In this document: positions 1-64,000 of the stretch, piece by piece | How the letters are laid out: each line of letters begins with the position of its first letter | Numbering within the stretch: position 1 is the stretch's first letter | From: Gemmobacter aquatilis | GTDB taxonomy: Bacteria; Pseudomonadota; Alphaproteobacteria; Rhodobacterales; Rhodobacteraceae | DNA: 64,000 bases | Reading direction: 5' to 3' | Assembly: GCF_900110025.1 (NCBI RefSeq) | Contig: NZ_FOCE01000001.1 | Location: forward strand, 1 to 64,000 | Position numbers and translations under genes: made by a program | Notes under the pieces: model-generated | Database searches by the model: none | Told to the model about the DNA's origin: nothing | Seen by the model: only the letters and a program-made list of their open reading frames with translations

Positions 1-113
1 CCGTCATGCAGCGCCGTCGTCTGCCCCCCGGGCATCCCGAACACATAATCAATCCCGCTGCGCGCTAGCATCTCTGCCAATAGGTCGCCAATATGGGGTT
101 TCGTTTGGGTCAT
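1..113 (-). CDS. Thiamine-diphosphate-dependent enzyme, N-terminal fragment (cut by window edge)
   Basis: The first ~37 residues read MTQTKPHIGDLLAEMLARSG then IDYVFGMPGGQTTALHD. This is the opening of the acetolactate synthase/benzoylformate decarboxylase superfamily: helix, then a V-F-G-x-P-G-G turn where the N-terminal ThDP domain begins. The active-site Glu and the rest lie outside the window. An AGGAG sits 6 nt before the ATG at 113; a second ATG at 116 is too close to it. It is the last visible gene of the polyol operon, 88 bp after the importer binding protein, and probably acts on a carbonyl product of that pathway. Substrate cannot be told from the fragment. Confidence 0.75.
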   Translation of the reverse strand, partial: MTQTKPHIGDLLAEMLARSGIDYVFGMPGGQTTALHD

Positions 114-170
114 CATCGTCTCCTGAGGCGGTCGGCGGCACGGGCTGGGTGCCGCAAGCGGTGAGGGGTG

Positions 171-194
171 GGGCCGGCGGCGGACCGCCGGCCC
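171..194. other. GC-rich hairpin after the binding-protein gene
   Basis: A perfect 10-bp stem (GGGCCGGCGG / CCGCCGGCCC) with loop CGGA lies between the solute-binding-protein gene and the ThDP-enzyme gene. No T-run follows on either strand, so it looks like an mRNA-stabilising or attenuating hairpin rather than a full terminator. Such a hairpin would let the binding protein be made in excess over the gene after it. Confidence 0.55.
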
Positions 195-201
195 GCAAGG
201 A

Positions 202-1926
202 TCAGCCCTGCTGCCAGGACTTGATCAGCTCGTCATAGGGGATGGTCTCGGCGGCGGGTTTCTCGTTGTCGAGTTTCGCCACCGGGGCACCCGGCTGATC
301 GAGCCAGTATTGCGGGTCTTGCTCTTCGTTCAGCTTCGGACCCAGATCGCCCTGCACGCCGGCCTTTTCGAGCCGTGCCAGAACCTTTTCCTGCTCGGCG
401 CAGAGGCCATCGAGCGCCTCTTGCGGCGATTTCTCGCCCGACATGGCGTCGCCGATATTCTGCCACCAGAGCTGCGCCAGCTTCGGATAATCCGGGATGT
501 TGGTGCCGGTGGGCGACCATTGCAGACGCGCGGGCGAGCGGTAGAATTCCACCAGACCGCCCAGTTCCGGGGCGCGTTTGGTGAAGCTTTCGTGGTTGAT
601 CGTCGACTCGCGGATGAAGGTCAGCCCGACCTGGGATTTCTTCACGTCCACGGTTTTCGAGGTCACGAACTGCGCGTAAAGCCAGGCGGCCTGGGCGCGA
701 TCCACCGGGGTGGATTTCATCAGCGTCCACGACCCGGCATCCTGATAGCCGACCTTCTGGCCGTTCTGCCAATAGGCGCCATGCGGGCTGGGGGCCATGC
801 GCCATTTCGGCGTGCCGTCTGCGTTCATCACGGCGGTGCCCGGTTTCACCATGTCGGCGGTGAAGACGGTGTACCAGAACATCTGCTGCGCCACGTCGCC
901 CTGCGCCGGAACGGAACCCGCTTCGGAGAAGGTCATGCCCATGGCGGCGGGGGGCGAGAATTTCTGCAGCCATTCGATGGCTTTGGTGATCGCATAGACC
1001 GCCGCCGCATCATTGGTGGACCCGCCACGCGCCGTGCAAGAGCCGACGGGTTGCGATTTCTCGTTCACGCGGATGCCCCATTCATCGACCGGCAGGCCAT
1101 TGGGTTCGCCCACGTCGCCCATGCCGGCCATCGACATCCACGCATCGGTGTAGCGCCAGCCAAGCGAGGGGTCTTTCTTGCCGTAATCCATGTTGCCATA
1201 GACGCTGGCCGGACCGCCAGCATAGGTCATGTCGCGCCCGGTGAAGAATTCGGCGATGTCTTCATAGGCCGACCAGTTCAGCGGCACGCCGAGGTCGTAG
1301 CCGTATTTGGCCTTGAAATCATCCTTTGTTTTCTGATCGTTGAACCAGTCGTAGCGGAACCAGTAGAGGTTGGCGAACTGCTGGTCGGGCAGTTGATAGA
1401 GCTTGCCATCCGGGCCGGTGGTGAATTTCGTGCCGATGAAATCCGCCAGATCGAGGCCGGGGTTGGTGACGGGCTTGCCTTCCCCCTCCATCCAGTCCGA
1501 CAGGTTGCGGGCCTGCTGATAGCGCCAGTGGGTGCCGATCAGATCGGAGTCGTTGATATAGGCGTCGTAGATGTTTTCGCCCGACTGCATCTGCGTTTGC
1601 AGCTTTTCGACCACATCGCCTTCGCCGATCAGATCATGGGTGACCTTGATGCCGGTGATGGCGGTGAAGGCCGGGGCCAGCACCTTGGATTCGTAGTCAT
1701 GCGTCGCGATGGTTTCCGACACGACCTTGATTTCCATCCCGGCCAGCGGTTTGGCGGCGTCGATGAACCATTGCAGTTCGGCTTCCTGATCGGCGCGGCT
1801 GAGCGCCGACAGGTCTCCGATTTCGGCGTCGAGAAAGGCCTTGGCTGCCTCCATATCAGCCCAGGCCGGAGCCCCGAGTACCATGAGCGCAAGCGCCATC
1901 GCACTCGTCGTGTGACGAATTCTCAT
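202..1926 (-). CDS. glpV: Glycerol/polyol ABC transporter substrate-binding protein (GlpV-like)
   Basis: Predicted periplasmic binding protein, 574 residues, with a Sec signal peptide (MRIRHTTSAMALALMVLGAPAWA, cleavage before DMEAA). The length is large for the extracellular solute-binding family 1 but usual for GlpV of the rhizobial GlpSTPQUV glycerol importer. The start has GGAGG upstream (GGGAGGAAACCA-ATG). It follows the small membrane protein glpU and two permeases in the same operon. The ligand is inferred from gene order; the neighbouring kinase is not a classical glycerol kinase, so another polyol is possible. Confidence 0.85.
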   Translation of the reverse strand: MRIRHTTSAMALALMVLGAPAWADMEAAKAFLDAEIGDLSALSRADQEAELQWFIDAAKPLAGMEIKVVSETIATHDYESKVLAPAFTAITGIKVTHDLIGEGDVVEKLQTQMQSGENIYDAYINDSDLIGTHWRYQQARNLSDWMEGEGKPVTNPGLDLADFIGTKFTTGPDGKLYQLPDQQFANLYWFRYDWFNDQKTKDDFKAKYGYDLGVPLNWSAYEDIAEFFTGRDMTYAGGPASVYGNMDYGKKDPSLGWRYTDAWMSMAGMGDVGEPNGLPVDEWGIRVNEKSQPVGSCTARGGSTNDAAAVYAITKAIEWLQKFSPPAAMGMTFSEAGSVPAQGDVAQQMFWYTVFTADMVKPGTAVMNADGTPKWRMAPSPHGAYWQNGQKVGYQDAGSWTLMKSTPVDRAQAAWLYAQFVTSKTVDVKKSQVGLTFIRESTINHESFTKRAPELGGLVEFYRSPARLQWSPTGTNIPDYPKLAQLWWQNIGDAMSGEKSPQEALDGLCAEQEKVLARLEKAGVQGDLGPKLNEEQDPQYWLDQPGAPVAKLDNEKPAAETIPYDELIKSWQQG

Positions 1927-2001
1927 TGGTTTCCTCCCAGTTGGTGTGTCGTCACGAATCCGGCGGGGCGTTATGGCCGCCCGTGCCGGGGTCTTTCCCG
2001 T

Positions 2002-2403
2002 CTAGACCCAGCGGAACACCGCGGCGGCATAGACGAGGCAGAGGGCCAGCGCGCCCCAGAGCGGCGCGCCGAAGAAGAAGAGCCAGCCCAAAGCAAGGAA
2101 GGCCGAGCCCAGAAGGGAAATGAACAGCCGGTCGCCCCGCGTGGTTTCGATGCGCAACACGCCGAGGCGCGGGGTTTCGGGGAAGCGGATCGCCAGCAGG
2201 GTGAAGCCGATCAGCAGGCAGAGGATGACCCAGAAGAACAGGGCGATCGGGAAGGTCCAGGCCATCCAGCCGCCTGCGATCATCGGGGAGACCCAGTCGA
2301 TGGCGTCGCCGTCGCGCGGGGTGGCGGCGACCAGGGCGCCCAGCAGGGCCAGCATCGCGGTGCCGGTGGTCAGGTAGACGGTGGTCCAGCGTGCAGAGGT
2401 CAT
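2002..2403 (-). CDS. glpU: Small integral membrane protein of the polyol ABC importer (DUF2160, GlpU-like)
   Basis: 133 residues beginning MTSARWTTVYL, with GAGGAG upstream of the ATG at 2403. Four hydrophobic segments are visible (around residues 9-27, 43-65, 92-108 and 112-130). It lies between permease gene glpQ and binding-protein gene glpV, the place of glpU in rhizobial glycerol operons, where a DUF2160 protein is found. Its role in the importer is unknown; an accessory membrane subunit is likely. Confidence 0.75.
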   Translation of the reverse strand: MTSARWTTVYLTTGTAMLALLGALVAATPRDGDAIDWVSPMIAGGWMAWTFPIALFFWVILCLLIGFTLLAIRFPETPRLGVLRIETTRGDRLFISLLGSAFLALGWLFFFGAPLWGALALCLVYAAAVFRWV

Positions 2404-2413
2404 GGCGGTCTCC

Positions 2414-3270
<857 letters not shown>

Positions 3271-3274
<4 letters not shown>

Positions 3275-4146
3275 TCAAACTCCTCCTCTTTATCGAGATT
3301 GGTCATCACGGTGTAGAACACCCAGCTCACCAGCAGGATCACGAGGAAATACATGATCGAGAAGGCGGCGGCGGGGCCGAGGTCGAACTGGCCGATGGCC
3401 ATTTTCACAAGGTCGATCGACAGGAAGGTGGTGGCCGAGCCGGGGCCGCCGCCGGTGACGACGAAGGGTTCGGTGTAGATCATGAAACTGTCCATGAAGC
3501 GCAGCAGCACGGCGATCAGCAGCACGCCTTTCATCTTGGGCAGTTCGATATAGCGGAACACGGCCCAGCGGCTGGCCTGATCGATGCGGCCTGCCTGATA
3601 ATAAGCCTCGGGGATGGATTGCAGCCCGGCATAGGACAGCAGCACCACAAGCGAGGTCCAGTGCCAGACATCCATGCCCACGACGATGATCCAGGCATCG
3701 AGCGAGCTTTGACCGATGTTGAAATCAATTCCCAGCGCCGCCAGCGTGGCGCCCATCAAGCCGATGTCGATGCGGGCAAACACCTGCCAGATCGTGCCCA
3801 CCACGTTGAACGGGATCAGCAGGGGCAGCGCCACCAGCACAAGGCAGGTGCTGGCCCAGATGCCGCGTTTGGGCATGGTCAGCGCCACGGCGATGCCCAG
3901 CGGCACCTCGATGGCAAGGATGATCGCCGAGAACAGCAGTTGCCGCCACAGCGCCGCATGCATCCGTTCGGAATGCAGCACCTCTTCGAACCATTCGAAC
4001 CCGGCCCAGAAGAACTGGTTGTCGCCGAAGGTGTCGTTGACCGAATAGTTGACCACCGTCATCAGCGGGATGACCGCCGAAAAGGCCACCAGCACCAGCA
4101 CCGGCAGAACAAGGAACCAGGCCTTGTTGTTCTGTGTCTTGTCCAT
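3271..4146 (-). CDS. glpP: Polyol ABC transporter permease (MalF-like, GlpP)
   Basis: 291 residues with six predicted membrane helices. The EAA-type loop is around residues 180-200 (IPEAYYQAGRIDQASRWAVF). The start codon overlaps the stop of glpT and its own stop overlaps glpQ, showing a tightly coupled operon. Partner permease of GlpQ in the inner membrane. Confidence 0.88.
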
Positions 4147-5240
4147 CAGGCAATGCTCCTGTGCAGGGCGGCGGCGGGGGTCATGCGCCAGCTGTCGGCG
4201 AAGATGCCGATGGCATGGGGGGCAAAGACCGCATGGGTCATGTCGGGGCTGAAGGGCTGGCCTTCGGGCAGGACGGCGTTGACCTCGGTGCCCTCGAAGG
4301 CGGCGCGCACGATGCGGTGACGGCCCACATCCTCGATCCGGCGGATGCGGACGGGCAGGCCGCCACTGGTGCCCAGCGTGACGAATTCGGGGCGGATGCC
4401 CAGTTGCACGCGGCCCGAAAGCTGCGGATAGGCGGCGGCCAGCGGGATGCGATGGCCGCCGATGCGCGCCTCGCGCCCCGACACCTCGGCATCCAGCAGG
4501 TTCATGCCGGGCGAGCCGATGAAATAGCCGACAAAGGTATGGGCGGGGGCCTCGAACAGCTCTTCCGGCGTGCCCATCTGCACCACGCGCCCGTCATACA
4601 TCACCACCACCTTGTCGGCGAAGGTCAGCGCTTCGGTCTGGTCATGGGTGACGTAGATCATGGTATGGCCGAATTCGCGGTGCAGGCTTTTGAGCTGCGT
4701 GCGCAATTCCCATTTCATCTGCGGGTCGATCACCGTCAGCGGTTCGTCGAACAGGATGGCGTTCACATCCTCGCGCACCATGCCGCGGCCAAGGCTGATC
4801 TTCTGTTTGGCATCCGCCGTCAGCCCGCGCGCCGCGCGGTCCAGCGTCGCCTCCATCCCGATCATCCGGGCGATGTGATCGACGCGGGCCTTGATATAGG
4901 CGCTGTCCATCCCCCGGTTGCGCAGGGGAAAGGCCAGGTTCTGGCGCACCGTCATCGTGTCGTAGACGACCGGAAACTGGAACACCTGCGCGATGTTGCG
5001 TTCTGCCGTGGGGGCGTTGGTCACATCGGTATCCCCGAACAGCACCCGGCCCTGGCTGGGCCGCCGCAGGCCCGAGATGATGTTGAGCAGCGTGGTCTTG
5101 CCACAGCCCGAAGACCCCAGCAGCGCATAGGCGCCGCCGTCATCCCAGACGTGATCCATGGTTTTCAGCGCGAAATCCTGTTCCCCGCGCGGATAGGGGA
5201 AATAGCTGTGCGCCAGGTTTGAAAGCGTGATCCGTGCCAT
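4146..5240 (-). CDS. glpT: Polyol ABC transporter ATP-binding protein with degenerate signature motif (GlpT)
   Basis: 364 residues; start chosen at MARITLSNL (5240), which has a GAGGGG upstream. Walker A GSSGCGKTTLL, Walker B AILFDEP and the switch His in IYVTHDQTEA are intact. The ABC signature is not LSGGQ but the sequence LTADAKQKISLGRG. A C-terminal TOBE-like domain follows (about residues 240-340). It sits beside glpS; the two ATPases probably form a heterodimer with one good and one poor ATP site. Confidence 0.88.
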   Translation of the reverse strand: MARITLSNLAHSYFPYPRGEQDFALKTMDHVWDDGGAYALLGSSGCGKTTLLNIISGLRRPSQGRVLFGDTDVTNAPTAERNIAQVFQFPVVYDTMTVRQNLAFPLRNRGMDSAYIKARVDHIARMIGMEATLDRAARGLTADAKQKISLGRGMVREDVNAILFDEPLTVIDPQMKWELRTQLKSLHREFGHTMIYVTHDQTEALTFADKVVVMYDGRVVQMGTPEELFEAPAHTFVGYFIGSPGMNLLDAEVSGREARIGGHRIPLAAAYPQLSGRVQLGIRPEFVTLGTSGGLPVRIRRIEDVGRHRIVRAAFEGTEVNAVLPEGQPFSPDMTHAVFAPHAIGIFADSWRMTPAAALHRSIA

Positions 5241-5251
5241 GTGTTTGCCCC

Positions 5252-6337
5252 TCACGCCGCCAGTGCATAGGCTGCGGGGGCGGCAAGGCGCCCGGCAGCG
5301 TCGAACAGATAGACATGCGCCGGATCGAGCCAGACCGTCAGTTCGGTCTGCGGCGCCAGATCATGCACGCCATGCACATGGCCGACCCAGCGCTCCGGCC
5401 CGTGGCGCAGATGCAGGAAGGTTTCGGACCCGGTGATTTCCGTCACCGCCAGCGTGCAGCGAAACGGCAGCGCGGCCTGCGACGGGGCGGACAGATGCAG
5501 GTGATTGGCGCGGAACCCGGCGCGATAGCTGCCATCGCGCAACGCGGCGAAGGCGCCGGTGGCGGCTGCGGTGGTGCCGGTGCCAAAGCTGATCTGCGCG
5601 CCCGCCTTTTCGCAGAGGATGAAATTCATCGGCGGGTCGCTGAACACCCGGGCGGTGGTGGCATCGGTGGGCAGGCGGTAGACGCGGGGGGTGGGGCCGA
5701 ACTGGGTGATGCGGCCTTCCCACAGGGTTGCGGCATTGCCGCCCAGCAGCAAGGCTTCTTCCGGTTCGGTGGTGGCATAGACGAAGATCGCGCCGGATTC
5801 TTCAAAAATACGCGGGATTTCGGCGCGCAATTCCTCGCGCAGCTTGTAATCCAGATTGGCCAGCGGTTCGTCCAGCAGCACCAGCCCCGCATCCTTCACC
5901 AGCGCCCGCGCCAAGGCGCAGCGCTGTTGCTGGCCGCCCGAAAGCTCCAGCGGTTTGCGGTCGAGCATCGGGGTCAGCTTCAGCATCTCGGCGGTGGCGC
6001 GGACGCGGCGGTCGATTTCGGCCTTGCTTTGGCCCATCAGGCGCAGCGGCGAAGCGATGTTGTCATAGACCGACATCGCCGGGTAATTGATGAACTGCTG
6101 ATAGACCATCGCCACCTTGCGCTGCTGCACCGGCATCCCGGTCACATCCTGCCCGTTCCAGAAGATCCGGCCCGCGCTGGGGGCATCCAGCCCCGCCAGC
6201 ATCCGCATCAGCGAGGTCTTGCCCGACAGGGTGGGGCCTAGAAGCACGTTCATCGTGCCGTTCTGCAGCACCAGATCGGTGGGGGCGAGATGGGTCTGCC
6301 CCTTCACCACGCGGCTTGCGCCCTTCAGTTCAAGCAT
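5252..6337 (-). CDS. glpS: Polyol ABC transporter ATP-binding protein with degenerate H-loop (GlpS)
   Basis: 361 residues; start at MLELKGASRVV (6337), whose ATG lies inside the end of the kinase gene (8-bp overlap). Walker A is GPTLSGKTSLM, typical of GlpS; the signature LSGGQQQR and Walker B LVLLDEP are canonical. The switch histidine is missing: the H-loop reads YATTEPEEA. This complements the defect in GlpT. A C-terminal TOBE-like regulatory domain is present. Confidence 0.88.
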   Translation of the reverse strand: MLELKGASRVVKGQTHLAPTDLVLQNGTMNVLLGPTLSGKTSLMRMLAGLDAPSAGRIFWNGQDVTGMPVQQRKVAMVYQQFINYPAMSVYDNIASPLRLMGQSKAEIDRRVRATAEMLKLTPMLDRKPLELSGGQQQRCALARALVKDAGLVLLDEPLANLDYKLREELRAEIPRIFEESGAIFVYATTEPEEALLLGGNAATLWEGRITQFGPTPRVYRLPTDATTARVFSDPPMNFILCEKAGAQISFGTGTTAAATGAFAALRDGSYRAGFRANHLHLSAPSQAALPFRCTLAVTEITGSETFLHLRHGPERWVGHVHGVHDLAPQTELTVWLDPAHVYLFDAAGRLAAPAAYALAA

Positions 6338-7865
6338 GATGCACCTCGGGCTGCGGGGCGGCGGTCCAGGCGGCGGACAGCGCGCCGGACAGGGCGGCAT
6401 AGCGGGGGAAGCGGGCGCGATGCGGGGCGCCGCGGGCGCTGTCGGGATCATGGCGGCGCGAGCGGCGGGCCATGCCCGCCACGGCGGCGCGCAGGTCGGG
6501 ATAGGCGCCGATGGCGCTGGCGGCACAGATCGCCACGCCAAGCGCGCCCAGTTCCGATCCTTCGGGCACTTCGACGGGCAGGTTCAGAATGTCGGCAAAC
6601 AGATCCGACCAGACCTCGCTGCGGGCGGCGCCGCCCGCCAGCACCATCAGGTCGGGGCGGGCGGCATCGTTGCCCGACAGCAGCCTGTCGATATCGGCCT
6701 TGTGGGCAAAGACGATGCCTTCGAACACCGCCAGCATCACGTCATCAAAGGTGTAATCCGCCGTCATGCCCAGCAACCCGGCGGGGGCGCCATTGGGGCC
6801 GCCGAACAGATAGGGAAAGAACAGCGCGTCGCGCGGGGCACCGATGCGGCGGCGGACGGCGGCGTTGATCTGGGCATAAAGGTCATTCGGCCCGCCGTCG
6901 CTGATGATCGGCCCGCCCTGTGCCAGCACGGTCTTGACCAGCCATTCCAGATTGCTGGCCGAGGTGGCGGCGCCTTCGGTCGCCAGAAACCCGCCCAGCG
7001 GATAGGGCACTTGCAGGAAGGGCAGCACGCTGAGCCGGGGCGTGGCGTGCAGGGTGGAATTGATGCTGAAGGTGCCGGCCACCACGCTCATCTGCCGCGC
7101 ATCGGTGACGCCCGAGGCAAGCGCGGCGGCGGTGACATCGACGACCCCGCGCACGACGGGCGTGCCCGCCAGAAGCCCGGTCTGCGCTGCCGCTTCAGCC
7201 GAGACATGGCCGACAATCGCATCGGCGGGGCCGATTTCGGGCAGTTTTGACAGCCAGCCCTCCAGCCCCAGCAGGCGGAACGCCTCGGTCGCATAGGTGC
7301 CGGTGGTCACGTCGATCAGACCGGCGATCCCGGCATCGGTCGGGTCGGTGGACATCTCGCCACAAAGCCGGGTGCGCAGGAAATCCTTGCAGAAGGAGAT
7401 GCGGTGGGTGCGGGCCATCGCCTCGGGTTCATGGCGTTGCAGCCAGCCCAAGAGGACAAGGCTTTGCGCGGGCCAGAGGCGTTGCTGGATCAGTTGTGCT
7501 GCGGCGGCGGCCTGACCGGACCGCTCCCATTCCGCAACCAGCGCTGCGGCGCGGCTGTCGGTGGACACGATGCCGGGGCGCACGACGCCGCCCTGTTCAT
7601 CGAGCAGATACAGCCCGCTGCCATAGCCCGCGGCGCTGATCGCCGCGACATCGGCGGGGGATCGGCCCGACACTTCCAGCACCTCGCGCACGGCTTCGGC
7701 GGCGGCTTGCCACATTTTCTCGGGATTGCGCTCGGTCCAGCCGGGCTGTGGAAATTCCATGACATTCCTGCGCCTTGCGCAGGCCAGCTCTTGCCCCGAA
7801 AGGTCAAAGAGCGCAGCCTTCGTCATGGTGCCACCGGCATCCAAGCCGATCACACAGTTTTTCAT
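6330..7865 (-). CDS. FGGY-family carbohydrate/polyol kinase (L-xylulokinase/erythritol kinase-like)
   Basis: 511 residues with both FGGY domains: phosphate-1 loop IGLDAGGTMTKAALFD at the N-terminus and a C-terminal ATP-binding half with MVLAGGAARSEVWSDLFAD (around residue 405). The pattern QPGWTERNPEKMWQ... and GYGSGLYLLDEQGG resembles LyxK and EryA more than GlpK, which normally starts LAIDQGTTSSRA. It is the first gene of the minus-strand operon, with GGGAGG before the ATG, divergent from a GlpD-like dehydrogenase. Probable role: ATP phosphorylation of a polyol or ketose brought in by GlpSTPQUV. Substrate uncertain (glycerol, erythritol or a pentitol). Confidence 0.8.
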   Translation of the reverse strand: MKNCVIGLDAGGTMTKAALFDLSGQELACARRRNVMEFPQPGWTERNPEKMWQAAAEAVREVLEVSGRSPADVAAISAAGYGSGLYLLDEQGGVVRPGIVSTDSRAAALVAEWERSGQAAAAAQLIQQRLWPAQSLVLLGWLQRHEPEAMARTHRISFCKDFLRTRLCGEMSTDPTDAGIAGLIDVTTGTYATEAFRLLGLEGWLSKLPEIGPADAIVGHVSAEAAAQTGLLAGTPVVRGVVDVTAAALASGVTDARQMSVVAGTFSINSTLHATPRLSVLPFLQVPYPLGGFLATEGAATSASNLEWLVKTVLAQGGPIISDGGPNDLYAQINAAVRRRIGAPRDALFFPYLFGGPNGAPAGLLGMTADYTFDDVMLAVFEGIVFAHKADIDRLLSGNDAARPDLMVLAGGAARSEVWSDLFADILNLPVEVPEGSELGALGVAICAASAIGAYPDLRAAVAGMARRSRRHDPDSARGAPHRARFPRYAALSGALSAAWTAAPQPEVHHA

Positions 7866-7910
7866 GCTATCCTCCCTTTGGTCAGGCTGAGTCTCCTCCC
7901 ACAGCCTGCC

Positions 7911-7928
7911 AACTTGTAGTTATAAGTT
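7911..7928. promoter_or_regulatory. Candidate GntR operator, copy 1
   Basis: AACTTGTAGTTATAAGTT, an imperfect dyad (AACTT...AAGTT). It matches 14 of 18 positions of the copy at 8061 and lies 46 bp upstream of the kinase start. The nearest regulator gene is the GntR/UTRA protein at 9867-10646. Confidence 0.55.
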
Positions 7929-8060
7929 GACGCTATCCCATTCTGAATTTCTGTCAATATGGCGCTGGTCGCAGATCGCATCTCATAAATTCGTTTAGAT
8001 TCAACAGATTTCTGCGCCAGCCCTGCCGGGGCGGCAATGGAGGGGCGACTAAAGTCGCAT

Positions 8061-8078
8061 AACTTGTCATTACCAGTT
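8061..8078. promoter_or_regulatory. Candidate GntR operator, copy 2
   Basis: AACTTGTCATTACCAGTT, the second copy of the motif at 7911, 53 bp upstream of the dehydrogenase start. The two copies are exactly 150 bp apart, one near each divergent gene, as expected for an operator pair controlling both directions and possibly looping. Confidence 0.55.
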
Positions 8079-8130
8079 GCCGAGTCATCTGGCTTGTAGG
8101 ACTCTCACCCCCAAGGTGAGGAGGACTGTC

Positions 8131-9825
8131 ATGTTGGCGAGAACGGCGTTGATCCGAAGGCTGCGCGCGAAAGACGTGCCCGAGGTGCTGATCATAGGGG
8201 GCGGCATCAACGGGGTGGGCGCTTACCGCGATCTGGCGGCACAGGGCGTGGCGGCGCTGCTGGTGGAGGCGGGCGATTTCAGTTCGGGCACCTCTGCCGC
8301 GCCGTCGCGGCTGATCCATGGCGGGCTGCGCTATCTGGAAACCGGCGAGGCGGCGCTGGTGCGGGAATCGCTGACCGAACGGAACCTGCTGCTGAAGAAC
8401 GCCTGCCATGTGGTGCATCCGCTGCCTTGCTGGGTGCCGCTGCGCAGCTGGTTCGGCGGATCGGTCGGGGCGGTGCTGCGGTTCCTGCGGCTGAAGCGGA
8501 CGCCGGGGAAAAAGGGTGCTGTGCCGGTGAAGATCGGGTTGATGCTGTATGACCGTTTCGGGCGGGTGAACCAGACCATGCCGGATCACCGGATGCTGAC
8601 CGCCGCGCAGGCGCGGGCCGAGGTCGGGATTCTGGCGCCCGACATTCGCGTGGTCGGCGAATATTACGATGCGCGGATCTCGCATCCCGAACGGCTGGTG
8701 ATGGAGCTTGTGGCCGATGCCGAGGCGGATTGCCCGCTGTCGATGGCGGTGCCCTATCTGGTCGCCGGGGCGCAGGGGCAGGGGCGGATCACGCTGACCT
8801 GCCGGATCACCGGCGAGGTGTTCGAGGTGACGCCGAAGATCGTCATCAACGCCTCGGGCGCCTGGGTCGATGGGGTGCAGGCTGATCTGGGCCTGCGCGA
8901 CCGGCTGATCGGCGGCACGCGCGGGTCGCATCTGGTGCTGCGGCATCGGCAACTGGCCGAGGCGCTGGATGACAAGATGCTGTATTTCGAAACCGACGAT
9001 CACCGCGCCTGTCTGATCTACCGGCTGGCCGAGGATCGCGTGCTGCTGGGCACCACCGATATTCGCAGCGACGATCCGGGCGACAAGCAATGCACCGAGG
9101 CCGAGGTGGACTATCTGTTCAAGGTGCTGAAACCGATCCTGCCGGGGATCACCCTGTCACGCGCCGACATCGTGTTCGCCTTTGCCGGGGTGCGCCCCTT
9201 GCCCAAGGCCGAGGTTGGCGCCACCGGCGCGATCAGCCGCGATCATCGGCTGGTGCAATTCGCCCGCACGCCGGATCGGCCCTTTGACCTGATCACGCTG
9301 GTCGGCGGCAAATGGACGACCTACCGGGTCTGCGCCGAACAGATGGCCGATGCGGTGCTGCAAAAGCTGGGGCGCAAGCGGGTGAAGGACACGACCGGGC
9401 TGGCGATCGGCGGGGCGGCGGGGTTGCCGGTGGCGGCAGAGCCGCGCCGGGCCTGGGTCGCGGCGCTGGCGCGGGAAACCGGGCTGCCACTGGCGCGCTG
9501 TCAGGTGCTGGCGGTGCGCTATGGCAGCCGCGCCCGCGCCGTGGCGCTGGCCGAACGCGCGGCGCCCGAGGCGTTTGCGCATCTGGAAGGGTATTCCCCC
9601 GCCGAGATCCGGCTGATCTGCACCGACGAGCGGGTCACGCGGCTGCAGGACATCGTGCTGCGCCGCACGCTGATGGGGTTCGAGGGCCATGGCGCCCGTG
9701 CGGCGCTGGCCGAACTGGCGCAGGTGGCGGGCGCGGTGCTGGGCTGGGATGCCGCGCGCCTCGCACAAGAGCTGGATGCGACGCTGGAACTGTTGCGAAA
9801 CCGTCATATGATGGCTATCGCATGA
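8131..9825 (+). CDS. FAD-dependent glycerol-3-phosphate/polyol-phosphate dehydrogenase (GlpD/EryB-like)
   Basis: 564 residues. The start at 8131 has GAGGAGGACTGTC upstream. The FAD dinucleotide fold is at the N-terminus (VLIIGGGINGVGAYRDL), followed by the GlpD motif SSGTSAAPSRLIHGGLRYLE and the C-terminal LVGGKWTTYR signature; a helical C-terminal cap is present. GlpD-type enzymes oxidise sn-glycerol 3-phosphate to dihydroxyacetone phosphate with electrons passed to quinone; EryB acts on erythritol 4-phosphate. Genomic pairing with a LyxK/EryA-like kinase makes a polyol phosphate other than glycerol 3-phosphate plausible. Confidence 0.85.
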   Translation: MLARTALIRRLRAKDVPEVLIIGGGINGVGAYRDLAAQGVAALLVEAGDFSSGTSAAPSRLIHGGLRYLETGEAALVRESLTERNLLLKNACHVVHPLPCWVPLRSWFGGSVGAVLRFLRLKRTPGKKGAVPVKIGLMLYDRFGRVNQTMPDHRMLTAAQARAEVGILAPDIRVVGEYYDARISHPERLVMELVADAEADCPLSMAVPYLVAGAQGQGRITLTCRITGEVFEVTPKIVINASGAWVDGVQADLGLRDRLIGGTRGSHLVLRHRQLAEALDDKMLYFETDDHRACLIYRLAEDRVLLGTTDIRSDDPGDKQCTEAEVDYLFKVLKPILPGITLSRADIVFAFAGVRPLPKAEVGATGAISRDHRLVQFARTPDRPFDLITLVGGKWTTYRVCAEQMADAVLQKLGRKRVKDTTGLAIGGAAGLPVAAEPRRAWVAALARETGLPLARCQVLAVRYGSRARAVALAERAAPEAFAHLEGYSPAEIRLICTDERVTRLQDIVLRRTLMGFEGHGARAALAELAQVAGAVLGWDAARLAQELDATLELLRNRHMMAIA

Positions 9826-9866
9826 TCGAAAGTTTGCACCTGCAGCATGATGACGGAGTGCCTGAT

Positions 9867-10646
9867 ATGCGCGAGGCAACCAGCGACGCCCTTGACCGGC
9901 GCCTGAAACCCACCCGGCGCGACACGGCCGCGCCGCTGTGGTCGCAGGTGAAGGCGTCACTGACCGCGCTGATCCGCGAGGACCGGCTGGTGGAACATTC
10001 GCGCCTGCCGTCGGAATCAGAGCTGTGCGCGCGGTTCGGCGTGTCGCGCACAGTGGTGCGCGAGGCGATGGCGCAGCTGGTGAATGAACGGCTGGTCTAT
10101 CGGCTGCAGGGCAAGGGCGCCTTCGTCGCCGGGCGGCGGGAGGAGCAGGATTTCGTCGGCACCACCGTCGGCTTCAGCGGCGAACTGGCCGACAAGCACA
10201 AGGAGGTCACCCGCCGCGTGCTGCGGCAGGAGGTGGGCGAGCCGACGACGCGCATCGCCATGCTGATGCGGCTGGATGCGCCGACGCGGCTGGTGTTCAT
10301 CGACCGGGTGCAATCGGTGGAGGGCGTGCCGCGGATGATCGTCCGCTGGGCCATGCTGGAATCTCTGGTGCCGGGGTTGCAGGATATTCCGATGCAGAAC
10401 CGCTCGCTTTACGAAACCATCGGGCGGCAATACGGGGTGCGGCTGGTCAAGGCCGACCGCTGGATCGAGGCGGTGGGCGCCGATCCGACCGATGCGGAAT
10501 TGCTGGCGGTGCCGGTGGGCACGCCGATGCTGTCGATCGAATCGGTGGCGCAGAACCCCAGTGGCCAGATCATCGAATATTACACCGCGCGCTATCTGAC
10601 CGACCGTTCGCGCCTGCATTTCGCGGTCAGCTCGCCCGGTCTGTGA
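9867..10646 (+). CDS. GntR-family transcriptional regulator with UTRA domain
   Basis: 259 residues from the ATG at 9867, which has GGAG 8 nt upstream; an alternative ATG at 9822 overlaps the dehydrogenase stop but has no ribosome site. N-terminal winged helix (PLWSQVKASLTALIREDRL, SESELCARFGVSRTVVREAM) then a HutC/UTRA ligand-binding domain (about residues 95-255). It follows the dehydrogenase in the same transcript and is the obvious candidate to bind the two 18-bp motifs at 7911 and 8061, probably as a repressor released by a polyol or its phosphate. Confidence 0.88.
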   Translation: MREATSDALDRRLKPTRRDTAAPLWSQVKASLTALIREDRLVEHSRLPSESELCARFGVSRTVVREAMAQLVNERLVYRLQGKGAFVAGRREEQDFVGTTVGFSGELADKHKEVTRRVLRQEVGEPTTRIAMLMRLDAPTRLVFIDRVQSVEGVPRMIVRWAMLESLVPGLQDIPMQNRSLYETIGRQYGVRLVKADRWIEAVGADPTDAELLAVPVGTPMLSIESVAQNPSGQIIEYYTARYLTDRSRLHFAVSSPGL

Positions 10647-10704
10647 CGGCATCCGCCGGTGCCCCAGCCTGCCATGCGGGCGGCGCGGCAAGCCGCCATG
10701 ACGG

Positions 10705-11157
10705 TCACACCGGCAGGCCCGCATCCACCTTTGGCTGGTCCATCACGATCTGGCTCTGCACCCGCGCGACAGCCGGGTGCGGCAGCAGCCGGTGGTGGAT
10801 CAGCGCATTCAGCGCCGGCAGATCGGCGCACCAGACCCGCAGCAGGTAATCCGCCTCGCCGGTCATCGTCCAGCAACTGACCACCTCGGGCAGTTGCGCC
10901 ATCAGGCTGGCAAAGCTGCGGGCATTGTCGGCGCTGTGCGCCGCCATCTGCACCTGCACGAAGGCTTGCACCGTCAGCCCCAGCTTGCCCGGATCCAGCC
11001 GCGCGCCATAGCCGAGGATCACCCCCTCCGCCTCCAGCCGCTGGCGCCGCCGCGCCGCCTGACTGGGCGACAGATTCAGCACCGCGCCCAGATCCTGCGC
11101 GGTGATGTCGGCGCGTTTCTGCACCTCGGCCAGCAGACGGGAATCAATCTCATCCAT
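10705..11157 (-). CDS. Lrp/AsnC-family regulator divergent from hppD
   Basis: 150 residues from MDEIDSRLLAEVQ (ATG 11157). N-terminal helix-turn-helix (LGAVLNLSPSQAARRRQRLEAEG) and C-terminal RAM ligand domain. An in-frame TTG ten codons upstream is less likely as start. It is divergent from hppD with 132 bp between, so it probably regulates tyrosine catabolism in response to an aromatic amino acid, as HppR-type Lrp regulators do. Confidence 0.85.
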   Translation of the reverse strand: MDEIDSRLLAEVQKRADITAQDLGAVLNLSPSQAARRRQRLEAEGVILGYGARLDPGKLGLTVQAFVQVQMAAHSADNARSFASLMAQLPEVVSCWTMTGEADYLLRVWCADLPALNALIHHRLLPHPAVARVQSQIVMDQPKVDAGLPV

Positions 11158-11215
11158 GATGCGGGTTTCTCGCGTGATCTGTGTCAAACATGACTATCGC
11201 GCGCACCAAAGATCG

Positions 11216-11229
11216 GTTGCAAGTGCAAC
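11216..11229. promoter_or_regulatory. GTTGCA-AG-TGCAAC palindrome before hppD
   Basis: A perfect 6+2+6 dyad in the lrp-hppD divergent promoter, 60 bp upstream of the hppD start. The same half-sites recur before hmgA/maiA at 17979, which ties the two promoters to one regulator, probably the MarR protein at 18730-19194. Confidence 0.6.
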
Positions 11230-11289
11230 TTTGCGCACATCTCGCCCGTCCCCGGTGCCAGACTGATCCCAAGCCAGAGGGAGGACACC

Positions 11290-12384
11290 ATGGGCCCGTT
11301 TCCGCACAGCGCCCCGCGCGCCACGATCACCGCCGAAAACCCCGCCGGAACCGACGGGTTCGAATGTGTCGAATTCGCCCATCCCGATCCTGCGGACCTG
11401 CGCAGCCTGTTCGCCCGCATGGGCTATACCCTCACCGCGCGCCACAAGACCCGCGCGATCGAGCTGTGGCAGCAGGGCGACATCACCTATATCCTGAACG
11501 ACGATCCCGACAGCCACGCCCGCCGCTTTGTCGAACAGCACGGCCCCTGTGCCCCCGCGATGGGCTGGCGCGTGGTCGATGCGCAGCACGCCTTCGCCCA
11601 TGCGGTGCAGAACGGCGCCACGCCGTTTGACGGGCCGGGCAAGACGCTGGATTGCCCGGCGATTGTCGGCATCGGCGGTTCGCTGATCTATTTCACCGAC
11701 CAATATGGCAACGGGGCAAACCCTTACGGCGATTTCGATTTCATCGCCCCGCCCAAACCCGCCGGGGTCGGCTTTCACTATCTCGACCACCTCACCCATA
11801 ACGTCCACCGGGGCAATATGGACACCTGGTTCGATTTCTATGGCCGTCTGTTCAACTTCCGCCAGATCCGGTTTTTCGACATCGCCGGCAAGTTCACCGG
11901 CCTGCACAGCCGCGCGCTCACCTCACCCTGCGGCCGCATCCGCATCCCGATCAACGAGGACCGGGGCGAGACGGGGCAGATTGTCGAATATCTCAAACGC
12001 TACAAGGGCGAGGGCATCCAGCATATCGCGGTGGGCACGGATGACATCTATGCCGCCACCGATGCGATTGCCGAACGCGGGCTGAAATTCATGCCCAAAC
12101 CGCCGATGGCCTATTACGAGGCGTCGAAAACCCGCGTGGCCGGGCATGAGGAGCCGATCGACCGCATGGCGAAACACGGCATCCTGATCGACGGCGAGGG
12201 CGTGGTGAATGGCGGCGAAACCCGCATCCTGTTGCAGATCTTCTCGAAAACCGTGATCGGCCCGATCTTCTTTGAATTCATCCAGCGCAAGGGCGATGAC
12301 GGATTTGGCGAAGGCAATTTCCGCGCGCTGTTTGAAAGCATCGAACAGGATCAGATTGATCGCGGCGTGCTGAAGGCAAGCTGA
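11290..12384 (+). CDS. hppD: 4-hydroxyphenylpyruvate dioxygenase
   Basis: 364 residues, normal for the bacterial enzyme. It converts 4-hydroxyphenylpyruvate and O2 to homogentisate and CO2. Two vicinal-oxygen-chelate domains are present; the Fe(II) ligands are His167 (LDHLTHNV), His245 (GIQHIAVGT) and Glu329 (FFEFIQRKGD). GGGAGGACACC precedes the ATG. It feeds homogentisate to HmgA encoded 4 kb away on the opposite strand. Confidence 0.97.
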   Translation: MGPFPHSAPRATITAENPAGTDGFECVEFAHPDPADLRSLFARMGYTLTARHKTRAIELWQQGDITYILNDDPDSHARRFVEQHGPCAPAMGWRVVDAQHAFAHAVQNGATPFDGPGKTLDCPAIVGIGGSLIYFTDQYGNGANPYGDFDFIAPPKPAGVGFHYLDHLTHNVHRGNMDTWFDFYGRLFNFRQIRFFDIAGKFTGLHSRALTSPCGRIRIPINEDRGETGQIVEYLKRYKGEGIQHIAVGTDDIYAATDAIAERGLKFMPKPPMAYYEASKTRVAGHEEPIDRMAKHGILIDGEGVVNGGETRILLQIFSKTVIGPIFFEFIQRKGDDGFGEGNFRALFESIEQDQIDRGVLKAS

Positions 12385-12423
12385 TCGCCAAAGGGCGGGG
12401 GGCGGCCTGCCCCACGGTCTCGA

Positions 12424-12612
12424 TCAGGCCGGGCGACGCGCCTGCGCCAGCGCCTCGGCCAGCACCGCATCCTCGCCGATATGGTTCATCAGGATCAGGA
12501 TGAGCCGGGCATTGAACGCATGGCTTTCCGCCTCGGTCAGCCCGTCATGGCTGGCGATCAGCCGGGCATAGGTGTCATCCGGGCGGGTCAGGTTGGGTTC
12601 GGTGGTCAGCAT
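12424..12612 (-). CDS. DUF2783-type small protein
   Basis: 62 residues (MLTTEPNLTRPDDTYARLIA...), acidic and helical, with no signal peptide. Its start overlaps the end of the FAD hydroxylase gene by 7 bp, so it is translationally coupled as the last gene of the homogentisate operon. Proteins of this length and pattern (DUF2783) commonly accompany this hydroxylase in Rhodobacterales. Function unknown; a small partner or stability factor of the hydroxylase is possible. Confidence 0.7.
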   Translation of the reverse strand: MLTTEPNLTRPDDTYARLIASHDGLTEAESHAFNARLILILMNHIGEDAVLAEALAQARRPA

Positions 12613-14231
12613 GATCCCTCCTTGCCGATGGCACGGGCCAGCGCGGCGGTGACTGCGGCTGCGTCATAGGTTGCCCAGCGGGCGGCGACATGCTGGTCGG
12701 GCCGGATCAGATAGACCGCGCCGGGGGCGCTGCCCAGATAGCGGTCGCGCAGTTCGGGCGTGGTGGCCAGCGCAAGGCGCGGCACCTGCACCCCATGGGC
12801 GGCAAGGCTGTCGGGCGCCGTGGCATCCACCGTCAGCAGGGTAAATCCCGGCGCCAGCCGGTTCAGCAGCCAGCCTTCGGGCGTGGGTGCATCGGGGCAG
12901 GGGCTGCCGGGGCGGCTGCGCGCGGGCATCTGCGCGCAATCCGGCCCGTTCAGCGCCGATCCGTCATAGGTGCAGGGCAGCGACAGCCGCCCCGAATTGA
13001 CGAGGCTGCGCGCGAAAGGCAGGGTTTCGGCCAGTTCCAGCACCGCATTGCGGAACAGTTTCGACACCGCCGTTTTCGGCGTGATGAAATCGGTGGCGCG
13101 GGTGGAATTCAGGATGTTTTCATCCGCCGCCTGCACCCGCTCCGCCTCATAGCTGTCCAGCAGGGTCTCGGGCGCCCGGCCTGCCAGCACCAGCGCCAGT
13201 TTCCAGCCCAGATTATCGGCATCCTGTATCCCCGAATTGGCCCCCCGCGCGCCAAAGGGGCTGACCTGATGCGCGGCATCGCCGGCGAACAACACCCGCC
13301 CGTGGCGAAACCGCTCCATCCGGCGGCACTGGAAAGTATAGATCGAGCACCAGTCGAGCGCATAGTCCACCCCGGTGCCCAGCATGGCATCCACCCGGGC
13401 GCGGATATTGGCCGGTTGCAGCTCTTTCGCCCGGTCGATGTTCCAGCCCAGCTGAAAGTCGATGCGCCAGAGATCGTCGGGCTGCTTGTGCAACAGGGCC
13501 GAGTCGCCGGATTTGAAATGCGGTTCAAACCAGAACCAGCGTTCGGTCGGGAAATCGGCCTTCATCTTCACGTCGGCGATCAGAAAATTGTCCTCGAACA
13601 CCCGCCCGTCAAACCCCAGCCCCAGCATGTTGCGCAAGGACGAGCGCGCGCCGTCGCAGGCGATCAGCCAGTCGGCCTCCAGCCGATAGGGGCCTTCGGG
13701 GGTCATCACATCCAGCGCCACATGATCGGCGGCGGGGGTGACGGCCTCCACCCGGTTGCGCCCGCGGATCTGGATCGGCGCGCCCGCCGCCTGCGCCGCA
13801 ACGATGGCGTCATGCAGGAACCTCTCGAACCACGGCTGCTGCAGGTTGATGAAGGCGGGAAAGCCATGGCCGCCCTCCGGCAACAGGTTGAACTCATACA
13901 GAAGCCGGTCGTCATGGAACACTTTGCCAAGGTTCCATTGCACGCCCTTTTCCAGCATCGGGCGGGCAGCGCCCAGACGGTCGCAAATCTCCAGCGTGCG
14001 CTTGGAAAAGCACAGCGCCCGGCTGCCAAGGCCCACGCCCTCGTGATCGTCCAGCACCACCACCGGCACGCCCCGGCGCCCGAGATCCAGCGCGGTGGCC
14101 AGCCCGATCGGCCCGCCGCCCACGATCACCACCGGATGGCGCGGCGGGGCAGGGGTGTCCTGATCCGGCGATCTGGCATAGGGATACAGGCGGAACGCCA
14201 GCGCATAGCGTTCCGGAACAAGATCTTTCAT
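12606..14231 (-). CDS. FAD-binding aromatic hydroxylase (PheA/TfdB/MhpA-like)
   Basis: 541 residues from MKDLVPERYALAF (ATG 14231, GGGAGGACACC upstream). Class A flavoprotein monooxygenase: GxGxxG in VVIVGGGPIGLATALDLGRRG (about residue 30), the DG motif in LIACDGARSSLRNMLGL, and the GD motif in VLFAGDAAHQVSPFGARGANSGIQDADN. A C-terminal thioredoxin-like region follows. It lies in the homogentisate operon between a metallo-beta-lactamase-fold gene and a DUF2783 gene. Classical tyrosine degradation needs no such enzyme, so it may hydroxylate a side substrate that enters as homogentisate or a relative. Confidence 0.85.
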   Translation of the reverse strand: MKDLVPERYALAFRLYPYARSPDQDTPAPPRHPVVIVGGGPIGLATALDLGRRGVPVVVLDDHEGVGLGSRALCFSKRTLEICDRLGAARPMLEKGVQWNLGKVFHDDRLLYEFNLLPEGGHGFPAFINLQQPWFERFLHDAIVAAQAAGAPIQIRGRNRVEAVTPAADHVALDVMTPEGPYRLEADWLIACDGARSSLRNMLGLGFDGRVFEDNFLIADVKMKADFPTERWFWFEPHFKSGDSALLHKQPDDLWRIDFQLGWNIDRAKELQPANIRARVDAMLGTGVDYALDWCSIYTFQCRRMERFRHGRVLFAGDAAHQVSPFGARGANSGIQDADNLGWKLALVLAGRAPETLLDSYEAERVQAADENILNSTRATDFITPKTAVSKLFRNAVLELAETLPFARSLVNSGRLSLPCTYDGSALNGPDCAQMPARSRPGSPCPDAPTPEGWLLNRLAPGFTLLTVDATAPDSLAAHGVQVPRLALATTPELRDRYLGSAPGAVYLIRPDQHVAARWATYDAAAVTAALARAIGKEGSC

Positions 14232-14260
14232 GGTGTCCTCCCTGATCCGCGTTCCGCCCG

Positions 14261-15211
14261 TCACCCTTGCAGCGCCGCCCACATCTCCAGATCGCGCGCG
14301 GCGGTCCAGATGCGGGGATGGCTGATGCCGCGCGCCTCGTCATAGGCACGGGCGACGTTGAAGGGCAGGCAATGCTCGTAGATCGCATAGTCCTTGAACT
14401 TCGGGTCGCATTCGGCGCGCACCGCCGCCCAGGCTTCGCGCAGCGACCCGCCACGGGCCGCGATGCGGGCCACGGGCCGATAGGTGCTGGCCACGAAATC
14501 CTTCGTGCGGTCCAGCGCGGCATTCACCGCCGCCCGCCCGACCACGGCATCCCCCCGGCCCGGCGCGATCGCGTCAAGGTCATAGGCGCGGATCGCCTCC
14601 AGCGTGGCGCCCCAGTCGTTGAAGTGGCCGTCGCCGCAATAGCAGGCCGAATGCGCCTCGACGATATCGCCGGTGAACATCACATTGGCGTCGGGCACAT
14701 GGATCACCGCATCCCCGGCGGTATGGGCGCGGCCGAGTTGACAGATGTCAACTCTCCGCTTGCCCAGCCAGACGGTCATCCGGCCGTTGAAGGTGGTGGT
14801 GGGCCATGTCAGGCCGGGGATGGATTCATGCCCCTGAAACAACCGGGGGAAGCGCTGGAACTCGCTGTCCCAATCTTCCTGCCCGCGTTCGGCCACCATG
14901 TTGCGCGCGGCCTCCGACATGATCACCTGACCGGCGCCAAAGGCGCTGGCGCCCAGCACGCGCACGGCGTGGTAATGGGTCAGCACGACATGGGAAATCG
15001 GCTTGTCGGTGACAGAGCGCACGCAGTCGATCACCTTCTGTGCCAGACGCGGCGTCGCCTGCGCCTCGACCACCATCACGCTGTCATCGCCGATGATGAC
15101 GCCCGAATTGGGGTCGCCTTCGGCGGTGAAGGCATAAAGCCCCGCGCCGATTTCCTCGAAGGTGATCTTCTTCTCGCTCAGGTCGCCCTGCGATGCGAAT
15201 GCCGTGCCCAT
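14261..15211 (-). CDS. Metallo-beta-lactamase-fold protein with altered metal ligands
   Basis: 316 residues from MGTAFASQGDLSEKK (ATG 15211, AAGGAAC upstream); 2 bp separate it from fahA. The fold is recognisable: LTHYHAVRVLGASAFGA at about residue 78, RAHTAGDAVIH and VMFTGDIVEAH. The usual HxHxDH motif reads HYHAVR, so Asp and the third His are missing, and the late PGH is PGRGD. The first metal site (two His, the His of RAHTAGD, Asp of FTGD) is kept, the second is lost. A hydrolase role on a pathway ester or thioester is possible but unproved. Confidence 0.82.
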   Translation of the reverse strand: MGTAFASQGDLSEKKITFEEIGAGLYAFTAEGDPNSGVIIGDDSVMVVEAQATPRLAQKVIDCVRSVTDKPISHVVLTHYHAVRVLGASAFGAGQVIMSEAARNMVAERGQEDWDSEFQRFPRLFQGHESIPGLTWPTTTFNGRMTVWLGKRRVDICQLGRAHTAGDAVIHVPDANVMFTGDIVEAHSACYCGDGHFNDWGATLEAIRAYDLDAIAPGRGDAVVGRAAVNAALDRTKDFVASTYRPVARIAARGGSLREAWAAVRAECDPKFKDYAIYEHCLPFNVARAYDEARGISHPRIWTAARDLEMWAALQG

Positions 15212-15213
15212 GG

Positions 15214-16470
15214 TCAGTTCCTTGCATAAGGGTCGGCCAGCGCCGGGATCACCTTGCCCGTGCAATCGCCAAACCCGATGGTGTAGCCCTCCCCCCGCGC
15301 GGCGCCGCGCAGGGTGAGCGTATCGTTGTCCTGAATGAAGCTGCGGCTGCCGCCCTGCACCGGGAACGGTTCCTTGCCGCCCCAGCTCAGCTCCAAAAGG
15401 CTGCCGCGACTGTCTTTGGTCGGCCCCGATATGGTGCCAGACCCCAGCAGGTCGCCCACATTCATCGGGCAACCGCAGGTGGTGTGATGGGCCAGTTGCT
15501 GCGCGGCAGAATAATACATCTCGGCATAATTGGTGCGGCTGATCACGGTTTCCGTGCCTCCCTCGGGCGTCAGCCCGACCTCCAGCGCGATGTCATAGAG
15601 CATCGGGCCGGGTTCGTGCAGATGCGGCAGCAGCGGCACCTCGCGCGGCGGGGTGGAAACCCGGAACGGCTCCAGCGCCGCCTTCATCACGATCCAGGGG
15701 CTGATCGTGGTGGCGGTTGCCTTGGCCTGAAACGGCCCGAGCGGCTGGTATTCCCAAGCCTGGATATCGCGCGCCGACCAGTCGTTCAGCAACACATAGC
15801 CAAAGATCATCGCATCCGCCTCGGCCACCGTCACCGGCCCGTCGGAGGAGAGACCGACCACCGCCCCCAGTTCGAGCTCGATGTCGAACCGGGCCGAGGG
15901 GGCAAGGCGCGGCGTGGCATCCTGCGGCCCCTTCACCTGCCCCCAGGGGCGGCGCACCTCGGTGCCCGACACCACCACAGACGAGGCCCGCCCGTTATAG
16001 CCGATGGGGATATGCAGCCAGTTCGGCGGCAGGGCGTTTTCCGCCCCGCGGAACATGGTGCCGACATTGGTGGCATGATGCCGCCCGGCATAGAAATCGG
16101 TATATTCCGACACAAGGAAGGGCAGGTGCAGCGCCACGTCCGCCAGCGGCACGAGGAAAGGCGCCACCACATCGCGCCGGGCGGCGCCCTCGACCAGCAG
16201 CGCCGTCACCTGCGCCCGCAGATCAGCCCAGACCACAGGCCCGGCGCCCATCACCTCGTTCCAGAACGGCACGTCCAGCAACGGCCCGCCGTCCAGCGCG
16301 ATCAGCCCCGTCTCCTCCAGCGCTGCCAGATCCAGCACGCAATCACCGATGGCCATGCCGCAGCGCGCCTCCTCCTCCCCCACCGAGAACACCCCGCACG
16401 GCAGGTTGTTCAGCGGAAAGGGGCATCCGGGTGCGTTCGCGCTTTCAACCCAACTGCGGATCAAGGCCAT
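15214..16470 (-). CDS. fahA: Fumarylacetoacetase
   Basis: 418 residues from MALIRSWVESANAPGCPF (ATG 16470). It hydrolyses fumarylacetoacetate to fumarate and acetoacetate, the last step of homogentisate breakdown. The N-terminal FAA domain (NLPCGVF) precedes the C-terminal catalytic domain, with metal ligands in YTDFYAGRHHATNVGTMFRG and the ELELGAVVG and LLNDWSARDIQAWEYQPLGPF segments. Length agrees with the family. It follows hmgA in the operon. Confidence 0.96.
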   Translation of the reverse strand: MALIRSWVESANAPGCPFPLNNLPCGVFSVGEEEARCGMAIGDCVLDLAALEETGLIALDGGPLLDVPFWNEVMGAGPVVWADLRAQVTALLVEGAARRDVVAPFLVPLADVALHLPFLVSEYTDFYAGRHHATNVGTMFRGAENALPPNWLHIPIGYNGRASSVVVSGTEVRRPWGQVKGPQDATPRLAPSARFDIELELGAVVGLSSDGPVTVAEADAMIFGYVLLNDWSARDIQAWEYQPLGPFQAKATATTISPWIVMKAALEPFRVSTPPREVPLLPHLHEPGPMLYDIALEVGLTPEGGTETVISRTNYAEMYYSAAQQLAHHTTCGCPMNVGDLLGSGTISGPTKDSRGSLLELSWGGKEPFPVQGGSRSFIQDNDTLTLRGAARGEGYTIGFGDCTGKVIPALADPYARN

Positions 16471-16508
16471 GGTCTTCCCTTCATCTTGGTCCAAATATCC
16501 CGGGGGGT

Positions 16509-16528
16509 GCGGGGGGCTGGCCCCCCGC
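16509..16528. repeat. G/C-run palindrome between hmgA and fahA
   Basis: GCGGGGGG-CTGG-CCCCCCGC, an 8-bp perfect stem in the 95-bp gap after hmgA, following the string AAATATCCCGGGG. A very similar palindrome occurs at 35108. Such AAATATCCCGGGG/G-run-C-run units are REP-like elements typical of Rhodobacterales intergenic DNA (from general knowledge, not a search). Confidence 0.55.
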
Positions 16529-16565
16529 TGCTGTGCGGTGCTGTGGGGGCGGGCGCCTGCGGGCG

Positions 16566-17927
16566 TCACTTCACGCCCGGCGTGCCGTCGAATTTCTTCG
16601 CCAGATCGCCCCAGCAGTCGATATAGTCCTGCTGCAGATGCCCGGCCTTGGCGGCAAAGGGCGTCAGGTGTTGCGGGAAGCGGGTTTCAAACATGAAGCT
16701 CATCGTCTCGTCCAGCTTTTCCGCACGCAGAACAGCGTTGGAGGCCCCCTCGAAGGCGGTCTTGTCCGGCCCGTGCGGCAACATGCAATTGTGCAGGCTC
16801 AGCCCACCGGGCGCAAATCCTTGGGGTTTGGCATCGTATTGCCCATAGATATTGCCCATCATCTCGGACATGACGTTCTTGTGATACCAGGGCGGGCGGA
16901 ACGTGTTCTCGGCCACCATCCAGCGTTCGCGGAACAGCACGAAGTCGATATTCGCCGTGCCCTCGATGCCGGAAGGTGCGGTCAGCACGGTGAAGATGCT
17001 GGGGTCGGGGTGATCGAACAGGATGGCCCCGACCGGGCAATAGGTGCGCATGTCATATTTGCAGGGCGCGTAATTGCCATGCCAGGCCACCACATCCAGC
17101 GGGCTGTGGCCGATCTTCGTTTCGTGAAACTGGCCGCACCATTTGACGGTGACGGTAGAGGGCACCTCACGATCCTCGAACGCCGCCACCGGCGTCTTGA
17201 AATCGCGCGGGTTGGCCATGCAGTTGGCGCCGATCGGGCCACGCCCCGGCAGGGTGAATTTCTGCCCGTAATTCTCGCAGACAAAGCCGCGGCAGGGGCC
17301 TTCCAGCACCTCGACCCGGTAGACCAGCCCGCGCGGCAGGATGGCGATCTCTTTCGGTTCCAGGTCGATCACGCCCAGTTCGGTGCAGAAGCGCAACCGG
17401 CCCTCTTGCGGCACCACCAGCAATTCGCCGTCGGCCGAAAAGAAATAGGCGTCCTGCATCGAGGCGGTCACCAGATAGACATGGCTGGCCATGCCGGTCT
17501 GGGTGTTCACATCGCCCGCCGTGGTCATGGTGCGCATCCCGGTGATCCAGGTCAGCGGCTCTGCCGGAAGTTCCAGCGGATCCCAGCGGTATTGGCCAAG
17601 GGACACGATGTCGGGGTCGATGCACGGCGCCGATTTCCAGTGCGGCACCGTGATCTTCTGGAACCGATGGGTGTGTTTCACCGAGGGGCGGATGCGGTAG
17701 CACCAGGTCCGTTCGTTCTGATGGCTGGGCGCGGTGAAGGCGGTGCCGGAAAGCTGTTCGCCATAGAGGCCGTAATTGCATTTCTGCGGCGAGTTCATGC
17801 CCTGCGGCAGCGCGCCGGGCAGACATTCGGTTTCAAAATCATTGCCGAAGCCGGGCATGTAGCCTTCATGCGGACCGGGATGGGTAGCCGCGCGGGTCAT
17901 GCCGGCGGGAAGCGAATGGGCGGTCAT
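16566..17927 (-). CDS. hmgA: Homogentisate 1,2-dioxygenase
   Basis: 453 residues. It opens the homogentisate ring with O2 to give maleylacetoacetate; cytoplasmic, Fe(II)-dependent, hexameric family. The [38 protein letters not shown] start is diagnostic, and the C-terminal part holds the Fe ligands in the [16 protein letters not shown] (His, Glu nearby) and [13 protein letters not shown] segments. GGAGGAGAC precedes the ATG. First gene of the minus-strand operon hmgA-fahA-MBL-hydroxylase-DUF2783, divergent from maiA. Confidence 0.97.
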
Positions 17928-17978
17928 GTCTCCTCCTCTCCTCGGGCCGGGTCTGGCCGTTCTTGAGTCGGATTAATA

Positions 17979-17992
17979 GTTGCATATGCAAC
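17979..17992. promoter_or_regulatory. GTTGCATATGCAAC operator between hmgA and maiA
   Basis: A perfect 14-bp palindrome in the 110-bp divergent promoter, with an extra half-site GTTGCAT at 18007-18013. It shares GTTGCA-NN-TGCAAC with the hppD promoter. Size and symmetry suit a dimeric MarR-type regulator, and a marR gene follows maiA. Confidence 0.7.
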
Positions 17993-18037
17993 CAAGTCAA
18001 GATAAAGTTGCATCTGATACCAATGACAGGCAAAGCG

Positions 18038-18673
18038 ATGGCTGCGGTGATCCTGCATGACTATTGGCGCTCTTCGGCCAGTTACCGGCTGCGCATCGCG
18101 CTGAACCTGCTGGGGCTGGACTATCAGCGCCACAGCGTCGATCTGCTGGCGGGCGAGCAGCGCAGCCCCGCGCATCTGGCGCGCAATCCGCAGGGGCTGG
18201 TGCCCGCGCTGGAACTGGACGGGCTGATGCTCACCCAGTCGCTGGCGGTGCTGGACTATCTGGAAGAAACCCGCGCGGCGGGCTTTTTGCCACCGGATGC
18301 GGCGGGGCGGGCGCGGGTGCGGGCCCTTGCCCATGCCATCGCGATGGAGATTCATCCGGTCTGCAATCTGCGCGTGGCCCGCCATGCCGTCAGTCTGGGC
18401 GGGGCGGCGACGCTGGAAGGCTGGATGCAGCATTTCATCACGCTGGGGCTGACGGGGGTGGAGGGGCTGCTGGCCAGCGGCGATACCGGCGCCTTCTGCC
18501 ATGGCGATCAGGTCGGCATGGCCGATATCTGTCTGGTGCCGCAGGTCTATAATGCACAGCGCTGGGGGGTCGATCTGGCCACCTTTCCGCGGCTGGCCGC
18601 CATATCCGCCCGCGCCGCCGCCTTGCCCGCCTTTGCCGCCGCCCATCCCGACCGGGTGCAGCCCGCAGGGTGA
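18038..18673 (+). CDS. maiA: Maleylacetoacetate isomerase (zeta-class GST)
   Basis: 211 residues from MAAVILHDYWRSSASYRLRIA. Glutathione-dependent cis-trans isomerisation of maleylacetoacetate to fumarylacetoacetate. The SSASYR motif is the zeta-class glutathione/active-site signature. Length is normal. An upstream ATG at 18023 has no ribosome site, so 18038 (AGG 8 nt upstream) is preferred. Divergent from hmgA and overlapping or adjacent to the marR gene. Confidence 0.95.
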   Translation: MAAVILHDYWRSSASYRLRIALNLLGLDYQRHSVDLLAGEQRSPAHLARNPQGLVPALELDGLMLTQSLAVLDYLEETRAAGFLPPDAAGRARVRALAHAIAMEIHPVCNLRVARHAVSLGGAATLEGWMQHFITLGLTGVEGLLASGDTGAFCHGDQVGMADICLVPQVYNAQRWGVDLATFPRLAAISARAAALPAFAAAHPDRVQPAG

Positions 18674-18729
18674 CACCGCCCGGCAGCTATGGCAGGGTCT
18701 GCCGGAGTATCACGATACGGGTGGCCGCG

Positions 18730-19194
18730 ATGCAGGGTGAAGCGCAGGGTGATTTCGATCTGGACGGGTTCCTGCCCTATCTGCTCAACCAGGCGGCGGA
18801 GGCCACGTCGAAATCCTTTCAGGCCAGCTATAAATCCGCCTATGGGCTGACGCGCACGCAATGGCGGGTGATGGCCAATCTGGGGCGGTTTGGCGCGATG
18901 ACGGCGCGCGACATCTGCGCCATCAGCCATATCGAGAAAACCAAGGTCAGCCGCGCCGTGGCCGCTCTGGCCGACGAAGGGCTGCTGGCGCGCGCGCCCA
19001 GCCCGCAGGACCGCCGCGCCGAAATCCTGTCGTTGACCGAGGCCGGGCAGGCGGTCTTTGCCGATCTGGGGCAGCGCGCCATCGCCTATGACCGCGAGTT
19101 GCGCGCCGAACTTGGTGCCGATCTGGCCGGGCAACTGGACGCGCTGCTGCGCAAGCTGATCGCGCAGGGCGACCGCCTGACCGACGCGGGATGA
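18730..19194 (+). CDS. MarR-family regulator, probable homogentisate-pathway repressor
   Basis: 154 residues from MQGEAQGDFDLDGFLPYLLNQAA. Winged helix with LTRTQWRVMANLGRFGAMTARDICAISHIEKTKVSRAVAALADEGLLARAPSPQDRRA is the MarR DNA-binding core (the DxR wing is DRR). It lies 56 bp after maiA, probably in one transcript. The GTTGCA-NN-TGCAAC palindromes before hmgA/maiA and hppD are its likely targets; an aromatic intermediate would be the inducer. The start is uncertain; a GTG at 18670 overlapping maiA would add 20 residues. Confidence 0.85.
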   Translation: MQGEAQGDFDLDGFLPYLLNQAAEATSKSFQASYKSAYGLTRTQWRVMANLGRFGAMTARDICAISHIEKTKVSRAVAALADEGLLARAPSPQDRRAEILSLTEAGQAVFADLGQRAIAYDRELRAELGADLAGQLDALLRKLIAQGDRLTDAG

Positions 19195-19245
19195 CCGGGC
19201 GGTGGTTGCCGGGGGGGCCTGCTTCGCCCGTGGCGGCGGCGGGGA

Positions 19246-19719
19246 TCAGCGGTTGCGCGTATCGACGGGATAGGCCGTGGTGTATTTCATCCGCTCCATC
19301 GCGAAATGCGAGGTGATGTTCTTGATCGGCACCGCATCGGTCAGCTGCTTGTACAGCGCATCGAAGGCGGCCATGTCCGGCACCGCGATGCGCAGCAGGT
19401 AGTCCATCTCGCCCGCCATGCGATACGCCTCCATGATCTCGGGAAAGGTGTCGATGGCACGCAGGAAGGTCTGCCGCCATTCGGCGGAATGATCCGGCGC
19501 CTCGACCCCGACAAAGACGGTCAGCCCGAAGCCGAGCTTGGCCGGATCGGCCAGTGCCACACGCGCCGTCACGACGCCGGTTTCTGCCAGCCGCTGGATG
19601 CGTTTCCAGCACGGGGTTTGCGACAGCCCCACCTTTTCCCCGATCTGGGCAACGGGCAGGGTGGCATCGCGCATCAGTTCTGCAACGATCTTCCGGTCGA
19701 TCAGGTCCAGGGGTTCCAT
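19246..19719 (-). CDS. Lrp/AsnC-family regulator of the DecR (YbaO) subgroup
   Basis: 157 residues. HTH (IGEKVGLSQTPCWKRIQRLAETG) and RAM domain. The strings TPCWKRI, HSAEWRQTFLRA, YRMAGEMDYLLR and FAMERMKYTTAYP closely follow E. coli DecR, the cysteine-responsive activator of a cysteine desulfidase. Here it is divergent from a small-protein gene and next to the organosulfur island, so a role in sensing a sulfur amino acid is likely. The subgroup assignment is from remembered sequence patterns. Confidence 0.85.
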   Translation of the reverse strand: MEPLDLIDRKIVAELMRDATLPVAQIGEKVGLSQTPCWKRIQRLAETGVVTARVALADPAKLGFGLTVFVGVEAPDHSAEWRQTFLRAIDTFPEIMEAYRMAGEMDYLLRIAVPDMAAFDALYKQLTDAVPIKNITSHFAMERMKYTTAYPVDTRNR

Positions 19720-20067
19720 CGCGCCTCGCTTGTCTTTCCAGCGCCCTTCTGACGCGACCCTTTCAAAATGCCCGAAATTTCAAATTTGTCTACCATCTTT
19801 ATCGTGTATTTTTTATAATAGAAACATAATCTTGAAGATTTTCCGGGCGCCGGGGGCCGGGCAGGGGGTGCGGCGCAAGGCGCGGTATTCATCTGACAGC
19901 GGCCTCACATCCGGCCCGTGGCCACCTGTGCCGATGCTGTCGGAGCATGACATTCCAAAATCACGACTGAAATGAGCGTGAATATTCCATTGCAATACTC
20001 GACCCGATATGTCGTTATTAAGGGACCGGAGCGCATGAGCCCCCCGGAGGACCAGAGGAGATTGCAG
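19720..20067. promoter_or_regulatory. AT-rich intergenic region with start of the sulfur island
   Basis: 348 bp without a gene between the divergent DecR-like gene and the 84-residue protein. It is much more AT-rich than the surroundings near 19760-19835, with GAAATTTC and a TTTTTTATAATAGAAAC stretch that could hold the lrp promoter. The 19-bp sulfur-island element lies at 19962-19980, and GAATATTC follows. Confidence 0.6.
19962..19980. promoter_or_regulatory. Sulfur-island element, site A
   Basis: CACGAC-TGAAATG-AGCGTG, an inverted repeat with 7-bp spacer, 87 bp upstream of the 84-residue protein. One of five matches to CACGAC-N7-GTCGTG in 20 kb, each near the start of a transcription unit. 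Confidence 0.6.
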
Positions 20068-20322
20068 ATGACCGCATCCAGTGCCCTTCGCCATCCCGCC
20101 GCCATCCGGGCTGGAACCATGACGGTGCCGCAGGGTACGCCCCGCGTCTGTGCTGTCCGCCTGATTGACCGCCGTACCGGGACCACCCACCGCATCAACG
20201 GCGCACCGCTAACGATTTTCACCCGCCGCCCCGACGAGGCCATTGCCGAATTGATGGAAGGGCGCGACCCCACGGTCTGGGAAGCGCGGGTCGAGGTGAT
20301 CGAAAAAGAGGTGCGGCGATGA
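20068..20322 (+). CDS. Small hypothetical protein
   Basis: 84 residues from MTASSALRHPAAIRAGTM; AGGAG lies 9 nt before the ATG. The core VCAVRLIDRRTGTTHRINGAPLTIFTRRPDEAIAELMEGRD is a mixed alpha/beta pattern without signal peptide, membrane span or recognised motif. Its promoter carries the same 19-bp element as sulfone and methionine-transporter genes, so it is probably expressed under sulfur limitation. Product function unknown. Confidence 0.6.
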   Translation: MTASSALRHPAAIRAGTMTVPQGTPRVCAVRLIDRRTGTTHRINGAPLTIFTRRPDEAIAELMEGRDPTVWEARVEVIEKEVRR

Positions 20323-20507
20323 ACGGGTTTGGGCATCCGACCTCCATCCTGGGCCTCGTGCCGCTTTTGCCGCGCTTCTGCCCGGCGGAACACCGGCCCG
20401 CACCGAAGGCGCCGCAGCGCGGGGCCACCCGGCGCATCCGTCACAAGACGGTTTTTGAAATCCTTGTGCAGAGGGTTCGCGCCGGGCTGGTGGCGCGGCG
20501 TGACTGA
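20319..20507 (+). CDS. Possible small protein coupled to the preceding gene
   Basis: 62 residues (MNGFGHPTSILGLVPLLPRF...), basic at the C-terminus. Its ATG overlaps the stop of the 84-residue gene (ATGA), and a strong terminator follows 39 bp later, so the region is transcribed. No family recognised; composition is Arg/Pro rich and it may not be translated. Confidence 0.35.
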   Translation: MNGFGHPTSILGLVPLLPRFCPAEHRPAPKAPQRGATRRIRHKTVFEILVQRVRAGLVARRD

Positions 20508-20545
20508 AGGGCGGTTCTGCCCCCCTCGCAAGACCGTCCTTCGGG

Positions 20546-20572
20546 AAAACGGCCCCTCGCGGGGCCGTTTTT
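20546..20572 (+). terminator. Intrinsic terminator, usable on both strands
   Basis: AAAACGGCCCC-TCGC-GGGGCCGTTTT with trailing T's. An 11-bp perfect stem flanked by A's and T's, between the small-protein genes on the plus strand and the convergent monooxygenase gene ending at 20640, so it can stop transcripts from both sides. Confidence 0.9.
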
Positions 20573-20639
20573 CTTTGCGGTCCAGACAGGCGGGCCGTCG
20601 CAGGCCCACCGATGCGGCGGGCCTGCGCAGAGAGCCGGC

Positions 20640-21869
20640 CTAGCCTGCGACAGCGCCGATCTGCCAGACATAGACAGGCTCGGTGCCGTTCACCAGATGG
20701 TCGCCAAGGATGCGTTCCTTGTAGATCACCGGGTTGTGGCTGGCCGCCGTGCGGGCATTGCGCCAGTGCCGGTCAAGCGCCAGCGCAGAATCGCTGGACG
20801 AAGCACCAAGCGCGTTGAACAGATCGCTGATCGCCCGCAAGGCCAGATCCACCGCCACCGATTGTGCCGCCGCCGCTTGCAGTTCGGCCTCGATATTGGC
20901 GGCATCGTCGGCGGCCTTGTCTGCCCCTTGCGCCGTCTCATAGGCGCGCTGCGCGGCGCGCGCGGCCTCCAGCGTGGCGGCACGGGCGGCATAGGCTTGG
21001 GCGCGGGCGCGCCCCAGAACCTGCAGGATCTGCGGATCTTGCCGCACCGGCACCCCGGCGCCGCCCGCACTGTGCGAGAAGGTGCGCTTGCGCGCCGCCA
21101 CAAGCTGCGCCACGTCGCGCAGCGCCGCGAAGGCTGCCCCGGTCAGCACCGCATTCAGCACCAGTTGATAGAAGGCCGTCTGATAGCGAAAGCGCTGCTC
21201 GAACGGCACCAGACCTTCGGGGTCCAGCCGTGCGCCCTTGAAGACGGTGGTGCCGGTGCCGGTCAGCTTCTGGCCGAAGCCCGCCCAATCGTCGCTGACG
21301 CTGACGCCCGGCTGCGCCACCTTGACGATGGCGATGACCGGCGCGCCGGTATCGCTGCGGGTGGCATAGGTGTCGATCCATTCGGCAAAGATCGTGCCTG
21401 TGGAATAGTATTTCTCGCCATCGACGCGGAAGCCGTCGCCATCCGGCGTAACCTTGGTGATCGTGTCACCGATCTTCACCGCGCCGATCTCGGTCCAGCC
21501 ATTGCCCGCGATCTCGCCCTTGCCAAAACGGCGCAGCCAGACCTCGCCTTGGGCGCGCGGGGCAACCAGCCGATCCTCGACCAGCGCCAGATGGCTGCGC
21601 AGGGCCTGCGCCACATTGGTGTCGGCGGTGGCAAGGTCGATCAGAAGATCGAACTGCTGCACCAGCGAGCCGCCCAGCCCGCCGTATTCGACCGGCACGC
21701 GCAGCGCGGTGAAGCCTGCTTCTTTCAGCCAGCCGATTTCCTCATGCGGCAGGATGCGCGCGCGCTCGCGCTTGACGGAGCCTGCGGCGATACGATCGAA
21801 CACCGGGCGAAACCGGGCTTTCAGATCGTCGGTGGCGGGAACCTCGTCCCAGCGGTCATGTTTGGTCAT
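20640..21869 (-). CDS. Acyl-CoA-dehydrogenase-fold flavin monooxygenase (DszC/SfnB-like)
   Basis: 409 residues from MTKHDRWDEVPATDDLKARF (ATG 21869; AGGAG 5 nt upstream). Acyl-CoA dehydrogenase fold: N-terminal helical domain, central beta domain (GEKYYSTGTIFAEWIDTYATR, TGTGTTVFKGARL), C-terminal helical domain ending HWRNARTAASHNPVIYKERILGDHLVNG. This is the pattern of FMNH2-dependent S- or N-monooxygenases such as DszC. It is divergent from the FMN reductase gene, which could supply FMNH2. Likely oxidises a thioether or sulfoxide. Confidence 0.85.
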   Translation of the reverse strand: MTKHDRWDEVPATDDLKARFRPVFDRIAAGSVKRERARILPHEEIGWLKEAGFTALRVPVEYGGLGGSLVQQFDLLIDLATADTNVAQALRSHLALVEDRLVAPRAQGEVWLRRFGKGEIAGNGWTEIGAVKIGDTITKVTPDGDGFRVDGEKYYSTGTIFAEWIDTYATRSDTGAPVIAIVKVAQPGVSVSDDWAGFGQKLTGTGTTVFKGARLDPEGLVPFEQRFRYQTAFYQLVLNAVLTGAAFAALRDVAQLVAARKRTFSHSAGGAGVPVRQDPQILQVLGRARAQAYAARAATLEAARAAQRAYETAQGADKAADDAANIEAELQAAAAQSVAVDLALRAISDLFNALGASSSDSALALDRHWRNARTAASHNPVIYKERILGDHLVNGTEPVYVWQIGAVAG

Positions 21870-22359
21870 CATCTCTCCTGTCGCGCGGGGCGCATTGGGG
21901 GGAACGGCTTTGGCGGTGCCAGAGCCTTGCCGCAAGCCTAGGGCCAGACCGGCGCCAAGACGACAGAACCTGTTTTCAAAATCAGGGGGTTGCGCGGTGC
22001 TGCCCTTCTGTGGCGGCAGGGGCGCGCGATCAGATTCTTTGCCCGGCCAGAGTCGCACCTGCCACGGCAGCGGCAGCGCGAATCGTGCAAAGGGAAGAAA
22101 GCCGTCGTCCAACCGGCAGGGCGCAGCCGATCCATCCTGCCTGCCCCTGGTGCAAAGAAACGGGGGCGCTGTGGCACGGGGCGGGGCGGGGGGGTGCGCA
22201 TCGCCCCACGCGCCATCCTGACCCCGGCCCAAGCGCCGCGCCCACCGCCGGTATCGTGCGATTGCGGGAAGGAACGCCTCTTCTTTGAGGGGGCCAGAGG
22301 GCAATCCTGCTGAATTGTCGCCTGTCTTTGGAATGGGAAGAACGGGCGGCCAGCGCTAA
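21870..22359. other. Long divergent gap without a convincing gene
   Basis: 490 bp between the DszC-like gene and the msuE-like gene. Open frames here are Arg/Pro-rich and have no family resemblance or ribosome site. A run of G/C-rich hairpin-prone sequence lies around 22130-22230 (GGGGCGGGGCGGGGGGG). A long leader or unannotated small RNA for the minus-strand gene is possible. Nothing else seen. Confidence 0.5.
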
Positions 22360-22378
22360 ATCTACATAACAAGTCGTG
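22360..22378. promoter_or_regulatory. Sulfur-island element, site C
   Basis: ATCTAC-ATAACAA-GTCGTG, extended on both sides by CTAA...TTAG symmetry. It agrees at 19 of 22 positions with site D before metQ. It ends only 16 bp before the msuE-like ATG, so a bound protein would cover or immediately follow the transcription start. Confidence 0.65.
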
Positions 22379-22394
22379 ATTTAGGAAACGCAGC

Positions 22395-22967
22395 ATGACC
22401 AAGCCTTCCAAGCCCCTTGTCGTCGGTCTTTCCGGCAATATCACCACCCCGTCGAAAACCCGCGCACTGGTTGCCACCACGCTGAACCTTGTGGCCGACC
22501 GGCTGGATATCGAGACGGATCTTTTTGAGATCAACGATTTCGGCCCCAGTCTGGGCCCGGCGCGGCGGCTGGACGATCTGGCGCCCGAGGCGCGGGCCAA
22601 GGTCGCCCGGTTGCTGTCGGCCGATGCGCTGGTGATCGCCACGCCGATCTACAAGGCCAGCTATCCGGGCCTGTTCAAACATCTGATCGACCTGCTGGAC
22701 CCGACCGCCCTGACGGGCAGGCCGGTGCTGCTGGCGGCCACCGGCGGGGGCGAGAAGCACGCGCTGGCGGTGGAACACCAGCTTCGCCCGCTGCTGGCGT
22801 TTTTCGAGGCGCAAAGCCTCGGCACCGCCGTCCATGCCTCGGACAAGGATTTCACCGATGGCGCCCTGACCGGCCCCGCCACGCTGGACCGTCTGGCCCG
22901 GGCGGTGACGCAGTTCGACGCCTTCTTTCCCGCCCATCTGCGGCTGGCCCGCGCCGCCGCCGAATGA
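22395..22967 (+). CDS. msuE: NAD(P)H-dependent FMN reductase (MsuE-like)
   Basis: 190 residues. Flavodoxin-like fold of the NADPH-dependent FMN reductase family: GLSGNITTPSKTRALV at the N-terminus binds the FMN phosphate, ATPIYKASYPGLFKHLIDLLDP is the family signature, and LLAATGGGEKHALAVEHQLRPLLAFF follows. It supplies FMNH2 to the monooxygenases SfnG, SsuD and the DszA/DszC-like proteins. First gene of the sulfone operon; SD AGGAAAC upstream. Confidence 0.9.
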   Translation: MTKPSKPLVVGLSGNITTPSKTRALVATTLNLVADRLDIETDLFEINDFGPSLGPARRLDDLAPEARAKVARLLSADALVIATPIYKASYPGLFKHLIDLLDPTALTGRPVLLAATGGGEKHALAVEHQLRPLLAFFEAQSLGTAVHASDKDFTDGALTGPATLDRLARAVTQFDAFFPAHLRLARAAAE

Positions 22968-22986
22968 CCCTGCAAAGGAACTGACC

Positions 22987-24081
22987 ATGACCACCGAACC
23001 GATCAAATTCGCCTATTGGGTGCCCAATGTCTCGGGCGGCCTTGTGATTTCCGACATCGAACAGCGCACAAGCTGGACACCCGAGTATAACCGCAGGCTG
23101 GCGCAGATCGCCGAAGCGGCGGGGTTTGACTATGCGCTGACCCAGATCCGCTTCACCGCCGGCTACGGCGCCGACAATCAGCACGAATCCGTGGCCTTCA
23201 GCCATGATCTGCTGGCCCATACCGAACGGCTGAAGGTCATCGCGGCCATCCTGCCGGGGCCGTGGAATCCGACGGTTCTGGCCAAGCAGATCGCCACGAT
23301 CAGCCATCTGACCGATGCCCGCATTGCGGTGAACATCGTGTCGGGCTGGTTCCGGGGCGAGTTTTCGGCGATTGGCGAGCTGTGGCTGGACCATGACGAA
23401 CGCTATCGCCGGTCCGAAGAATTCATCCGCGCGCTGAAAGGCATCTGGACGCAGGATGATTTTACCTTCCGCGGCGATTTCTACCGCTTTGCCAATTACA
23501 CGATGAAGCCCAAGCCGCTGCAACCGCTGCCCGAGGTGTTTCAGGGCGGGTCAAGCCGGGCGGCGCGTGACATGGCGGCGCGGGTGTCGGACTGGTATTT
23601 CACCAATGGCAACACCCCCGACGGGCTGCGCGCGCAGGTCGATGACATCGTGGTCAAGGCGGCCGAACTGGGCAACCGGGTGAAGATCGGCATCAACGCC
23701 TTTGCCGTGGTGCGCGACAGCGAACAGGCCGCCCGCGCCGTGGTGGACGAGATCGTGGCCAAGGCCAACCCCGAGGCCGTGCAGGGCTTTGCCCATGAGG
23801 TGAAGAACGCCGGCAAATCCAGCCCCGAGGGTGAGGGCAACTGGGCCAAATCCAGCTTCGCCGATCTGGTGCAGTATAATGACGGCTTCCGGTCCAACCT
23901 GATCGGCACGCCGCAACAGGTGGCCGAACGCATTCTGGCGCTGAAGGATGCCGGGGCCGATCTGGTGCTGCTGGGTTTCCTGCATTTTCAGGAAGAGGTC
24001 GAATATTTCGGCACCCATGTCATCCCGCTGGTGCGCCAGCTGGAGGCGCAGCGCGCCCGCGAACTGGTGGCGGCCGAATAA
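22987..24081 (+). CDS. sfnG: Dimethyl sulfone monooxygenase SfnG (FMNH2-dependent)
   Basis: 364 residues of the bacterial-luciferase-like family. FAYWVPNVSGGLVISDIEQRTSW, QIRFTAGYGADNQHESVAFSHDLL and NIVSGWFRGEFSAIGE are characteristic of SfnG. The reaction is dimethyl sulfone + FMNH2 + O2 to methanesulfinate + formaldehyde. GGAACTGACC precedes the ATG; 19 bp after msuE. Products would pass to methanesulfonate/sulfonate monooxygenation and yield sulfite for cysteine synthesis. Confidence 0.93.
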   Translation: MTTEPIKFAYWVPNVSGGLVISDIEQRTSWTPEYNRRLAQIAEAAGFDYALTQIRFTAGYGADNQHESVAFSHDLLAHTERLKVIAAILPGPWNPTVLAKQIATISHLTDARIAVNIVSGWFRGEFSAIGELWLDHDERYRRSEEFIRALKGIWTQDDFTFRGDFYRFANYTMKPKPLQPLPEVFQGGSSRAARDMAARVSDWYFTNGNTPDGLRAQVDDIVVKAAELGNRVKIGINAFAVVRDSEQAARAVVDEIVAKANPEAVQGFAHEVKNAGKSSPEGEGNWAKSSFADLVQYNDGFRSNLIGTPQQVAERILALKDAGADLVLLGFLHFQEEVEYFGTHVIPLVRQLEAQRARELVAAE

Positions 24082-24108
24082 GGCCGCCCGTCCACCGGAA
24101 CGGAGACC

Positions 24109-24981
24109 ATGATGTTCAGCGTCCTGACGGGCGGGGTGGAGGCTGCGTTGATAGCGCAGCCCGCCCTCGCCGCACGCCTGCCCGAAGCGACCCTTGCCCC
24201 CCACATCGCCCTCGCGCTGGATGGCATCAGCCTCAGCTTCGGGGGAATCCATGCGCTGCTCGATGTGTCCTTTGATGTGGCCCCGGGCGAGATCCGGGCG
24301 GTGATCGGGCCGAACGGGGCGGGCAAATCCTCGCTGGTCAATGTGATCAGCGGGCTGTACCGCGCCGATGCCGGGGTGATCCGGCTGGGCGGCGCCAGTT
24401 TCGCCCATCTGCGCCCCGAGGCGCTGCCGGGTCTGGGCGTGGCGCGCACCTTCCAGAACCTTGCGCTGTTCCCCGGCCTGACGGTGGCACAGAACATTGC
24501 CGCCGGGCTGGTGTTCCGCCGCCGCCATGGCCTGCTGGCGCAGATCGCGGGCCTGCCCGGCGCGCGGGCCGAGGCGGCCGGGGTGACGGCGAAGGTGCGC
24601 GATGTTGCGGATTTTCTGGGCATCACCACGCATCTGGACCGGCTGGTCGCAACCCTGCCCTATGGGTTGCAAAAGCAGGTCGAACTGGCCCGCGCCCTGA
24701 TAGCCGCGCCAAAGGTGCTGCTGCTGGATGAACCCATGGCCGGGATGACCGCCACCGAAAAGGCCGAAATGGCGGGGCATGTGCGCGCCGCGCGCGACAG
24801 GCTGGGTCTGGCGGTGATTTTGATCGAACATGACATCGGCGTGGTCATGGGCCTGTCGGATCATGTCGCGGTGCTGGATCACGGGGTGAAGATCGCCGAT
24901 GGCACCCCGGCCCAGGTGCGCCGCGACCCCGAGGTGATCCGCGCCTATCTGGGCGCCGAAGCCGCAGCGGGGGCCGCGTGA
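24109..24981 (+). CDS. Branched-chain-type ABC transporter ATP-binding protein (LivG-like)
   Basis: 290 residues, ATPase of the hydrophobic amino acid/amide family. Walker A GPNGAGKSSLV (about residue 66), LivG-type long insert, Walker B VLLLDEPMAGMT, H-loop LIEHDIG. The signature is the weaker LPYGLQKQVELARAL usual for LivG. An N-terminal extension of ~35 residues precedes LDGISLSFGG. Together with the next four genes it forms a full importer inserted between sfnG and sfnB, so the cargo is probably an organosulfur compound rather than leucine. Confidence 0.88.
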   Translation: MMFSVLTGGVEAALIAQPALAARLPEATLAPHIALALDGISLSFGGIHALLDVSFDVAPGEIRAVIGPNGAGKSSLVNVISGLYRADAGVIRLGGASFAHLRPEALPGLGVARTFQNLALFPGLTVAQNIAAGLVFRRRHGLLAQIAGLPGARAEAAGVTAKVRDVADFLGITTHLDRLVATLPYGLQKQVELARALIAAPKVLLLDEPMAGMTATEKAEMAGHVRAARDRLGLAVILIEHDIGVVMGLSDHVAVLDHGVKIADGTPAQVRRDPEVIRAYLGAEAAAGAA

Positions 24982-25877
24982 TGGCGTGGTTTGAATTGCT
25001 GTTCGCCGCCGAGGTCGCCCTGGGCGGGCTGCTGTCGGGGGTGATGTATGCCCTTGTCGCCATCGGTTTCGTGCTGATCTACAAAACCTCGGGCGTGTTG
25101 AACTTTGCGCAGGGGTCGATGGTGCTGTTTGCGGCGCTGACCTTTGTCAGCCTTGTCGAACGCGGGGTGCCGTTCTGGGGCGCGGTTGCCGCCACTCTGG
25201 CGGTGATGACCGCGCTGGGCTTTGCCATCGAACGCACGGTGCTGCGGCCCTTGGCCAACCGGTCGCCCATGACGCTGTTCATGGCCACGCTGGGCCTGTC
25301 TTACGTCATCGAGGGCGCGGCGCAACTGATCTGGGGCACGCAGGTGCATCGGCTGGATCTGGGTATATCGAACGCGCCGTTTCAGGTCTGGGGGCTTTAC
25401 CTTTCCACCTTCGATCTGGTGGCGGCGGGGATTGCGGCGGCTATGGTGGCGGCGCTGACAGCGTTTTTCCGCTTTACCCATACGGGGCTCGCCTTCCGCG
25501 CCGTGGCCGATGACCAGTTTGCCGCTTTGGCCGTGGGCCTGCGGCTGGGCCGGATCTGGGGCACGGTCTGGACGGCGGCCGGGGTGGTGGCGCTGGTCGC
25601 GGGCCTGCTTTGGGGGGCGCGGCTGGGGGTGCAGTTCTCGTTGTCGCTGATCGTGCTGAAGGCGCTGCCGGTGCTGGTGCTGGGCGGGTTCGATTCCATC
25701 CTGGGCGCCATTGTCGCGGGCCTTGTGATCGGCGCGACAGAAAAGCTGGCCGAGGTCTATATCGGCCCCTTCTTCGGCGGCGGCATCGAGGGCTGGTTTG
25801 CCTATGCCGTGGCGCTGGTGGTTCTGCTGCTGCGGCCTTCGGGTCTGTTCGGCCAGAAAATTGTGGAAAGATACTGA
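24981..25877 (+). CDS. Branched-chain-type ABC transporter permease (LivH-like)
   Basis: 298 residues from MAWFELLFAAEVALGGLLSG; ATG overlaps the preceding stop by one base. Eight or so hydrophobic segments; YALVAIGFVLIYKTSGVLNFAQG is the LivH hallmark, and GARLGVQFSLSLIVLKALPVLVLGGFDSILGAIVAG the C-terminal one. Inner membrane. Confidence 0.9.
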   Translation: MAWFELLFAAEVALGGLLSGVMYALVAIGFVLIYKTSGVLNFAQGSMVLFAALTFVSLVERGVPFWGAVAATLAVMTALGFAIERTVLRPLANRSPMTLFMATLGLSYVIEGAAQLIWGTQVHRLDLGISNAPFQVWGLYLSTFDLVAAGIAAAMVAALTAFFRFTHTGLAFRAVADDQFAALAVGLRLGRIWGTVWTAAGVVALVAGLLWGARLGVQFSLSLIVLKALPVLVLGGFDSILGAIVAGLVIGATEKLAEVYIGPFFGGGIEGWFAYAVALVVLLLRPSGLFGQKIVERY

Positions 25878-25878
25878 C

Positions 25879-26910
25879 ATGACTGCCATTTCCGCTTTTG
25901 CCACCCGGGCGGGGCTTGCCACCGGGCTTGCGCTGCCTGCGCTGGGGTTGCTGGCCTTTGTCGCCGTGCCGCTGACCGCCAGCCCCTATGTGCTGGAGGC
26001 GATCCTGCTGCCGTTTCTGGCCCTGTCGTTGGCCGGGCTGGGGCTGAACCTGCTGACCGGCTATGGCGGGCAGGTGTCGCTTGGATCGGCGGCCTTCATG
26101 GCGGTGGGGGCCTTTGCCGCCTATAATTTCGATCTGCGCAGCGGGCTGCCGCTGCCGGTGTCGATCCTGCTGGCCGGGGTGACCGCCGCGGCCATCGGGC
26201 TGGTATTCGGCCTGCCCAGCCTGCGGCTGCGCGGCTTTTACCTGGCCGTATCCACCCTGGCCGCGCAGTTCTTCGTGCAATGGGCGCTGACGAAATTCGC
26301 GTGGTTTTCCAATGGCAGCCCCTCGGGCATCATCGCCGCGCCGGTGATCGAGCTGGCCGGGCTGCGGCTGGACGGGGCTGTCGGGCGCTATCTGTTTTCG
26401 CTGTCCATCGTGGCAGCGGTCACGCTGCTGGTGCATCGCATCGTCTCTGGCCCCGAGGGCGTGAACCTGATCGCGGTGCGCGACAATGAAACTGCAGCGC
26501 GGGTGATCGGCGTGCCGGTGCTGCGCACGAAACTGGTGGCCTTTGCGCTGTCTTCGGCCATCATCGGCGTGGCGGGCGTGCTGTGGGCCTTTACCTATCT
26601 GCGCACGGTCGAACCCGCGGGCTTCAATCTGGACCGGTCGTTCCAGATCCTGTTCATCATCATCATCGGCGGGCTGGCCACCCTTCGCGGCACCTTTCTG
26701 GGCGCGGCGCTGATCGTGGTGTTCCCGCTGCTGCTGGGGCGACTGTCGGCTGCTGCCTTCGACGGGCTGATCGACGCGGGCCTGATCAAGCTGACCGAGC
26801 GGATCGTGCTGGGCACGACCATCATCCTTTTCCTCATCGCCGAGCCCAACGGGCTTTCGGCCATCCTCTCCCGCCTGACCGCGCGCCTGCGCGGCATCGG
26901 GCGCGGTTGA
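25879..26910 (+). CDS. Branched-chain-type ABC transporter permease (LivM-like)
   Basis: 343 residues from MTAISAFATRAGL, one base after the LivH stop. Contains LALSLAGLGLNLLTGYGGQVSLGSAAFMAVGAF and ALSSAIIGVAGVLWAF, both LivM patterns, and ends in a conserved FLIAEPNGLSAILSR tail. Inner-membrane partner of the LivH-like protein. Confidence 0.9.
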   Translation: MTAISAFATRAGLATGLALPALGLLAFVAVPLTASPYVLEAILLPFLALSLAGLGLNLLTGYGGQVSLGSAAFMAVGAFAAYNFDLRSGLPLPVSILLAGVTAAAIGLVFGLPSLRLRGFYLAVSTLAAQFFVQWALTKFAWFSNGSPSGIIAAPVIELAGLRLDGAVGRYLFSLSIVAAVTLLVHRIVSGPEGVNLIAVRDNETAARVIGVPVLRTKLVAFALSSAIIGVAGVLWAFTYLRTVEPAGFNLDRSFQILFIIIIGGLATLRGTFLGAALIVVFPLLLGRLSAAAFDGLIDAGLIKLTERIVLGTTIILFLIAEPNGLSAILSRLTARLRGIGRG

Positions 26911-26936
26911 TCCATCCCCAAACAGGAGCCTTCCTC

Positions 26937-28262
26937 ATGTCTTTCCTCACCCGCATCGCGCCCGCGCTGCTGGCCGCAACCTTCCTTGCCAGCCCCGTTC
27001 TGGCAGATGACCAGCATTTCCCGCTGCAATCCTATCGCGTCGGCCCCTATGCCGCCGGCGGCACCGGGTTCTTCGGCGGGTTCATCGACTACATGACCCT
27101 GATCAACACCCGTGACGGCGGGGTGAACGGGGTGAAGCTCACATGGTCCGAGGGCGAAACCGAATATGAGGTCGAAAAGGGGGTCGAGGTCTATCAGCGC
27201 CTGAAATCCAACCCCGGCATCGCCGCCTGGAACCCGCTGTCGGTGGGCATCGCCTATGCGATGATTGATGGCGTGACCGCCGACAAGACCCCGCTGATCA
27301 CCATCAACCATGGCCGCACCGATACGACCGACGGGCGGGTGTTCCCCTATGTGTTCCCGCTGTTGCTGAATCCCTATTCGGAAACCTCGGGGATCGTGAA
27401 CTATATCGCGTCCAAAGAGGGCGGGCCCGAGGCGCTGAAGGGCAAGAAGATCGCCGTGCTGTATCACGGCTCGCCCTATGGCAAGGAAACCATCCCGATC
27501 TATGAGCTTCTGGCCCAGAAATACGGCTTTGATCTGGTGCAGATCGAGGTGCCGCATCCGGGCAATGAACAGGGCGCGCAATGGTTGCAGATCCGGCGCG
27601 AAAAGCCCGATTACGTCGTGCTGCGCGGCTGGGGCGTGATGAACCCGGTGGCGCTGACCACGGCGCAGCGCAATGGCTTTCCGGTGGATCGCATCATCGG
27701 CAATGTCTGGTCGAACAGCGAAGAAGACGTGCGCCCGGCGGGCGATGCCGCCATCGGCTATACCGCCATCACCACCCAGGCCTCGGGCAACCAGTATCCG
27801 GTGCTGCAGGAAATCATCAAGACGGTCTATGACGCGGGCAAGGGCAACCTGTCCGATCCGGCCCGCATCGGCTCGGTCTACCACAACCTTGGCATCGTGA
27901 ACGGCATCCTGAACGTCGAGGCGGTGCGCATCGCGCAGGCCCGGTTCGGCAACCGCACCCTGACGGGCGACGAGGTGCGCTGGGGCTTTGAACACCTGCA
28001 ACTGTCGCCCGAACGGGTCAAGGAACTGGGCGCCGAAAACCTGTTCCGCTCGATCAACGTGACCTATGACAATCACGAGGGCGAGGGCTACGTCACCTTC
28101 CAGCAATGGGATGGCCAGAAGTGGAACGTGGTGTCGGACTGGATCGCGCCGGACTGGGCGCTGTTGCGCCCGATCATCGAAAAGTCATCCGAGGCCTATG
28201 CCAAGGAAAAGGGCCTGCCGATCCGCAGCGCGGCGGATGCTGACGCCGCGGTCAGCAACTGA
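26937..28262 (+). CDS. Branched-chain-type substrate-binding protein, probable organosulfur binder
   Basis: 441 residues with signal peptide (MSFLTRIAPALLAATFLASPVLA, cleavage before DDQHF). Periplasmic-binding-protein type 1 fold of the amide/urea/branched-chain group (KKIAVLYHGSPYGKETIPIYELLAQKYGFDLV; DYVVLRGWGVMNPVALTTAQRNGFPVDRIIGN). AGGAG lies 9 nt before the ATG. It sits in the sfnG-sfnB-ssuD gene run; ligand not deducible, but a sulfone, sulfoxide or sulfonate fits the context. Confidence 0.87.
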   Translation: MSFLTRIAPALLAATFLASPVLADDQHFPLQSYRVGPYAAGGTGFFGGFIDYMTLINTRDGGVNGVKLTWSEGETEYEVEKGVEVYQRLKSNPGIAAWNPLSVGIAYAMIDGVTADKTPLITINHGRTDTTDGRVFPYVFPLLLNPYSETSGIVNYIASKEGGPEALKGKKIAVLYHGSPYGKETIPIYELLAQKYGFDLVQIEVPHPGNEQGAQWLQIRREKPDYVVLRGWGVMNPVALTTAQRNGFPVDRIIGNVWSNSEEDVRPAGDAAIGYTAITTQASGNQYPVLQEIIKTVYDAGKGNLSDPARIGSVYHNLGIVNGILNVEAVRIAQARFGNRTLTGDEVRWGFEHLQLSPERVKELGAENLFRSINVTYDNHEGEGYVTFQQWDGQKWNVVSDWIAPDWALLRPIIEKSSEAYAKEKGLPIRSAADADAAVSN

Positions 28263-28270
28263 TCCCTGCC

Positions 28271-28293
28271 GGGGCGCCCGATCCGGGCGCCCC
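28271..28293. other. Hairpin after the binding-protein gene
   Basis: GGGGCGCCCG-ATC-CGGGCGCCCC, a perfect 10-bp stem between the binding-protein stop and the LivF-like gene. No T-run. Probably stabilises the upstream mRNA or partly terminates. Confidence 0.6.
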
Positions 28294-28314
28294 CTTCGCC
28301 GGAAAGGAAACCCG

Positions 28315-29061
28315 ATGTCAGTCCTGCTGGAATTTCGCGATGTCTCGGCCAGTTACAACGGCGCGATTGCCGCCTTGCACGGAGTCAACCTGACCCTGCA
28401 CGACGGCGAATTTGCCGCCCTTCTGGGGGCCAACGGGGCGGGCAAGACCACGCTGCTGAAAGCCGCCTCCAACCTGCTGCCCGCCGAACGCGGGCGCATC
28501 ACCAAAGGGCAGATCCTGTTCGACGGGCAGGATGTGACCGCCCATGACCCGGCGGATCATGTGCGCCGTGGCCTTGTGCCGGTGCTGGAGGGGCGGCGTT
28601 GCTTCAAGACCCTGAGCATCGAGGAAAACCTGATCACCGGCGCGCTTGGCAAGGGCCTTGGCCGCAGCGCCATCGCGGACGGGCTGGAGCAGATCTATGA
28701 CCTGTTCCCCCGGCTGAAAGAGCGCCGCAAGGTGGCGGCGGGCCTGACCTCGGGCGGGGAACAGCAGATGGCGGCCATCGGGCGCGGGCTGATGGCACGG
28801 CCCCGGCTGTTCGTTCTGGATGAGCCCTCGATGGGTCTGGCGCCGCTGGTGGTGGCCGAGATTTTCGCGGCCCTGTCACGGCTGAACCGTGACACGGGCC
28901 TGACCTTGCTGGTGGCCGAACAGAATTCGGCCGTGGCACTGCGCCATGCGCAGCACGCCACGGTCATCGAAAACGGCCGCAGCGTGCTGCAGGGCCGCGC
29001 CGTCGATCTGGCCGCGCGCCACGACATCCGCGACAGCTATCTGGGCGGGGCGGTGGTCTGA
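28315..29061 (+). CDS. Branched-chain-type ABC transporter ATP-binding protein (LivF-like)
   Basis: 248 residues from MSVLLEFRDVSASYNGAIAAL (GGAAAGG upstream). Walker A GANGAGKTTLLKA, signature TSGGEQQMAAIGRGLMARPRL, Walker B LFVLDEPSMGLAP, H-loop position occupied by VAEQN as usual in LivF. Second ATPase of the importer. Confidence 0.9.
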   Translation: MSVLLEFRDVSASYNGAIAALHGVNLTLHDGEFAALLGANGAGKTTLLKAASNLLPAERGRITKGQILFDGQDVTAHDPADHVRRGLVPVLEGRRCFKTLSIEENLITGALGKGLGRSAIADGLEQIYDLFPRLKERRKVAAGLTSGGEQQMAAIGRGLMARPRLFVLDEPSMGLAPLVVAEIFAALSRLNRDTGLTLLVAEQNSAVALRHAQHATVIENGRSVLQGRAVDLAARHDIRDSYLGGAVV

Positions 29062-29167
29062 GCCGCACCGGGGGCAAATCTTCTGCACAGCCCCCCCGGC
29101 GCAGCACGCCCGACCCCTTCCACCCCCCGGCTTTGGAATCGCCGCCATGCCGGATTTTGCCCATAAT

Positions 29168-29186
29168 CACGATTGAATCACTCGTG
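29168..29186. promoter_or_regulatory. Sulfur-island element, site B
   Basis: CACGAT-TGAATCA-CTCGTG, the most symmetrical of the five sites, 23 bp before the first sfnB-like ATG. A G/C hairpin at 29068-29099 just before it (CCGGGGG/CCCCCGG) may end the importer transcript, so a new transcription unit probably starts here. Confidence 0.65.
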
Positions 29187-29209
29187 CTTATTTCAGTGCA
29201 GGACAACCC

Positions 29210-30454
29210 ATGACTCTCCAGCAGCCTCCTTCCTCCGGCGCGCAGGTTGCGCCGCGCCCGCGTCCGCCGCACCGCCCGCCGGTGCTGCCCGATGCCACCG
29301 CCGCGCTGGCCGCCGCGCAGGCGCTGGCCGATCACATCGCCCTGCTGGCGGCAGAGCGTGACCGCGACCGCCTTCTGCCCTGGCGCGAGATCGAGGCGTT
29401 TACCGCGGCCGGCCTCGGGTCCATCCTGATCCCGCGCGCCTATGGCGGGCCGGGTCTGGGCTATGAGACGCTGGCCAAGGTGTTCGAGATCCTCTGCACC
29501 GCCGACAGTTCGGTGGGCCAGATCCCGCAGAACCATTTCGGCGTGCTGCAACTGCTGGCCGAGGCTGGAACCGAGGCGCAGAAGCGCCGGTTCTTCGGGG
29601 ATGTGCTGGCGGGCCACCGCATCGGTAATGCCGGGCCGGAAAAAAGCCGGGCGGTGGTGACGCACAACACCACCGGCCTGCGTCAAACGCCTGACGGGCT
29701 GCGCCTGTCGGGGCAGCGCTTCTATTCCACAGGGGCGATCTTTGCCCATTGGATCCCGACCCGCGCCAATGATGCCGAAGGGCGCCCGGTGCAGGTCTGG
29801 GTGCCGCATGATGCGCCGGGGGTGCGCGTGGTGGATGACTGGTCGGCCTTCGGGCAGCGCACCACCGCCTCGGGCACGGTGATTTTTGACGATGTGCCGG
29901 TGGCCGAGGATCAGATCATTCCGGTCTGGCAGCGCGCCGATGTGCCGGGGCTGGCCGGGCCGGTGTCGCAGCTCATCCAGGCTGCGATCGACAGCGGCAT
30001 CGCCCTTGGCGCCTTTGCCGACACGCTGGCGTTTCTGCGCAGCAAGTCGCGGCCCTGGGTCGATAGCGGCGTCGCCCGCGCGGTGGATGACCCCTATATC
30101 ATCGCCGAGGTCGGGCGGCTGCAGATCGACATTCACGCGGCGCAAACCGTGCTGCGCCGCGCCGCGCGCCTGCTGGATGACATCGCCACCCGCCCCATCA
30201 CCGCCGAAAGCAGCGCCCGCGCCTCGGTTGCGGTGGCCGAAGCCAAGGTGCTGACCTCGGAAGTCGCGCTGGAGGCCGCAGAAAAGCTGTTCGAGCTGGC
30301 TGGCAGCGCCGCCACCCGCGCAGGCCCGAACCTTGGCCGCCATTGGCGCAATGCGCGGGTGCATACGCTGCACGACCCGCTGCGCTGGAAGTTTCACCTG
30401 TTGGGCAACTGGCATCTGAACGGTGCCTTGCCCGCCCGCCATCAATGGAACTGA
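29210..30454 (+). CDS. sfnB: SfnB-family FMN-dependent oxidoreductase (acyl-CoA dehydrogenase fold), copy 1
   Basis: 414 residues. SfnB pattern: ERDRDRLLPWREIEAFTAAGLGSILIPRAYGGPG, SSVGQIPQNHFGVLQLL, RFYSTGAIFAHWIPTRA and the C-terminal HWRNARVHTLHDPLRWKFHLLGNWHLNG. Members are induced by sulfate limitation and are thought to oxidise organosulfur compounds, though the exact reaction is not settled. Only 3 bp separate it from the second copy. Confidence 0.88.
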   Translation: MTLQQPPSSGAQVAPRPRPPHRPPVLPDATAALAAAQALADHIALLAAERDRDRLLPWREIEAFTAAGLGSILIPRAYGGPGLGYETLAKVFEILCTADSSVGQIPQNHFGVLQLLAEAGTEAQKRRFFGDVLAGHRIGNAGPEKSRAVVTHNTTGLRQTPDGLRLSGQRFYSTGAIFAHWIPTRANDAEGRPVQVWVPHDAPGVRVVDDWSAFGQRTTASGTVIFDDVPVAEDQIIPVWQRADVPGLAGPVSQLIQAAIDSGIALGAFADTLAFLRSKSRPWVDSGVARAVDDPYIIAEVGRLQIDIHAAQTVLRRAARLLDDIATRPITAESSARASVAVAEAKVLTSEVALEAAEKLFELAGSAATRAGPNLGRHWRNARVHTLHDPLRWKFHLLGNWHLNGALPARHQWN

Positions 30455-30457
30455 GCC

Positions 30458-31660
30458 ATGACCAACCCCGCTCCCCTGCCGCCCGACGCGCATATCATCC
30501 GATCCGACGCCGAGGCGCTGGACGTGGCGCAGGCCCTTGCCGCGCGCTTTGCCCCCGGCGCCTCGGCCCGCGACCGCGACCGGCTGCTGCCCTGGGATGA
30601 ACTGGACAGCTTTTCCGCCTCGGGGCTGTGGGGCATCACAGTGCCGCGCGCCTTTGGCGGGGCAGGGGTGTCGATGGTGACGCTGGCGCAGGTGACGGCG
30701 ATCATCGCCGCCGCCGACGGGTCGCTGTCGCAGATCCCGCAGAACCATTTCTACGCGCTGGAGGTGGTGCGCTCTGGCGCGCGCGAGGCGCAGAAGCGGT
30801 TCTTCTTCCAGAAGGCGCTGCAGGGCCTGCGCTTTGGCAATGCCCTGGCCGAGATCAGCCACCGCGATTTCAAACGCCGCACGCGGCTGGTGCGCACGCC
30901 CGGCGGGCAGGTGCTGCACGGACAGAAATTCTATTGCACCGGCGCGATCTATGCCCATTGGATTCCGACCCTTGCGGTCGATGATGCCGAGGTGCAGCAG
31001 CTGGTCTTCATCCCGCGCCGCGCGCCGGGGGTCAGCATCACCGACGATTGGGACGGGTTCGGCCAGCGGGTCACCGGCTCTGGCTCGGTCAGCTTCGATC
31101 AGGTGGCGGTGCAGCCCGAATGGGTGGTGCCGTTCCAGACCAGTTTCGAGCGCCCGACCCCGATCGGCCCGGTGGCGCAACTGATCCATGCCGCCATCGA
31201 CCTTGGGCTGGGGCAGGGCGCCTTTGCCGCCACGCTGCCCTTCATCCGCGACCGCGCCCGGCCCTGGCTGGATGCGCGGGTGGCGACGGCGGCGGAAGAT
31301 CCGCTGACGCTGGCCGGGCTGGGCGATGTGTCGGTGCGGCTGACGGCAGCCGAGGCGCTGCTGCAGCGTGCGGGCGAAGCGGTGGATGCCGCCATTGCCG
31401 ACCCGACCGAAGGCTCGGTGGCCGAAGCCTCGGTTGCCGTGGCCGAAGCCAAGGTGCTGACCACGAAGGCCGGGCTGCTGGCCGCCAGCAAACTGTTCGA
31501 ATTCACCGGCACCTCGGCCACCTTCGCGCCCGACAATCTGGATCGCCACTGGCGCAATGTGCGCACTCATACGCTGCACGACCCCGTGCGCTGGAAATAT
31601 CATGCCGTGGGCAACTTTGCCCTGAACGGCGTCAATCCCCCCCGACACGGAGCGATCTGA
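30458..31660 (+). CDS. sfnB: SfnB-family FMN-dependent oxidoreductase, copy 2
   Basis: 400 residues, paralogous to the preceding gene over its full length (ARDRDRLLPWDELDSFSASGLWGITVPRAFGGAG; GSLSQIPQNHFYALEVV; KFYCTGAIYAHWIPT; HWRNVRTHTLHDPVRWKYHAVGNFALNG). The two copies differ enough that separate substrates are likely. Its stop overlaps the ATG of the next gene. Confidence 0.88.
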   Translation: MTNPAPLPPDAHIIRSDAEALDVAQALAARFAPGASARDRDRLLPWDELDSFSASGLWGITVPRAFGGAGVSMVTLAQVTAIIAAADGSLSQIPQNHFYALEVVRSGAREAQKRFFFQKALQGLRFGNALAEISHRDFKRRTRLVRTPGGQVLHGQKFYCTGAIYAHWIPTLAVDDAEVQQLVFIPRRAPGVSITDDWDGFGQRVTGSGSVSFDQVAVQPEWVVPFQTSFERPTPIGPVAQLIHAAIDLGLGQGAFAATLPFIRDRARPWLDARVATAAEDPLTLAGLGDVSVRLTAAEALLQRAGEAVDAAIADPTEGSVAEASVAVAEAKVLTTKAGLLAASKLFEFTGTSATFAPDNLDRHWRNVRTHTLHDPVRWKYHAVGNFALNGVNPPRHGAI

Positions 31661-33051
31661 TGGCTGCCGAAAAGCTTGGAAAGCACATCCTCGTCAATGC
31701 CTTCACCATGGCCTGCGTGGGCCATATCAACCATGGCCAATGGACCCATCTGCGCGACCGCTCGATGGATTTCAACAGCCTGAAATACTGGACGGATCTG
31801 GCGAAAACGCTGGAACGCGGGCTGTTTGACGCGGTATTCCTCGCCGATATCCTGGGCGTCTATGACGTTTACGGGGCCGGGGTCGAGGTCACCACGCGCG
31901 AGGCGGTGCAGTTTCCGGTCAACGATCCGCTGGTGCTGGTATCGGCCATGGCGGCGGTCACGCGGCATCTGGGCTTTGGCGTCACGGTGAACGTGAACCA
32001 CGAGGCGCCCTATACCTTTGCCCGCCGCATTTCGACGCTGGATCACCTGACCCGCGGGCGGATCGGCTGGAACATCGTCACCGGCTATCTGGACAGCGCG
32101 GCACGGGCGGTGGGGCGCAAGGCGCAGGCCGGGCATGACCAGCGCTATGACCAGGCCGACGACTACCTCGAAGGGCTTTACAAGCTGTGGGAGGGGTCAT
32201 GGGACGACGATGCCGTGATCGCTGACAAGGTGGCCCGCCTTTATGCCGATCCGGCCAAGGTGCGCCCGGTGCGCCATGACGGGCCGTTCTACCAGTTCGA
32301 GGGCTATCACCTGTCGCAACCCTCGCGCCAGCGCACGCCGGTGCTGTTTCAGGCGGGCACCTCGGGGCGGGGGCAGCTTTTCGCGGCGCGTCATGCCGAA
32401 TGCGTATTCATCTCGGCGCCCGACAAGGCGGCGGCGCGCAGTGCTGCCCGGGCGATCCGGCGCGCGGTGGCCGATGCCGGGCGCGACCCGTCGGATGTGC
32501 GCATCCTTGCGGGCATCGCCGTGATTGCAGACCGCAGCGAGGCCGCCGCCCGCGAAAAGCTGGCCGAATACCGCGCCGCCTCCAGCCCCGAGGCGGGGTT
32601 GGCGCATTACTCGGCCTCGCTGGGCATCGACTTTGCCCGCTACGGGCTGGATGACCCGATCCCCTTCGGCCAGTCGAACGCCATCCAGTCGGCGGCGAAG
32701 ATCGCCGAAAGCCGGGGCTATACCAAGCGCGTACTGCTGGACCAACTGGCACTTGGCGGGCGCTATCCGCTGGCGGTGGGCACGCCGGTGCAGGTGGCCG
32801 ACGCGCTGGAATCCTGGATACGCGAGGGCGAGATCGACGGGTTCAACCTGACCCGCATCGTCACCCCCGAAAGCTATACCGATTTCGCCGATCTGGTGGT
32901 GCCCGAATTGCAGACGCGCGGCAGCTATAAAACCGGATACGGCGAAGGCAGCCTGCGCCACCGCATCTTCGGCAAGGGCGACCGCCTGCCCGTCACCCAT
33001 ACGGCGCAGGGCTTTCGCCCCGCCGCCCCGCTGCTAGGAGCTGCAGAATGA
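31660..33051 (+). CDS. FMNH2-dependent monooxygenase of the NtaA/SnaA/DszA family
   Basis: 463 residues from [22 protein letters not shown] (ATG overlaps the preceding stop; GGAG upstream). Luciferase-like barrel with the long NtaA/DszA inserts: [60 protein letters not shown] and [21 protein letters not shown]. Relatives include dibenzothiophene-sulfone and dimethylsulfide monooxygenases. Likely cleaves a C-S bond of a sulfone or sulfide using FMNH2 from the MsuE-like reductase. Confidence 0.85.
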
Positions 33052-34196
33052 CCGCGCATCCCACCCCCGACATCTTCTGGTTCCTGCCCACCTCGGGCGA
33101 TACCCGCTATCTGGGCACATCAGATTTCGGCCGGGCGCCCAGTCTGGATTACCTGCGCGACATCGCGGTGACGGCAGATCGGCTGGGCTATGACGGGCTG
33201 CTGATCCCCACCGGCGCCTCGTGCCAGGATCCTTGGGTGGTGGCGGCCAGCCTGATCCATGCCACGCAGCGCATCAAGCTGCTGGTGGCGCTGCGCACCT
33301 CGATCTCTGGCCCCACGGCCTCGGCCCGGCAGGCGGCAACGCTGGATCAGGCGCTGAACGGGCGCTTGCTGCTGAACGTGGTGCCGGGGGGCGATGCCAC
33401 CGAACTGGCCGCCGATGGCGCGTTTTTCAGCCATGATGGCCGCTATGAAAATGCCGATGAATTCCTGACCGTCTGGCGGCGCCTGCTGGCGGGCGAGACG
33501 GTGGATTTCGCGGGCAAACACATTCGGGTCGAGGGCGCGCGAAACTTTCACCCTGCCGTGCAACGCCCCTATCCGCCGCTGTATTTCGGCGGGTCTTCGC
33601 CCGCCGCGCATGATCTGGCCGCGAAACATGTCGATGCCTATCTGACCTGGGGCGAACCCCCGGCGCAGGTGGCCGAAAAGATCGCCGATGTGCGGGCGCG
33701 GGCGGCGAAACAGGGCCGGACGCTGCGCTTTGGCGTGCGCCTGCATGTCATCGCCCGCGAAACCGAGGCCGAGGCCTGGGCCGAGGCCGACCGGCTGATT
33801 TCGCGCCTGACCGATGCCGAGATTGCGGCGGCGCAGGCGGGGCAGGCCCGGATGGATTCGGTGGGTCAGGCGCGCATGGCGGCGCTGCATGGCGGGCAGC
33901 GCGACCGGCTGGTGATCGGCCCCAACCTCTGGGCCGGGGTCGGCCTTGTGCGGGGCGGGGCGGGCACGGCGCTGGTGGGCGCGCCCGATCAGATCGCCGC
34001 CCGGCTGCGCGACTATCAGGCGCTTGGCGTCGATACCTTCGTGCTGTCGGGCTATCCGCATCTGGAGGAATCCATCCGCTTTGCCGAACTGGTCTTCCCA
34101 CTGCTGGGCAAGACGGCAGTGACGCTGCGCGAAAGCAGCCAGACCGGCGGCGCCTTCGATGTGCGCCACATTCAAAGACAGGCCTCGGCCAGCTAA
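33048..34196 (+). CDS. ssuD: Alkanesulfonate monooxygenase (FMNH2-dependent)
   Basis: 382 residues; near-colinear with E. coli SsuD ([30 protein letters not shown] with Cys59 at the active-site entrance, [43 protein letters not shown] flexible lid, LSGYPHLEE). Converts alkanesulfonates to aldehyde and sulfite. ATGA overlap with the preceding gene. No ssuABC transporter is adjacent; the branched-chain-type importer may serve instead. Confidence 0.94.
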
Positions 34197-34206
34197 AGGA
34201 AATCCC

Positions 34207-35052
34207 ATGAAAATCATCGACATGCGCTGCCGCCCGGCCTATTTGCACGATTTCTTCGGCAAGACGCCGGGGGGGCCGGATTACGCGGTGGTGAAATGGC
34301 TGAACACCCGGGTGGGCACGCGCGGCACCCCGGAACATTTCACCCGCTCTGCCACGCCCGAGGGCTTTCTGGCGGAGGTGGCGGAGGCCGGGCTGACCCG
34401 CGCGGTCGTGGTGGGGCGGCACACGCCCGGCCAGCATCTGCCCAATGACACGATCCACCAGATCGCCAGCACCTCGCCGCTGCTGGAAGGCATCGGTTCG
34501 GTGGATATCATCAGCCAGGGCCGCCAGACCGCGCTGGACGAGGCCGAACGCGCCATCCTGACGCTGGGCCTGAAAGGCATCGACGTGGAGCCGGGTTTCG
34601 GCACCCCGCCGCGCCATGCCGATGACGCGGCCTTCTTTCCGCTTTACGATCTGTTGCAGGCGCTGAAGGTGCCGCTGTTCCTGATGAGCGGCCCGACCAC
34701 CCCCGACCCGCGCTTCAACGACCCGGCGCCGGTGGCCAATGTGGCGCGCGCCTTTCCGCGGCTGAAGATCGCCGCCTATCACGGGTTCTGGCCCAATGTG
34801 GCGGGCATCGTCGGCGTGGCCTTCCGGCATGAAAACGTGTTCCTGATCCCCGACATGTATCTGTTCCAGCCCGGATCGGCGCTTTATGTCGAGGCGGCGA
34901 ACAGCTTTCTGGCCGATCAGCTTCTGTTCGGCTCGTCCTACCCGTTCCGCCCGATCCGGCAAAGCATCGAGGATATTCAGGCGCTTGGCCTGAAAGACGC
35001 GGTGCTGGAAAAGGTGTTGCACGACAATGCCGCGCGGCTGCTGGATCTGTAA
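34207..35052 (+). CDS. Amidohydrolase-family protein (ACMSD-like group)
   Basis: 281 residues from MKIIDMRCRPAYLHDFF (AAAGGAAATCCC upstream). Amidohydrolase-2 TIM barrel: KGIDVEPGFG, IAAYHGFWPNVAGIVGVAF and LLFGSSYPFRPIRQSIEDI carry the positions of the barrel His and Asp, but the usual N-terminal HxH is RCRP and the last DxP is SSYPF, so metal binding looks reduced. Last gene of the sulfonate run, followed by a strong terminator. May process the aldehyde or acid left after desulfonation; no direct evidence. Confidence 0.75.
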   Translation: MKIIDMRCRPAYLHDFFGKTPGGPDYAVVKWLNTRVGTRGTPEHFTRSATPEGFLAEVAEAGLTRAVVVGRHTPGQHLPNDTIHQIASTSPLLEGIGSVDIISQGRQTALDEAERAILTLGLKGIDVEPGFGTPPRHADDAAFFPLYDLLQALKVPLFLMSGPTTPDPRFNDPAPVANVARAFPRLKIAAYHGFWPNVAGIVGVAFRHENVFLIPDMYLFQPGSALYVEAANSFLADQLLFGSSYPFRPIRQSIEDIQALGLKDAVLEKVLHDNAARLLDL

Positions 35053-35070
35053 GCGCCGCCCCAGATGCAG

Positions 35071-35099
35071 AAAGGGCCGGGAGCGATCCCGGCCCTTTT
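35071..35099 (+). terminator. Intrinsic terminator of the sulfone/sulfonate operon
   Basis: AAAGGGCCGGGA-GCGA-TCCCGGCCCTTT followed by T-rich sequence (TGCGTTTTT). A 12-bp perfect stem 18 bp after the amidohydrolase stop. Confidence 0.93.
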
Positions 35100-35107
35100 G
35101 CGTTTTT

Positions 35108-35129
35108 GGCGGGGGCTGCACCCCCCGCC
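35108..35129. repeat. G/C-run palindrome at the end of metI
   Basis: GGCGGGGG-CTGCAC-CCCCCGCC immediately after the metI stop codon (minus strand). Similar in design to the element at 16509. It may stabilise or end the metNIQ transcript. Confidence 0.5.
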
Positions 35130-35783
35130 CTACCGCGCCCGCAACCGGCGGACCACAGTATCCCCCGCGCCCTGCACGAGGCTGACCAGAGCGACAAGGA
35201 TCACGATGACCGCCACCATGACCGTGGTGTCAAACCGTTGATAGCCATAGCGGATGGCCACATCGCCAAGGCCCCCGGCGCCCACGGCGCCTGCCATGGC
35301 CGAGGCACCGATCATCGACACCACCGTGATGGTAAACCCGCCGATGATGCCCGGCAGCGCCTCGGGCAGCAGCACATGGCGCACGATGTTCCAGCGGCTG
35401 GCGCCGATGGATTGCGCAGCCTCCACCAGCCCCGGATCGACCTCGCGCAGGCTGACCTCGGCAATGCGGGCAAAGAACGGCGTGGCCGAGATCGACAGCG
35501 GCACGACGGCGGCCCAGACCCCGATCGTCGTGCCGGTGATCAACCGGGTCAACGGGATCAGCGCCACCAGCAGCACGATGAAGGGCACGGCGCGAAAGCC
35601 GTTCACAATCGCCCCCAGCACCCGGTTCAGCCGCGGCGCCGGAAAGAAGCCGCCGGGGCCCGAGGTGACCAGAAACACCGCCAGCGGAATGCCCGCCAGC
35701 ACCGCGATCCCGGCCGAGGCCGAGACCATCAGCACCGTGTCGAAAAACGCGGCAATCAGCCGGTCAATCATTTGCGGCGACAT
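35130..35783 (-). CDS. metI: Methionine-type ABC transporter permease
   Basis: 217 residues from [20 protein letters not shown] (ATG 35783; GGAGG upstream; overlaps metN by 20 bp). Five membrane spans; EAA loop [33 protein letters not shown]. Inner-membrane channel of MetNIQ, which imports methionine; homologues carry related sulfur compounds. Confidence 0.92.
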
Positions 35784-36843
35784 GGCCCAGCCTCCGTGCC
35801 TTTGCGGACAGCGTTGCAGGGTCAAACCCCTGCGGCGCCAGAACCACCAGCCGCCCGACGGCATGGCCCTGAATCGGATCGACCTGCGCCTGCACCAGCC
35901 GCAGACCCGGCGCCAGAACGGCCAGATCGGGCGCAGCCTCACCGGCGAAGGGCAGTTCGATCACCTGCAGATCGCCGGGTTCGGCCCGGTCATGCAGCCG
36001 CGCCGACAGATCTTCGGGCAGGGCGCGGGTCAGCGGCGCCAGCAGGGCCTGGGTCGCCGCGTGCTGCGGCCTGGTAAACACCTGCCAGACCGGCCCCATC
36101 TCGGCCACACGGCCCCGCTCCAGCACGACAACCCGGTGGCAGATTTCGCGGATCACGCTCATCTCGTGGGTGATCAGCACCACGGTCAGCCCCAGACGGC
36201 GGTTGATGTCGCGCAGCAGGCGCAGGATCGACAGCGTGGTTTCCGGGTCCAGCGCCGAGGTCGCCTCGTCACACAGCAGGATTTCGGGGCGCATCACCAG
36301 CGCGCGGGCAATGCCCACCCGCTGTTTCTGCCCGCCCGACAGGCGCGAGGGATAGGTGTCTTCCTTGCCCTCCAGCCCGACCAGCCGCAACACCTCGGCC
36401 ACCCGCGCCGCGGCTTCAGCCTGCTGCACGCCCGCGATGCGCAGCGGCAGGGCCACGTTTTCGCGCACCGTCTTGGCCGACAGCAGGTTGAAATGCTGGA
36501 AGATCATGCCGATGCGGCGGCGCAGCCGGATCAGACCGGCCTCACCCAGCCCGGCGATGTCTTCGCCATCCACCAGCACGCGCCCTTCGGTCGGCTGTTC
36601 CAGCCGGTTGATGCTGCGCAGCAGGCTGGATTTCCCGGCGCCCGACCGGCCGATGATGCCGAAAATCTCGCCCGGCTGGATCTCCAGATCAATGTCCTGC
36701 AACGCCTGAACCTCTCCGGCGGACGAGGTGTAGGTCTTGCCCAGCCCCTGAAACTGCACCGAACCGGCGATGCGATGCGCCTGCGCGGCGGAGGCGGCCT
36801 GCGCCCCCGCCTGCGGCAGCGGAATGACAGCCGCGCCGGTCAT
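35764..36843 (-). CDS. metN: Methionine-type ABC transporter ATP-binding protein
   Basis: 359 residues from [23 protein letters not shown] overlap with metQ. Walker [14 protein letters not shown], signature [15 protein letters not shown], Walker [15 protein letters not shown]-loop LITHEMSVI, and a C-terminal ~80-residue NIL/C2-type domain that in MetN senses methionine for trans-inhibition. A ~30-residue Ala/Gln-rich N-terminal extension is unusual. Confidence 0.93.
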
Positions 36844-37646
36844 TTCAGCAACCACGCCAGCACATAGAGCTTGTCGCTGCCCGCAAAGGATGTGTGGATC
36901 TGATCCTTGACCGCCTGCGAGCCATGGAACAGCTTGACGAAGGCCTGAATGCGCGGGTCGTTTTCCTCGCCCGCGCGCGACACGAAGCTGACGTTGAAGA
37001 TCTTGTCCTCGACCCCCGAATAGATCAGCCCCGAGGTCGGATCAAAGGCGCCCGAGGCCACGATGAAATGCGGATAACCCTGCGCCAGATCGACATCGGG
37101 GGTCACATGCACGAGCTGCGGGCCCTCGACCTCGGTGAATTGCAGGTTTTTGGGGTTGGCGGTGATGTCATCCAGCGTGCCCTTGAAGCCCACGCCCTGC
37201 TTCAGCGTGATCAGCCCGGCCTTCTGCAGCAGCAGCAGCCCGCGCCCCTGGTTCACCGGGTCATTGGCCACTGCCACGCTGCCACCTTCGGGAAGTTCGT
37301 CCAGCGATTTGTGTTTCAGCGAGAAGAAGCCGAAGTTCTGCAGGATGCCCGGCGCGACGACGGCAAAGTCATAACCCTTTTCGGCCTCGGTATTCTCCAT
37401 GAAGGGTTGGTGCTGGAAGAAGTTCAGGTCGATGTCCTTGGCATCCAGCGCAAGGTTGGGGGTGTTCCAGTCGGAAAACTCGATCACCTCGACCTCCAGC
37501 CCCTGCGCCTTGGCCTCTTCGGCGGCGACGCCGACAGCATCGGCATAGGCGCCGGGAACGACCCCGATCTTCAGGGTCTCTGCCAGCGAGGGCAAGGCGG
37601 TGGCAAGGGTCAGGGCCGTAGCAAGGGCAAATGATTTCAACGTCAT
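36840..37646 (-). CDS. metQ: Methionine-type ABC transporter substrate-binding protein (NlpA family)
   Basis: 268 residues from [22 protein letters not shown] (signal peptide, cleavage before ETLKIG). No lipobox cysteine, so it is soluble in the periplasm. NlpA family: [58 protein letters not shown]. First gene of metQNI; site D of the sulfur-island element lies 52 bp upstream, so the ligand may be a sulfur compound made scarce together with sulfate. Confidence 0.92.
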
Positions 37647-37698
37647 GGCAGGGAATCCTTTCGTGTGGGGAGAGGCTGGTCTGAAGGGGAAGATCAAT

Positions 37699-37717
37699 CA
37701 CGACCAGTTTTGTAGAT
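37699..37717. promoter_or_regulatory. Sulfur-island element, site D (before metQ)
   Basis: On the metQ strand ATCTAC-AAAACTG-GTCGTG; 19 of 22 bases match site C before the msuE-like gene, in the same orientation relative to the gene. Confidence 0.65.
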
Positions 37718-37824
37718 ATAAATCTAGCCCCGCAAACGCCTCACAGCCATTCCAAATTGCTGCACCTGCAAAGCAGGGTTTTTCCCTTTGTCCCCCGAAG
37801 TTGGAAGGAAATTCGCGCGCCGGG

Positions 37825-39252
37825 TCAGCCCGGCTGCGCCGCGATTTGGGGCAATGCGGCCCGAATCTGCACGGCCACATGTTCGGCCCAGGCAGTGACC
37901 TCGGGCACGCCCATCAGTTCGCCCATCGTGCCGCGCGCCAGCGGCCCGGCGACGAACAGGCCCGGCACCGGACCCGCCACCCCGACGGCCTGCCCGTTCT
38001 GTGCGGTGGCCAGCCCAAGGCGCAGCGGGTCGGGCTGCACCAAGCCCAGTGCCGCCAGCGCGGCCAGCGCCGGATTGCCCGCGATCACCTGCCCATGCGC
38101 CGGGCCGGTGGCCAGCACAACCCGATCCACCGTCAGATGCGCCAGTTCTGACTTGCCGCGCGGCCGGATCGTCACCTCGATCCCGCGCGGCTTGCGCTGC
38201 GCGCCGATGATGCGGGCGGCGTGAAAGAAGGCACGCTTGTCCCGCTCGGCCCGCTGCAGCGTGGCATGGGTCTGCGGCGCGATGCGGAAGCGGTGAATGT
38301 CCCACAGGGCGCGCAGATGGCGCAGAAAGCGCTTGCGCTCGGGCTGGGGCAGGGCGGCCCAGATCGCCGGGCCCTGGGCGCGCAACCGATCAAACACCGG
38401 GTGCCAGGTCAGCCCGCACGCGGCATCCGCCCGCAGCGCCGCCCGCACCCGACGCAGCAGGGCCAGCGCGGTGGTGGCGGGGACTGTTGCGAAATCGGCG
38501 GTGGTTTCGGGCTGTTTCGGCCCATGCGGTTGCGACCGCCAGCCGTGGCGCGACAACAGATGCACCGCGCCACGCTGGCCTTGCCGGGCCAGCGTGGCCA
38601 GAATGTCGGCGGCGGTCAGGCCCGATCCCACGATCAGCACCCGATCCTGCGGCGCGATTGCAGCCAGCGCCCCGGGCACCGCGACATCGCTGGTCAGCGC
38701 GGCGTCCCCGGCAAGGTTGGCCAGTTCGGCGGGCAGGGCAGGCGGCGGATGCGACACCGCCAGCACCACCACATCCGCTGCCAGAGGATCGCCGCTGCTG
38801 CCCTGCAGCAGATAGCGCCCCGCCTCGGTGGTGATGCCGGTCACCGTCTCGCGGCGATGGGTGATCCGCCCCGCCTCGAGGGCCGTGGCCAGATGCGCGG
38901 CAACATATTGTCCAAAGACTGCGCGGGGGGCGAACACCTCGCCCGCCAACGTGGCACTGCCCGGCGGCAGGCTGGGCGCGGCAGACGAGGCGAGCCAGGT
39001 CCTGAAATGCAAGGGGTCGGCGCTGACCAGCGTCATACGGTGATCGGGCACGTTCAGCCGGTGATCCGGGTCCGGGGTGGAATAGGCCAGACCGCGCCCC
39101 AGATCGGGCCGTGGCTCGAACACCACGATCTCTGCCTCGGTCGCGCCATGCGCCAGATGCCAGGCCACGGCGGCACCGCTATACCCGCCGCCAACGATGG
39201 CGATGACGGGGCGGCAGGGGGCGGGTGTGATATCCGCACGGTTCACATACAT
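37825..39252 (-). CDS. FAD/NAD(P)-binding oxidoreductase (NAD_binding_9 type)
   Basis: 475 residues. N-terminal dinucleotide fold VIAIVGGGYSGAAVAWHLA with GRGLAYSTPDPDHRLNVPDHRM, a second fold DRVLIVGSGLTAADILATLARQG, and a C-terminal GLFVAGPLARGTMGELMGVPEV FAD contact. It resembles the flavoprotein family related to hydroxylases that make N- or S-oxygenated products; actual substrate unknown. It follows the hypothetical gene at 39347 in the same direction and lies between two sulfur-island elements, which suggests a role in sulfur metabolism. Confidence 0.8.
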   Translation of the reverse strand: MYVNRADITPAPCRPVIAIVGGGYSGAAVAWHLAHGATEAEIVVFEPRPDLGRGLAYSTPDPDHRLNVPDHRMTLVSADPLHFRTWLASSAAPSLPPGSATLAGEVFAPRAVFGQYVAAHLATALEAGRITHRRETVTGITTEAGRYLLQGSSGDPLAADVVVLAVSHPPPALPAELANLAGDAALTSDVAVPGALAAIAPQDRVLIVGSGLTAADILATLARQGQRGAVHLLSRHGWRSQPHGPKQPETTADFATVPATTALALLRRVRAALRADAACGLTWHPVFDRLRAQGPAIWAALPQPERKRFLRHLRALWDIHRFRIAPQTHATLQRAERDKRAFFHAARIIGAQRKPRGIEVTIRPRGKSELAHLTVDRVVLATGPAHGQVIAGNPALAALAALGLVQPDPLRLGLATAQNGQAVGVAGPVPGLFVAGPLARGTMGELMGVPEVTAWAEHVAVQIRAALPQIAAQPG

Positions 39253-39346
39253 GGGCAGGTTCCCTTCTGGTCTGAAATGCAGCGCGCTGCCCTGCGATGC
39301 AGGGCAGCGGATGAAAGTGATCGGATCGGACAGCCGGGCATGGGCA

Positions 39347-39850
39347 TCACGTCATCGCCAGCCCTGCGTCCTGCCGCAGGGACAGCAGGCTGGCGAGCCC
39401 CATCAGCGCCGCGACCAGACGGTTCCGCCGCTGCCGCTGATCCTTGACCGCGCAGTGCAGGTGTTCGGCCAATGCCCGCGTTGTGATGGCCCCCGCCGGA
39501 TTCGCGTTTTCCGTCAGGACAAAGGTGATCCGCGCCGCGCCGCGCAGGCTGGCGACATCCGGCAGGCTGTCAAACACCGGGTCGATCAGCCGGATCGTGC
39601 GGCTGGCCAGATGCGGCCACTCGGCCAGAACCTGCAGGATCAGCCCGGCCATGGCACCGCGCGCCGTGATTTCCGACGCCGGATGGAACAGCAGGGTTTC
39701 CGCGATTTCAAACGGATGGGGCAAAGGCCCCCCGGCTGCCCCCGGATCAAAGGCCATGGGCCGACTTTGGCCCGGGGCGTGGCGCGCATCGTTGGCGCAA
39801 GCCATCCGCCGAAACGCCCGAGCGGTTTCCTCTGCGTGAAGATTTGCCAT
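39347..39850 (-). CDS. Hypothetical protein, 167 residues
   Basis: Start chosen at MANLHAEETARAFRRMA (39850), which has GGGAG 9 nt upstream; a longer form from 39925 lacks a ribosome site. Mostly helical, with FEIAETLLFHPASEITARGAMAGLILQVLAEW and a hydrophobic C-terminal stretch LVAALMGLASLLSLRQ. No family recognised. Probably co-transcribed with the FAD protein 94 bp downstream; site E lies 33 bp upstream of its start. Confidence 0.6.
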   Translation of the reverse strand: MANLHAEETARAFRRMACANDARHAPGQSRPMAFDPGAAGGPLPHPFEIAETLLFHPASEITARGAMAGLILQVLAEWPHLASRTIRLIDPVFDSLPDVASLRGAARITFVLTENANPAGAITTRALAEHLHCAVKDQRQRRNRLVAALMGLASLLSLRQDAGLAMT

Positions 39851-39883
39851 TTGCACCAACTCCCTCTCGTCTGGATGTATTAA

Positions 39884-39902
39884 ATCTACCTCTCTTGTCG
39901 TG
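39884..39902. promoter_or_regulatory. Sulfur-island element, site E
   Basis: ATCTAC-CTCTCTT-GTCGTG on the plus strand, upstream of the minus-strand hypothetical gene. Both half-sites equal those of sites C and D; the spacer is unrelated, which argues for protein recognition of the half-sites. Confidence 0.6.
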
Positions 39903-40257
39903 TTTTTTGGTTCTCTTTTGTCCATGCCGCACAGGGTGGTTTTCTTGTTTGCCCCCGCTATCACAGGGTTTTCGCCGACATGCCCCATCGGGCGGGGGGA
40001 GCGGCACGCGCGGACGGAGGGGGCGATTCGCCCGCTCATCCGCCGCAGAGCGTGAAAGCGGGCATGTCATCACCATGCGCGCGTCTGTCATGCAGAGCGC
40101 AGCGCCAGATGACCTTCGACAACCGCCGACACCCGAAGCGGTGGCGGCGTGACCGAGGCGGATAATCAATTGGAAAACGCCCGGACCCTGTTCAGCGCAA
40201 CCGGACCATCTGTCACAGACGCGACCCGGCGTCGGGGGCAGGCCGTTCAGCCCTCGG
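39903..40257. other. Intergenic region between the sulfur island and the rha locus
   Basis: 355 bp with no supported gene. T-rich near 39903-39960, then GC-rich with short open frames that are Arg-rich and lack ribosome sites. No clear terminator for rhaK was found. Nothing else seen. Confidence 0.5.
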
Positions 40258-41616
40258 TCACCGTGCCAAAAGGCTGTGCCAGCGCCGCGCATATTGAAGG
40301 TAGCGTGGCCCGTCGATCTCTGGACCATAGCGCAGCGTCGCATGTGGCGCGGCAGTTCGCAGCATCAACAGCGCCGCGCCAATTGCGGTGCCGGTGGTCG
40401 ATGCGGCTGTTTCCACACCCTCGGGCCGCAGGCTGGCCAGCATGTCAAGGTAATCGGAGTTACGGGCGAAAGGGCCCTCCACAATGACAGGCCCCCGCGC
40501 GCCGATCAGGCTCAGGCAGGTGTCGGTCATCAGTGCCAGATACCAGGACAGCGCCACCCGCTTTTGACCGGAGGTCCGGGGCTGCGCTGTCCAGGCCATC
40601 TGCCGCCCCGCGAAGGGGCCGGACGCGGGTTCAACGGCCGGCAGCAGGGCGAGCCCGGCCGCCAAGACCTGCGCCCGGTCTTCCGGCAGGATACTGTTGC
40701 CCAACCCGGCGGCGATGATCTCAAACTCCCGCCCGCCCATGAAACGCGCCGAAGGCACGGGTTGGCCCAGGGCGCTGACATTGACCAGCACATCCCGCGT
40801 GGCGTCCAGAAGGGTGGTTTCGGCGCCCACCGCCATCGACACCACCCATGTCCCCGTGGAAACCACCGCGAAAGGGCCCGTCCGCGCCCTGAGATATGGG
40901 TAGATCGAGGCATTGGAATCATGAATGCCGACGCTGACGGGAGTACCCGCCGGGATACCTGTTTGCGCCGCCACCTTGTGCAAAAGCCCGCCCAGACGCG
41001 CGCCCGGCAGCCGGGCCGGTGCCAGAACGCCCGCAAGCCCCAGCTTTTCGACAAGCGTGGAAAACTGCCCTTGCCAAGGGTTCCACAAATCGGAGTGACA
41101 GCCCAGGGAGGACACGTCAGAGGCCAGCTCGCCGGTCAGAAGAAAGCCCCAATACTGCGGATAGGTCACAATCGCATGGGTCCGCGCCCGCAATCCGGGA
41201 TCGGTGGCAAGCTGCCAATACAGTTGCGCCCCAAGGTTCAGCCCCATGGCCAGACGCGGCGACCCGGTTTCGGCAAAATCCGGGCGCAGCGCGTCATAGG
41301 CCGCAGCCATTGCATCGGGGCCGGGGTGTTCATAGTCCAGCATGGGGGCAGCAAGCCCGCCCGCTGCATCCAGAAACACCGCCGCAGCCCCATGGGTCGT
41401 CACCGAAATCGCGGCAATGCCGTAATCACGGTGAAACTGCGCCAGCCCGGACAGCAGAAATTGCCAATGCCCGTCCAGATCGAAATGCGGCCAGGGCGGA
41501 CCCGGCAACACCGAGTTGGGGCGTGTGATCACCGCCCGTTCGGCAAGGGTTTCGGCATCGACCAGCGCCAGCTTGGCATTGGTCTTGCCGATGTCGATGA
41601 CGGCGATATGTGTCAT
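40258..41616 (-). CDS. rhaK: Rhamnose-locus FGGY sugar kinase (RhaK)
   Basis: 452 residues from MTHIAVIDIGKTNAKLALVD. FGGY fold: phosphate-1 IDIGKTNAKLAL, VSVGIHDSNASIYPYL and AVVSTGTWVVSMAVG in the centre, VIVEGPFARNSDYLDMLASL adenosine-binding region. In Rhizobium leguminosarum RhaK is the kinase of this locus and is also needed for rhamnose uptake by the ABC importer. Last gene of rhaRSTPQUK, 10 bp after rhaU. Confidence 0.92.
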   Translation of the reverse strand: MTHIAVIDIGKTNAKLALVDAETLAERAVITRPNSVLPGPPWPHFDLDGHWQFLLSGLAQFHRDYGIAAISVTTHGAAAVFLDAAGGLAAPMLDYEHPGPDAMAAAYDALRPDFAETGSPRLAMGLNLGAQLYWQLATDPGLRARTHAIVTYPQYWGFLLTGELASDVSSLGCHSDLWNPWQGQFSTLVEKLGLAGVLAPARLPGARLGGLLHKVAAQTGIPAGTPVSVGIHDSNASIYPYLRARTGPFAVVSTGTWVVSMAVGAETTLLDATRDVLVNVSALGQPVPSARFMGGREFEIIAAGLGNSILPEDRAQVLAAGLALLPAVEPASGPFAGRQMAWTAQPRTSGQKRVALSWYLALMTDTCLSLIGARGPVIVEGPFARNSDYLDMLASLRPEGVETAASTTGTAIGAALLMLRTAAPHATLRYGPEIDGPRYLQYARRWHSLLAR

Positions 41617-41626
41617 GTCCAGATCA

Positions 41627-41941
41627 TCATGGCATATGGAATACCGGAACCAGCGGCACCGCCACGGGTTCGCTATCGGCATGGGTTTCCATGATATCGG
41701 CCATATGCGCCCACCAGCGTTTCATCACCGCTGACTCGGACAACGCCGCCATGCCATGATCCTTGCGCCGCAACAGAACCCCGAACAGAATACTGGTTTC
41801 GGGATCAAGGTAGATGGAATAATCCTTCACCCCCGCCCCGTGCAGCAGCTCCACCAGTTCCGGCCAGATCTCGTCATGGCGCTTCTGGTATTCCGCCGCA
41901 CAGCCGGGGGTCAGCTTCATCTTGAAGGCGTATTTTTCCAT
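41627..41941 (-). CDS. rhaU: L-rhamnose mutarotase
   Basis: 104 residues ([29 protein letters not shown]...[23 protein letters not shown]...[15 protein letters not shown]). Dimeric alpha/beta ferredoxin-like fold; the early His (KRHDEIWPE), Tyr in YSIYLD and WW pair are the rhamnose-contact positions. Interconverts alpha and beta anomers of L-rhamnose. Start overlaps the rhaQ stop. Confidence 0.95.
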
Positions 41942-42918
41942 CACTTCCTCCGCAACAGCTTTGGCACGGCGATGACGCCGATCAGCAGGAACCCGAGGAA
42001 GATGCTCATCACGATCCCGGGCACGTTCAGCAGGCCAAAACCGAAGGTCACCATCCCCATGATGAAGGCCGCAAGCACGACGCCCGGAATGCTGCCCGAC
42101 CCGCCCAGAATATTGACGCCGCCCAGCACAACCATCGTCACCACCTCCAACTCCATCCCCGCCGCGATGGAGGGACGGGTGGAGCCAAGCCGCGAGGTCA
42201 GGCAGACCGCCGCAATGCCCGACGTCAGGCCGGTCAGAAGGAACAGGATGAACCGCACGCGATCCACCCGGATGCCGGAAAACAGCGCGGCGGTGGGATT
42301 GTTGCCAATGGCGTAAACCGCACGGCCAAAGGTGCTGCGGTGTTGCAGCGCCCAGAAGGCCACAGCCAGCAGAGCAAACAGCACCAGTTCAAACGAGACT
42401 ACCCACCACACATAGCCTTGCCCGAAGAAGGCGAAGGATTCGGGATATCCGGTGAAGGCCTCATCCCCCAGAATGATATAGCTGACACCGCGAAACAGGC
42501 TCATCGTGCCGATTGTCACGACGATCGAGGGCAGTTTCAGTCCGGCGACCAGAAAGCCGTTCACGGCGCCGCACAGCAGGCCCACCGTCAAGCCCACCCC
42601 CACCAGAACCGGCGTGCCAAACCCCGCCGACATGGCGATCCCCATCGCGGTCGAGGCCAGCGCGATGATCGAGGCAACCGACAGATCAATCTCGCCCGCG
42701 ATGATCAGCATGGCCATGGCAAAGGCGATCATCGCCTTTTCGGTAAAATTGAAGGTGGCATCCGACAGGTTCCACACATTCAGGAAATAGGGCGAGGCGA
42801 AAGAGTTCGCCAGAAAGATCAGGACAAGGACAACGATCAGCAGGGCTTCCCAGCTGCGCAGAAACCGCGCAAATCCGGTTTGCAGGCGATCAGGAACGAT
42901 ACGAACTTGAGCCGTCAT
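41941..42918 (-). CDS. rhaQ: L-rhamnose ABC transporter permease RhaQ
   Basis: 325 residues, ribose-type (BPD_transp_2) permease. [21 protein letters not shown] is the family motif; [32 protein letters not shown] follows. Immediately after rhaP (no spacer). Confidence 0.93.
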
Positions 42919-43887
42919 TTACGCCTCCGCCTGTTTCAGGATGATCCGCCCGCGGGGGCGGTTTTGCAGGGCATTGAAGGCCACCGCCAGTATGATCGCG
43001 CTGCCCGAGATCGCCATTTGCCAGAAGGGGGAAATGCCGATCACCGGCAGGGCATTCTTGATGATGCCAAGGAAAATGCAGCCGAGGAAAAGCCCGGTCA
43101 CGCTGCCCATCCCGCCCGCAATCGAAACTCCGCCGATCACACAGGCCGCCACCACGTCCAGCTCAAACCCGCCCGCCACATCGACATAGGCCACGGCATA
43201 GCGGCTGACCCAAAGGTACCCCGTCAACCCTGCAAGCGCGCCAGATATGGCGAAGGCGGCGAACTGGCTGCGGCCCACATTGATGCCCGCATAGACCGCC
43301 GCGTGCGGGTTGCCGCCCACCGCATAGAACGACCGCCCCAGGACACTGCGCGTCAGCACCACACCAAAAGCCAGCAATATGGCAATCGCCGTCCACCCCA
43401 TGACCGGAAGCCCCAGCACAGGCAGGCGGGGCAGGGCCTTGAAACCATCCGTCATCTCATGGGCGTTGATCCATTTGCCCCCCGTCATCAGAAAGATGAT
43501 GCCGCGATAGATGGTCATGGTGCCAAGCGTCACAACGATGGAGGGGATACCCGCCTTCCACACCAACAGCCCGTTCACCATGCCAAGGCCCATCCCCAGC
43601 GCGACCGCCATCGGCACGATCAGCACGAGGGGCACGCCCATGCCGTTGAGCAGCGCCGCGACCATGCCCGACAGGGCGAGGGTGGCCGCGACCGACAGGT
43701 CGATGCATTTGGTCAGGATGACGATCATCTGCCCCACGGCCAGGATCATCAGGGGAGCCGTGTCATTGAACACATTGGCCAGATTGCCGATGCTGACAAA
43801 GGCCGGAAAGCGATAGGCAATCCCCGCCGTCATCACCACAATCACCAGCACAAGCAAAGCCTCGCGCGATTTCATCAGGGCTTTCAT
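42919..43887 (-). CDS. rhaP: L-rhamnose ABC transporter permease RhaP
   Basis: 322 residues, ribose-type permease: MIVILTKCIDLSVAATLALSGM, NGLLVWKAGIPSIVVTLGTMTIYRGIIFL, GGVSIAGGMGSVTGLFLGCIFLGII. Its start overlaps the end of rhaT (ATGA). Heteromeric channel with RhaQ. Confidence 0.93.
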   Translation of the reverse strand: MKALMKSREALLVLVIVVMTAGIAYRFPAFVSIGNLANVFNDTAPLMILAVGQMIVILTKCIDLSVAATLALSGMVAALLNGMGVPLVLIVPMAVALGMGLGMVNGLLVWKAGIPSIVVTLGTMTIYRGIIFLMTGGKWINAHEMTDGFKALPRLPVLGLPVMGWTAIAILLAFGVVLTRSVLGRSFYAVGGNPHAAVYAGINVGRSQFAAFAISGALAGLTGYLWVSRYAVAYVDVAGGFELDVVAACVIGGVSIAGGMGSVTGLFLGCIFLGIIKNALPVIGISPFWQMAISGSAIILAVAFNALQNRPRGRIILKQAEA

Positions 43888-45380
43888 GCCGCCTCCTCAA
43901 TACCTGCCGCCGCGCGGACCAGGGCCTCGGGCGTCATCTGGTCGCCCGCCACTTCCCGCACGATCCGGCCTTCGCGCATGATGATCACCCGATCCGACAT
44001 GCCCAGAACCTCGGGGATTTCGCTGGACACCATGATCACAGCCAAACCTTCCGCGGCCAGTTCCGCCATGAATTCATGCACCGCCGCCTTGGACCCGATG
44101 TCGATGCCCTTGGTCGGCTCGTCCAGAATGACCACGCGGGGTTTGGTGGCCAGCCATTTGGCGATCACCACCTTTTGCTGATTGCCGCCGGAAAGCAGCC
44201 CCACATCCTGATCCAGACTGGCGGCCCGCAAATCCAGACGCCGGGTGTAAGAGCGCGTCAGCGCGAATTCATCGGCCATTTTCAGAAAACCCGCCCGGCT
44301 GGTCCGGCCAAGGCTGGGCAGGGTGACGTTCTGATAGATCGGCAGGCCCTTCACGGCCCCCTGCTTGCCCCGGTCTTCCGGCACATAGACAATCCCCGCT
44401 TCGATCGCATCATGGGTGGAGCGCAGAACGGCGATCTTGCCATCAATCCGGCACGCACCTTTCGAGGGTTTCGTGATGCCAAACAGCGCCTGCATCACCT
44501 CGGACCGGCCCGCCCCGACAAGACCATAGAAGCCCAGAATTTCACCCCGGTGCAGGGTAAAGCCGATATCCTCGAATTCGGTCGGGTGGGCATAGCCTGC
44601 GACCTTCAGCACCTCGGCCCCGATATTATGGGCGCGGGTCGGGAAAATCTGATCGACCGCACGGCCGACCATCATCTGCACAAGCTGGCTCTCGGTCACA
44701 TCGGCCATGACGCCTTCGCCGACGAACTGGCCATCGCGGAACACGGTGTAGCGGTCGGCGATCCGAAAGATCTCGTCAAACTTGTGGCTGATGAAGAGAA
44801 TGGCTTTGCCTTGCGCCTTCAGCGTATCGACAAGCTCGTAAAGCTCGTGGATTTCCTTGTGGCTCAGCGCGGCGGTGGGTTCATCCATGATCACCACCCG
44901 CGCCTCGATGCTCAGCGCACGCGCAATGGCGACCAGATGCTTCGAGGCAATCCCCAACTCTTTCAGCTTCAGATCCGGGTCCAGCCTGGCCCCGATGGAG
45001 GACAAGAGCCGCTCGGCCCCCGCCCTTTGCGCCGCCAGATCAATCAGGCCAAACCGGCCGCGCGGGGCGTGGCCCAGCCAGATATTCTCGGCCACGGTCA
45101 TCTCATCAAACAGCACGGTTTCCTGATGAATCGCTGTCACCCCGGCCTTTGCCGCCGCATCGGGCGAGGCAAAGCTGGTGACAGCGCCGTCAACGGCGAT
45201 CGAACCGCCATCGGGCTGATAGATCCCGGTCAGAACCTTGACGATTGTCGATTTTCCAGCGCCATTTTCGCCCACAAGGGCCGTCACCTGCCCCGGATAA
45301 AGATCAAGCTGCACATTCTGCAAAGCCTTCACACCCGGAAAGGATTTGGAAATGCCGCGCAGGGACAGAACGGGTTGCAT
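43884..45380 (-). CDS. rhaT: L-rhamnose ABC transporter ATP-binding protein RhaT
   Basis: 498 residues with two nucleotide-binding domains. Domain 1 has Walker A GENGAGKSTIVKVL, Walker [13 protein letters not shown] and H-loop FISHKFDEI; domain 2 has the degenerate Walker A GLVGAGRSEVMQAL usual for RbsA-type proteins but a good signature LSGGNQQKVVIAKWL and Walker B VVILDEPTKGID. This is the Rhizobium RhaT ATPase, not the enterobacterial rhamnose-proton symporter of the same name. Confidence 0.94.
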   Translation of the reverse strand: MQPVLSLRGISKSFPGVKALQNVQLDLYPGQVTALVGENGAGKSTIVKVLTGIYQPDGGSIAVDGAVTSFASPDAAAKAGVTAIHQETVLFDEMTVAENIWLGHAPRGRFGLIDLAAQRAGAERLLSSIGARLDPDLKLKELGIASKHLVAIARALSIEARVVIMDEPTAALSHKEIHELYELVDTLKAQGKAILFISHKFDEIFRIADRYTVFRDGQFVGEGVMADVTESQLVQMMVGRAVDQIFPTRAHNIGAEVLKVAGYAHPTEFEDIGFTLHRGEILGFYGLVGAGRSEVMQALFGITKPSKGACRIDGKIAVLRSTHDAIEAGIVYVPEDRGKQGAVKGLPIYQNVTLPSLGRTSRAGFLKMADEFALTRSYTRRLDLRAASLDQDVGLLSGGNQQKVVIAKWLATKPRVVILDEPTKGIDIGSKAAVHEFMAELAAEGLAVIMVSSEIPEVLGMSDRVIIMREGRIVREVAGDQMTPEALVRAAAGIEEAA

Positions 45381-45400
45381 AGGACATGCCTTTCGATGAG

Positions 45401-45430
45401 AGGCCCGGCGGAACAGCTTCCGCCGGGCCT
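45401..45430. other. Hairpin between rhaS and rhaT
   Basis: AGGCCCGGCGGA-ACAGCT-TCCGCCGGGCCT, a 12-bp perfect stem in the 67-bp rhaS-rhaT gap. No T-run. Likely protects the rhaS mRNA 3' end and lowers expression of downstream transporter genes relative to the binding protein. Confidence 0.65.
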
Positions 45431-45447
45431 GAACCTGTCAAGGATGA

Positions 45448-46437
45448 TCAGAAGATCGACTTGAACTCGGCAATGTTCGAGGCGTCATAGGTGAAGGGGT
45501 CCGACATGGCCGCTTCGCCGTTCTCGTCCAGCGTCGCAGTGCCCATCCGGCCCATCGGGATCGAGGCGCCCGCTTCGGTGGTGGCCCCTTTGTTGATGTT
45601 GTAAGCCAGCATGGTTGCGGCATAGCCCAGATCAATCGGGTTCCAGATCGCAAAGGATTTGGTGGCGCCCGATTCAACAGCCCCCGCCATTTCCGACGGC
45701 AGACCCAGGCCGGTCACGTTCACCTTGCCGATCAGACCGGCATCGGTGATTGCCTGACTTGCGGCCAGAATGCCCACGGTTGTCGGCGCGATGATGGCTT
45801 TCAGGTTCGGATACTTGGCCACAAGACCCTGGGCTTCGCGGTAGGATTTGTCGGCAAGGTCATCGCCATACACCACGTCCACAAGGTTGACGCCCGGATA
45901 GTTCGGCAGCACCTTTTTGGCTTCTTCGATCCAGGTATTCTGGTTGGTCGAGGTCGAGGTGGCCGACAGGATCGCCACATCGCCGCCTTCGGGCATGTTG
46001 TCGGCAGCCAGCTTGATGATCGTGTTGCCGATCAGGGCGCTGGACGACGGGTTCAGGTGCATCTGGCGACCGTCCTTGGCCACACCTGAATCCCACGAGA
46101 TCACCGTGATGCCACGCTCCATCGCCTTTTGCAGCGTCGGGGCAACGGCGTCGGGGTCATTGGCCGAAATGGCAATCGCGTCCACGCCTTGGGCGATCAG
46201 CGCATTGATCACTTCGATCTGGCCTTCGGCAGTGGTGTCGGTCGGGCCGGTATAGATGATTTCCACATCGCCCAGTTCCTTGGCCGCTTCTTCGGCGCCC
46301 TTGTTGGCCGCTTCGAAGAAGCCGATGCCAAGCGCCTTCACCACGATCGCGATCTTCACAGTCTCGGCAGCGGCAGTCTGGCTCATCAGTGCGGTGGCCA
46401 GCGCCGCCGTCGTCAGGATCTTCCTCAGAATGCTCAT
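45448..46437 (-). CDS. rhaS: L-rhamnose-binding periplasmic protein RhaS
   Basis: 329 residues with signal peptide (MSILRKILTTAALATALMSQTAAA, cleavage before ETVKIA). Ribose-binding-like fold: VVKALGIGFFEAANKGAEEAAKEL, AISANDPDAVAPTLQKAMERGITVISWDSG, KVNVTGLGLPSEMAGAVESGA. GGGAGG upstream. Second gene of the operon. Confidence 0.94.
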   Translation of the reverse strand: MSILRKILTTAALATALMSQTAAAETVKIAIVVKALGIGFFEAANKGAEEAAKELGDVEIIYTGPTDTTAEGQIEVINALIAQGVDAIAISANDPDAVAPTLQKAMERGITVISWDSGVAKDGRQMHLNPSSSALIGNTIIKLAADNMPEGGDVAILSATSTSTNQNTWIEEAKKVLPNYPGVNLVDVVYGDDLADKSYREAQGLVAKYPNLKAIIAPTTVGILAASQAITDAGLIGKVNVTGLGLPSEMAGAVESGATKSFAIWNPIDLGYAATMLAYNINKGATTEAGASIPMGRMGTATLDENGEAAMSDPFTYDASNIAEFKSIF

Positions 46438-46467
46438 TGTTTTCCTCCCTATGAGCGGTGTTTTGCG

Positions 46468-47280
46468 TCAGGCTTCGCTGGCGCGCTCGGCAGTTCTGTC
46501 CGCGGCACCCACCTGCACCACGATCAGCCGGATATCCGCCTGTGCCAGCATTTCGACATCGCGATCGGAGATGCCGTCATCGGTGATGACGGTGTGGATC
46601 CGTGACAACGGGCACAGCAACAGGCTGGACCGCGCCGCAAATTTCGTGCTGTCACACAGGATGATCAGCTCTTCCGCCTGCCCGATCAGCTTTTGTTCGG
46701 CCTGCGCCAGCAGCGGGTCGCCCTCCATGAGCCCCAGAGGCCCGAGGCCCCGGCACCCCATGAACATGCGTTTGGCGTAGAAATGCTTCGAGCCATCTTC
46801 ATCGAAGGGCGACAGGATGATGTTCTGCTCGCGGTAAATGGCGCCCGCAGGCAACAGGACCGTGTTGCGACTGTGTTTCAGCAAATGGTCGGCAATCGGA
46901 AAGCTGTTGGTGAACACCTGCAGCTTCATCGCCGTCAGCGGATGCACCATCTGAAAGGTCGTGGTGCCGCCGTTGATGATGATGGGCGAACCATCGACGC
47001 AAAGATCTGCGGCCGCCCGCGCAATCGCCCGCTTTTCGGCCAGACGGATGCCCTCGTTCACCGAGAACGGCCGGGCATTGATGCCGACAAACTGCGGCGG
47101 CGTCACCGATTCCGCCCCGCCCCGCACCCGGCGCAGCTTTTTTTGAACATGCAGCGTGGCGATATCACGCCGGATCGTCGCCTCTGACGCCCCGGTCAGC
47201 GTCACAAGGTCGGCCACGGTCACAACGGGCCGGCCTTCAACTGCAGACAGAATGATCCTGTGGCGTTCGCTTTCGTGCAT
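46468..47280 (-). CDS. rhaR: DeoR-family repressor of the rhamnose locus
   Basis: 270 residues from MHESERHRIILSAVEGRPVVTV (GGGAGG upstream). DeoR HTH (VADLVTLTGASEATIRRDIATLHVQKKLRRVRGGAE) and sugar-phosphate-isomerase-like sensor domain (INGGTTTFQMVHPL; LIILCDSTKFAARSS). First gene of the minus-strand operon, 34 bp from the operator array; probable repressor of both divergent transcripts, relieved by rhamnose or a phosphorylated intermediate. Confidence 0.93.
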   Translation of the reverse strand: MHESERHRIILSAVEGRPVVTVADLVTLTGASEATIRRDIATLHVQKKLRRVRGGAESVTPPQFVGINARPFSVNEGIRLAEKRAIARAAADLCVDGSPIIINGGTTTFQMVHPLTAMKLQVFTNSFPIADHLLKHSRNTVLLPAGAIYREQNIILSPFDEDGSKHFYAKRMFMGCRGLGPLGLMEGDPLLAQAEQKLIGQAEELIILCDSTKFAARSSLLLCPLSRIHTVITDDGISDRDVEMLAQADIRLIVVQVGAADRTAERASEA

Positions 47281-47314
47281 GTCGTCCTCCCTGATCGCAA
47301 AGCTTCCACTGATT

Positions 47315-47393
47315 CCGATCACTGTCAATCATTATCAATCATAAATTACATTTCTGCGCTGCAGCATGATTGAATTTGATTGTTTATGATTGA
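47315..47393. promoter_or_regulatory. Phased operator array between rhaR and rhaD
   Basis: Half-site ATGATTGA occurs at 47366, 47376 (TTGATTGT) and 47386, each 10 bp apart; its complement TCAATCAT occurs at 47325 and 47335, with a weak third (CCGATCAC) at 47315, also 10 bp apart. The two groups are mirror images about position 47354. One-helical-turn spacing puts all half-sites of a group on one DNA face, suiting cooperative binding by the DeoR-type RhaR. Confidence 0.75.
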
Positions 47394-47445
47394 CTCACGC
47401 CCCCATTCTGGCACATTTGCCACAGACGTAGAGGGAGGACATGGC

Positions 47446-49542
47446 GTGACCCACACCGACACCGGGCTGATAAACCTTTGGGATTCAACGAAGGCGAAGG
47501 CCATGAGCGAGGCTGAAAAGCTGCTCTACCGCTCCAACCTCCTTGGGTCGGACAAGCGAATCACCAACTATGGCGGCGGCAACACCAGCGCCAAGGTGAT
47601 GGAGAAAGACCCGCTTTCCGGCGATCTGGTCGAGGTGATGTGGGTCAAAGGGTCGGGCGGTGATGTCGGCTCCATCAAGATGGACGGGTTTGCTACGCTG
47701 TACATGGACAAGCTGCGCGCGCTGAAAGGCGTCTACAAGGGCGTGCACATGGAAGATGAGATGGTGGGCTATCTGCCGCACTGCACGTTCAACCTGAACC
47801 CGCGCGCCGCCAGCATCGACACACCGCTTCACGCCTATGTGCCGAAAAAACACGTCGATCACATGCACCCCGATGCCATCATCGCCATCGCCGCCGCGAA
47901 GAATTCCCGCGCGCTGACGGCGAAGATTTTCGGCGATGACATCGGCTGGCTGCCGTGGAAGCGCCCCGGCTATGAATTGGGTCTGTGGCTGGAAGATTTC
48001 TGCCTGAAGAACCCTAAGGCCAAAGGCGTGGTGCTGGAATCGCACGGGCTCTTCACCTGGGATGACGATGCCGAGGAATGCTACAAGCTGACCCTCGCCA
48101 CCATCCAGAAGGCGATGGATTGGTTCGCGGCGGAAACCGCTGGCAAGACCATCTTCGGCGGTGCCGTGACGACAAGCCTGGCCCCCGATGCCCGCCGCGC
48201 CGTGGCCGCCAGACTGATGCCCGCCATTCGCGGCATGATCTCCAGGGATCACGCCATGGTCGGCCATTTTGATGACCAGCCCGCCGTGCTGGAATTCGTC
48301 AATTCCGCCAGGTTGAAGCCCCTGGCGGCACTCGGCACCTCCTGCCCCGACCATTTCCTGCGCACCAAAATCTGCCCGCTGGTGGTGGATTTCAATCCCG
48401 CCACCCCGGATGTTGACGCCACCCTTGCCGCGCTGGCCGGCCAGATCGAAGACTACCGGCAGGGCTATGCTGCCTATTACGACCGCTGCAAACACGAAAA
48501 TTCCCCACCCCTGCGCGACCCCAATGCGGTCGTCTATCTGGTGCCCGGCGTGGGGATGCTGACCTTCGCCAAAGACAAGGCCACCGCACGGATTTCGGGC
48601 GAGTTCTACGTCAACGCCATCAACGTCATGCGCGGGGCGGATACCGTCAGCGAATACTGCGGCCTGCCGGAACAAGAGGCTTTCGACATCGAATACTGGC
48701 TGCTGGAAGAGGCAAAGCTGCAGCGCATGCCCAAGCCCAAATCGCTGGCGGGGCGCGTGGCGCTGGTCACGGGCGGCGCGGGGGGCATCGGGTCGGCTAC
48801 GGCGGAACGGATGCTGAAAGAAGGCGCTTGCGTGGTTCTGGCCGATATCGACGGCAAGGCAGCGGCCGATGTGGCGGCAGGCATGGCCAAGGTGTTTGGC
48901 CGCGACGTGGTGCGTTCGCTTCAGATGAATGTCACCGACGAGGCGCAGGTGATCGCCGCCTATGCCGAAACCGCCGTTGAATTTGGCGGCGTGGACATTC
49001 TGGTGTCCAACGCCGGCATCGCAAGCTCCGCCCCGGTGGAAGAAACCAGCCTTGCGCTATGGAACAAGAACATGGACATCCTGTCCACCGGCTATTTCCT
49101 GGTCAGCCGCGAGGCGTTCAAGGTCTTGCGCGCGCAAGGCATAGGCGGCTCTGTCATTTTCGTCGCCTCCAAGAACGGCCTCGCCGCGAGCCCCAACGCC
49201 TCTGCCTACTGCACCGCCAAGGCCGCCGAGATTCATCTGGCCCGCTGCCTTGCACTGGAAGGCGCGGAGGCGGGGATCCGGGTGAATGTGGTCAACCCGG
49301 ATGCCGTGCTGCGCGGTTCGAGAATCTGGTCCGGCGAATGGCTGGATCAGCGTGCGAGCACCTACAAAACCGACAAGGAAGGGCTGGAAGAGATGTATCG
49401 CAACCGCTCCATGCTCAAACGCTCGGTCTATCCTGAGGATATTGCCGAAGGGGTCTATTTTTTCGCGTCTGATCTTTCGGCCAAATCGACGGGCAATATC
49501 CTGAACGTCGATGCCGGAAACGTGCAGGCCTTCACCCGCTGA
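47446..49542 (+). CDS. rhaD: Bifunctional rhamnulose-phosphate aldolase / lactaldehyde dehydrogenase
   Basis: 698 residues from a GTG at 47446, which has GGAGG 7 nt upstream; the ATG at 47441 is out of frame and stops after two codons. N-terminal class II aldolase domain (residues ~15-420; NYGGGNTSAKV, Zn ligands in HVDHMHPDA, ESHGLFTWDDDAEE) and C-terminal short-chain dehydrogenase domain (ALVTGGAGGIGSATAE ~441; SNAGIASS; YCTAK ~588). It splits L-rhamnulose 1-phosphate to DHAP and L-lactaldehyde and oxidises the latter, as in Rhizobium RhaD. Confidence 0.92.
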   Translation: MTHTDTGLINLWDSTKAKAMSEAEKLLYRSNLLGSDKRITNYGGGNTSAKVMEKDPLSGDLVEVMWVKGSGGDVGSIKMDGFATLYMDKLRALKGVYKGVHMEDEMVGYLPHCTFNLNPRAASIDTPLHAYVPKKHVDHMHPDAIIAIAAAKNSRALTAKIFGDDIGWLPWKRPGYELGLWLEDFCLKNPKAKGVVLESHGLFTWDDDAEECYKLTLATIQKAMDWFAAETAGKTIFGGAVTTSLAPDARRAVAARLMPAIRGMISRDHAMVGHFDDQPAVLEFVNSARLKPLAALGTSCPDHFLRTKICPLVVDFNPATPDVDATLAALAGQIEDYRQGYAAYYDRCKHENSPPLRDPNAVVYLVPGVGMLTFAKDKATARISGEFYVNAINVMRGADTVSEYCGLPEQEAFDIEYWLLEEAKLQRMPKPKSLAGRVALVTGGAGGIGSATAERMLKEGACVVLADIDGKAAADVAAGMAKVFGRDVVRSLQMNVTDEAQVIAAYAETAVEFGGVDILVSNAGIASSAPVEETSLALWNKNMDILSTGYFLVSREAFKVLRAQGIGGSVIFVASKNGLAASPNASAYCTAKAAEIHLARCLALEGAEAGIRVNVVNPDAVLRGSRIWSGEWLDQRASTYKTDKEGLEEMYRNRSMLKRSVYPEDIAEGVYFFASDLSAKSTGNILNVDAGNVQAFTR

Positions 49543-49554
49543 TCGGAACCCGCC

Positions 49555-50700
49555 ATGCGCCTTGCCCAGTGCCACAACTTCCACGACTTTCGCACATTGG
49601 CCCGGCGCAGGCTTCCGGGGCCGATCTTCAACTATATCGATGGCGGGGCGGATGACGAATCCACCCTGCGCCGCAACAGCGCCAGCTTTGAGGCCGTTGA
49701 TCTGGTGCCGCACGTCTTGCGCGGTGTGAAAGAGGTTGACCTTTCCACCACGATCATGGGCCAGAAACTGGCCCTGCCGTTCTACCTGTCGCCCACCGCC
49801 CTGCAACGGCTGTTCCACCCTCAGGGCGAACGCGCTGTCGCGGCGGCGGCGGCGAAATACGGCACGATGTTCGGGGTCTCGTCGCTGGGGACGGTTGCGC
49901 TGGAAGAACTCCGCGCCGCCCACAAGACCCCGCAGGTCTATCAGTTCTATTTCCACAAGGACCGCGGCCTGAACCGTGCCATGATGCAGCGCGCCAAGGC
50001 GGCCGGCGTCGAGGTGATGATGCTGACCGTGGACAGCATCACCGGCGGCAATCGCGAGCGCGACAAGCGCAGCGGGTTTTCCATCCCCTTCCGCCTGACA
50101 CTGGGCGGCATGGCACAATTTGCGCTGAAACCGATGTGGGGGATCAACTATGTCACCCACCCGAAATTCAGCCTGCCGCAACTGGATGCGCATGTGAAGA
50201 TGGGCGGCGGCACCATGTCGATCGGGCGCTATTTCACCGAAATGCTGGACCCGACGATGACCTGGGACGATCTGGCGGAAATGGTGCAGGACTGGGGCGG
50301 CAAGTTCTGTCTCAAAGGCATCATCCATCCCGACGATGCCACCCGGGCCGCCGATGCGGGCTGCGATGCGGTGATCCTGTCCAACCATGGCGGGCGTCAA
50401 CTGGACGGCTCGCGCAGCCCCTTCGACGGGTTGGCCGAAGTGGTCGATACCGTGGGGGACAGGCTCGATGTCATCATGGACAGCGGCATTCAGCGCGGCA
50501 CCCATATCGTGAAAGCCCTGTCGCTGGGGGCCAAGGCCGTGGGTCTGGGCCGCGCCTATCTTTTTCCGCTGGCCGCCGCAGGCCAGGCCGGGGTGGAGCG
50601 AATGCTGGGACTGATGAAAGACGAAGTTGAACGTGACATGCGCCTGATGGGGGCGGCCCGCGTGGCTGACCTGTCGCGCAACAATCTGCGGTTCCGCTGA
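49555..50700 (+). CDS. lldD: FMN-dependent L-lactate dehydrogenase (alpha-hydroxy-acid dehydrogenase)
   Basis: 381 residues. FMN barrel with GPIFNYIDGGADDESTLRRN, FYLSPTALQRLFHPQGE, CDAVILSNHGGRQLDGSRSPFDGL (catalytic His and Arg) and DSGIQRGTHIVKALSLGAKAVGLGRAYLF. Oxidises L-lactate to pyruvate, electrons to quinone. Placed between rhaD and rhaI, 12 bp after rhaD, it would use the L-lactate formed from lactaldehyde by RhaD, joining rhamnose breakdown to respiration. Confidence 0.93.
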   Translation: MRLAQCHNFHDFRTLARRRLPGPIFNYIDGGADDESTLRRNSASFEAVDLVPHVLRGVKEVDLSTTIMGQKLALPFYLSPTALQRLFHPQGERAVAAAAAKYGTMFGVSSLGTVALEELRAAHKTPQVYQFYFHKDRGLNRAMMQRAKAAGVEVMMLTVDSITGGNRERDKRSGFSIPFRLTLGGMAQFALKPMWGINYVTHPKFSLPQLDAHVKMGGGTMSIGRYFTEMLDPTMTWDDLAEMVQDWGGKFCLKGIIHPDDATRAADAGCDAVILSNHGGRQLDGSRSPFDGLAEVVDTVGDRLDVIMDSGIQRGTHIVKALSLGAKAVGLGRAYLFPLAAAGQAGVERMLGLMKDEVERDMRLMGAARVADLSRNNLRFR

Positions 50701-50720
50701 ACCGTGCCAAGGGGGCTTGA

Positions 50721-51965
50721 ATGACAACCGCTTATACCGCCGCAAGACAAGCCTTTACTGACTGGGGGGTCGATACCGAACAAAGCCTTGCTGCACTGGC
50801 AGGCATCCCGATCTCGGTGCATTGCTGGCAGGGCGATGACGTGAAAGGCTTCGAACAGAAATCGGGCAGCGCGGGCGGCGGCATTCAGGCCACCGGCAAC
50901 CACCCCGGTCGCGCCCGCACCCCTGATGAGCTGCGCGCCGATCTGGAGTTCGCCTATTCCCGGATTCCCGGCCGTCATCGGCTGAACCTGCACGCGTTCT
51001 ACCTCGATACCGATGAAACCCCCGACCGAGACGCCATCGAATACCATCATTTCGCCCCTTGGGTCGATTGGGCGAAAGACCAGAAGATCGGGCTGGATTT
51101 CAACCCCACATTCTTTGCCCATGCCAAGGCGGACGACAACCTGACGCTGTCCCACCCCGACAAGGGCATCCGCGATTTCTGGATCGAACACGGCAAACGC
51201 AGCCGCGAGATCGCGGCACGGATCGGTGCCGAACTGGGTAGCGCGGCAGTGAACAACATCTGGGTTCCCGATGGGTCAAAGGATGTTCCGGTGGACCGCA
51301 TTTCAGCCCGCAGACGGCTGGAAAGCTCACTCGATGCCATTCTGGCGCAACCGCATGACACGGCCCATCTTCTGGATGCGGTGGAATCGAAGCTGTTCGG
51401 TATCGGCGTGGAATCGATGACTGTCGGCAGCCATGAGTTTTACCTCGGCTATGCCATCCGCAAGAACACGCTGCTGTGCCTCGACATGGGCCATTTCCAC
51501 CCCACCGAAAACATTGCCGACAAGCTGTCATCCGTGGCTCTGTCGGTGGATCGTCTCCTTCTCCACGTCTCGCGCCCGGTGCGCTGGGACAGCGACCATG
51601 TGATCCTTCTGAATGACGACATCCTCGCCATGGCGCAGGAACTTGTCTTTGCCGACCTTCTGGGCCGCACCCATATCGGCCTTGATTTCTTCGACGCCAC
51701 CATCAGCCGCACCGCCGCCTGGGTCATCGGAACCCGCAACATGCAAAAGGCGCTGCTGCGCGCGCTGCTTCTGCCCCGGGACAGCCTGAAAGCCGCTGAA
51801 ACGGCGCTGGATTACACCCGCCGCCTGATCCTGACCGAGGAGCTGAAAGATCTGCCCTTCGCCGCCGTCTGGGCCGAGTTCTGCGCGCGCCACAACATGC
51901 CGACCGGGCGGTCCTTGCTGACGGATCTGACCGCCTACCAAGCCCGTGTTGCAGCGCGGGGCTGA
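50721..51965 (+). CDS. rhaI: L-rhamnose isomerase of the rhizobial type
   Basis: 414 residues. Xylose-isomerase-like TIM barrel: ALAGIPISVHCWQGDDVKGFEQ, RIPGRHRLNLHAFYLD, GLDFNPTFFAHAKADDNLTLSHPDKGIRDFWIEHG, SHEFYLGYAIRKNTLLCLDMGHFHPTENIADK and HVSRPVRWDSDHV carry the metal ligands. Converts L-rhamnose to L-rhamnulose. Third and last gene of the plus-strand unit, followed by a terminator. Confidence 0.95.
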   Translation: MTTAYTAARQAFTDWGVDTEQSLAALAGIPISVHCWQGDDVKGFEQKSGSAGGGIQATGNHPGRARTPDELRADLEFAYSRIPGRHRLNLHAFYLDTDETPDRDAIEYHHFAPWVDWAKDQKIGLDFNPTFFAHAKADDNLTLSHPDKGIRDFWIEHGKRSREIAARIGAELGSAAVNNIWVPDGSKDVPVDRISARRRLESSLDAILAQPHDTAHLLDAVESKLFGIGVESMTVGSHEFYLGYAIRKNTLLCLDMGHFHPTENIADKLSSVALSVDRLLLHVSRPVRWDSDHVILLNDDILAMAQELVFADLLGRTHIGLDFFDATISRTAAWVIGTRNMQKALLRALLLPRDSLKAAETALDYTRRLILTEELKDLPFAAVWAEFCARHNMPTGRSLLTDLTAYQARVAARG

Positions 51966-51976
51966 CGCAGACAAGG

Positions 51977-52013
51977 GCGGTGAGGGGTCCGGCCATCCAA
52001 GGCCCCTCACCGC
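51977..52013. terminator. Terminator between rhaI and the convergent iolG-like gene
   Basis: GCGGTGAGGGG...CCCCTCACCGC, an 11-bp perfect stem with a 15-nt loop and a short TTT, in the 71-bp gap between convergent genes. It can serve both strands though the T-run is weak. Confidence 0.75.
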
Positions 52014-52036
52014 TTTCTGCAAGGGCCTCCCTGGCT

Positions 52037-53038
52037 TTATGTCAGCACGCTTGCCAGACTGACCGGGGTGCCCGATCGGGCCGAAAGCGTGGCCGCTTCA
52101 GCCATGGCAAGGGCTGCGATCCCATCGGCCAGCGTCACCGGCAGAACGGTGCCGCCGGTGACGGCCACCACAAAGGCTGCCCATTCTGCGGCATAGGCGG
52201 GCATGTAGCGTTCCAGGAAGAAATAGGTGGGTTTCGCGCCGGTCACGCCTGCGGTCGTGGATTTGACCACGGTGTTTTCCAGCATGTTCTGCGCCTGCAA
52301 CAGCCCTTCGGACCCCAACAACTCAACCCGCTGGTCATAGCCATAGACCGCACGACGGCTGTTCTTGATGACCGCAATCCGACCATCGGCATAGGTCAGC
52401 GTGACCACGGCCGTATCCACGTCGCCTGCCGCGCCAATCGCCGGATCGACGATGGACGTTCCCACGGCCGACATGGTGACGGGGGACGCCCCCATGATGA
52501 AATTGGCCATGTCGAAATCATGGATCATCATGTCGCGGAACAGCCCGCCCGAGACCTTGATATAGGCCACTGGCGGGGGCGCCGGGTCGAACGAGGTGAT
52601 CGACAGCAGTTCGGCCTTGCCGATCTCGCCCTTGTCCAGCGCGGCTTTCAGCGCGGCGAAATTCGGATCAAAGCGGCGGTTGAAGCCGATCATCACCGGT
52701 TTGCCCGTGCTGGCAACGGCGGTCTGGCAAGACTGCGCCCGCGCCAGCGACAGATCCACCGGCTTTTCGCACAGCACCGCCTTGCCCGCTGCGGTGGCGC
52801 GCTCGATCAGGTCGGAATGGGTGTCGGTCGAGGTGGCGATCAGCACGGCGTCAATCGACGCATCGGCCAGAATGGCATCGGTGGTGCGGGCCTCGGCCCC
52901 GTATTGCGCGGCCAGTTTGGCGGCGGCGTCAGCGTTGATATCCGACACCGCGACAAGACGACTGCCGGGGTTGGTGGAAATGGCGGTGGCATGCACGCCC
53001 GCAATGCGGCCTGCGCCAAGAAGAGCTACGTTCAACAT
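52037..53038 (-). CDS. Inositol 2-dehydrogenase-like oxidoreductase (GFO/IDH/MOCA family)
   Basis: 333 residues. Rossmann motif LLGAGRIAGVHA; EKPV at residues 91-94 with catalytic Lys92; GGLFRDMMIHDFDMANF gives Asp169 and His173, the K-D-H triad of inositol dehydrogenases. Whole-length pattern follows rhizobial IdhA/IolG (GFNRRFDPNF, YIKVSGG, SRRAVYGYDQR). Oxidises an inositol-like ring with NAD+. Last gene of the cluster that also has hydroxylase, Rieske and isomerase genes; MocA of rhizopine catabolism belongs to this family. Confidence 0.87.
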   Translation of the reverse strand: MLNVALLGAGRIAGVHATAISTNPGSRLVAVSDINADAAAKLAAQYGAEARTTDAILADASIDAVLIATSTDTHSDLIERATAAGKAVLCEKPVDLSLARAQSCQTAVASTGKPVMIGFNRRFDPNFAALKAALDKGEIGKAELLSITSFDPAPPPVAYIKVSGGLFRDMMIHDFDMANFIMGASPVTMSAVGTSIVDPAIGAAGDVDTAVVTLTYADGRIAVIKNSRRAVYGYDQRVELLGSEGLLQAQNMLENTVVKSTTAGVTGAKPTYFFLERYMPAYAAEWAAFVVAVTGGTVLPVTLADGIAALAMAEAATLSARSGTPVSLASVLT

Positions 53039-53054
53039 GTGATGTCCTTGTCAG

Positions 53055-53864
53055 TTACAGGCCCAGATCGGCCTTGAAAGCGGCGAATTCAGCGTCTGCC
53101 ATGGCGACGTTGTGCTGCGGTTCGGGATAGCTGCCTGCGTTCACGTCGGCGATGAATTCGCGGAAGGCGGCGATGCGTTCGGTTTGCAGCCGGGCGTATT
53201 CGGCGGCGAAGGTGCGGTAGGTTTTGGCATGACGCGGCTTGTGGCCATCGGTGCAGCCCAGCACGTCTTCGGCGAACAGATATTGCGCGTCGGCTCCGGG
53301 GCCCGCGCCCATGCCCAGCATGATCATCGGGGTGTTTTGCGAGATCAGCGCGCCCAGACGGTCCGGCACCACCTCCAGCTCGGCCCCAAAGCAGCCGATG
53401 GCTTCCAGCTGTTTCACATGGTCCCAGACCGACCGTGCCTCGGCAGCGGTTTTGCCCACCGCGCGCCAGCCGGTAAAGGTGATGTAGCTGGGGATCAGGC
53501 CGACATGGGCGACCACGGGCATGTGGTTGTCGCACAGCGCCTTCTGGATATCCAGACTGGCGGCGCAGTAGAAGCAATCGCCCCCCATCGCGGTGAATCT
53601 GAACGCCGCGCGGAGGTAGTCTTCCGCCGTCGCCAGCCCACCATAGGGGCCGAAGGGCAGACCGACCTGCACGAAACAGCGGCCTGCCGCCTCGCGCATC
53701 TCAGGGGTGAAGAAGCGGCTTTCAATCGACAGCATGTGGATGCCCGCCGCATCGGCCGCGGCGGCTTCCTCCAGCGTGGTGACATAGAGCATGCTGATTT
53801 TCTGCCCCCGCGCTTTCATGGCCCGCATGTCGTGGACCGTGGGGCGATTGGCTTTGTGGACCAT
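53055..53864 (-). CDS. PanB-like (ketopantoate hydroxymethyltransferase family) protein with altered active site
   Basis: 269 residues from MVHKANRPTVHDMRAMKARG. The PanB/isocitrate-lyase-like barrel is clear: AHVGLIP at 119-125, ELEVVPDRLG with Glu164 at the PanB general-base position, GMGAGPGADAQ, DVLGCTDGHKPRHAK and the C-terminal VNAGSYPEPQHN. The Mg-binding residues of PanB (Asp, Asp, Glu) are replaced by Glu48, Gly68 and a small residue, so true ketopantoate synthesis is unlikely. It lies between the isomerase-like and inositol-dehydrogenase-like genes; role in a C-C bond step of the pathway is a guess. Confidence 0.8.
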   Translation of the reverse strand: MVHKANRPTVHDMRAMKARGQKISMLYVTTLEEAAAADAAGIHMLSIESRFFTPEMREAAGRCFVQVGLPFGPYGGLATAEDYLRAAFRFTAMGGDCFYCAASLDIQKALCDNHMPVVAHVGLIPSYITFTGWRAVGKTAAEARSVWDHVKQLEAIGCFGAELEVVPDRLGALISQNTPMIMLGMGAGPGADAQYLFAEDVLGCTDGHKPRHAKTYRTFAAEYARLQTERIAAFREFIADVNAGSYPEPQHNVAMADAEFAAFKADLGL

Positions 53865-53868
53865 GATG

Positions 53869-54642
53869 TTACACCGTGAATGCGTTGCGGAAGGCTTCGA
53901 GGGCAGCCTCTTCATTACCCCTGGCAAAGCCTTCAAGGCCGACAGGGCCGGAATAGCCCATGGTTTTCAAATCCTTGGCGATGGCGTGATAGTTGATCTC
54001 GCCCGTGCCCGGCTCGCAGCGGCCTGGGTTGTCGGCCACCTGCACCTCGCCGATCCATGGCAGGCATTTCTCGCACCAGCGGATCAGATCGCCCTCGCCG
54101 ATCTGGGTGTGGTAGAGATCAAGGTTGATGCGAAGCTCGGGGCGATTGACCGAGGACACCAGCGCCAGCACATCGGCCGTTGACCCGAAGGGGCAGCCGG
54201 GATGATCCAGCAGGTTCAGGTTTTCCAGCGTGAAAACCACGCCCAGTTCCGCCCCCAGATCGCAGATGCGGTTCAGCGTGTCGCGGGCCTTCAGCCACAT
54301 TGCGCCCGTCACCACCTGCGTCTGCCAGATCGGGATGCCGCCATCACCCAGCCCCGTGCCGTGCAGGTTCAGCCGGTGCACGCCGAGCCGTTTGCCCACC
54401 TGCGCGGTTTCACGCGCCGAGGCCAGCAGCAGGTCAGCGCCCGCATCATCGGCAAGACGACCCTCGAGATAGCCATTCATGATGGTGAAAGTGGCCCCCG
54501 TGGCTTCCAGTTTGGCCAGATCCCAAGCGGGCCAGTTCCACAGGCCAACACCAAAGCCCATCTCTTTCAGACGCGACGCGCGCCACTCGATCGGGCGGTC
54601 GCGCCACAGCATTTCGGCGCAGGCGGCAAGGGGGAATGTCAT
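53869..54642 (-). CDS. Hydroxypyruvate-isomerase/sugar-isomerase-like TIM barrel (MocC-like context)
   Basis: 257 residues. AP-endonuclease-2-type barrel with the Hyi metal set: Glu140 (TLENLN), Asp175 with His178 (NLDLYHTQ), Gln201 (VQVADNPGR), Glu237 (GLEGFA), plus EPGTGEINY. Hyi interconverts hydroxypyruvate and tartronate semialdehyde; related inositol-pathway enzymes (IolE, IolI, MocC) use the same fold. One base separates it from the Rieske gene. Confidence 0.83.
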   Translation of the reverse strand: MTFPLAACAEMLWRDRPIEWRASRLKEMGFGVGLWNWPAWDLAKLEATGATFTIMNGYLEGRLADDAGADLLLASARETAQVGKRLGVHRLNLHGTGLGDGGIPIWQTQVVTGAMWLKARDTLNRICDLGAELGVVFTLENLNLLDHPGCPFGSTADVLALVSSVNRPELRINLDLYHTQIGEGDLIRWCEKCLPWIGEVQVADNPGRCEPGTGEINYHAIAKDLKTMGYSGPVGLEGFARGNEEAALEAFRNAFTV

Positions 54643-54643
54643 G

Positions 54644-54955
54644 TCAGATCTCGATATACACAGCGCCGTCTTCGACTTTGACGGGGAAGGTTTTCAGGTT
54701 GATGCAGGCGGGCGCGCGTTTGGCCTCGCCGGTGCGGTAGCAGAAGGTGGCGCTGTGCTTGGGGCATTCGACCGTGCCCTCCATCACCAGCCCGTCGGCG
54801 AGATGCACCTTTTCGTGGCTGCAAATGCCGTCCATGGCGAAGAACTCGTCTTCTTCGCTGCGAATGATGATGAAGGTCTGCGCGCCGTGATCAAAGCGCA
54901 TCAGATCGTCAAGGTCGATGTCGGTGGTGGCGCAGGCGCGTATCCAGTTGGGCAT
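54644..54955 (-). CDS. Rieske [2Fe-2S] ferredoxin, MocE-like
   Basis: 103 residues from MPNWIRACATTDIDLDDL (an ATG at 54967 would add MDLI; neither has a clear ribosome site). Rieske cluster ligands Cys45-x-His47 and Cys64-x-x-His67. It closely follows the pattern of MocE and other small oxygenase ferredoxins (DGICSHEKVHLADGLV, ECPKHSATF, TGEAKRAPACINLKTF). It probably passes electrons to the di-iron hydroxylase at 58025. No ferredoxin reductase is found in the window. Confidence 0.9.
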   Translation of the reverse strand: MPNWIRACATTDIDLDDLMRFDHGAQTFIIIRSEEDEFFAMDGICSHEKVHLADGLVMEGTVECPKHSATFCYRTGEAKRAPACINLKTFPVKVEDGAVYIEI

Positions 54956-54980
54956 GATCAGATCCATCGGTTTTTGGGTG

Positions 54981-55042
54981 CCCCGGCCCGGTGAGGATCG
55001 GGCCGGGGCGATGATCGGTGTCCGGGGGAAACTGGACACCGA
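54981..55042. other. Two tandem hairpins between the importer and enzyme halves of the cluster
   Basis: First: CCCCGGCCCG-GTGAGGAT-CGGGCCGGGG (54981-55008), 10-bp perfect stem. Second: TCGGTGTCC-N10-GGACACCGA (55015-55042), 9-bp perfect stem. Both lie in the 95-bp gap between the ATPase stop and the Rieske start. No T-run, so RNA stabilisation or attenuation is more likely than full termination. Confidence 0.65.
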
Positions 55043-55050
55043 CGGGGAGA

Positions 55051-55869
55051 CTATTGCGCCGGGGGCGGCGGGTGGCCGCCATGGCTGTTCATGTAGCTTT
55101 CAATCTCGGCCTCGAGGCTGGCCATCGAGGCCCCGCCTGCCATCAGATCGGTGATTTCTTCGCGGGTCTTTTCGCCCTTGTGGAAGTCGGCGGCGACCGC
55201 GCCGCGGATCAGCACCGCGAAGTGATCGCCCACCGCCATGGCGTGCATCACCTGATGGGTGATGAAGATCACCGCGAGGCCCCGCCGTTTCGCCTCGTTC
55301 ACGATGCGCAGAACATGGGTCGCCTGCTTGACACCAAGCGCGGCGGTGGGCTCATCCAGGATCAGTACCCGCGCGCCGAAATGCACGGCGCGGGCGATGG
55401 CCAGCGATTGACGTTCGCCGCCTGACAGACCGCCGACCAGACGGTCGCCGTCGTCGATCCGGGTGATGCCGAAATCGCGCACGGCCTTGACGGCAATGTC
55501 ATTGGCGCGGTTGCGGTCATAGACCTTGAACGGCCCGAAGCCCCTGGTCGGCTCTACCCCCACGAAAAAGCTGCGACCGATGGACATCAGGGGGAAGGTG
55601 CCACCGAACTGGTGCACCGTGGCGATGCCCTTTTCAGATGCGGCGCGCGGGGTCGGCAGGCTGACGCTTGTGCCATCCATCTCGATGGTGCCGGAGCTGG
55701 GTTGGTGCACGCCCGACATGATCTTGATCAGCGTGGATTTTCCGGCGCCATTGTCGCCCAGCAGGCACAGAACCTCGCCCGCGCGGACCTCCAGCGTGAT
55801 GTCATGCAGCACGTCGATGGGGCCGAAGGATTTGTTGACGCCACGCAGCGCAAGGATTGGTGCGGCCAT
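55051..55869 (-). CDS. Ribose-type ABC transporter ATP-binding protein (single domain)
   Basis: 272 residues from MAAPILALRGVNKSFGP. Walker [14 protein letters not shown], signature LSGGERQSLAIARAV, Walker [14 protein letters not shown]-loop FITHQVMHA. It has only one ATPase domain, unlike RhaT, so it works as a homodimer. ATG overlaps the permease stop. Confidence 0.92.
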   Translation of the reverse strand: MAAPILALRGVNKSFGPIDVLHDITLEVRAGEVLCLLGDNGAGKSTLIKIMSGVHQPSSGTIEMDGTSVSLPTPRAASEKGIATVHQFGGTFPLMSIGRSFFVGVEPTRGFGPFKVYDRNRANDIAVKAVRDFGITRIDDGDRLVGGLSGGERQSLAIARAVHFGARVLILDEPTAALGVKQATHVLRIVNEAKRRGLAVIFITHQVMHAMAVGDHFAVLIRGAVAADFHKGEKTREEITDLMAGGASMASLEAEIESYMNSHGGHPPPPAQ

Positions 55870-56876
55870 CACTTGCCCCCTTTCTTCGGCGCATAGGACA
55901 GCGCCATTTTGCGGAAGGTGTTGTTCATCAAGACTGCGCCCAACAGCAGCACGCCGATGATGAGCGACGACCAGTTGCGGTCAAAATCGGTGTAGTAGAT
56001 GCCTTGCGTCACGATGGCGAAGGTGATGGTGCCGAAGAAGATCCCGATCACCGACCCGAAGCCCCCCGTCAGCAGCACGCCCCCCACCACCACCGAGATG
56101 ATCGCGTTGAAGATGAACGACTGCCCGCCCGCCACCTGGGCCGAGTTGTAGAGGATCGCCTGACACATGCCGACAAAGGCGGCGGAGGTGGAGGACAGCA
56201 CGAACAGCACCATGGTCAGCCGCTCGGTCGGGATGCCGGCGTTGCGGGCCGAAACCTTGTCGCCGCCCATGGCGAAAACCCAGTTCCCGAAGGGCGACAG
56301 GTGGACAAAAAACACATACAGCGCCGTCAGCCCCAGCCACCACAGCACCATGACCTGCATCTGCCCGCCCAGCACGAAATCGCCGAACATCACCTTGGCC
56401 ACGCCTTCGGTTTTCAGGGCGACCGAGGTGGATTTGGTGATCAGCACAGTCAGGCCCAGCACGACGCCCTGAACGGCAAACAGGGTGCCCAGCGTCACGA
56501 TCAGAGACGGCACGGCGGTGCGGATCACCAGAAAGCCATTCACCAGACCGACGATCACGCCGAAAGACAGCGCCGCAGCAATGCCCATCCAGATCGGCAA
56601 CCCGTAATGACCCGAGATCACGGAAACGGTCATCGCGCCAAAGGGCACCATGGCCCCGACCGAGATGTCCAGCTCGCCCGCGATCATCAACAGGCCCAGC
56701 GGAATGGCGATGACGCCAAGGTTTGCGGCAACGTTCAGCCAGCTTGCCATGCCGGAGGGTTTCAGGAAGGTGACTCCGCCAAAGATGGCAAAGAAGATGA
56801 GGACGGCGAAAAGGCCAAGCGCGGCCCCCGCTTCGGGGCGGCGCGCAAGGGCGCCAAAGGAAAAGGTTCTGGACAT
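55869..56876 (-). CDS. Ribose-type ABC transporter permease
   Basis: 335 residues from MSRTFSFGALARRPEAGAAL. Family motif LLMIAGELDISVGAMVPFGAM, then NGFLVIRTAVPSLIVTLGTLFAVQGVVLGL and VVGGVLLTGGFGSVIGIFFGTITF. A single permease gene, so probably a homodimeric channel. Confidence 0.92.
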   Translation of the reverse strand: MSRTFSFGALARRPEAGAALGLFAVLIFFAIFGGVTFLKPSGMASWLNVAANLGVIAIPLGLLMIAGELDISVGAMVPFGAMTVSVISGHYGLPIWMGIAAALSFGVIVGLVNGFLVIRTAVPSLIVTLGTLFAVQGVVLGLTVLITKSTSVALKTEGVAKVMFGDFVLGGQMQVMVLWWLGLTALYVFFVHLSPFGNWVFAMGGDKVSARNAGIPTERLTMVLFVLSSTSAAFVGMCQAILYNSAQVAGGQSFIFNAIISVVVGGVLLTGGFGSVIGIFFGTITFAIVTQGIYYTDFDRNWSSLIIGVLLLGAVLMNNTFRKMALSYAPKKGGK

Positions 56877-56916
56877 GATGCCCCCGGAATGGCTGCGAAA
56901 AACGGGCGAGGTGTGG

Positions 56917-56947
56917 GGTCCGGCCAACCCGTGGCGGGGGCCGGACC
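56917..56947. other. Hairpin between binding protein and permease genes
   Basis: GGTCCGGCC-N13-GGCCGGACC, 9-bp perfect stem in the 80-bp gap. Same arrangement as after the other binding-protein genes of this window. Confidence 0.6.
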
Positions 56948-56956
56948 AGTGTCAGA

Positions 56957-57928
56957 TCAACGCGCGCCTTTGGCCACCCCGGCCAGCGTGGCGTCGATGT
57001 TGGACGCATCCACAATCCCCGGGCCGGTCAACACCGGGAACACCGGCAGGTCGGTGCCAAAGTCGATATGCGAGGCCAACAGGCTGACCGCCAGGAAGGA
57101 TTGCAGATAGGGCTGCTGGTCGATGGCAAAGGCCTGGGTGCCGCCCTTGATACGGTCAAGACCCGCCTGGTTCATGTCGAACGAGCCCAGCAGGGTCTTG
57201 CCCGCCTTGCCCGCCTGATCCACCGCGATGGCCGCGCTGTCGGCGTCGCCCGCCGAGATGGTGATGACGCCGTCGATGCTTTCATCTTTCAGCAGTTCCG
57301 CCTTGATCGCCTCGGCCACGGCGGTGGCATCGCCAAAGCTGGTGGTCGGCAGCGGCAGTTGCGCACCCTTGCCGCCTGCGGTGGTCACGCCATCTATCAC
57401 GCCCTTGCAGCGGGCCTCGGTGTTGGATGCGCCCGGCAGGGTGTTGATGCAGAGCACATTCTTCTGCCCGCCCTTGCCGAAATACTCGCCCCCGGCCAGA
57501 CCGGCCACATATTCATCAGAGCCGACATAGTTGATCGCGCCCAGTTCGGTCGCCTTGTCAGCGCCGCCCGCATTCATCAGGATCACCTTGATCCCTGCGG
57601 CGATCGCATCCTTGATTGCGGGATCTTCCGCCTCGGGTACCCAGTTCGGGATGACCAGACCATCAACCTCCATCGAGATCGCGGTGCGGATCAGTTGCAC
57701 GACATCGGGGGCGAAGTTGTCGTAATTCACCAGACGCAGGTAGTTCACGCTGCCGCCATTGGCGACGACGCCGGGGGTGGCATCGTCGATGCCCTTCTTG
57801 ATGATGTTCCAGAAGGCATCGTCATTCGACCCGCCGATCACCGCGATATCGGCCGACATCGCCGCCGAAGCGCTGCTGATCAGGGCCGTGGTTGCCAATG
57901 CCTTGGCGAGGGTTTTCATATAGCTCAT
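56957..57928 (-). CDS. Ribose-type periplasmic binding protein (MocB-like context)
   Basis: 323 residues with signal peptide (MSYMKTLAKALATTALISSASAAMSA, before DIAVIGG). Periplasmic-binding-protein-4/ribose type: DDAFWNIIKKGIDDATP, DGLVIPNWVPEAEDPAIKDAIAAGIKVILMNAG, GSFDMNQAGLDRIKGGTQAFAIDQQPYLQ. Ligand expected to be an inositol, amino-inositol or sugar derivative. MocB of rhizopine catabolism is the same kind of protein. Confidence 0.9.
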   Translation of the reverse strand: MSYMKTLAKALATTALISSASAAMSADIAVIGGSNDDAFWNIIKKGIDDATPGVVANGGSVNYLRLVNYDNFAPDVVQLIRTAISMEVDGLVIPNWVPEAEDPAIKDAIAAGIKVILMNAGGADKATELGAINYVGSDEYVAGLAGGEYFGKGGQKNVLCINTLPGASNTEARCKGVIDGVTTAGGKGAQLPLPTTSFGDATAVAEAIKAELLKDESIDGVITISAGDADSAAIAVDQAGKAGKTLLGSFDMNQAGLDRIKGGTQAFAIDQQPYLQSFLAVSLLASHIDFGTDLPVFPVLTGPGIVDASNIDATLAGVAKGAR

Positions 57929-57947
57929 GTGTCGTCTCCTCCCTTGT

Positions 57948-58015
57948 CCCGCCGTTGGTGGCGGGTTTTCAATCTTTGGGTTGACCTGCTGACCCGGCCT
58001 CCCTGCCGGGTCAGC
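57948..58015. other. Two hairpins between hydroxylase and binding-protein genes
   Basis: CCCGCC-GTTGGT-GGCGGG (57948-57965) and GCTGACCCGGC-CTCCCT-GCCGGGTCAGC (57988-58015, 11-bp perfect stem) fill the 96-bp gap. They separate the hydroxylase message from the importer message and may set different levels of the two. Confidence 0.6.
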
Positions 58016-58024
58016 GGGGATGGA

Positions 58025-59041
58025 TCATCCGCGCGTCGCCTTGGCGTTCATCCGCGCTTTCTTTTTCTCGAACCGGGCCTGCATCTGCGCATCGCCCGCT
58101 TTCGATCCGTCGTGGAAATAGCCAAACCACTTGTCCAAAGGGATCAGCCCATCGCCGCCATAGTTCACTTCGAAATACTTGTGGTGCAGGTAATGGGCGT
58201 AGGCGTGGCTGTCCAAAGTGCTGTCTTCGGTGATCTCCAGCTTGTCGAACCCGATATGGCCATTCACCGCGCCAAACCCCGCCAGATGCAGTTGGAACAT
58301 TGCAATGATCGGGTTCGAGGGGATCACAAGGTGCCACAGCGCAACGGCGTGATACAGGAAGCCTTCGACCGGGTGCATCGACAGCGAAGACCACGGGCTG
58401 GGGTTGACCGAGTTGTGGTGCACCGAATGCACCCATTTATAAAGCAACGGCGTGTGGATCAGGCGGTGAATGCAGAAGAAATGCACCTCATGGATCGCCG
58501 GGGCCAACAGGGTCAGCGTGACCAGCCACAGCCAGTTGTCAGACCAGGTCAACCATGGAACGGCGCCCGTGGCATAGGCGTGCAGAAAGATCACCTGCAC
58601 CAGCGTCCACAGCGGGATCGAGAGGAAGAAGCTGCGCAGGAAGTTGTCGATGTTCTGCGATTTGAACCAGAACACATCCGAAGGCTGTTCGGCCGGGAAT
58701 TTCGCGTTGTACTTGAACCGCGTGCCCTGCTTTTTCTTTACATACCAGAACAGCTCCACCCCGCCGTAAAACACGAAGATCGCGGCAGCGTTCACGGCGT
58801 AAAGCCAGAGCGCCCAGCCAAAGGACAGGGTTTTCATCACCTCGACATCGGGCACGACATAGAACCACCAGATCAGCGTGGTGGCCATGTGGAAGGCATT
58901 CCACGGGAACAGGTATTCCGGGATCCAGGCCAGGACTTTCGGCAGGCTGAACGGGCGCTTCCAGAACGGTGGCACGTCCAGAACCGCAGACGGGGCCCAG
59001 TCGCCACGTTTGTTCCGGGTGCCGAATTTCAGATCGTCCAT
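58025..59041 (-). CDS. Membrane fatty-acid-hydroxylase/sterol-desaturase-family enzyme (His-cluster di-iron)
   Basis: 338 residues. Several membrane spans (about 50-70, 76-100, 138-160, 168-190, 230-260). His clusters: His192-x3-His196, His205-x2-His208-His209, and His279...His283-x2-His286-His287, with His184/187 nearby: the HX3H, HX2HH, HX2HH pattern of membrane di-iron oxygenases. It is the first gene after the LacI-controlled promoter, upstream of a sugar-type importer and a MocE-like ferredoxin. In rhizopine catabolism MocD is an oxygenase working with MocE and MocF. Likely inserts oxygen into, or O-demethylates, the imported compound. Confidence 0.87.
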   Translation of the reverse strand: MDDLKFGTRNKRGDWAPSAVLDVPPFWKRPFSLPKVLAWIPEYLFPWNAFHMATTLIWWFYVVPDVEVMKTLSFGWALWLYAVNAAAIFVFYGGVELFWYVKKKQGTRFKYNAKFPAEQPSDVFWFKSQNIDNFLRSFFLSIPLWTLVQVIFLHAYATGAVPWLTWSDNWLWLVTLTLLAPAIHEVHFFCIHRLIHTPLLYKWVHSVHHNSVNPSPWSSLSMHPVEGFLYHAVALWHLVIPSNPIIAMFQLHLAGFGAVNGHIGFDKLEITEDSTLDSHAYAHYLHHKYFEVNYGGDGLIPLDKWFGYFHDGSKAGDAQMQARFEKKKARMNAKATRG

Positions 59042-59317
59042 CTTTCACCTCCGTCTATTAACCGACTGGTTTGCAGAGAAAATACGCGGTCACGCCGTGC
59101 CCGTTACGCACGGTGCGCGGTCTGGCTTTGCAGCCCGGTGCTTTGGTAAATTTCCCCTGCTGCGGCGTCTGTCGGGGGTGGCCCTGCAAGGCGCCGCATG
59201 GATGATGGTTAGACTTTCAATTCCACGACCGATCAAGAATGGAATTTTTATTTGCTTAATTTCGTCTCAAATGTATCATCTGGTATCACAAATGATATGA
59301 TTTGAGATGTGCTGCAG
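59042..59317. promoter_or_regulatory. Divergent promoter of the hydroxylase cluster and lacI-type gene
   Basis: 276 bp without a gene. The half nearest the regulator is AT-rich (59205-59310) and holds a large dyad: TCTCAAAT at 59265 pairs with ATTTGAGA at 59300, and inside it TATCAT at 59274 pairs with ATGATA at 59292. The centre reads TGGTATCACA. A candidate operator for the adjoining LacI protein, overlapping its own start region. Confidence 0.65.
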
Positions 59318-60346
59318 ATGACCCGCCCCACGATCCGTGATCTGGCCAATGCGGCCGCCGTTTCCGTTGCCACCGTGAACCGGGTTTTGGCAGGCGCAGC
59401 CAATGTGCGGGCACCGACCCGGCTTCTGGTGCAGGAAGCGGCAGAGAGAATCGGCTTCTATGGCTTGGGAACCATCCAGTCCCGCGTGGCCGCCAGTCGC
59501 CCGAAATACCGCTTTGGCGTCCTGCTGTTACAGCCGCACCGCCCGTTCTACCAGAATATTGCCGCCGCCCTGCGCCGCGCCGTAGCCGAGACGATGGGCG
59601 CCGAGATCGACCTGCGGATCGAGTTTCTGGAAGATCTGGCGCCACAAAATACCGCAGCACGCGCCCTGAACCTGGCCGAGCATTGTCAGGCCATTTGCAT
59701 CGTCGCCGCCGTTCACCCGACAGTCACCGAGGCCGTGGCGCACATACAGGCGCGCGGTGTGCAGGTCTTTGCTCTTGTGGGGCAGTTGTCGGCCAGCGGG
59801 CAGGTGCCCTATATCGGTCTGGACAACTGGAAGGTCGGGCGCACCGCCGCTTGGACCTTTGCGAATGTCTGCAAGGGCCCCGGCAAGATCGGCATCCTCA
59901 TGGGCAACCCGCGCTACCGCAATCAGGAAATGAACGAGGCGGGGTTCCGCTCTTATTTCCGGGAACATGCGGCGGGCTTTACCTTGCTGGAGCCGGTCTC
60001 GACCTTCGAGGCCGCGGCCATTGCGCAGGACATGACGGAAAGGCTGCTGACCGATCATCCTGACCTTGCCGGGCTGTATGTCTCGGGCGGGGGGATAAGC
60101 GGGGCCTTGGCGGCGCTGCGGGGGCTGGGGCGGGCGGGGCAGATCGTGACGGTGGGTTACGATCTGTTCGACGTGACCCGGATGGCACTTCTGGACGGGA
60201 CAATGACCCTTGTCATTTCACACGCGCTGGACCGGCTGGCCCGCGAGGCGCTGGACGTGATGATCAAAGCCTGTGCCGCGCCCGCATCCGGCGCGAACCT
60301 GACCCGCATTGTGCCGTTCGAGCTTTACACACGCGAGAACCTTTAG
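59318..60346 (+). CDS. LacI-family transcriptional regulator
   Basis: 342 residues from MTRPTIRDLANAAAVSV (a GTG at 59309 would add three). LacI HTH with hinge helix (TIRDLANAAAVSVATVNRVLAGAANVRAPTRLLVQEAAERIGF), then a ribose-binding-like sensor (FGVLLLQPHRPFYQNIAAAL; YIGLDNWKVGRTAAW; GLYVSGGGISGALAAL). Divergent from the hydroxylase gene; probably represses the cluster until its sugar-like substrate binds. Confidence 0.9.
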   Translation: MTRPTIRDLANAAAVSVATVNRVLAGAANVRAPTRLLVQEAAERIGFYGLGTIQSRVAASRPKYRFGVLLLQPHRPFYQNIAAALRRAVAETMGAEIDLRIEFLEDLAPQNTAARALNLAEHCQAICIVAAVHPTVTEAVAHIQARGVQVFALVGQLSASGQVPYIGLDNWKVGRTAAWTFANVCKGPGKIGILMGNPRYRNQEMNEAGFRSYFREHAAGFTLLEPVSTFEAAAIAQDMTERLLTDHPDLAGLYVSGGGISGALAALRGLGRAGQIVTVGYDLFDVTRMALLDGTMTLVISHALDRLAREALDVMIKACAAPASGANLTRIVPFELYTRENL

Positions 60347-60458
60347 GCCCATGATCGCCGTGTGAGGCGCCCGGCTCCGCTGCGCTGACGCCGCAAGAAC
60401 GCTGGCGCAGAATCGCAGGGGAGCGTAAACTGCATATGTCCAAGGCGAGGAGGGTGCC

Positions 60459-60863
60459 ATGCAACTCAATGCCAGTCAGGTGACAGTGATGCTTCCGGTT
60501 CGAGATGTGGTACGGGCGCGCGACTTCTATGAGCGTGCACTTGCGCTTCCGTCGGGCGAGGAACGACCCGATGGCAAGATCGTCTATCACTGCGGTGGCG
60601 CCGAAATCGCGCTGTTCCCGAAACCCGAAGGGACCAAGGCCGAGCATACTGCACTGAGCTTCAGGGTAGATGACATTCTGGCCGCGATTGCGGATCTCGA
60701 AAGCCGTGGCGTGGTCTTCGCGGACTATGATCTGCCGGGTTTCAAGACGGTCGGGCACGTCTGCGTGTTGGGCTCGGAAAAGGCGGCATGGTTCAGCGAC
60801 CCCGAGGGCAACATCCTCTGCCTGCATGAGGATCTTGCGGCGCCGTCGGCCCGGATGCGCTGA
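60459..60863 (+). CDS. VOC-family (glyoxalase/dioxygenase-fold) protein
   Basis: 134 residues. VOC fold: VTVMLPVRDVVRARDFYERAL, IALFPKPEGTKAEHTALSFRVDDILAAIADLESRGV, AAWFSDPEGNILCLHE. Metal-ligand positions (His in AEHTALSF, Glu in LCLHE) are present. GAGGAGGGTGCC precedes the ATG. Isolated between the LacI gene and a GFO/IDH/MOCA gene; function not deducible. Confidence 0.8.
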   Translation: MQLNASQVTVMLPVRDVVRARDFYERALALPSGEERPDGKIVYHCGGAEIALFPKPEGTKAEHTALSFRVDDILAAIADLESRGVVFADYDLPGFKTVGHVCVLGSEKAAWFSDPEGNILCLHEDLAAPSARMR

Positions 60864-61055
60864 TCAGCAGCCCGGGCTGTTCGCTTCTGGCAGATTTCCC
60901 CGAGGACGCCCAAGGGAACGTCATCGAGGGTCAGAAGGAGCACGGCAGCCGGGCAATCGCATCTGCCACGCACGAGAACGGCATCCTGCGTGGACAATAT
61001 TGGCGGCAGAGGGTTGGTTGCCTTGTCTTTCGTGCCTTGAGCGCGCCGACCCGGC
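60864..61055. other. Short gap without a supported gene
   Basis: 192 bp between convergent genes. One plus-strand frame reads FPEDAQGNVIEGQKEHGSRA but has no start or ribosome site; it may be a decayed coding remnant. No terminator hairpin was found. Confidence 0.35.
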
Positions 61056-62126
61056 TTACAGCAGCAGGCGTTTGTGCGTTGTCGGGAATGACCGCAGCAT
61101 GTCTGGCGTGATGTCGTGGCGGAAGGGCTGGGGCGCCAAGGGGATGGTCGCCCCCGTGCGAGCCGCCTCTTCGATGGCCAGCAGCACCCGCATATCCGAC
61201 TGCCCCTCATGCCCGTCCGCCTCGGGCGGCACGCCCTGCAGGATGCAATCCGAGAAATAGGCGATCTGGCCGGCAAAATGATCGACATGCGGGAAGGCGC
61301 GCTCGGTCACGCCCCCGGCCTTTCGGATCTGAAACGTCATGGCGGATTCAAAGCGAAAGGCTGGATCGACCACGATCTCGCCCGCTGTGCCAAGGATGCG
61401 GATGGTTTCCGACATCTCCGACCCGAACGAGCAGAAGAATTGCGCCAGCCGCTCGCCGGGAAACCGCAAGGTGACGGCAAGGCTGGCATCAATTTCGGTA
61501 AAGCGGGCATCCTGCGGCGGGCGGCTGGCCATGGCCTGCACGCTGATCGGTTCGGCGCCGAACACATGCCGCGCGGCATTGAGGCAATAGACCCCGACAT
61601 CCTGCAACGGCCCGCCCCAATGGCCTGCTTGCAAGCGATGATTGCCCGGCTGCGCCTGAAACCCGAAGGTCGATGCGAAATAGACGGGCGCCCCGATCTG
61701 GCCCGAGCGCACGGTTTCCAGCAGGGCATGGGTGCCCGGCTCGTTGTGCAGGCGGTAGGCGGTCATCAGAAAGGCACCGCTTTCCTGCGCGGCGGCGATC
61801 ATCGCGTCGCCTTCGGCCAGCGTGGTGGCCAGCGGCTTTTCCACCATCACATGTTTGCCCGCCCGCAGCGCGCGAATGGCGTAATCGGCATGCAGAGAAT
61901 TGGGCAGCGCGATATAAACCGCGTCAATCCGATTGCTGGCGATCAGCGCATCGTAATCGGCATAGCCCAGAACTTCGGGCACGTCGTGAAACGCGGCCAG
62001 ACGGCGCGCACCCTCGGGGCTGCCCGAAACGATGGCCTGCATCCGGGAATTTCCGGTTGCGGCCACCGCGGGCATGAAGGCCTCTTGCGAGATCCAGCCC
62101 GCGCCGATGACGGCATAGCGTATCAT
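61056..62126 (-). CDS. GFO/IDH/MOCA-family oxidoreductase (glucose-fructose-oxidoreductase type)
   Basis: 356 residues. Rossmann AVIGAGWISQEAFMPA, EKPL with Lys97, and GGPLQDVGVYCLNAARH, giving Asp176 and Tyr180: the Tyr replaces the catalytic His of inositol dehydrogenases, as in glucose-fructose oxidoreductase and D-xylose dehydrogenase. NAD(P)-dependent sugar oxidation. It follows a XylH-type importer in the same direction. Confidence 0.87.
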   Translation of the reverse strand: MIRYAVIGAGWISQEAFMPAVAATGNSRMQAIVSGSPEGARRLAAFHDVPEVLGYADYDALIASNRIDAVYIALPNSLHADYAIRALRAGKHVMVEKPLATTLAEGDAMIAAAQESGAFLMTAYRLHNEPGTHALLETVRSGQIGAPVYFASTFGFQAQPGNHRLQAGHWGGPLQDVGVYCLNAARHVFGAEPISVQAMASRPPQDARFTEIDASLAVTLRFPGERLAQFFCSFGSEMSETIRILGTAGEIVVDPAFRFESAMTFQIRKAGGVTERAFPHVDHFAGQIAYFSDCILQGVPPEADGHEGQSDMRVLLAIEEAARTGATIPLAPQPFRHDITPDMLRSFPTTHKRLLL

Positions 62127-62170
62127 GGAAAATCTCCTGAAAAGGGAAGAAGCGCGCCTTGCGGCGCGGT

Positions 62171-62932
62171 TCAGGCCGCCAGATGGGCGGGTTTCTTGCC
62201 AAGGATGATCATGCCGAGGATATCATCATCCGTCACCTCGTCCACCTTCACCGTGCCGACAAGCTGGCCGTTTTTCATCACGCTGGCCCGGTCGCACAGT
62301 TTCATCACGCTGTGGATGTCATGTTCGATCAGGAAGATGCCCAGACCCTGCGCCTTCAACTCCTGAATAAGCTCGGCCACCATCTGGGTTTCATGCGGGC
62401 CAAGCGCGGCGGTGGGTTCATCCATGATCAGGATCTTGGCGTTGAAATAGACCGCCCGCGCAATGGCCACCGATTGCCGCTGCCCGCCCGACAGGGCCGA
62501 AACCGGCACGTTGAACTTGCGGAAATTGGGGTTCAGGCGGCCCATGATCTTGCGGGTCTCCGCCTCCATCCGCGCATCATCGACCAGCCCGCGCGACAGG
62601 ATCTCGCGCCCCAGGAACAGGTTGGAGGCGGCGTCGAGGTTATCGGCCAGCGCCAGCGTCTGATAGATCGTCTCGATGTTCTGGCTGCGGGCATCGCGGG
62701 GGTTTGCGATCTCGACCGGCTGGCCATTGATGAGGATCTGCCCGGCATCGGCCTGATAGGCGCCTGACAGGCATTTGATCAGCGTCGATTTGCCCGCGCC
62801 GTTATGGCCCAGCAGGCCCACCACTTCGCCGGGGTAAAGGTCGATCGACACATGGTCCACCGCCTTGATGCCGCCGAACGAGATGGAAATGTCGCGCATT
62901 TCGACCAGAGGGGTTTGTCCGTTCCGGGTCAT
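62171..62932 (-). CDS. Sugar ABC transporter ATP-binding protein (single domain)
   Basis: 253 residues. Walker [14 protein letters not shown], signature [15 protein letters not shown], Walker [14 protein letters not shown]-loop LIEHDIHSV. FrcA/single-domain ribose type. The start overlaps the permease stop (ATGA). Confidence 0.92.
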
Positions 62933-64000
62933 TTCGTGATCCCCATGCGTTTGCGATACAGAATGTCCACCCAGACGGCGACGATCAGCACGAGGCCCAC
63001 GACGATGTTCTGGAACGGCGTGTCCACGCCCACCATCGCCATGCCCGATTGCAGCGATTGCATGATCAGCGCGCCCAGCACGGCGCCATAGATCGTGCCC
63101 ACGCCCCCGGCCAAGGCGGTGCCCCCGATGACGGCGGCGGCGATCACGCGCAGTTCTTCCAACATGCCGATATCATTGCCATGGCTTTGCAACCGTGCCT
63201 GCGCGATCAGTGCGGCAAGGGCGCAGAGGAACCCCATCAGCGCGAAGATCTTCACGGTCAGCAGACGCGTGTTGATGCCCGAAAGCTCTGCCGCGTCCGG
63301 GTTGCCGCCGGTGGCAAAGATATAGCGCCCCAGCCGGGTCTTGCGCGCCACCAGCGTCATTGCCACCACGACGAGGATCAGGATCAGCACCGAGATCGGC
63401 AGGCCGTGCATGGCGCTGTACCCTTCGGGCAGTACCTCGCCCTTCGCCTCGAACAGGCGCTTCAGCTTGGCAGCGGGGATCGGGTAGCGCGACAGCCAGC
63501 CGACAAAGGCCAGAATGGCCCCCACGATCAGCGCCATCATCACGCCCTCGGCCCAGATCGGCTTCACGATGAAACCATGGCTTTTCTTGGTGCGCCGCGC
63601 CGCCAGAATGGCCCAGACCGCAATGCCTGCGGCAATCAGCCCGACCGCCCAGCTTGCGCCTGCGCCCAGCACCCCTTCGGTGCCCCCGAACATCAGCAGG
63701 GTCGGGTCTGTCAACGATACCGATTGGCCGTTTGTGGTGAACCAGTTCACATTGCGCCAGACGAACAGCCCGCCCAGTGTGACGATGAAGGACGGGATGC
63801 GCTGATACCCCACCAGCCAGCCGGTTGCAGCCCCCATGGCGGTGCCTGCGGCAAAGCCGATCACGATGGTCAGCACCAACACCACCGGGTTGCCATATTG
63901 CAAGCCCAGCACGGCAGGCAGCCATTGCGTCTGGCTCATCGCCATAACGGCGGAACACATCGCCAACATGCTGCCAACCGACAGATCAATGTGGCGCGCC
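62929..64000 (-). CDS. Sugar ABC transporter permease, XylH-like (runs off the right edge)
   Basis: At least 357 residues visible; the frame stays open to the window end as [21 protein letters not shown], which is the internal IDLSVGS motif of ribose/xylose permeases, so the true start is outside. A long central insert (about 60 residues including [17 protein letters not shown]) marks the XylH subgroup. Binding-protein gene probably lies further upstream. Confidence 0.9.

Follow-up and report, generated by a model that had tools for sequence, protein, structure and literature searches.

The closest known counterparts of the locus reported here include the mocDEF genes, which two papers assign to rhizopine catabolism (PMC10107442, PMC3538637). 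FixV-type LacI genes are described in print as adjoining mocDEF on plasmids of Rhizobium leguminosarum and Sinorhizobium meliloti, and mocDEF-like genes are reported in Pseudomonas syringae (PMC5132102). Also described are the pAO1 nicotine plasmid, on which the gene for PurU shares its operon with that of a demethylating oxidase (purU-mabO-folD; PMC3891541), and a sterol-desaturase/fatty-acid-hydroxylase gene that is induced in Mimosa symbionts (PMC5789663). Among the open-access PMC matches listed, no gene is assigned to bacterial removal of methyl ethers from plant cyclitols such as pinitol, and none describes the present gene set. O-methyl inositols are abundant in legumes, which supply pinitol-type cyclitols to rhizobia. 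One paper (PMC8730688) reportedly concerns pinitol in Lotus nodules.

The window, by which we mean the whole 64,000-nucleotide stretch of Gemmobacter aquatilis DNA analysed, contains a cluster of nine genes that a preliminary description had outlined as a candidate oxidative pathway, and all nine are open frames at the coordinates given below. An annotated cluster in Gemmobacter fulvus encodes nine proteins that are 85–100% identical to those of the window, seven of them at 95% or above, and comparison with it places the start of the PanB-like gene at about 53864 and that of the Rieske gene at about 54955. The leftwards transcribed genes (minus strand) are arranged in the order hydroxylase, binding protein, permease, ATPase, Rieske ferredoxin, TIM barrel, PanB-like protein and inositol dehydrogenase; this order is kept in rhizobia, with Mesorhizobium and Shinella among the carriers, and in Rhodobacteraceae, while two Comamonadaceae-type records show variants of it (L123 and L124, the latter without the PanB-like gene). 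A LacI-family regulator (59309..60346, plus strand; PF00356 and PF13407) is divergent from the operon, and a relative with at least 40% identity lies near the hydroxylase gene in 78 of 80 related loci. The divergent promoter region (59042..59308) has GATA/TATC half-sites near 59267–59297 that form a candidate operator; such half-sites are enriched but not universal in an operator search, and the operator is tentative: among 84 intergenic regions, 14 contain TGATA-N6-TATCA and 17 contain TGATA-N7-TATCA.

The oxygenase is a membrane di-iron hydroxylase (58025..59041, minus strand) and a putative O-demethylating enzyme, with both the domain match (PF04116, 'sterol desaturase family', E = 2.9e-17) and the eight-histidine pattern of such hydroxylases; in the alignment, all 11 relatives retain every histidine of HxxxH, HxxHH and HxxHH. 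It is of the sterol-desaturase family, as described earlier, and not of the MocD kind (PF00487), and direct comparison with a MocD-type enzyme revealed no significant similarity (best BLAST segment 30 residues, E = 0.037). Its predicted model is poor (pLDDT 66.5), with no Foldseek match at E <= 0.001. The Rieske [2Fe-2S] ferredoxin (54644..54955, minus strand) is a member of the MocE family to which it had been likened, scoring 154.3 against a TIGR02377 cut-off of 136.15. The reported absence of mocF applies to the cluster genes but not to the genome, which encodes a reductase relative (43% identity) at C20:108555-109757. Compared with a mocDEF-type demethylase, the cluster has the MocE component and lacks both an FA_desaturase oxygenase and a MocF. 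Among 65 related loci, a ferredoxin reductase gene is found within 9.5 kb in 17, as is purU in 17; the window contains neither, and the host genome has both elsewhere, as do many unrelated bacteria.

A search of close relatives for the proposed hydroxylase, Rieske and PanB-like triplet found all three in 56 of the 65 loci for which 7 kb or more of downstream sequence is available. Singly, the Rieske gene is present in 58 of these loci, the PanB-like gene in 58 and a binding-protein gene in 61, and five loci have neither Rieske nor PanB-like genes. The preliminary description had made its reading depend on the hydroxylase and Rieske genes being conserved together; they are so in this close group (58 of 65), but more loosely in a wider one: the order sample has 15 hydroxylase copies that reach 44% identity, and a Rieske gene lies near 10 of them.

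The PanB-like protein (53055..53864, minus strand), a putative C1-handling partner, matches PF02548 yet is altered, as had been noted, and falls short of both cut-offs for PanB in NCBIfam (111 against 272, and 83.7 against 207.55 for TIGR00222), which places it outside the PanB equivalog. When aligned with the true PanB of the host, D45, D84, K112 and E114 are missing from it and from 66 of 66 PanB-like copies (63 from hydroxylase loci, a second copy in locus L051, and those of L165 and L166, where the stretch seen contains no hydroxylase); we take D45, D84 and E114 to be metal-binding residues of PanB. H136 and E181 of PanB are conserved, and part of a PanB loop is missing. The predicted model (pLDDT 84.1) has the PanB fold, with PanB as its best fold match (Foldseek TM ~0.77, 27% identity).

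In a sample of 292 genomes from one order, 31 have a PanB-like gene, and the genomic setting differs from that of true panB. Counting matches at E <= 1e-50 and excluding the window's own copy (a 34th place), a MocE ferredoxin, MocD-type desaturase or PF04116 hydroxylase lies near the PanB-like gene in 33 of 33 places, as against 0 of 20 for true panB genes, the two counts being set against each other in a Fisher test. The neighborhoods span about 6 kb per side (16 kb on one side for L209 and L210; L237 is a 6.5-kb contig, and the hydroxylase of L239 is just beyond its stretch, at G210:C1:141151), the control covers 20 of 23 over-cut-off places (L256 being a 7.5-kb stretch), and at least three lower-scoring PanB relatives (one in genome G266, two in G156) fall outside the count. 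In a class sample, 8 of 20 PanB-like loci have MocE, MocD-type or hydroxylase matches, and 11, forming a remoter group, have none. Around these remoter relatives (12 sequences from 11 loci, L172–L182, sharing 31–43% identity with the queries) there is no MocE- or MocD-type match, the neighborhoods covering 23 of 27 places; L165, at a contig end, has no MocE, MocD-type or hydroxylase match in its 9.5 kb.

The PanB-like protein had been regarded as an addition to the moc theme, but it is no departure from moc loci, because the R. leguminosarum and S. meliloti loci encoding a desaturase, MocE and an FAD reductase carry a PanB-like gene too. These MocD-type loci, named by annotation (fatty acid desaturase, MocE) and by the published adjacency of FixV-type LacI genes to mocDEF, have a LacI gene followed by desaturase, MocE, reductase and PanB-like genes. 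The PanB-like tree needs four changes of oxygenase type, and the MocD-type locus L211 is nested within the hydroxylase group with 100/99 support; the hydroxylase and the MocD-type desaturase, although unrelated, exchange beside the same ferredoxin and PanB-like genes. The only over-cut-off rhizopine binding protein among 20 genomes (L199, M. loti DSM 2626) has no MocD, MocE or PanB-like match within 20 kb, which leaves no example here of a PanB-like gene at a certified moc locus. Three loci with sub-cut-off rhizopine-type binding proteins (L200–L202) contain binding-protein, permease, ATPase, TIM-barrel and dehydrogenase genes and no hydroxylase, Rieske or PanB-like matches, a pattern that fits an add-on module.

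The importer comprises a periplasmic substrate-binding protein (56957..57928; PF13407), a ribose-type ABC permease (55869..56876; PF02653, its start matching that of the annotated G. fulvus copy) and an ABC ATPase (55051..55869; PF00005, its limits matching G. fulvus), all on the minus strand. Its earlier description as a complete ribose-type importer needs correcting: there is one permease and the ATPase is single-domain, its ~273 residues aligning to only the first half of the ~500-residue RbsA-type models. The rhizopine model NF052284 is the nearest NCBIfam relative of the binding protein, at 154 bits against a cut-off of 420, which places it outside MocB; its best PDB sequence match is 4ru1. 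The inositol-dehydrogenase-like enzyme (52037..53038, minus strand) is an inositol 2-dehydrogenase IolG equivalog (TIGR04380, 421.7 bits against 355). The isomerase-like TIM barrel (53869..54642, minus strand), possibly an inosose isomerase or epimerase, does match the xylose-isomerase-like family PF01261, but is under every NCBIfam equivalog cut-off listed. We note that IolG relatives could use other polyols.

Inositol genes are found close to several copies of the cluster. In the host an inositol island with IolG, iolD and iolE is located just past the end of the window, at about C10:71.6–75.6 kb. A run of genes in genome G210 reads iolB, purU, dehydrogenase, PanB-like, TIM barrel, Rieske, TIM barrel, IolG-like, importer genes and hydroxylase, and one in L166 reads importer, Rieske, TIM barrel, PanB-like, dehydrogenase, purU, iolC, iolD and iolB, with no hydroxylase or MocD-type gene within its 19 kb. 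The cluster is flanked by iolC and iolD in L039, and by iolC and iolB in L038. In the order sample, all 14 genomes whose hydroxylase reaches 44% identity have a strong iolD match, as against 175 of 292 overall (hypergeometric P = 0.0006, with a threshold chosen after the fact and kinship ignored).

We read the cluster as a catabolic module under LacI control whose substrate would be an O-methylated inositol such as pinitol, ononitol, bornesitol or sequoyitol and whose oxidative demethylase would be a variation on the mocDEF theme, and put the probability of this reading at roughly 60%. O-demethylation ahead of inositol oxidation, as suggested earlier, is favored indirectly by IolG, the nearby iol island, the purU and reductase genes sometimes close by, and the swap with MocD-type enzymes. 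The cyclitol would be taken up via the ABC importer; an NADH-ferredoxin reductase, encoded here in trans, would reduce the MocE-family ferredoxin and through it supply the hydroxylase, which may convert O-CH3 to O-CH2OH, to be released as a C1 unit. This unit would pass to tetrahydrofolate with the aid of the PanB-like barrel, FolD and PurU then yielding formate and free folate, and the freed inositol would be oxidised by IolG, with the TIM barrel adjusting it if needed, and enter the iol pathway just downstream. More speculatively, and with the odds somewhat against it, the PanB-like protein may be a new tetrahydrofolate-linked hydroxymethyl transferase, derived from PanB by loss of the metal site, that accepts the hydroxymethyl group produced by Rieske-fed di-iron O-demethylases and passes it to folate with no release of free formaldehyde. 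In that case it would be a constant partner, overlooked until now, of MocD-type and PF04116-type demethylases alike, and perhaps of the rhizopine demethylase as well.

The substrate might instead be another modified inositol, either an amino or N-methyl compound of the rhizopine kind, as the family nearest to the binding protein suggests, or a C-methyl inositol, for example laminitol. PanB reversibly transfers a hydroxymethyl group to a carbon atom, and the PanB-like protein could then release a hydroxymethyl group in a retro-aldol reaction; however, the PanB metal site is lost, the binding protein is far under the rhizopine cut-off, no aminotransferase is among the nine cluster genes, and the broad rhizobial occurrence is better fitted by the O-methyl inositols of legumes, so that we regard this as unlikely. 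Somewhat less likely again is a methylated aldose or glycoside, with the IolG-like and TIM-barrel enzymes acting on a keto sugar: the Gfo/Idh/MocA and PF01261 families do use many sugars, but this IolG is over the cut-off for an inositol 2-dehydrogenase, and iol genes adjoin several copies and are near that of the window.

Two further readings concern single proteins, and we consider both very improbable. The Pfam name, and the many relatives of 28–39% identity in the order sample, around approximately 15 of which there is no Rieske gene in the short loci looked at, would accord with a hydroxylase for a lipid, sterol or hopanoid to which the neighboring sugar importer is incidental; the retention of binding-protein and Rieske genes in 61 and 58 of 65 loci argues against this, as does the exchange with a MocD-type desaturase. 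Similarly, the PanB-like protein could be a pantothenate-precursor enzyme and a mere hitch-hiker, as its PF02548 membership and PanB fold might imply and as the absence of an over-cut-off PanB from 7 of 30 PanB-like genomes (a set without G140) would allow. The other 23 of the 30, including the host, also encode a true PanB (299–322 bits), and both the residue losses in every copy and the linkage difference from true panB genes count against it.

If the cluster does act on O-methylated inositols, it provides a specific candidate module for cyclitol demethylation in many rhizobia, and the swapping points to two unrelated di-iron oxygenases standing in for each other in one job. The PanB-like protein is a new candidate partner of MocD/MocE-type demethylases that is now annotated as a vitamin-pathway enzyme; should it handle the C1 unit, then many labels of '3-methyl-2-oxobutanoate hydroxymethyltransferase', which the PanB-like genes bear in the annotated loci read, would be wrong.

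Set beside known systems, the PanB-like protein shares its fold, H136 and E181 with the ketopantoate hydroxymethyltransferase PanB, but differs in the lost metal-ligand and lysine positions, the missing loop part and its genomic setting. The IolG equivalog and the proximity of iol genes are shared with iol operons, although iol operons are not known to carry an oxygenase or a Rieske ferredoxin. The proposed route of the demethylation C1 unit via tetrahydrofolate and PurU resembles that of the pAO1 purU-mabO-folD operon, which, however, involves an amine oxidase and an N-methyl substrate, and for which the available part of the source mentions no PanB-like protein (PMC3891541). With mocDEF, which acts on rhizopine (3-O-methyl-scyllo-inosamine), the cluster shares a MocE-family ferredoxin, a membrane histidine-cluster oxygenase, a link to inositol genes, a reductase near some relatives, a divergent LacI gene at the loci read and, with MocD-type loci, a PanB-like protein. 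It differs in that its reductase is not local, its oxygenase is of PF04116 whereas that of mocD is an FA_desaturase (PF00487), and its operon has its own ribose-type importer and IolG.

All nine genes that the preliminary description claimed are present in the cluster at 52037–60346. Eight are on the minus strand, running from 59041 down to 52037 in the order hydroxylase (a PF04116 membrane protein and the proposed O-demethylase), binding protein, permease, ATPase, MocE-family Rieske ferredoxin, TIM barrel, PanB-like protein and IolG, and the LacI gene (59309–60346) is divergent from them. The same cluster is found on Gemmobacter fulvus plasmid p3, with IS elements nearby along with genes for type IV secretion, and the nine proteins are 85–100% identical, seven of them at least 95%; from this plasmid location, the cluster may move between strains. 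We note that p3 is typed as mobilizable, and that an IS110 gene flanks the cluster on one side and IS5 on the other. Next to the host cluster, 47380–51965 holds rhamnose-type catabolic genes. One encodes an L-rhamnose isomerase that scores above its curated cut-off, and ahead of it lie two frames that we take to be a bifunctional aldolase/dehydrogenase-like protein and a lactate-dehydrogenase-type protein.

Relatives of the hydroxylase (E ≤ 1e-30) occur in 101 of the 292 genomes of the order sample, with only 15 copies in 14 genomes at 44% identity or more and the remaining matches listed at 28–39%; a MocE-type Rieske gene is near 10 of those 15. A pattern scan of one genome per species (84,980 species) gave at least 594 matches, at least 537 of them confirmed, and the best 80 loci come from Rhodobacteraceae, Rhizobium, Mesorhizobium, Ensifer, Shinella, Labrys, Methylocapsa, Rhodoferax and others. 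Because these 80 are the most similar, the gene counts describe a close group, not the whole family. At the 65 of these 80 loci with at least 7 kb present downstream of the hydroxylase, Rieske and PanB-like genes accompany it together in 56; each of the two is present in 58 and both are missing from five. The other components are lacI (63/65), the binding protein (61/65), permease and ATPase (59/65 each), TIM barrel (56/65) and IolG (41/65), and a reductase and purU are each near 17. Neither of these last two is within the window, and the copies elsewhere in the host genome are weak evidence. At locus L036 (about 9837–11060) the end of the hydroxylase frame resembles the C-terminus of the PanB-like protein, as if a deletion had removed the intervening genes, and an IS630 transposase is nearby. 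In the model strain Sinorhizobium meliloti 1021, pSymA (1159791–1161127) encodes a LacI relative (29%), a hydroxylase (59%) and a Rieske ferredoxin; no match to the PanB-like protein turned up in 19 kb.

The PanB-like gene has a distinctive genomic setting. In the same 292 genomes it has 34 places in 31 genomes (E ≤ 1e-50), and at the 33 besides the window the neighbours are MocE-type ferredoxins (28), MocD-type desaturases (24) and PF04116 hydroxylases (6), with at least one of the three at every place, whereas 20 of 20 true panB genes from these genomes have none (Fisher P = 5e-15, kinship ignored). Class-wide the linkage is weaker, with such a neighbour at 8 of 20 fetched PanB-like loci; 11 others, from a remoter group of relatives, have no demethylase-type neighbour, and one more lies at a contig end. 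The PanB-like gene also adjoins a MocD-type desaturase in two very small alphaproteobacterial genomes of about 1.4 Mb.

We aligned 66 PanB-like copies (63 from hydroxylase loci, a second copy from L051, and those of L165 and L166) to the host's true PanB, using what we take to be the E. coli numbering and residue roles. In all 66, D84 is replaced by G, K112 by Y and E114 by A or S, none has D at position 45, and H136 and E181 are retained; nine copies from MocD-type loci are alike, save two with D at 45, one with D at 84, and one G and one P at 114. The predicted model (pLDDT 84.1) has PanB structures as its best structural matches, and the host encodes a true PanB as well (320.7 bits), as do 23 of 30 PanB-like genomes including the host, the other seven having no PanB over the cut-off. 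From the lost residues, the kept H136 and E181, the fold match and the separate true PanB, the protein therefore looks like PanB minus its metal-keto-acid site, with the remainder kept. PMC3891541 places purU in a nicotine demethylation operon. Because of the lost site, this precedent and the purU genes near 17 of 65 loci, the most economical reading, though a guess, is that the PanB-like protein would move a C1 unit to folate.

Several observations link the cluster with inositol catabolism. Its IolG is over the equivalog cut-off. On contig C10, whose first 64,000 positions are the window, the host iolD (C10:72796–74637) lies about 8.8 kb beyond the window end beside a further IolG and iolE, both over their cut-offs. 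Together, 61056–63969 and contig positions 64001–84000 hold a second Gfo/Idh/MocA gene and a ribose-type permease and ATPase, followed by this inositol island. Elsewhere the cluster is adjoined by iolC and iolD (L039) or iolC and iolB (L038), and in genome G210 a run of idh, PanB-like, TIM, Rieske, TIM, IolG-like, importer and hydroxylase genes is continued by iolB and purU. Locus L166 carries importer, Rieske, PanB-like, purU, iolC, iolD and iolB genes in a single run; its 19 kb showed neither a hydroxylase nor a MocD-type gene. An iolD match at E ≤ 4.9e-232, which judging by tabulated scores is above the 715-bit cut-off, is present in 14 of 14 close-hydroxylase genomes versus 175 of the 292 in the order sample (P = 0.0006, with the threshold picked post hoc and kinship ignored). 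A second variant (6 of 80 loci) adds an extra TIM barrel and a D-chiro-type IolG relative, under the equivalog cut-off in the one copy scanned, and would be suited to ethers of chiro-inositol, for example pinitol.

In a tree of PanB-like proteins (47 rows) four changes of oxygenase type are required, all forced by starred branches; the tree program flagged L183, L238 and L229 as long rows of uncertain placement. The clearest case, L211, is not one of these three: it is MocD-type, is nested in the hydroxylase group with support of 100/99, and retains a reductase and the TIM barrel of the D-chiro variant. From these changes and this placement, it appears that one oxygenase has been exchanged for the other next to a ferredoxin and a PanB-like gene that stay together as a stable pair. 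Such an exchange is the strongest argument that the hydroxylase performs MocD's job. The predicted fold of the hydroxylase is weak (pLDDT 66.5), with no fold match at E ≤ 0.001.

A search of 72,556 plasmids with the Rieske protein led to loci of R. leguminosarum pRL4b6 and S. meliloti RCAM1115, in which LacI is divergent from a fatty-acid desaturase, a MocE-type ferredoxin, an FAD reductase and a PanB-like gene. Two papers, PMC10107442 and PMC3538637, assign the mocDEF genes to rhizopine catabolism; neither main text contains the word hydroxymethyltransferase or panB. The curated cut-off does not place the cluster's binding protein among rhizopine SBPs, and MocD/E and PanB-like matches were not found in 20 kb at a certified rhizopine SBP locus. 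At C14:119000–137000 the host also carries a MocD-type cluster, with LacI, MocD-type desaturase, MocE ferredoxin, PanB-like, TIM barrel, importer and IolG-like genes. As the preliminary description had it, the hydroxylase differs from MocD, the desaturase belonging to PF00487 and sharing no sequence kinship with it. The cluster is like mocDEF in its proposed principle, ferredoxin-fed di-iron O-demethylation before inositol catabolism, but its oxygenase comes from another family and it has an importer and IolG of its own; judged by the oxygenase, it is outside the mocDEF family. The new general point is that the PanB-like partner is common to the PF04116-type and MocD-type systems.
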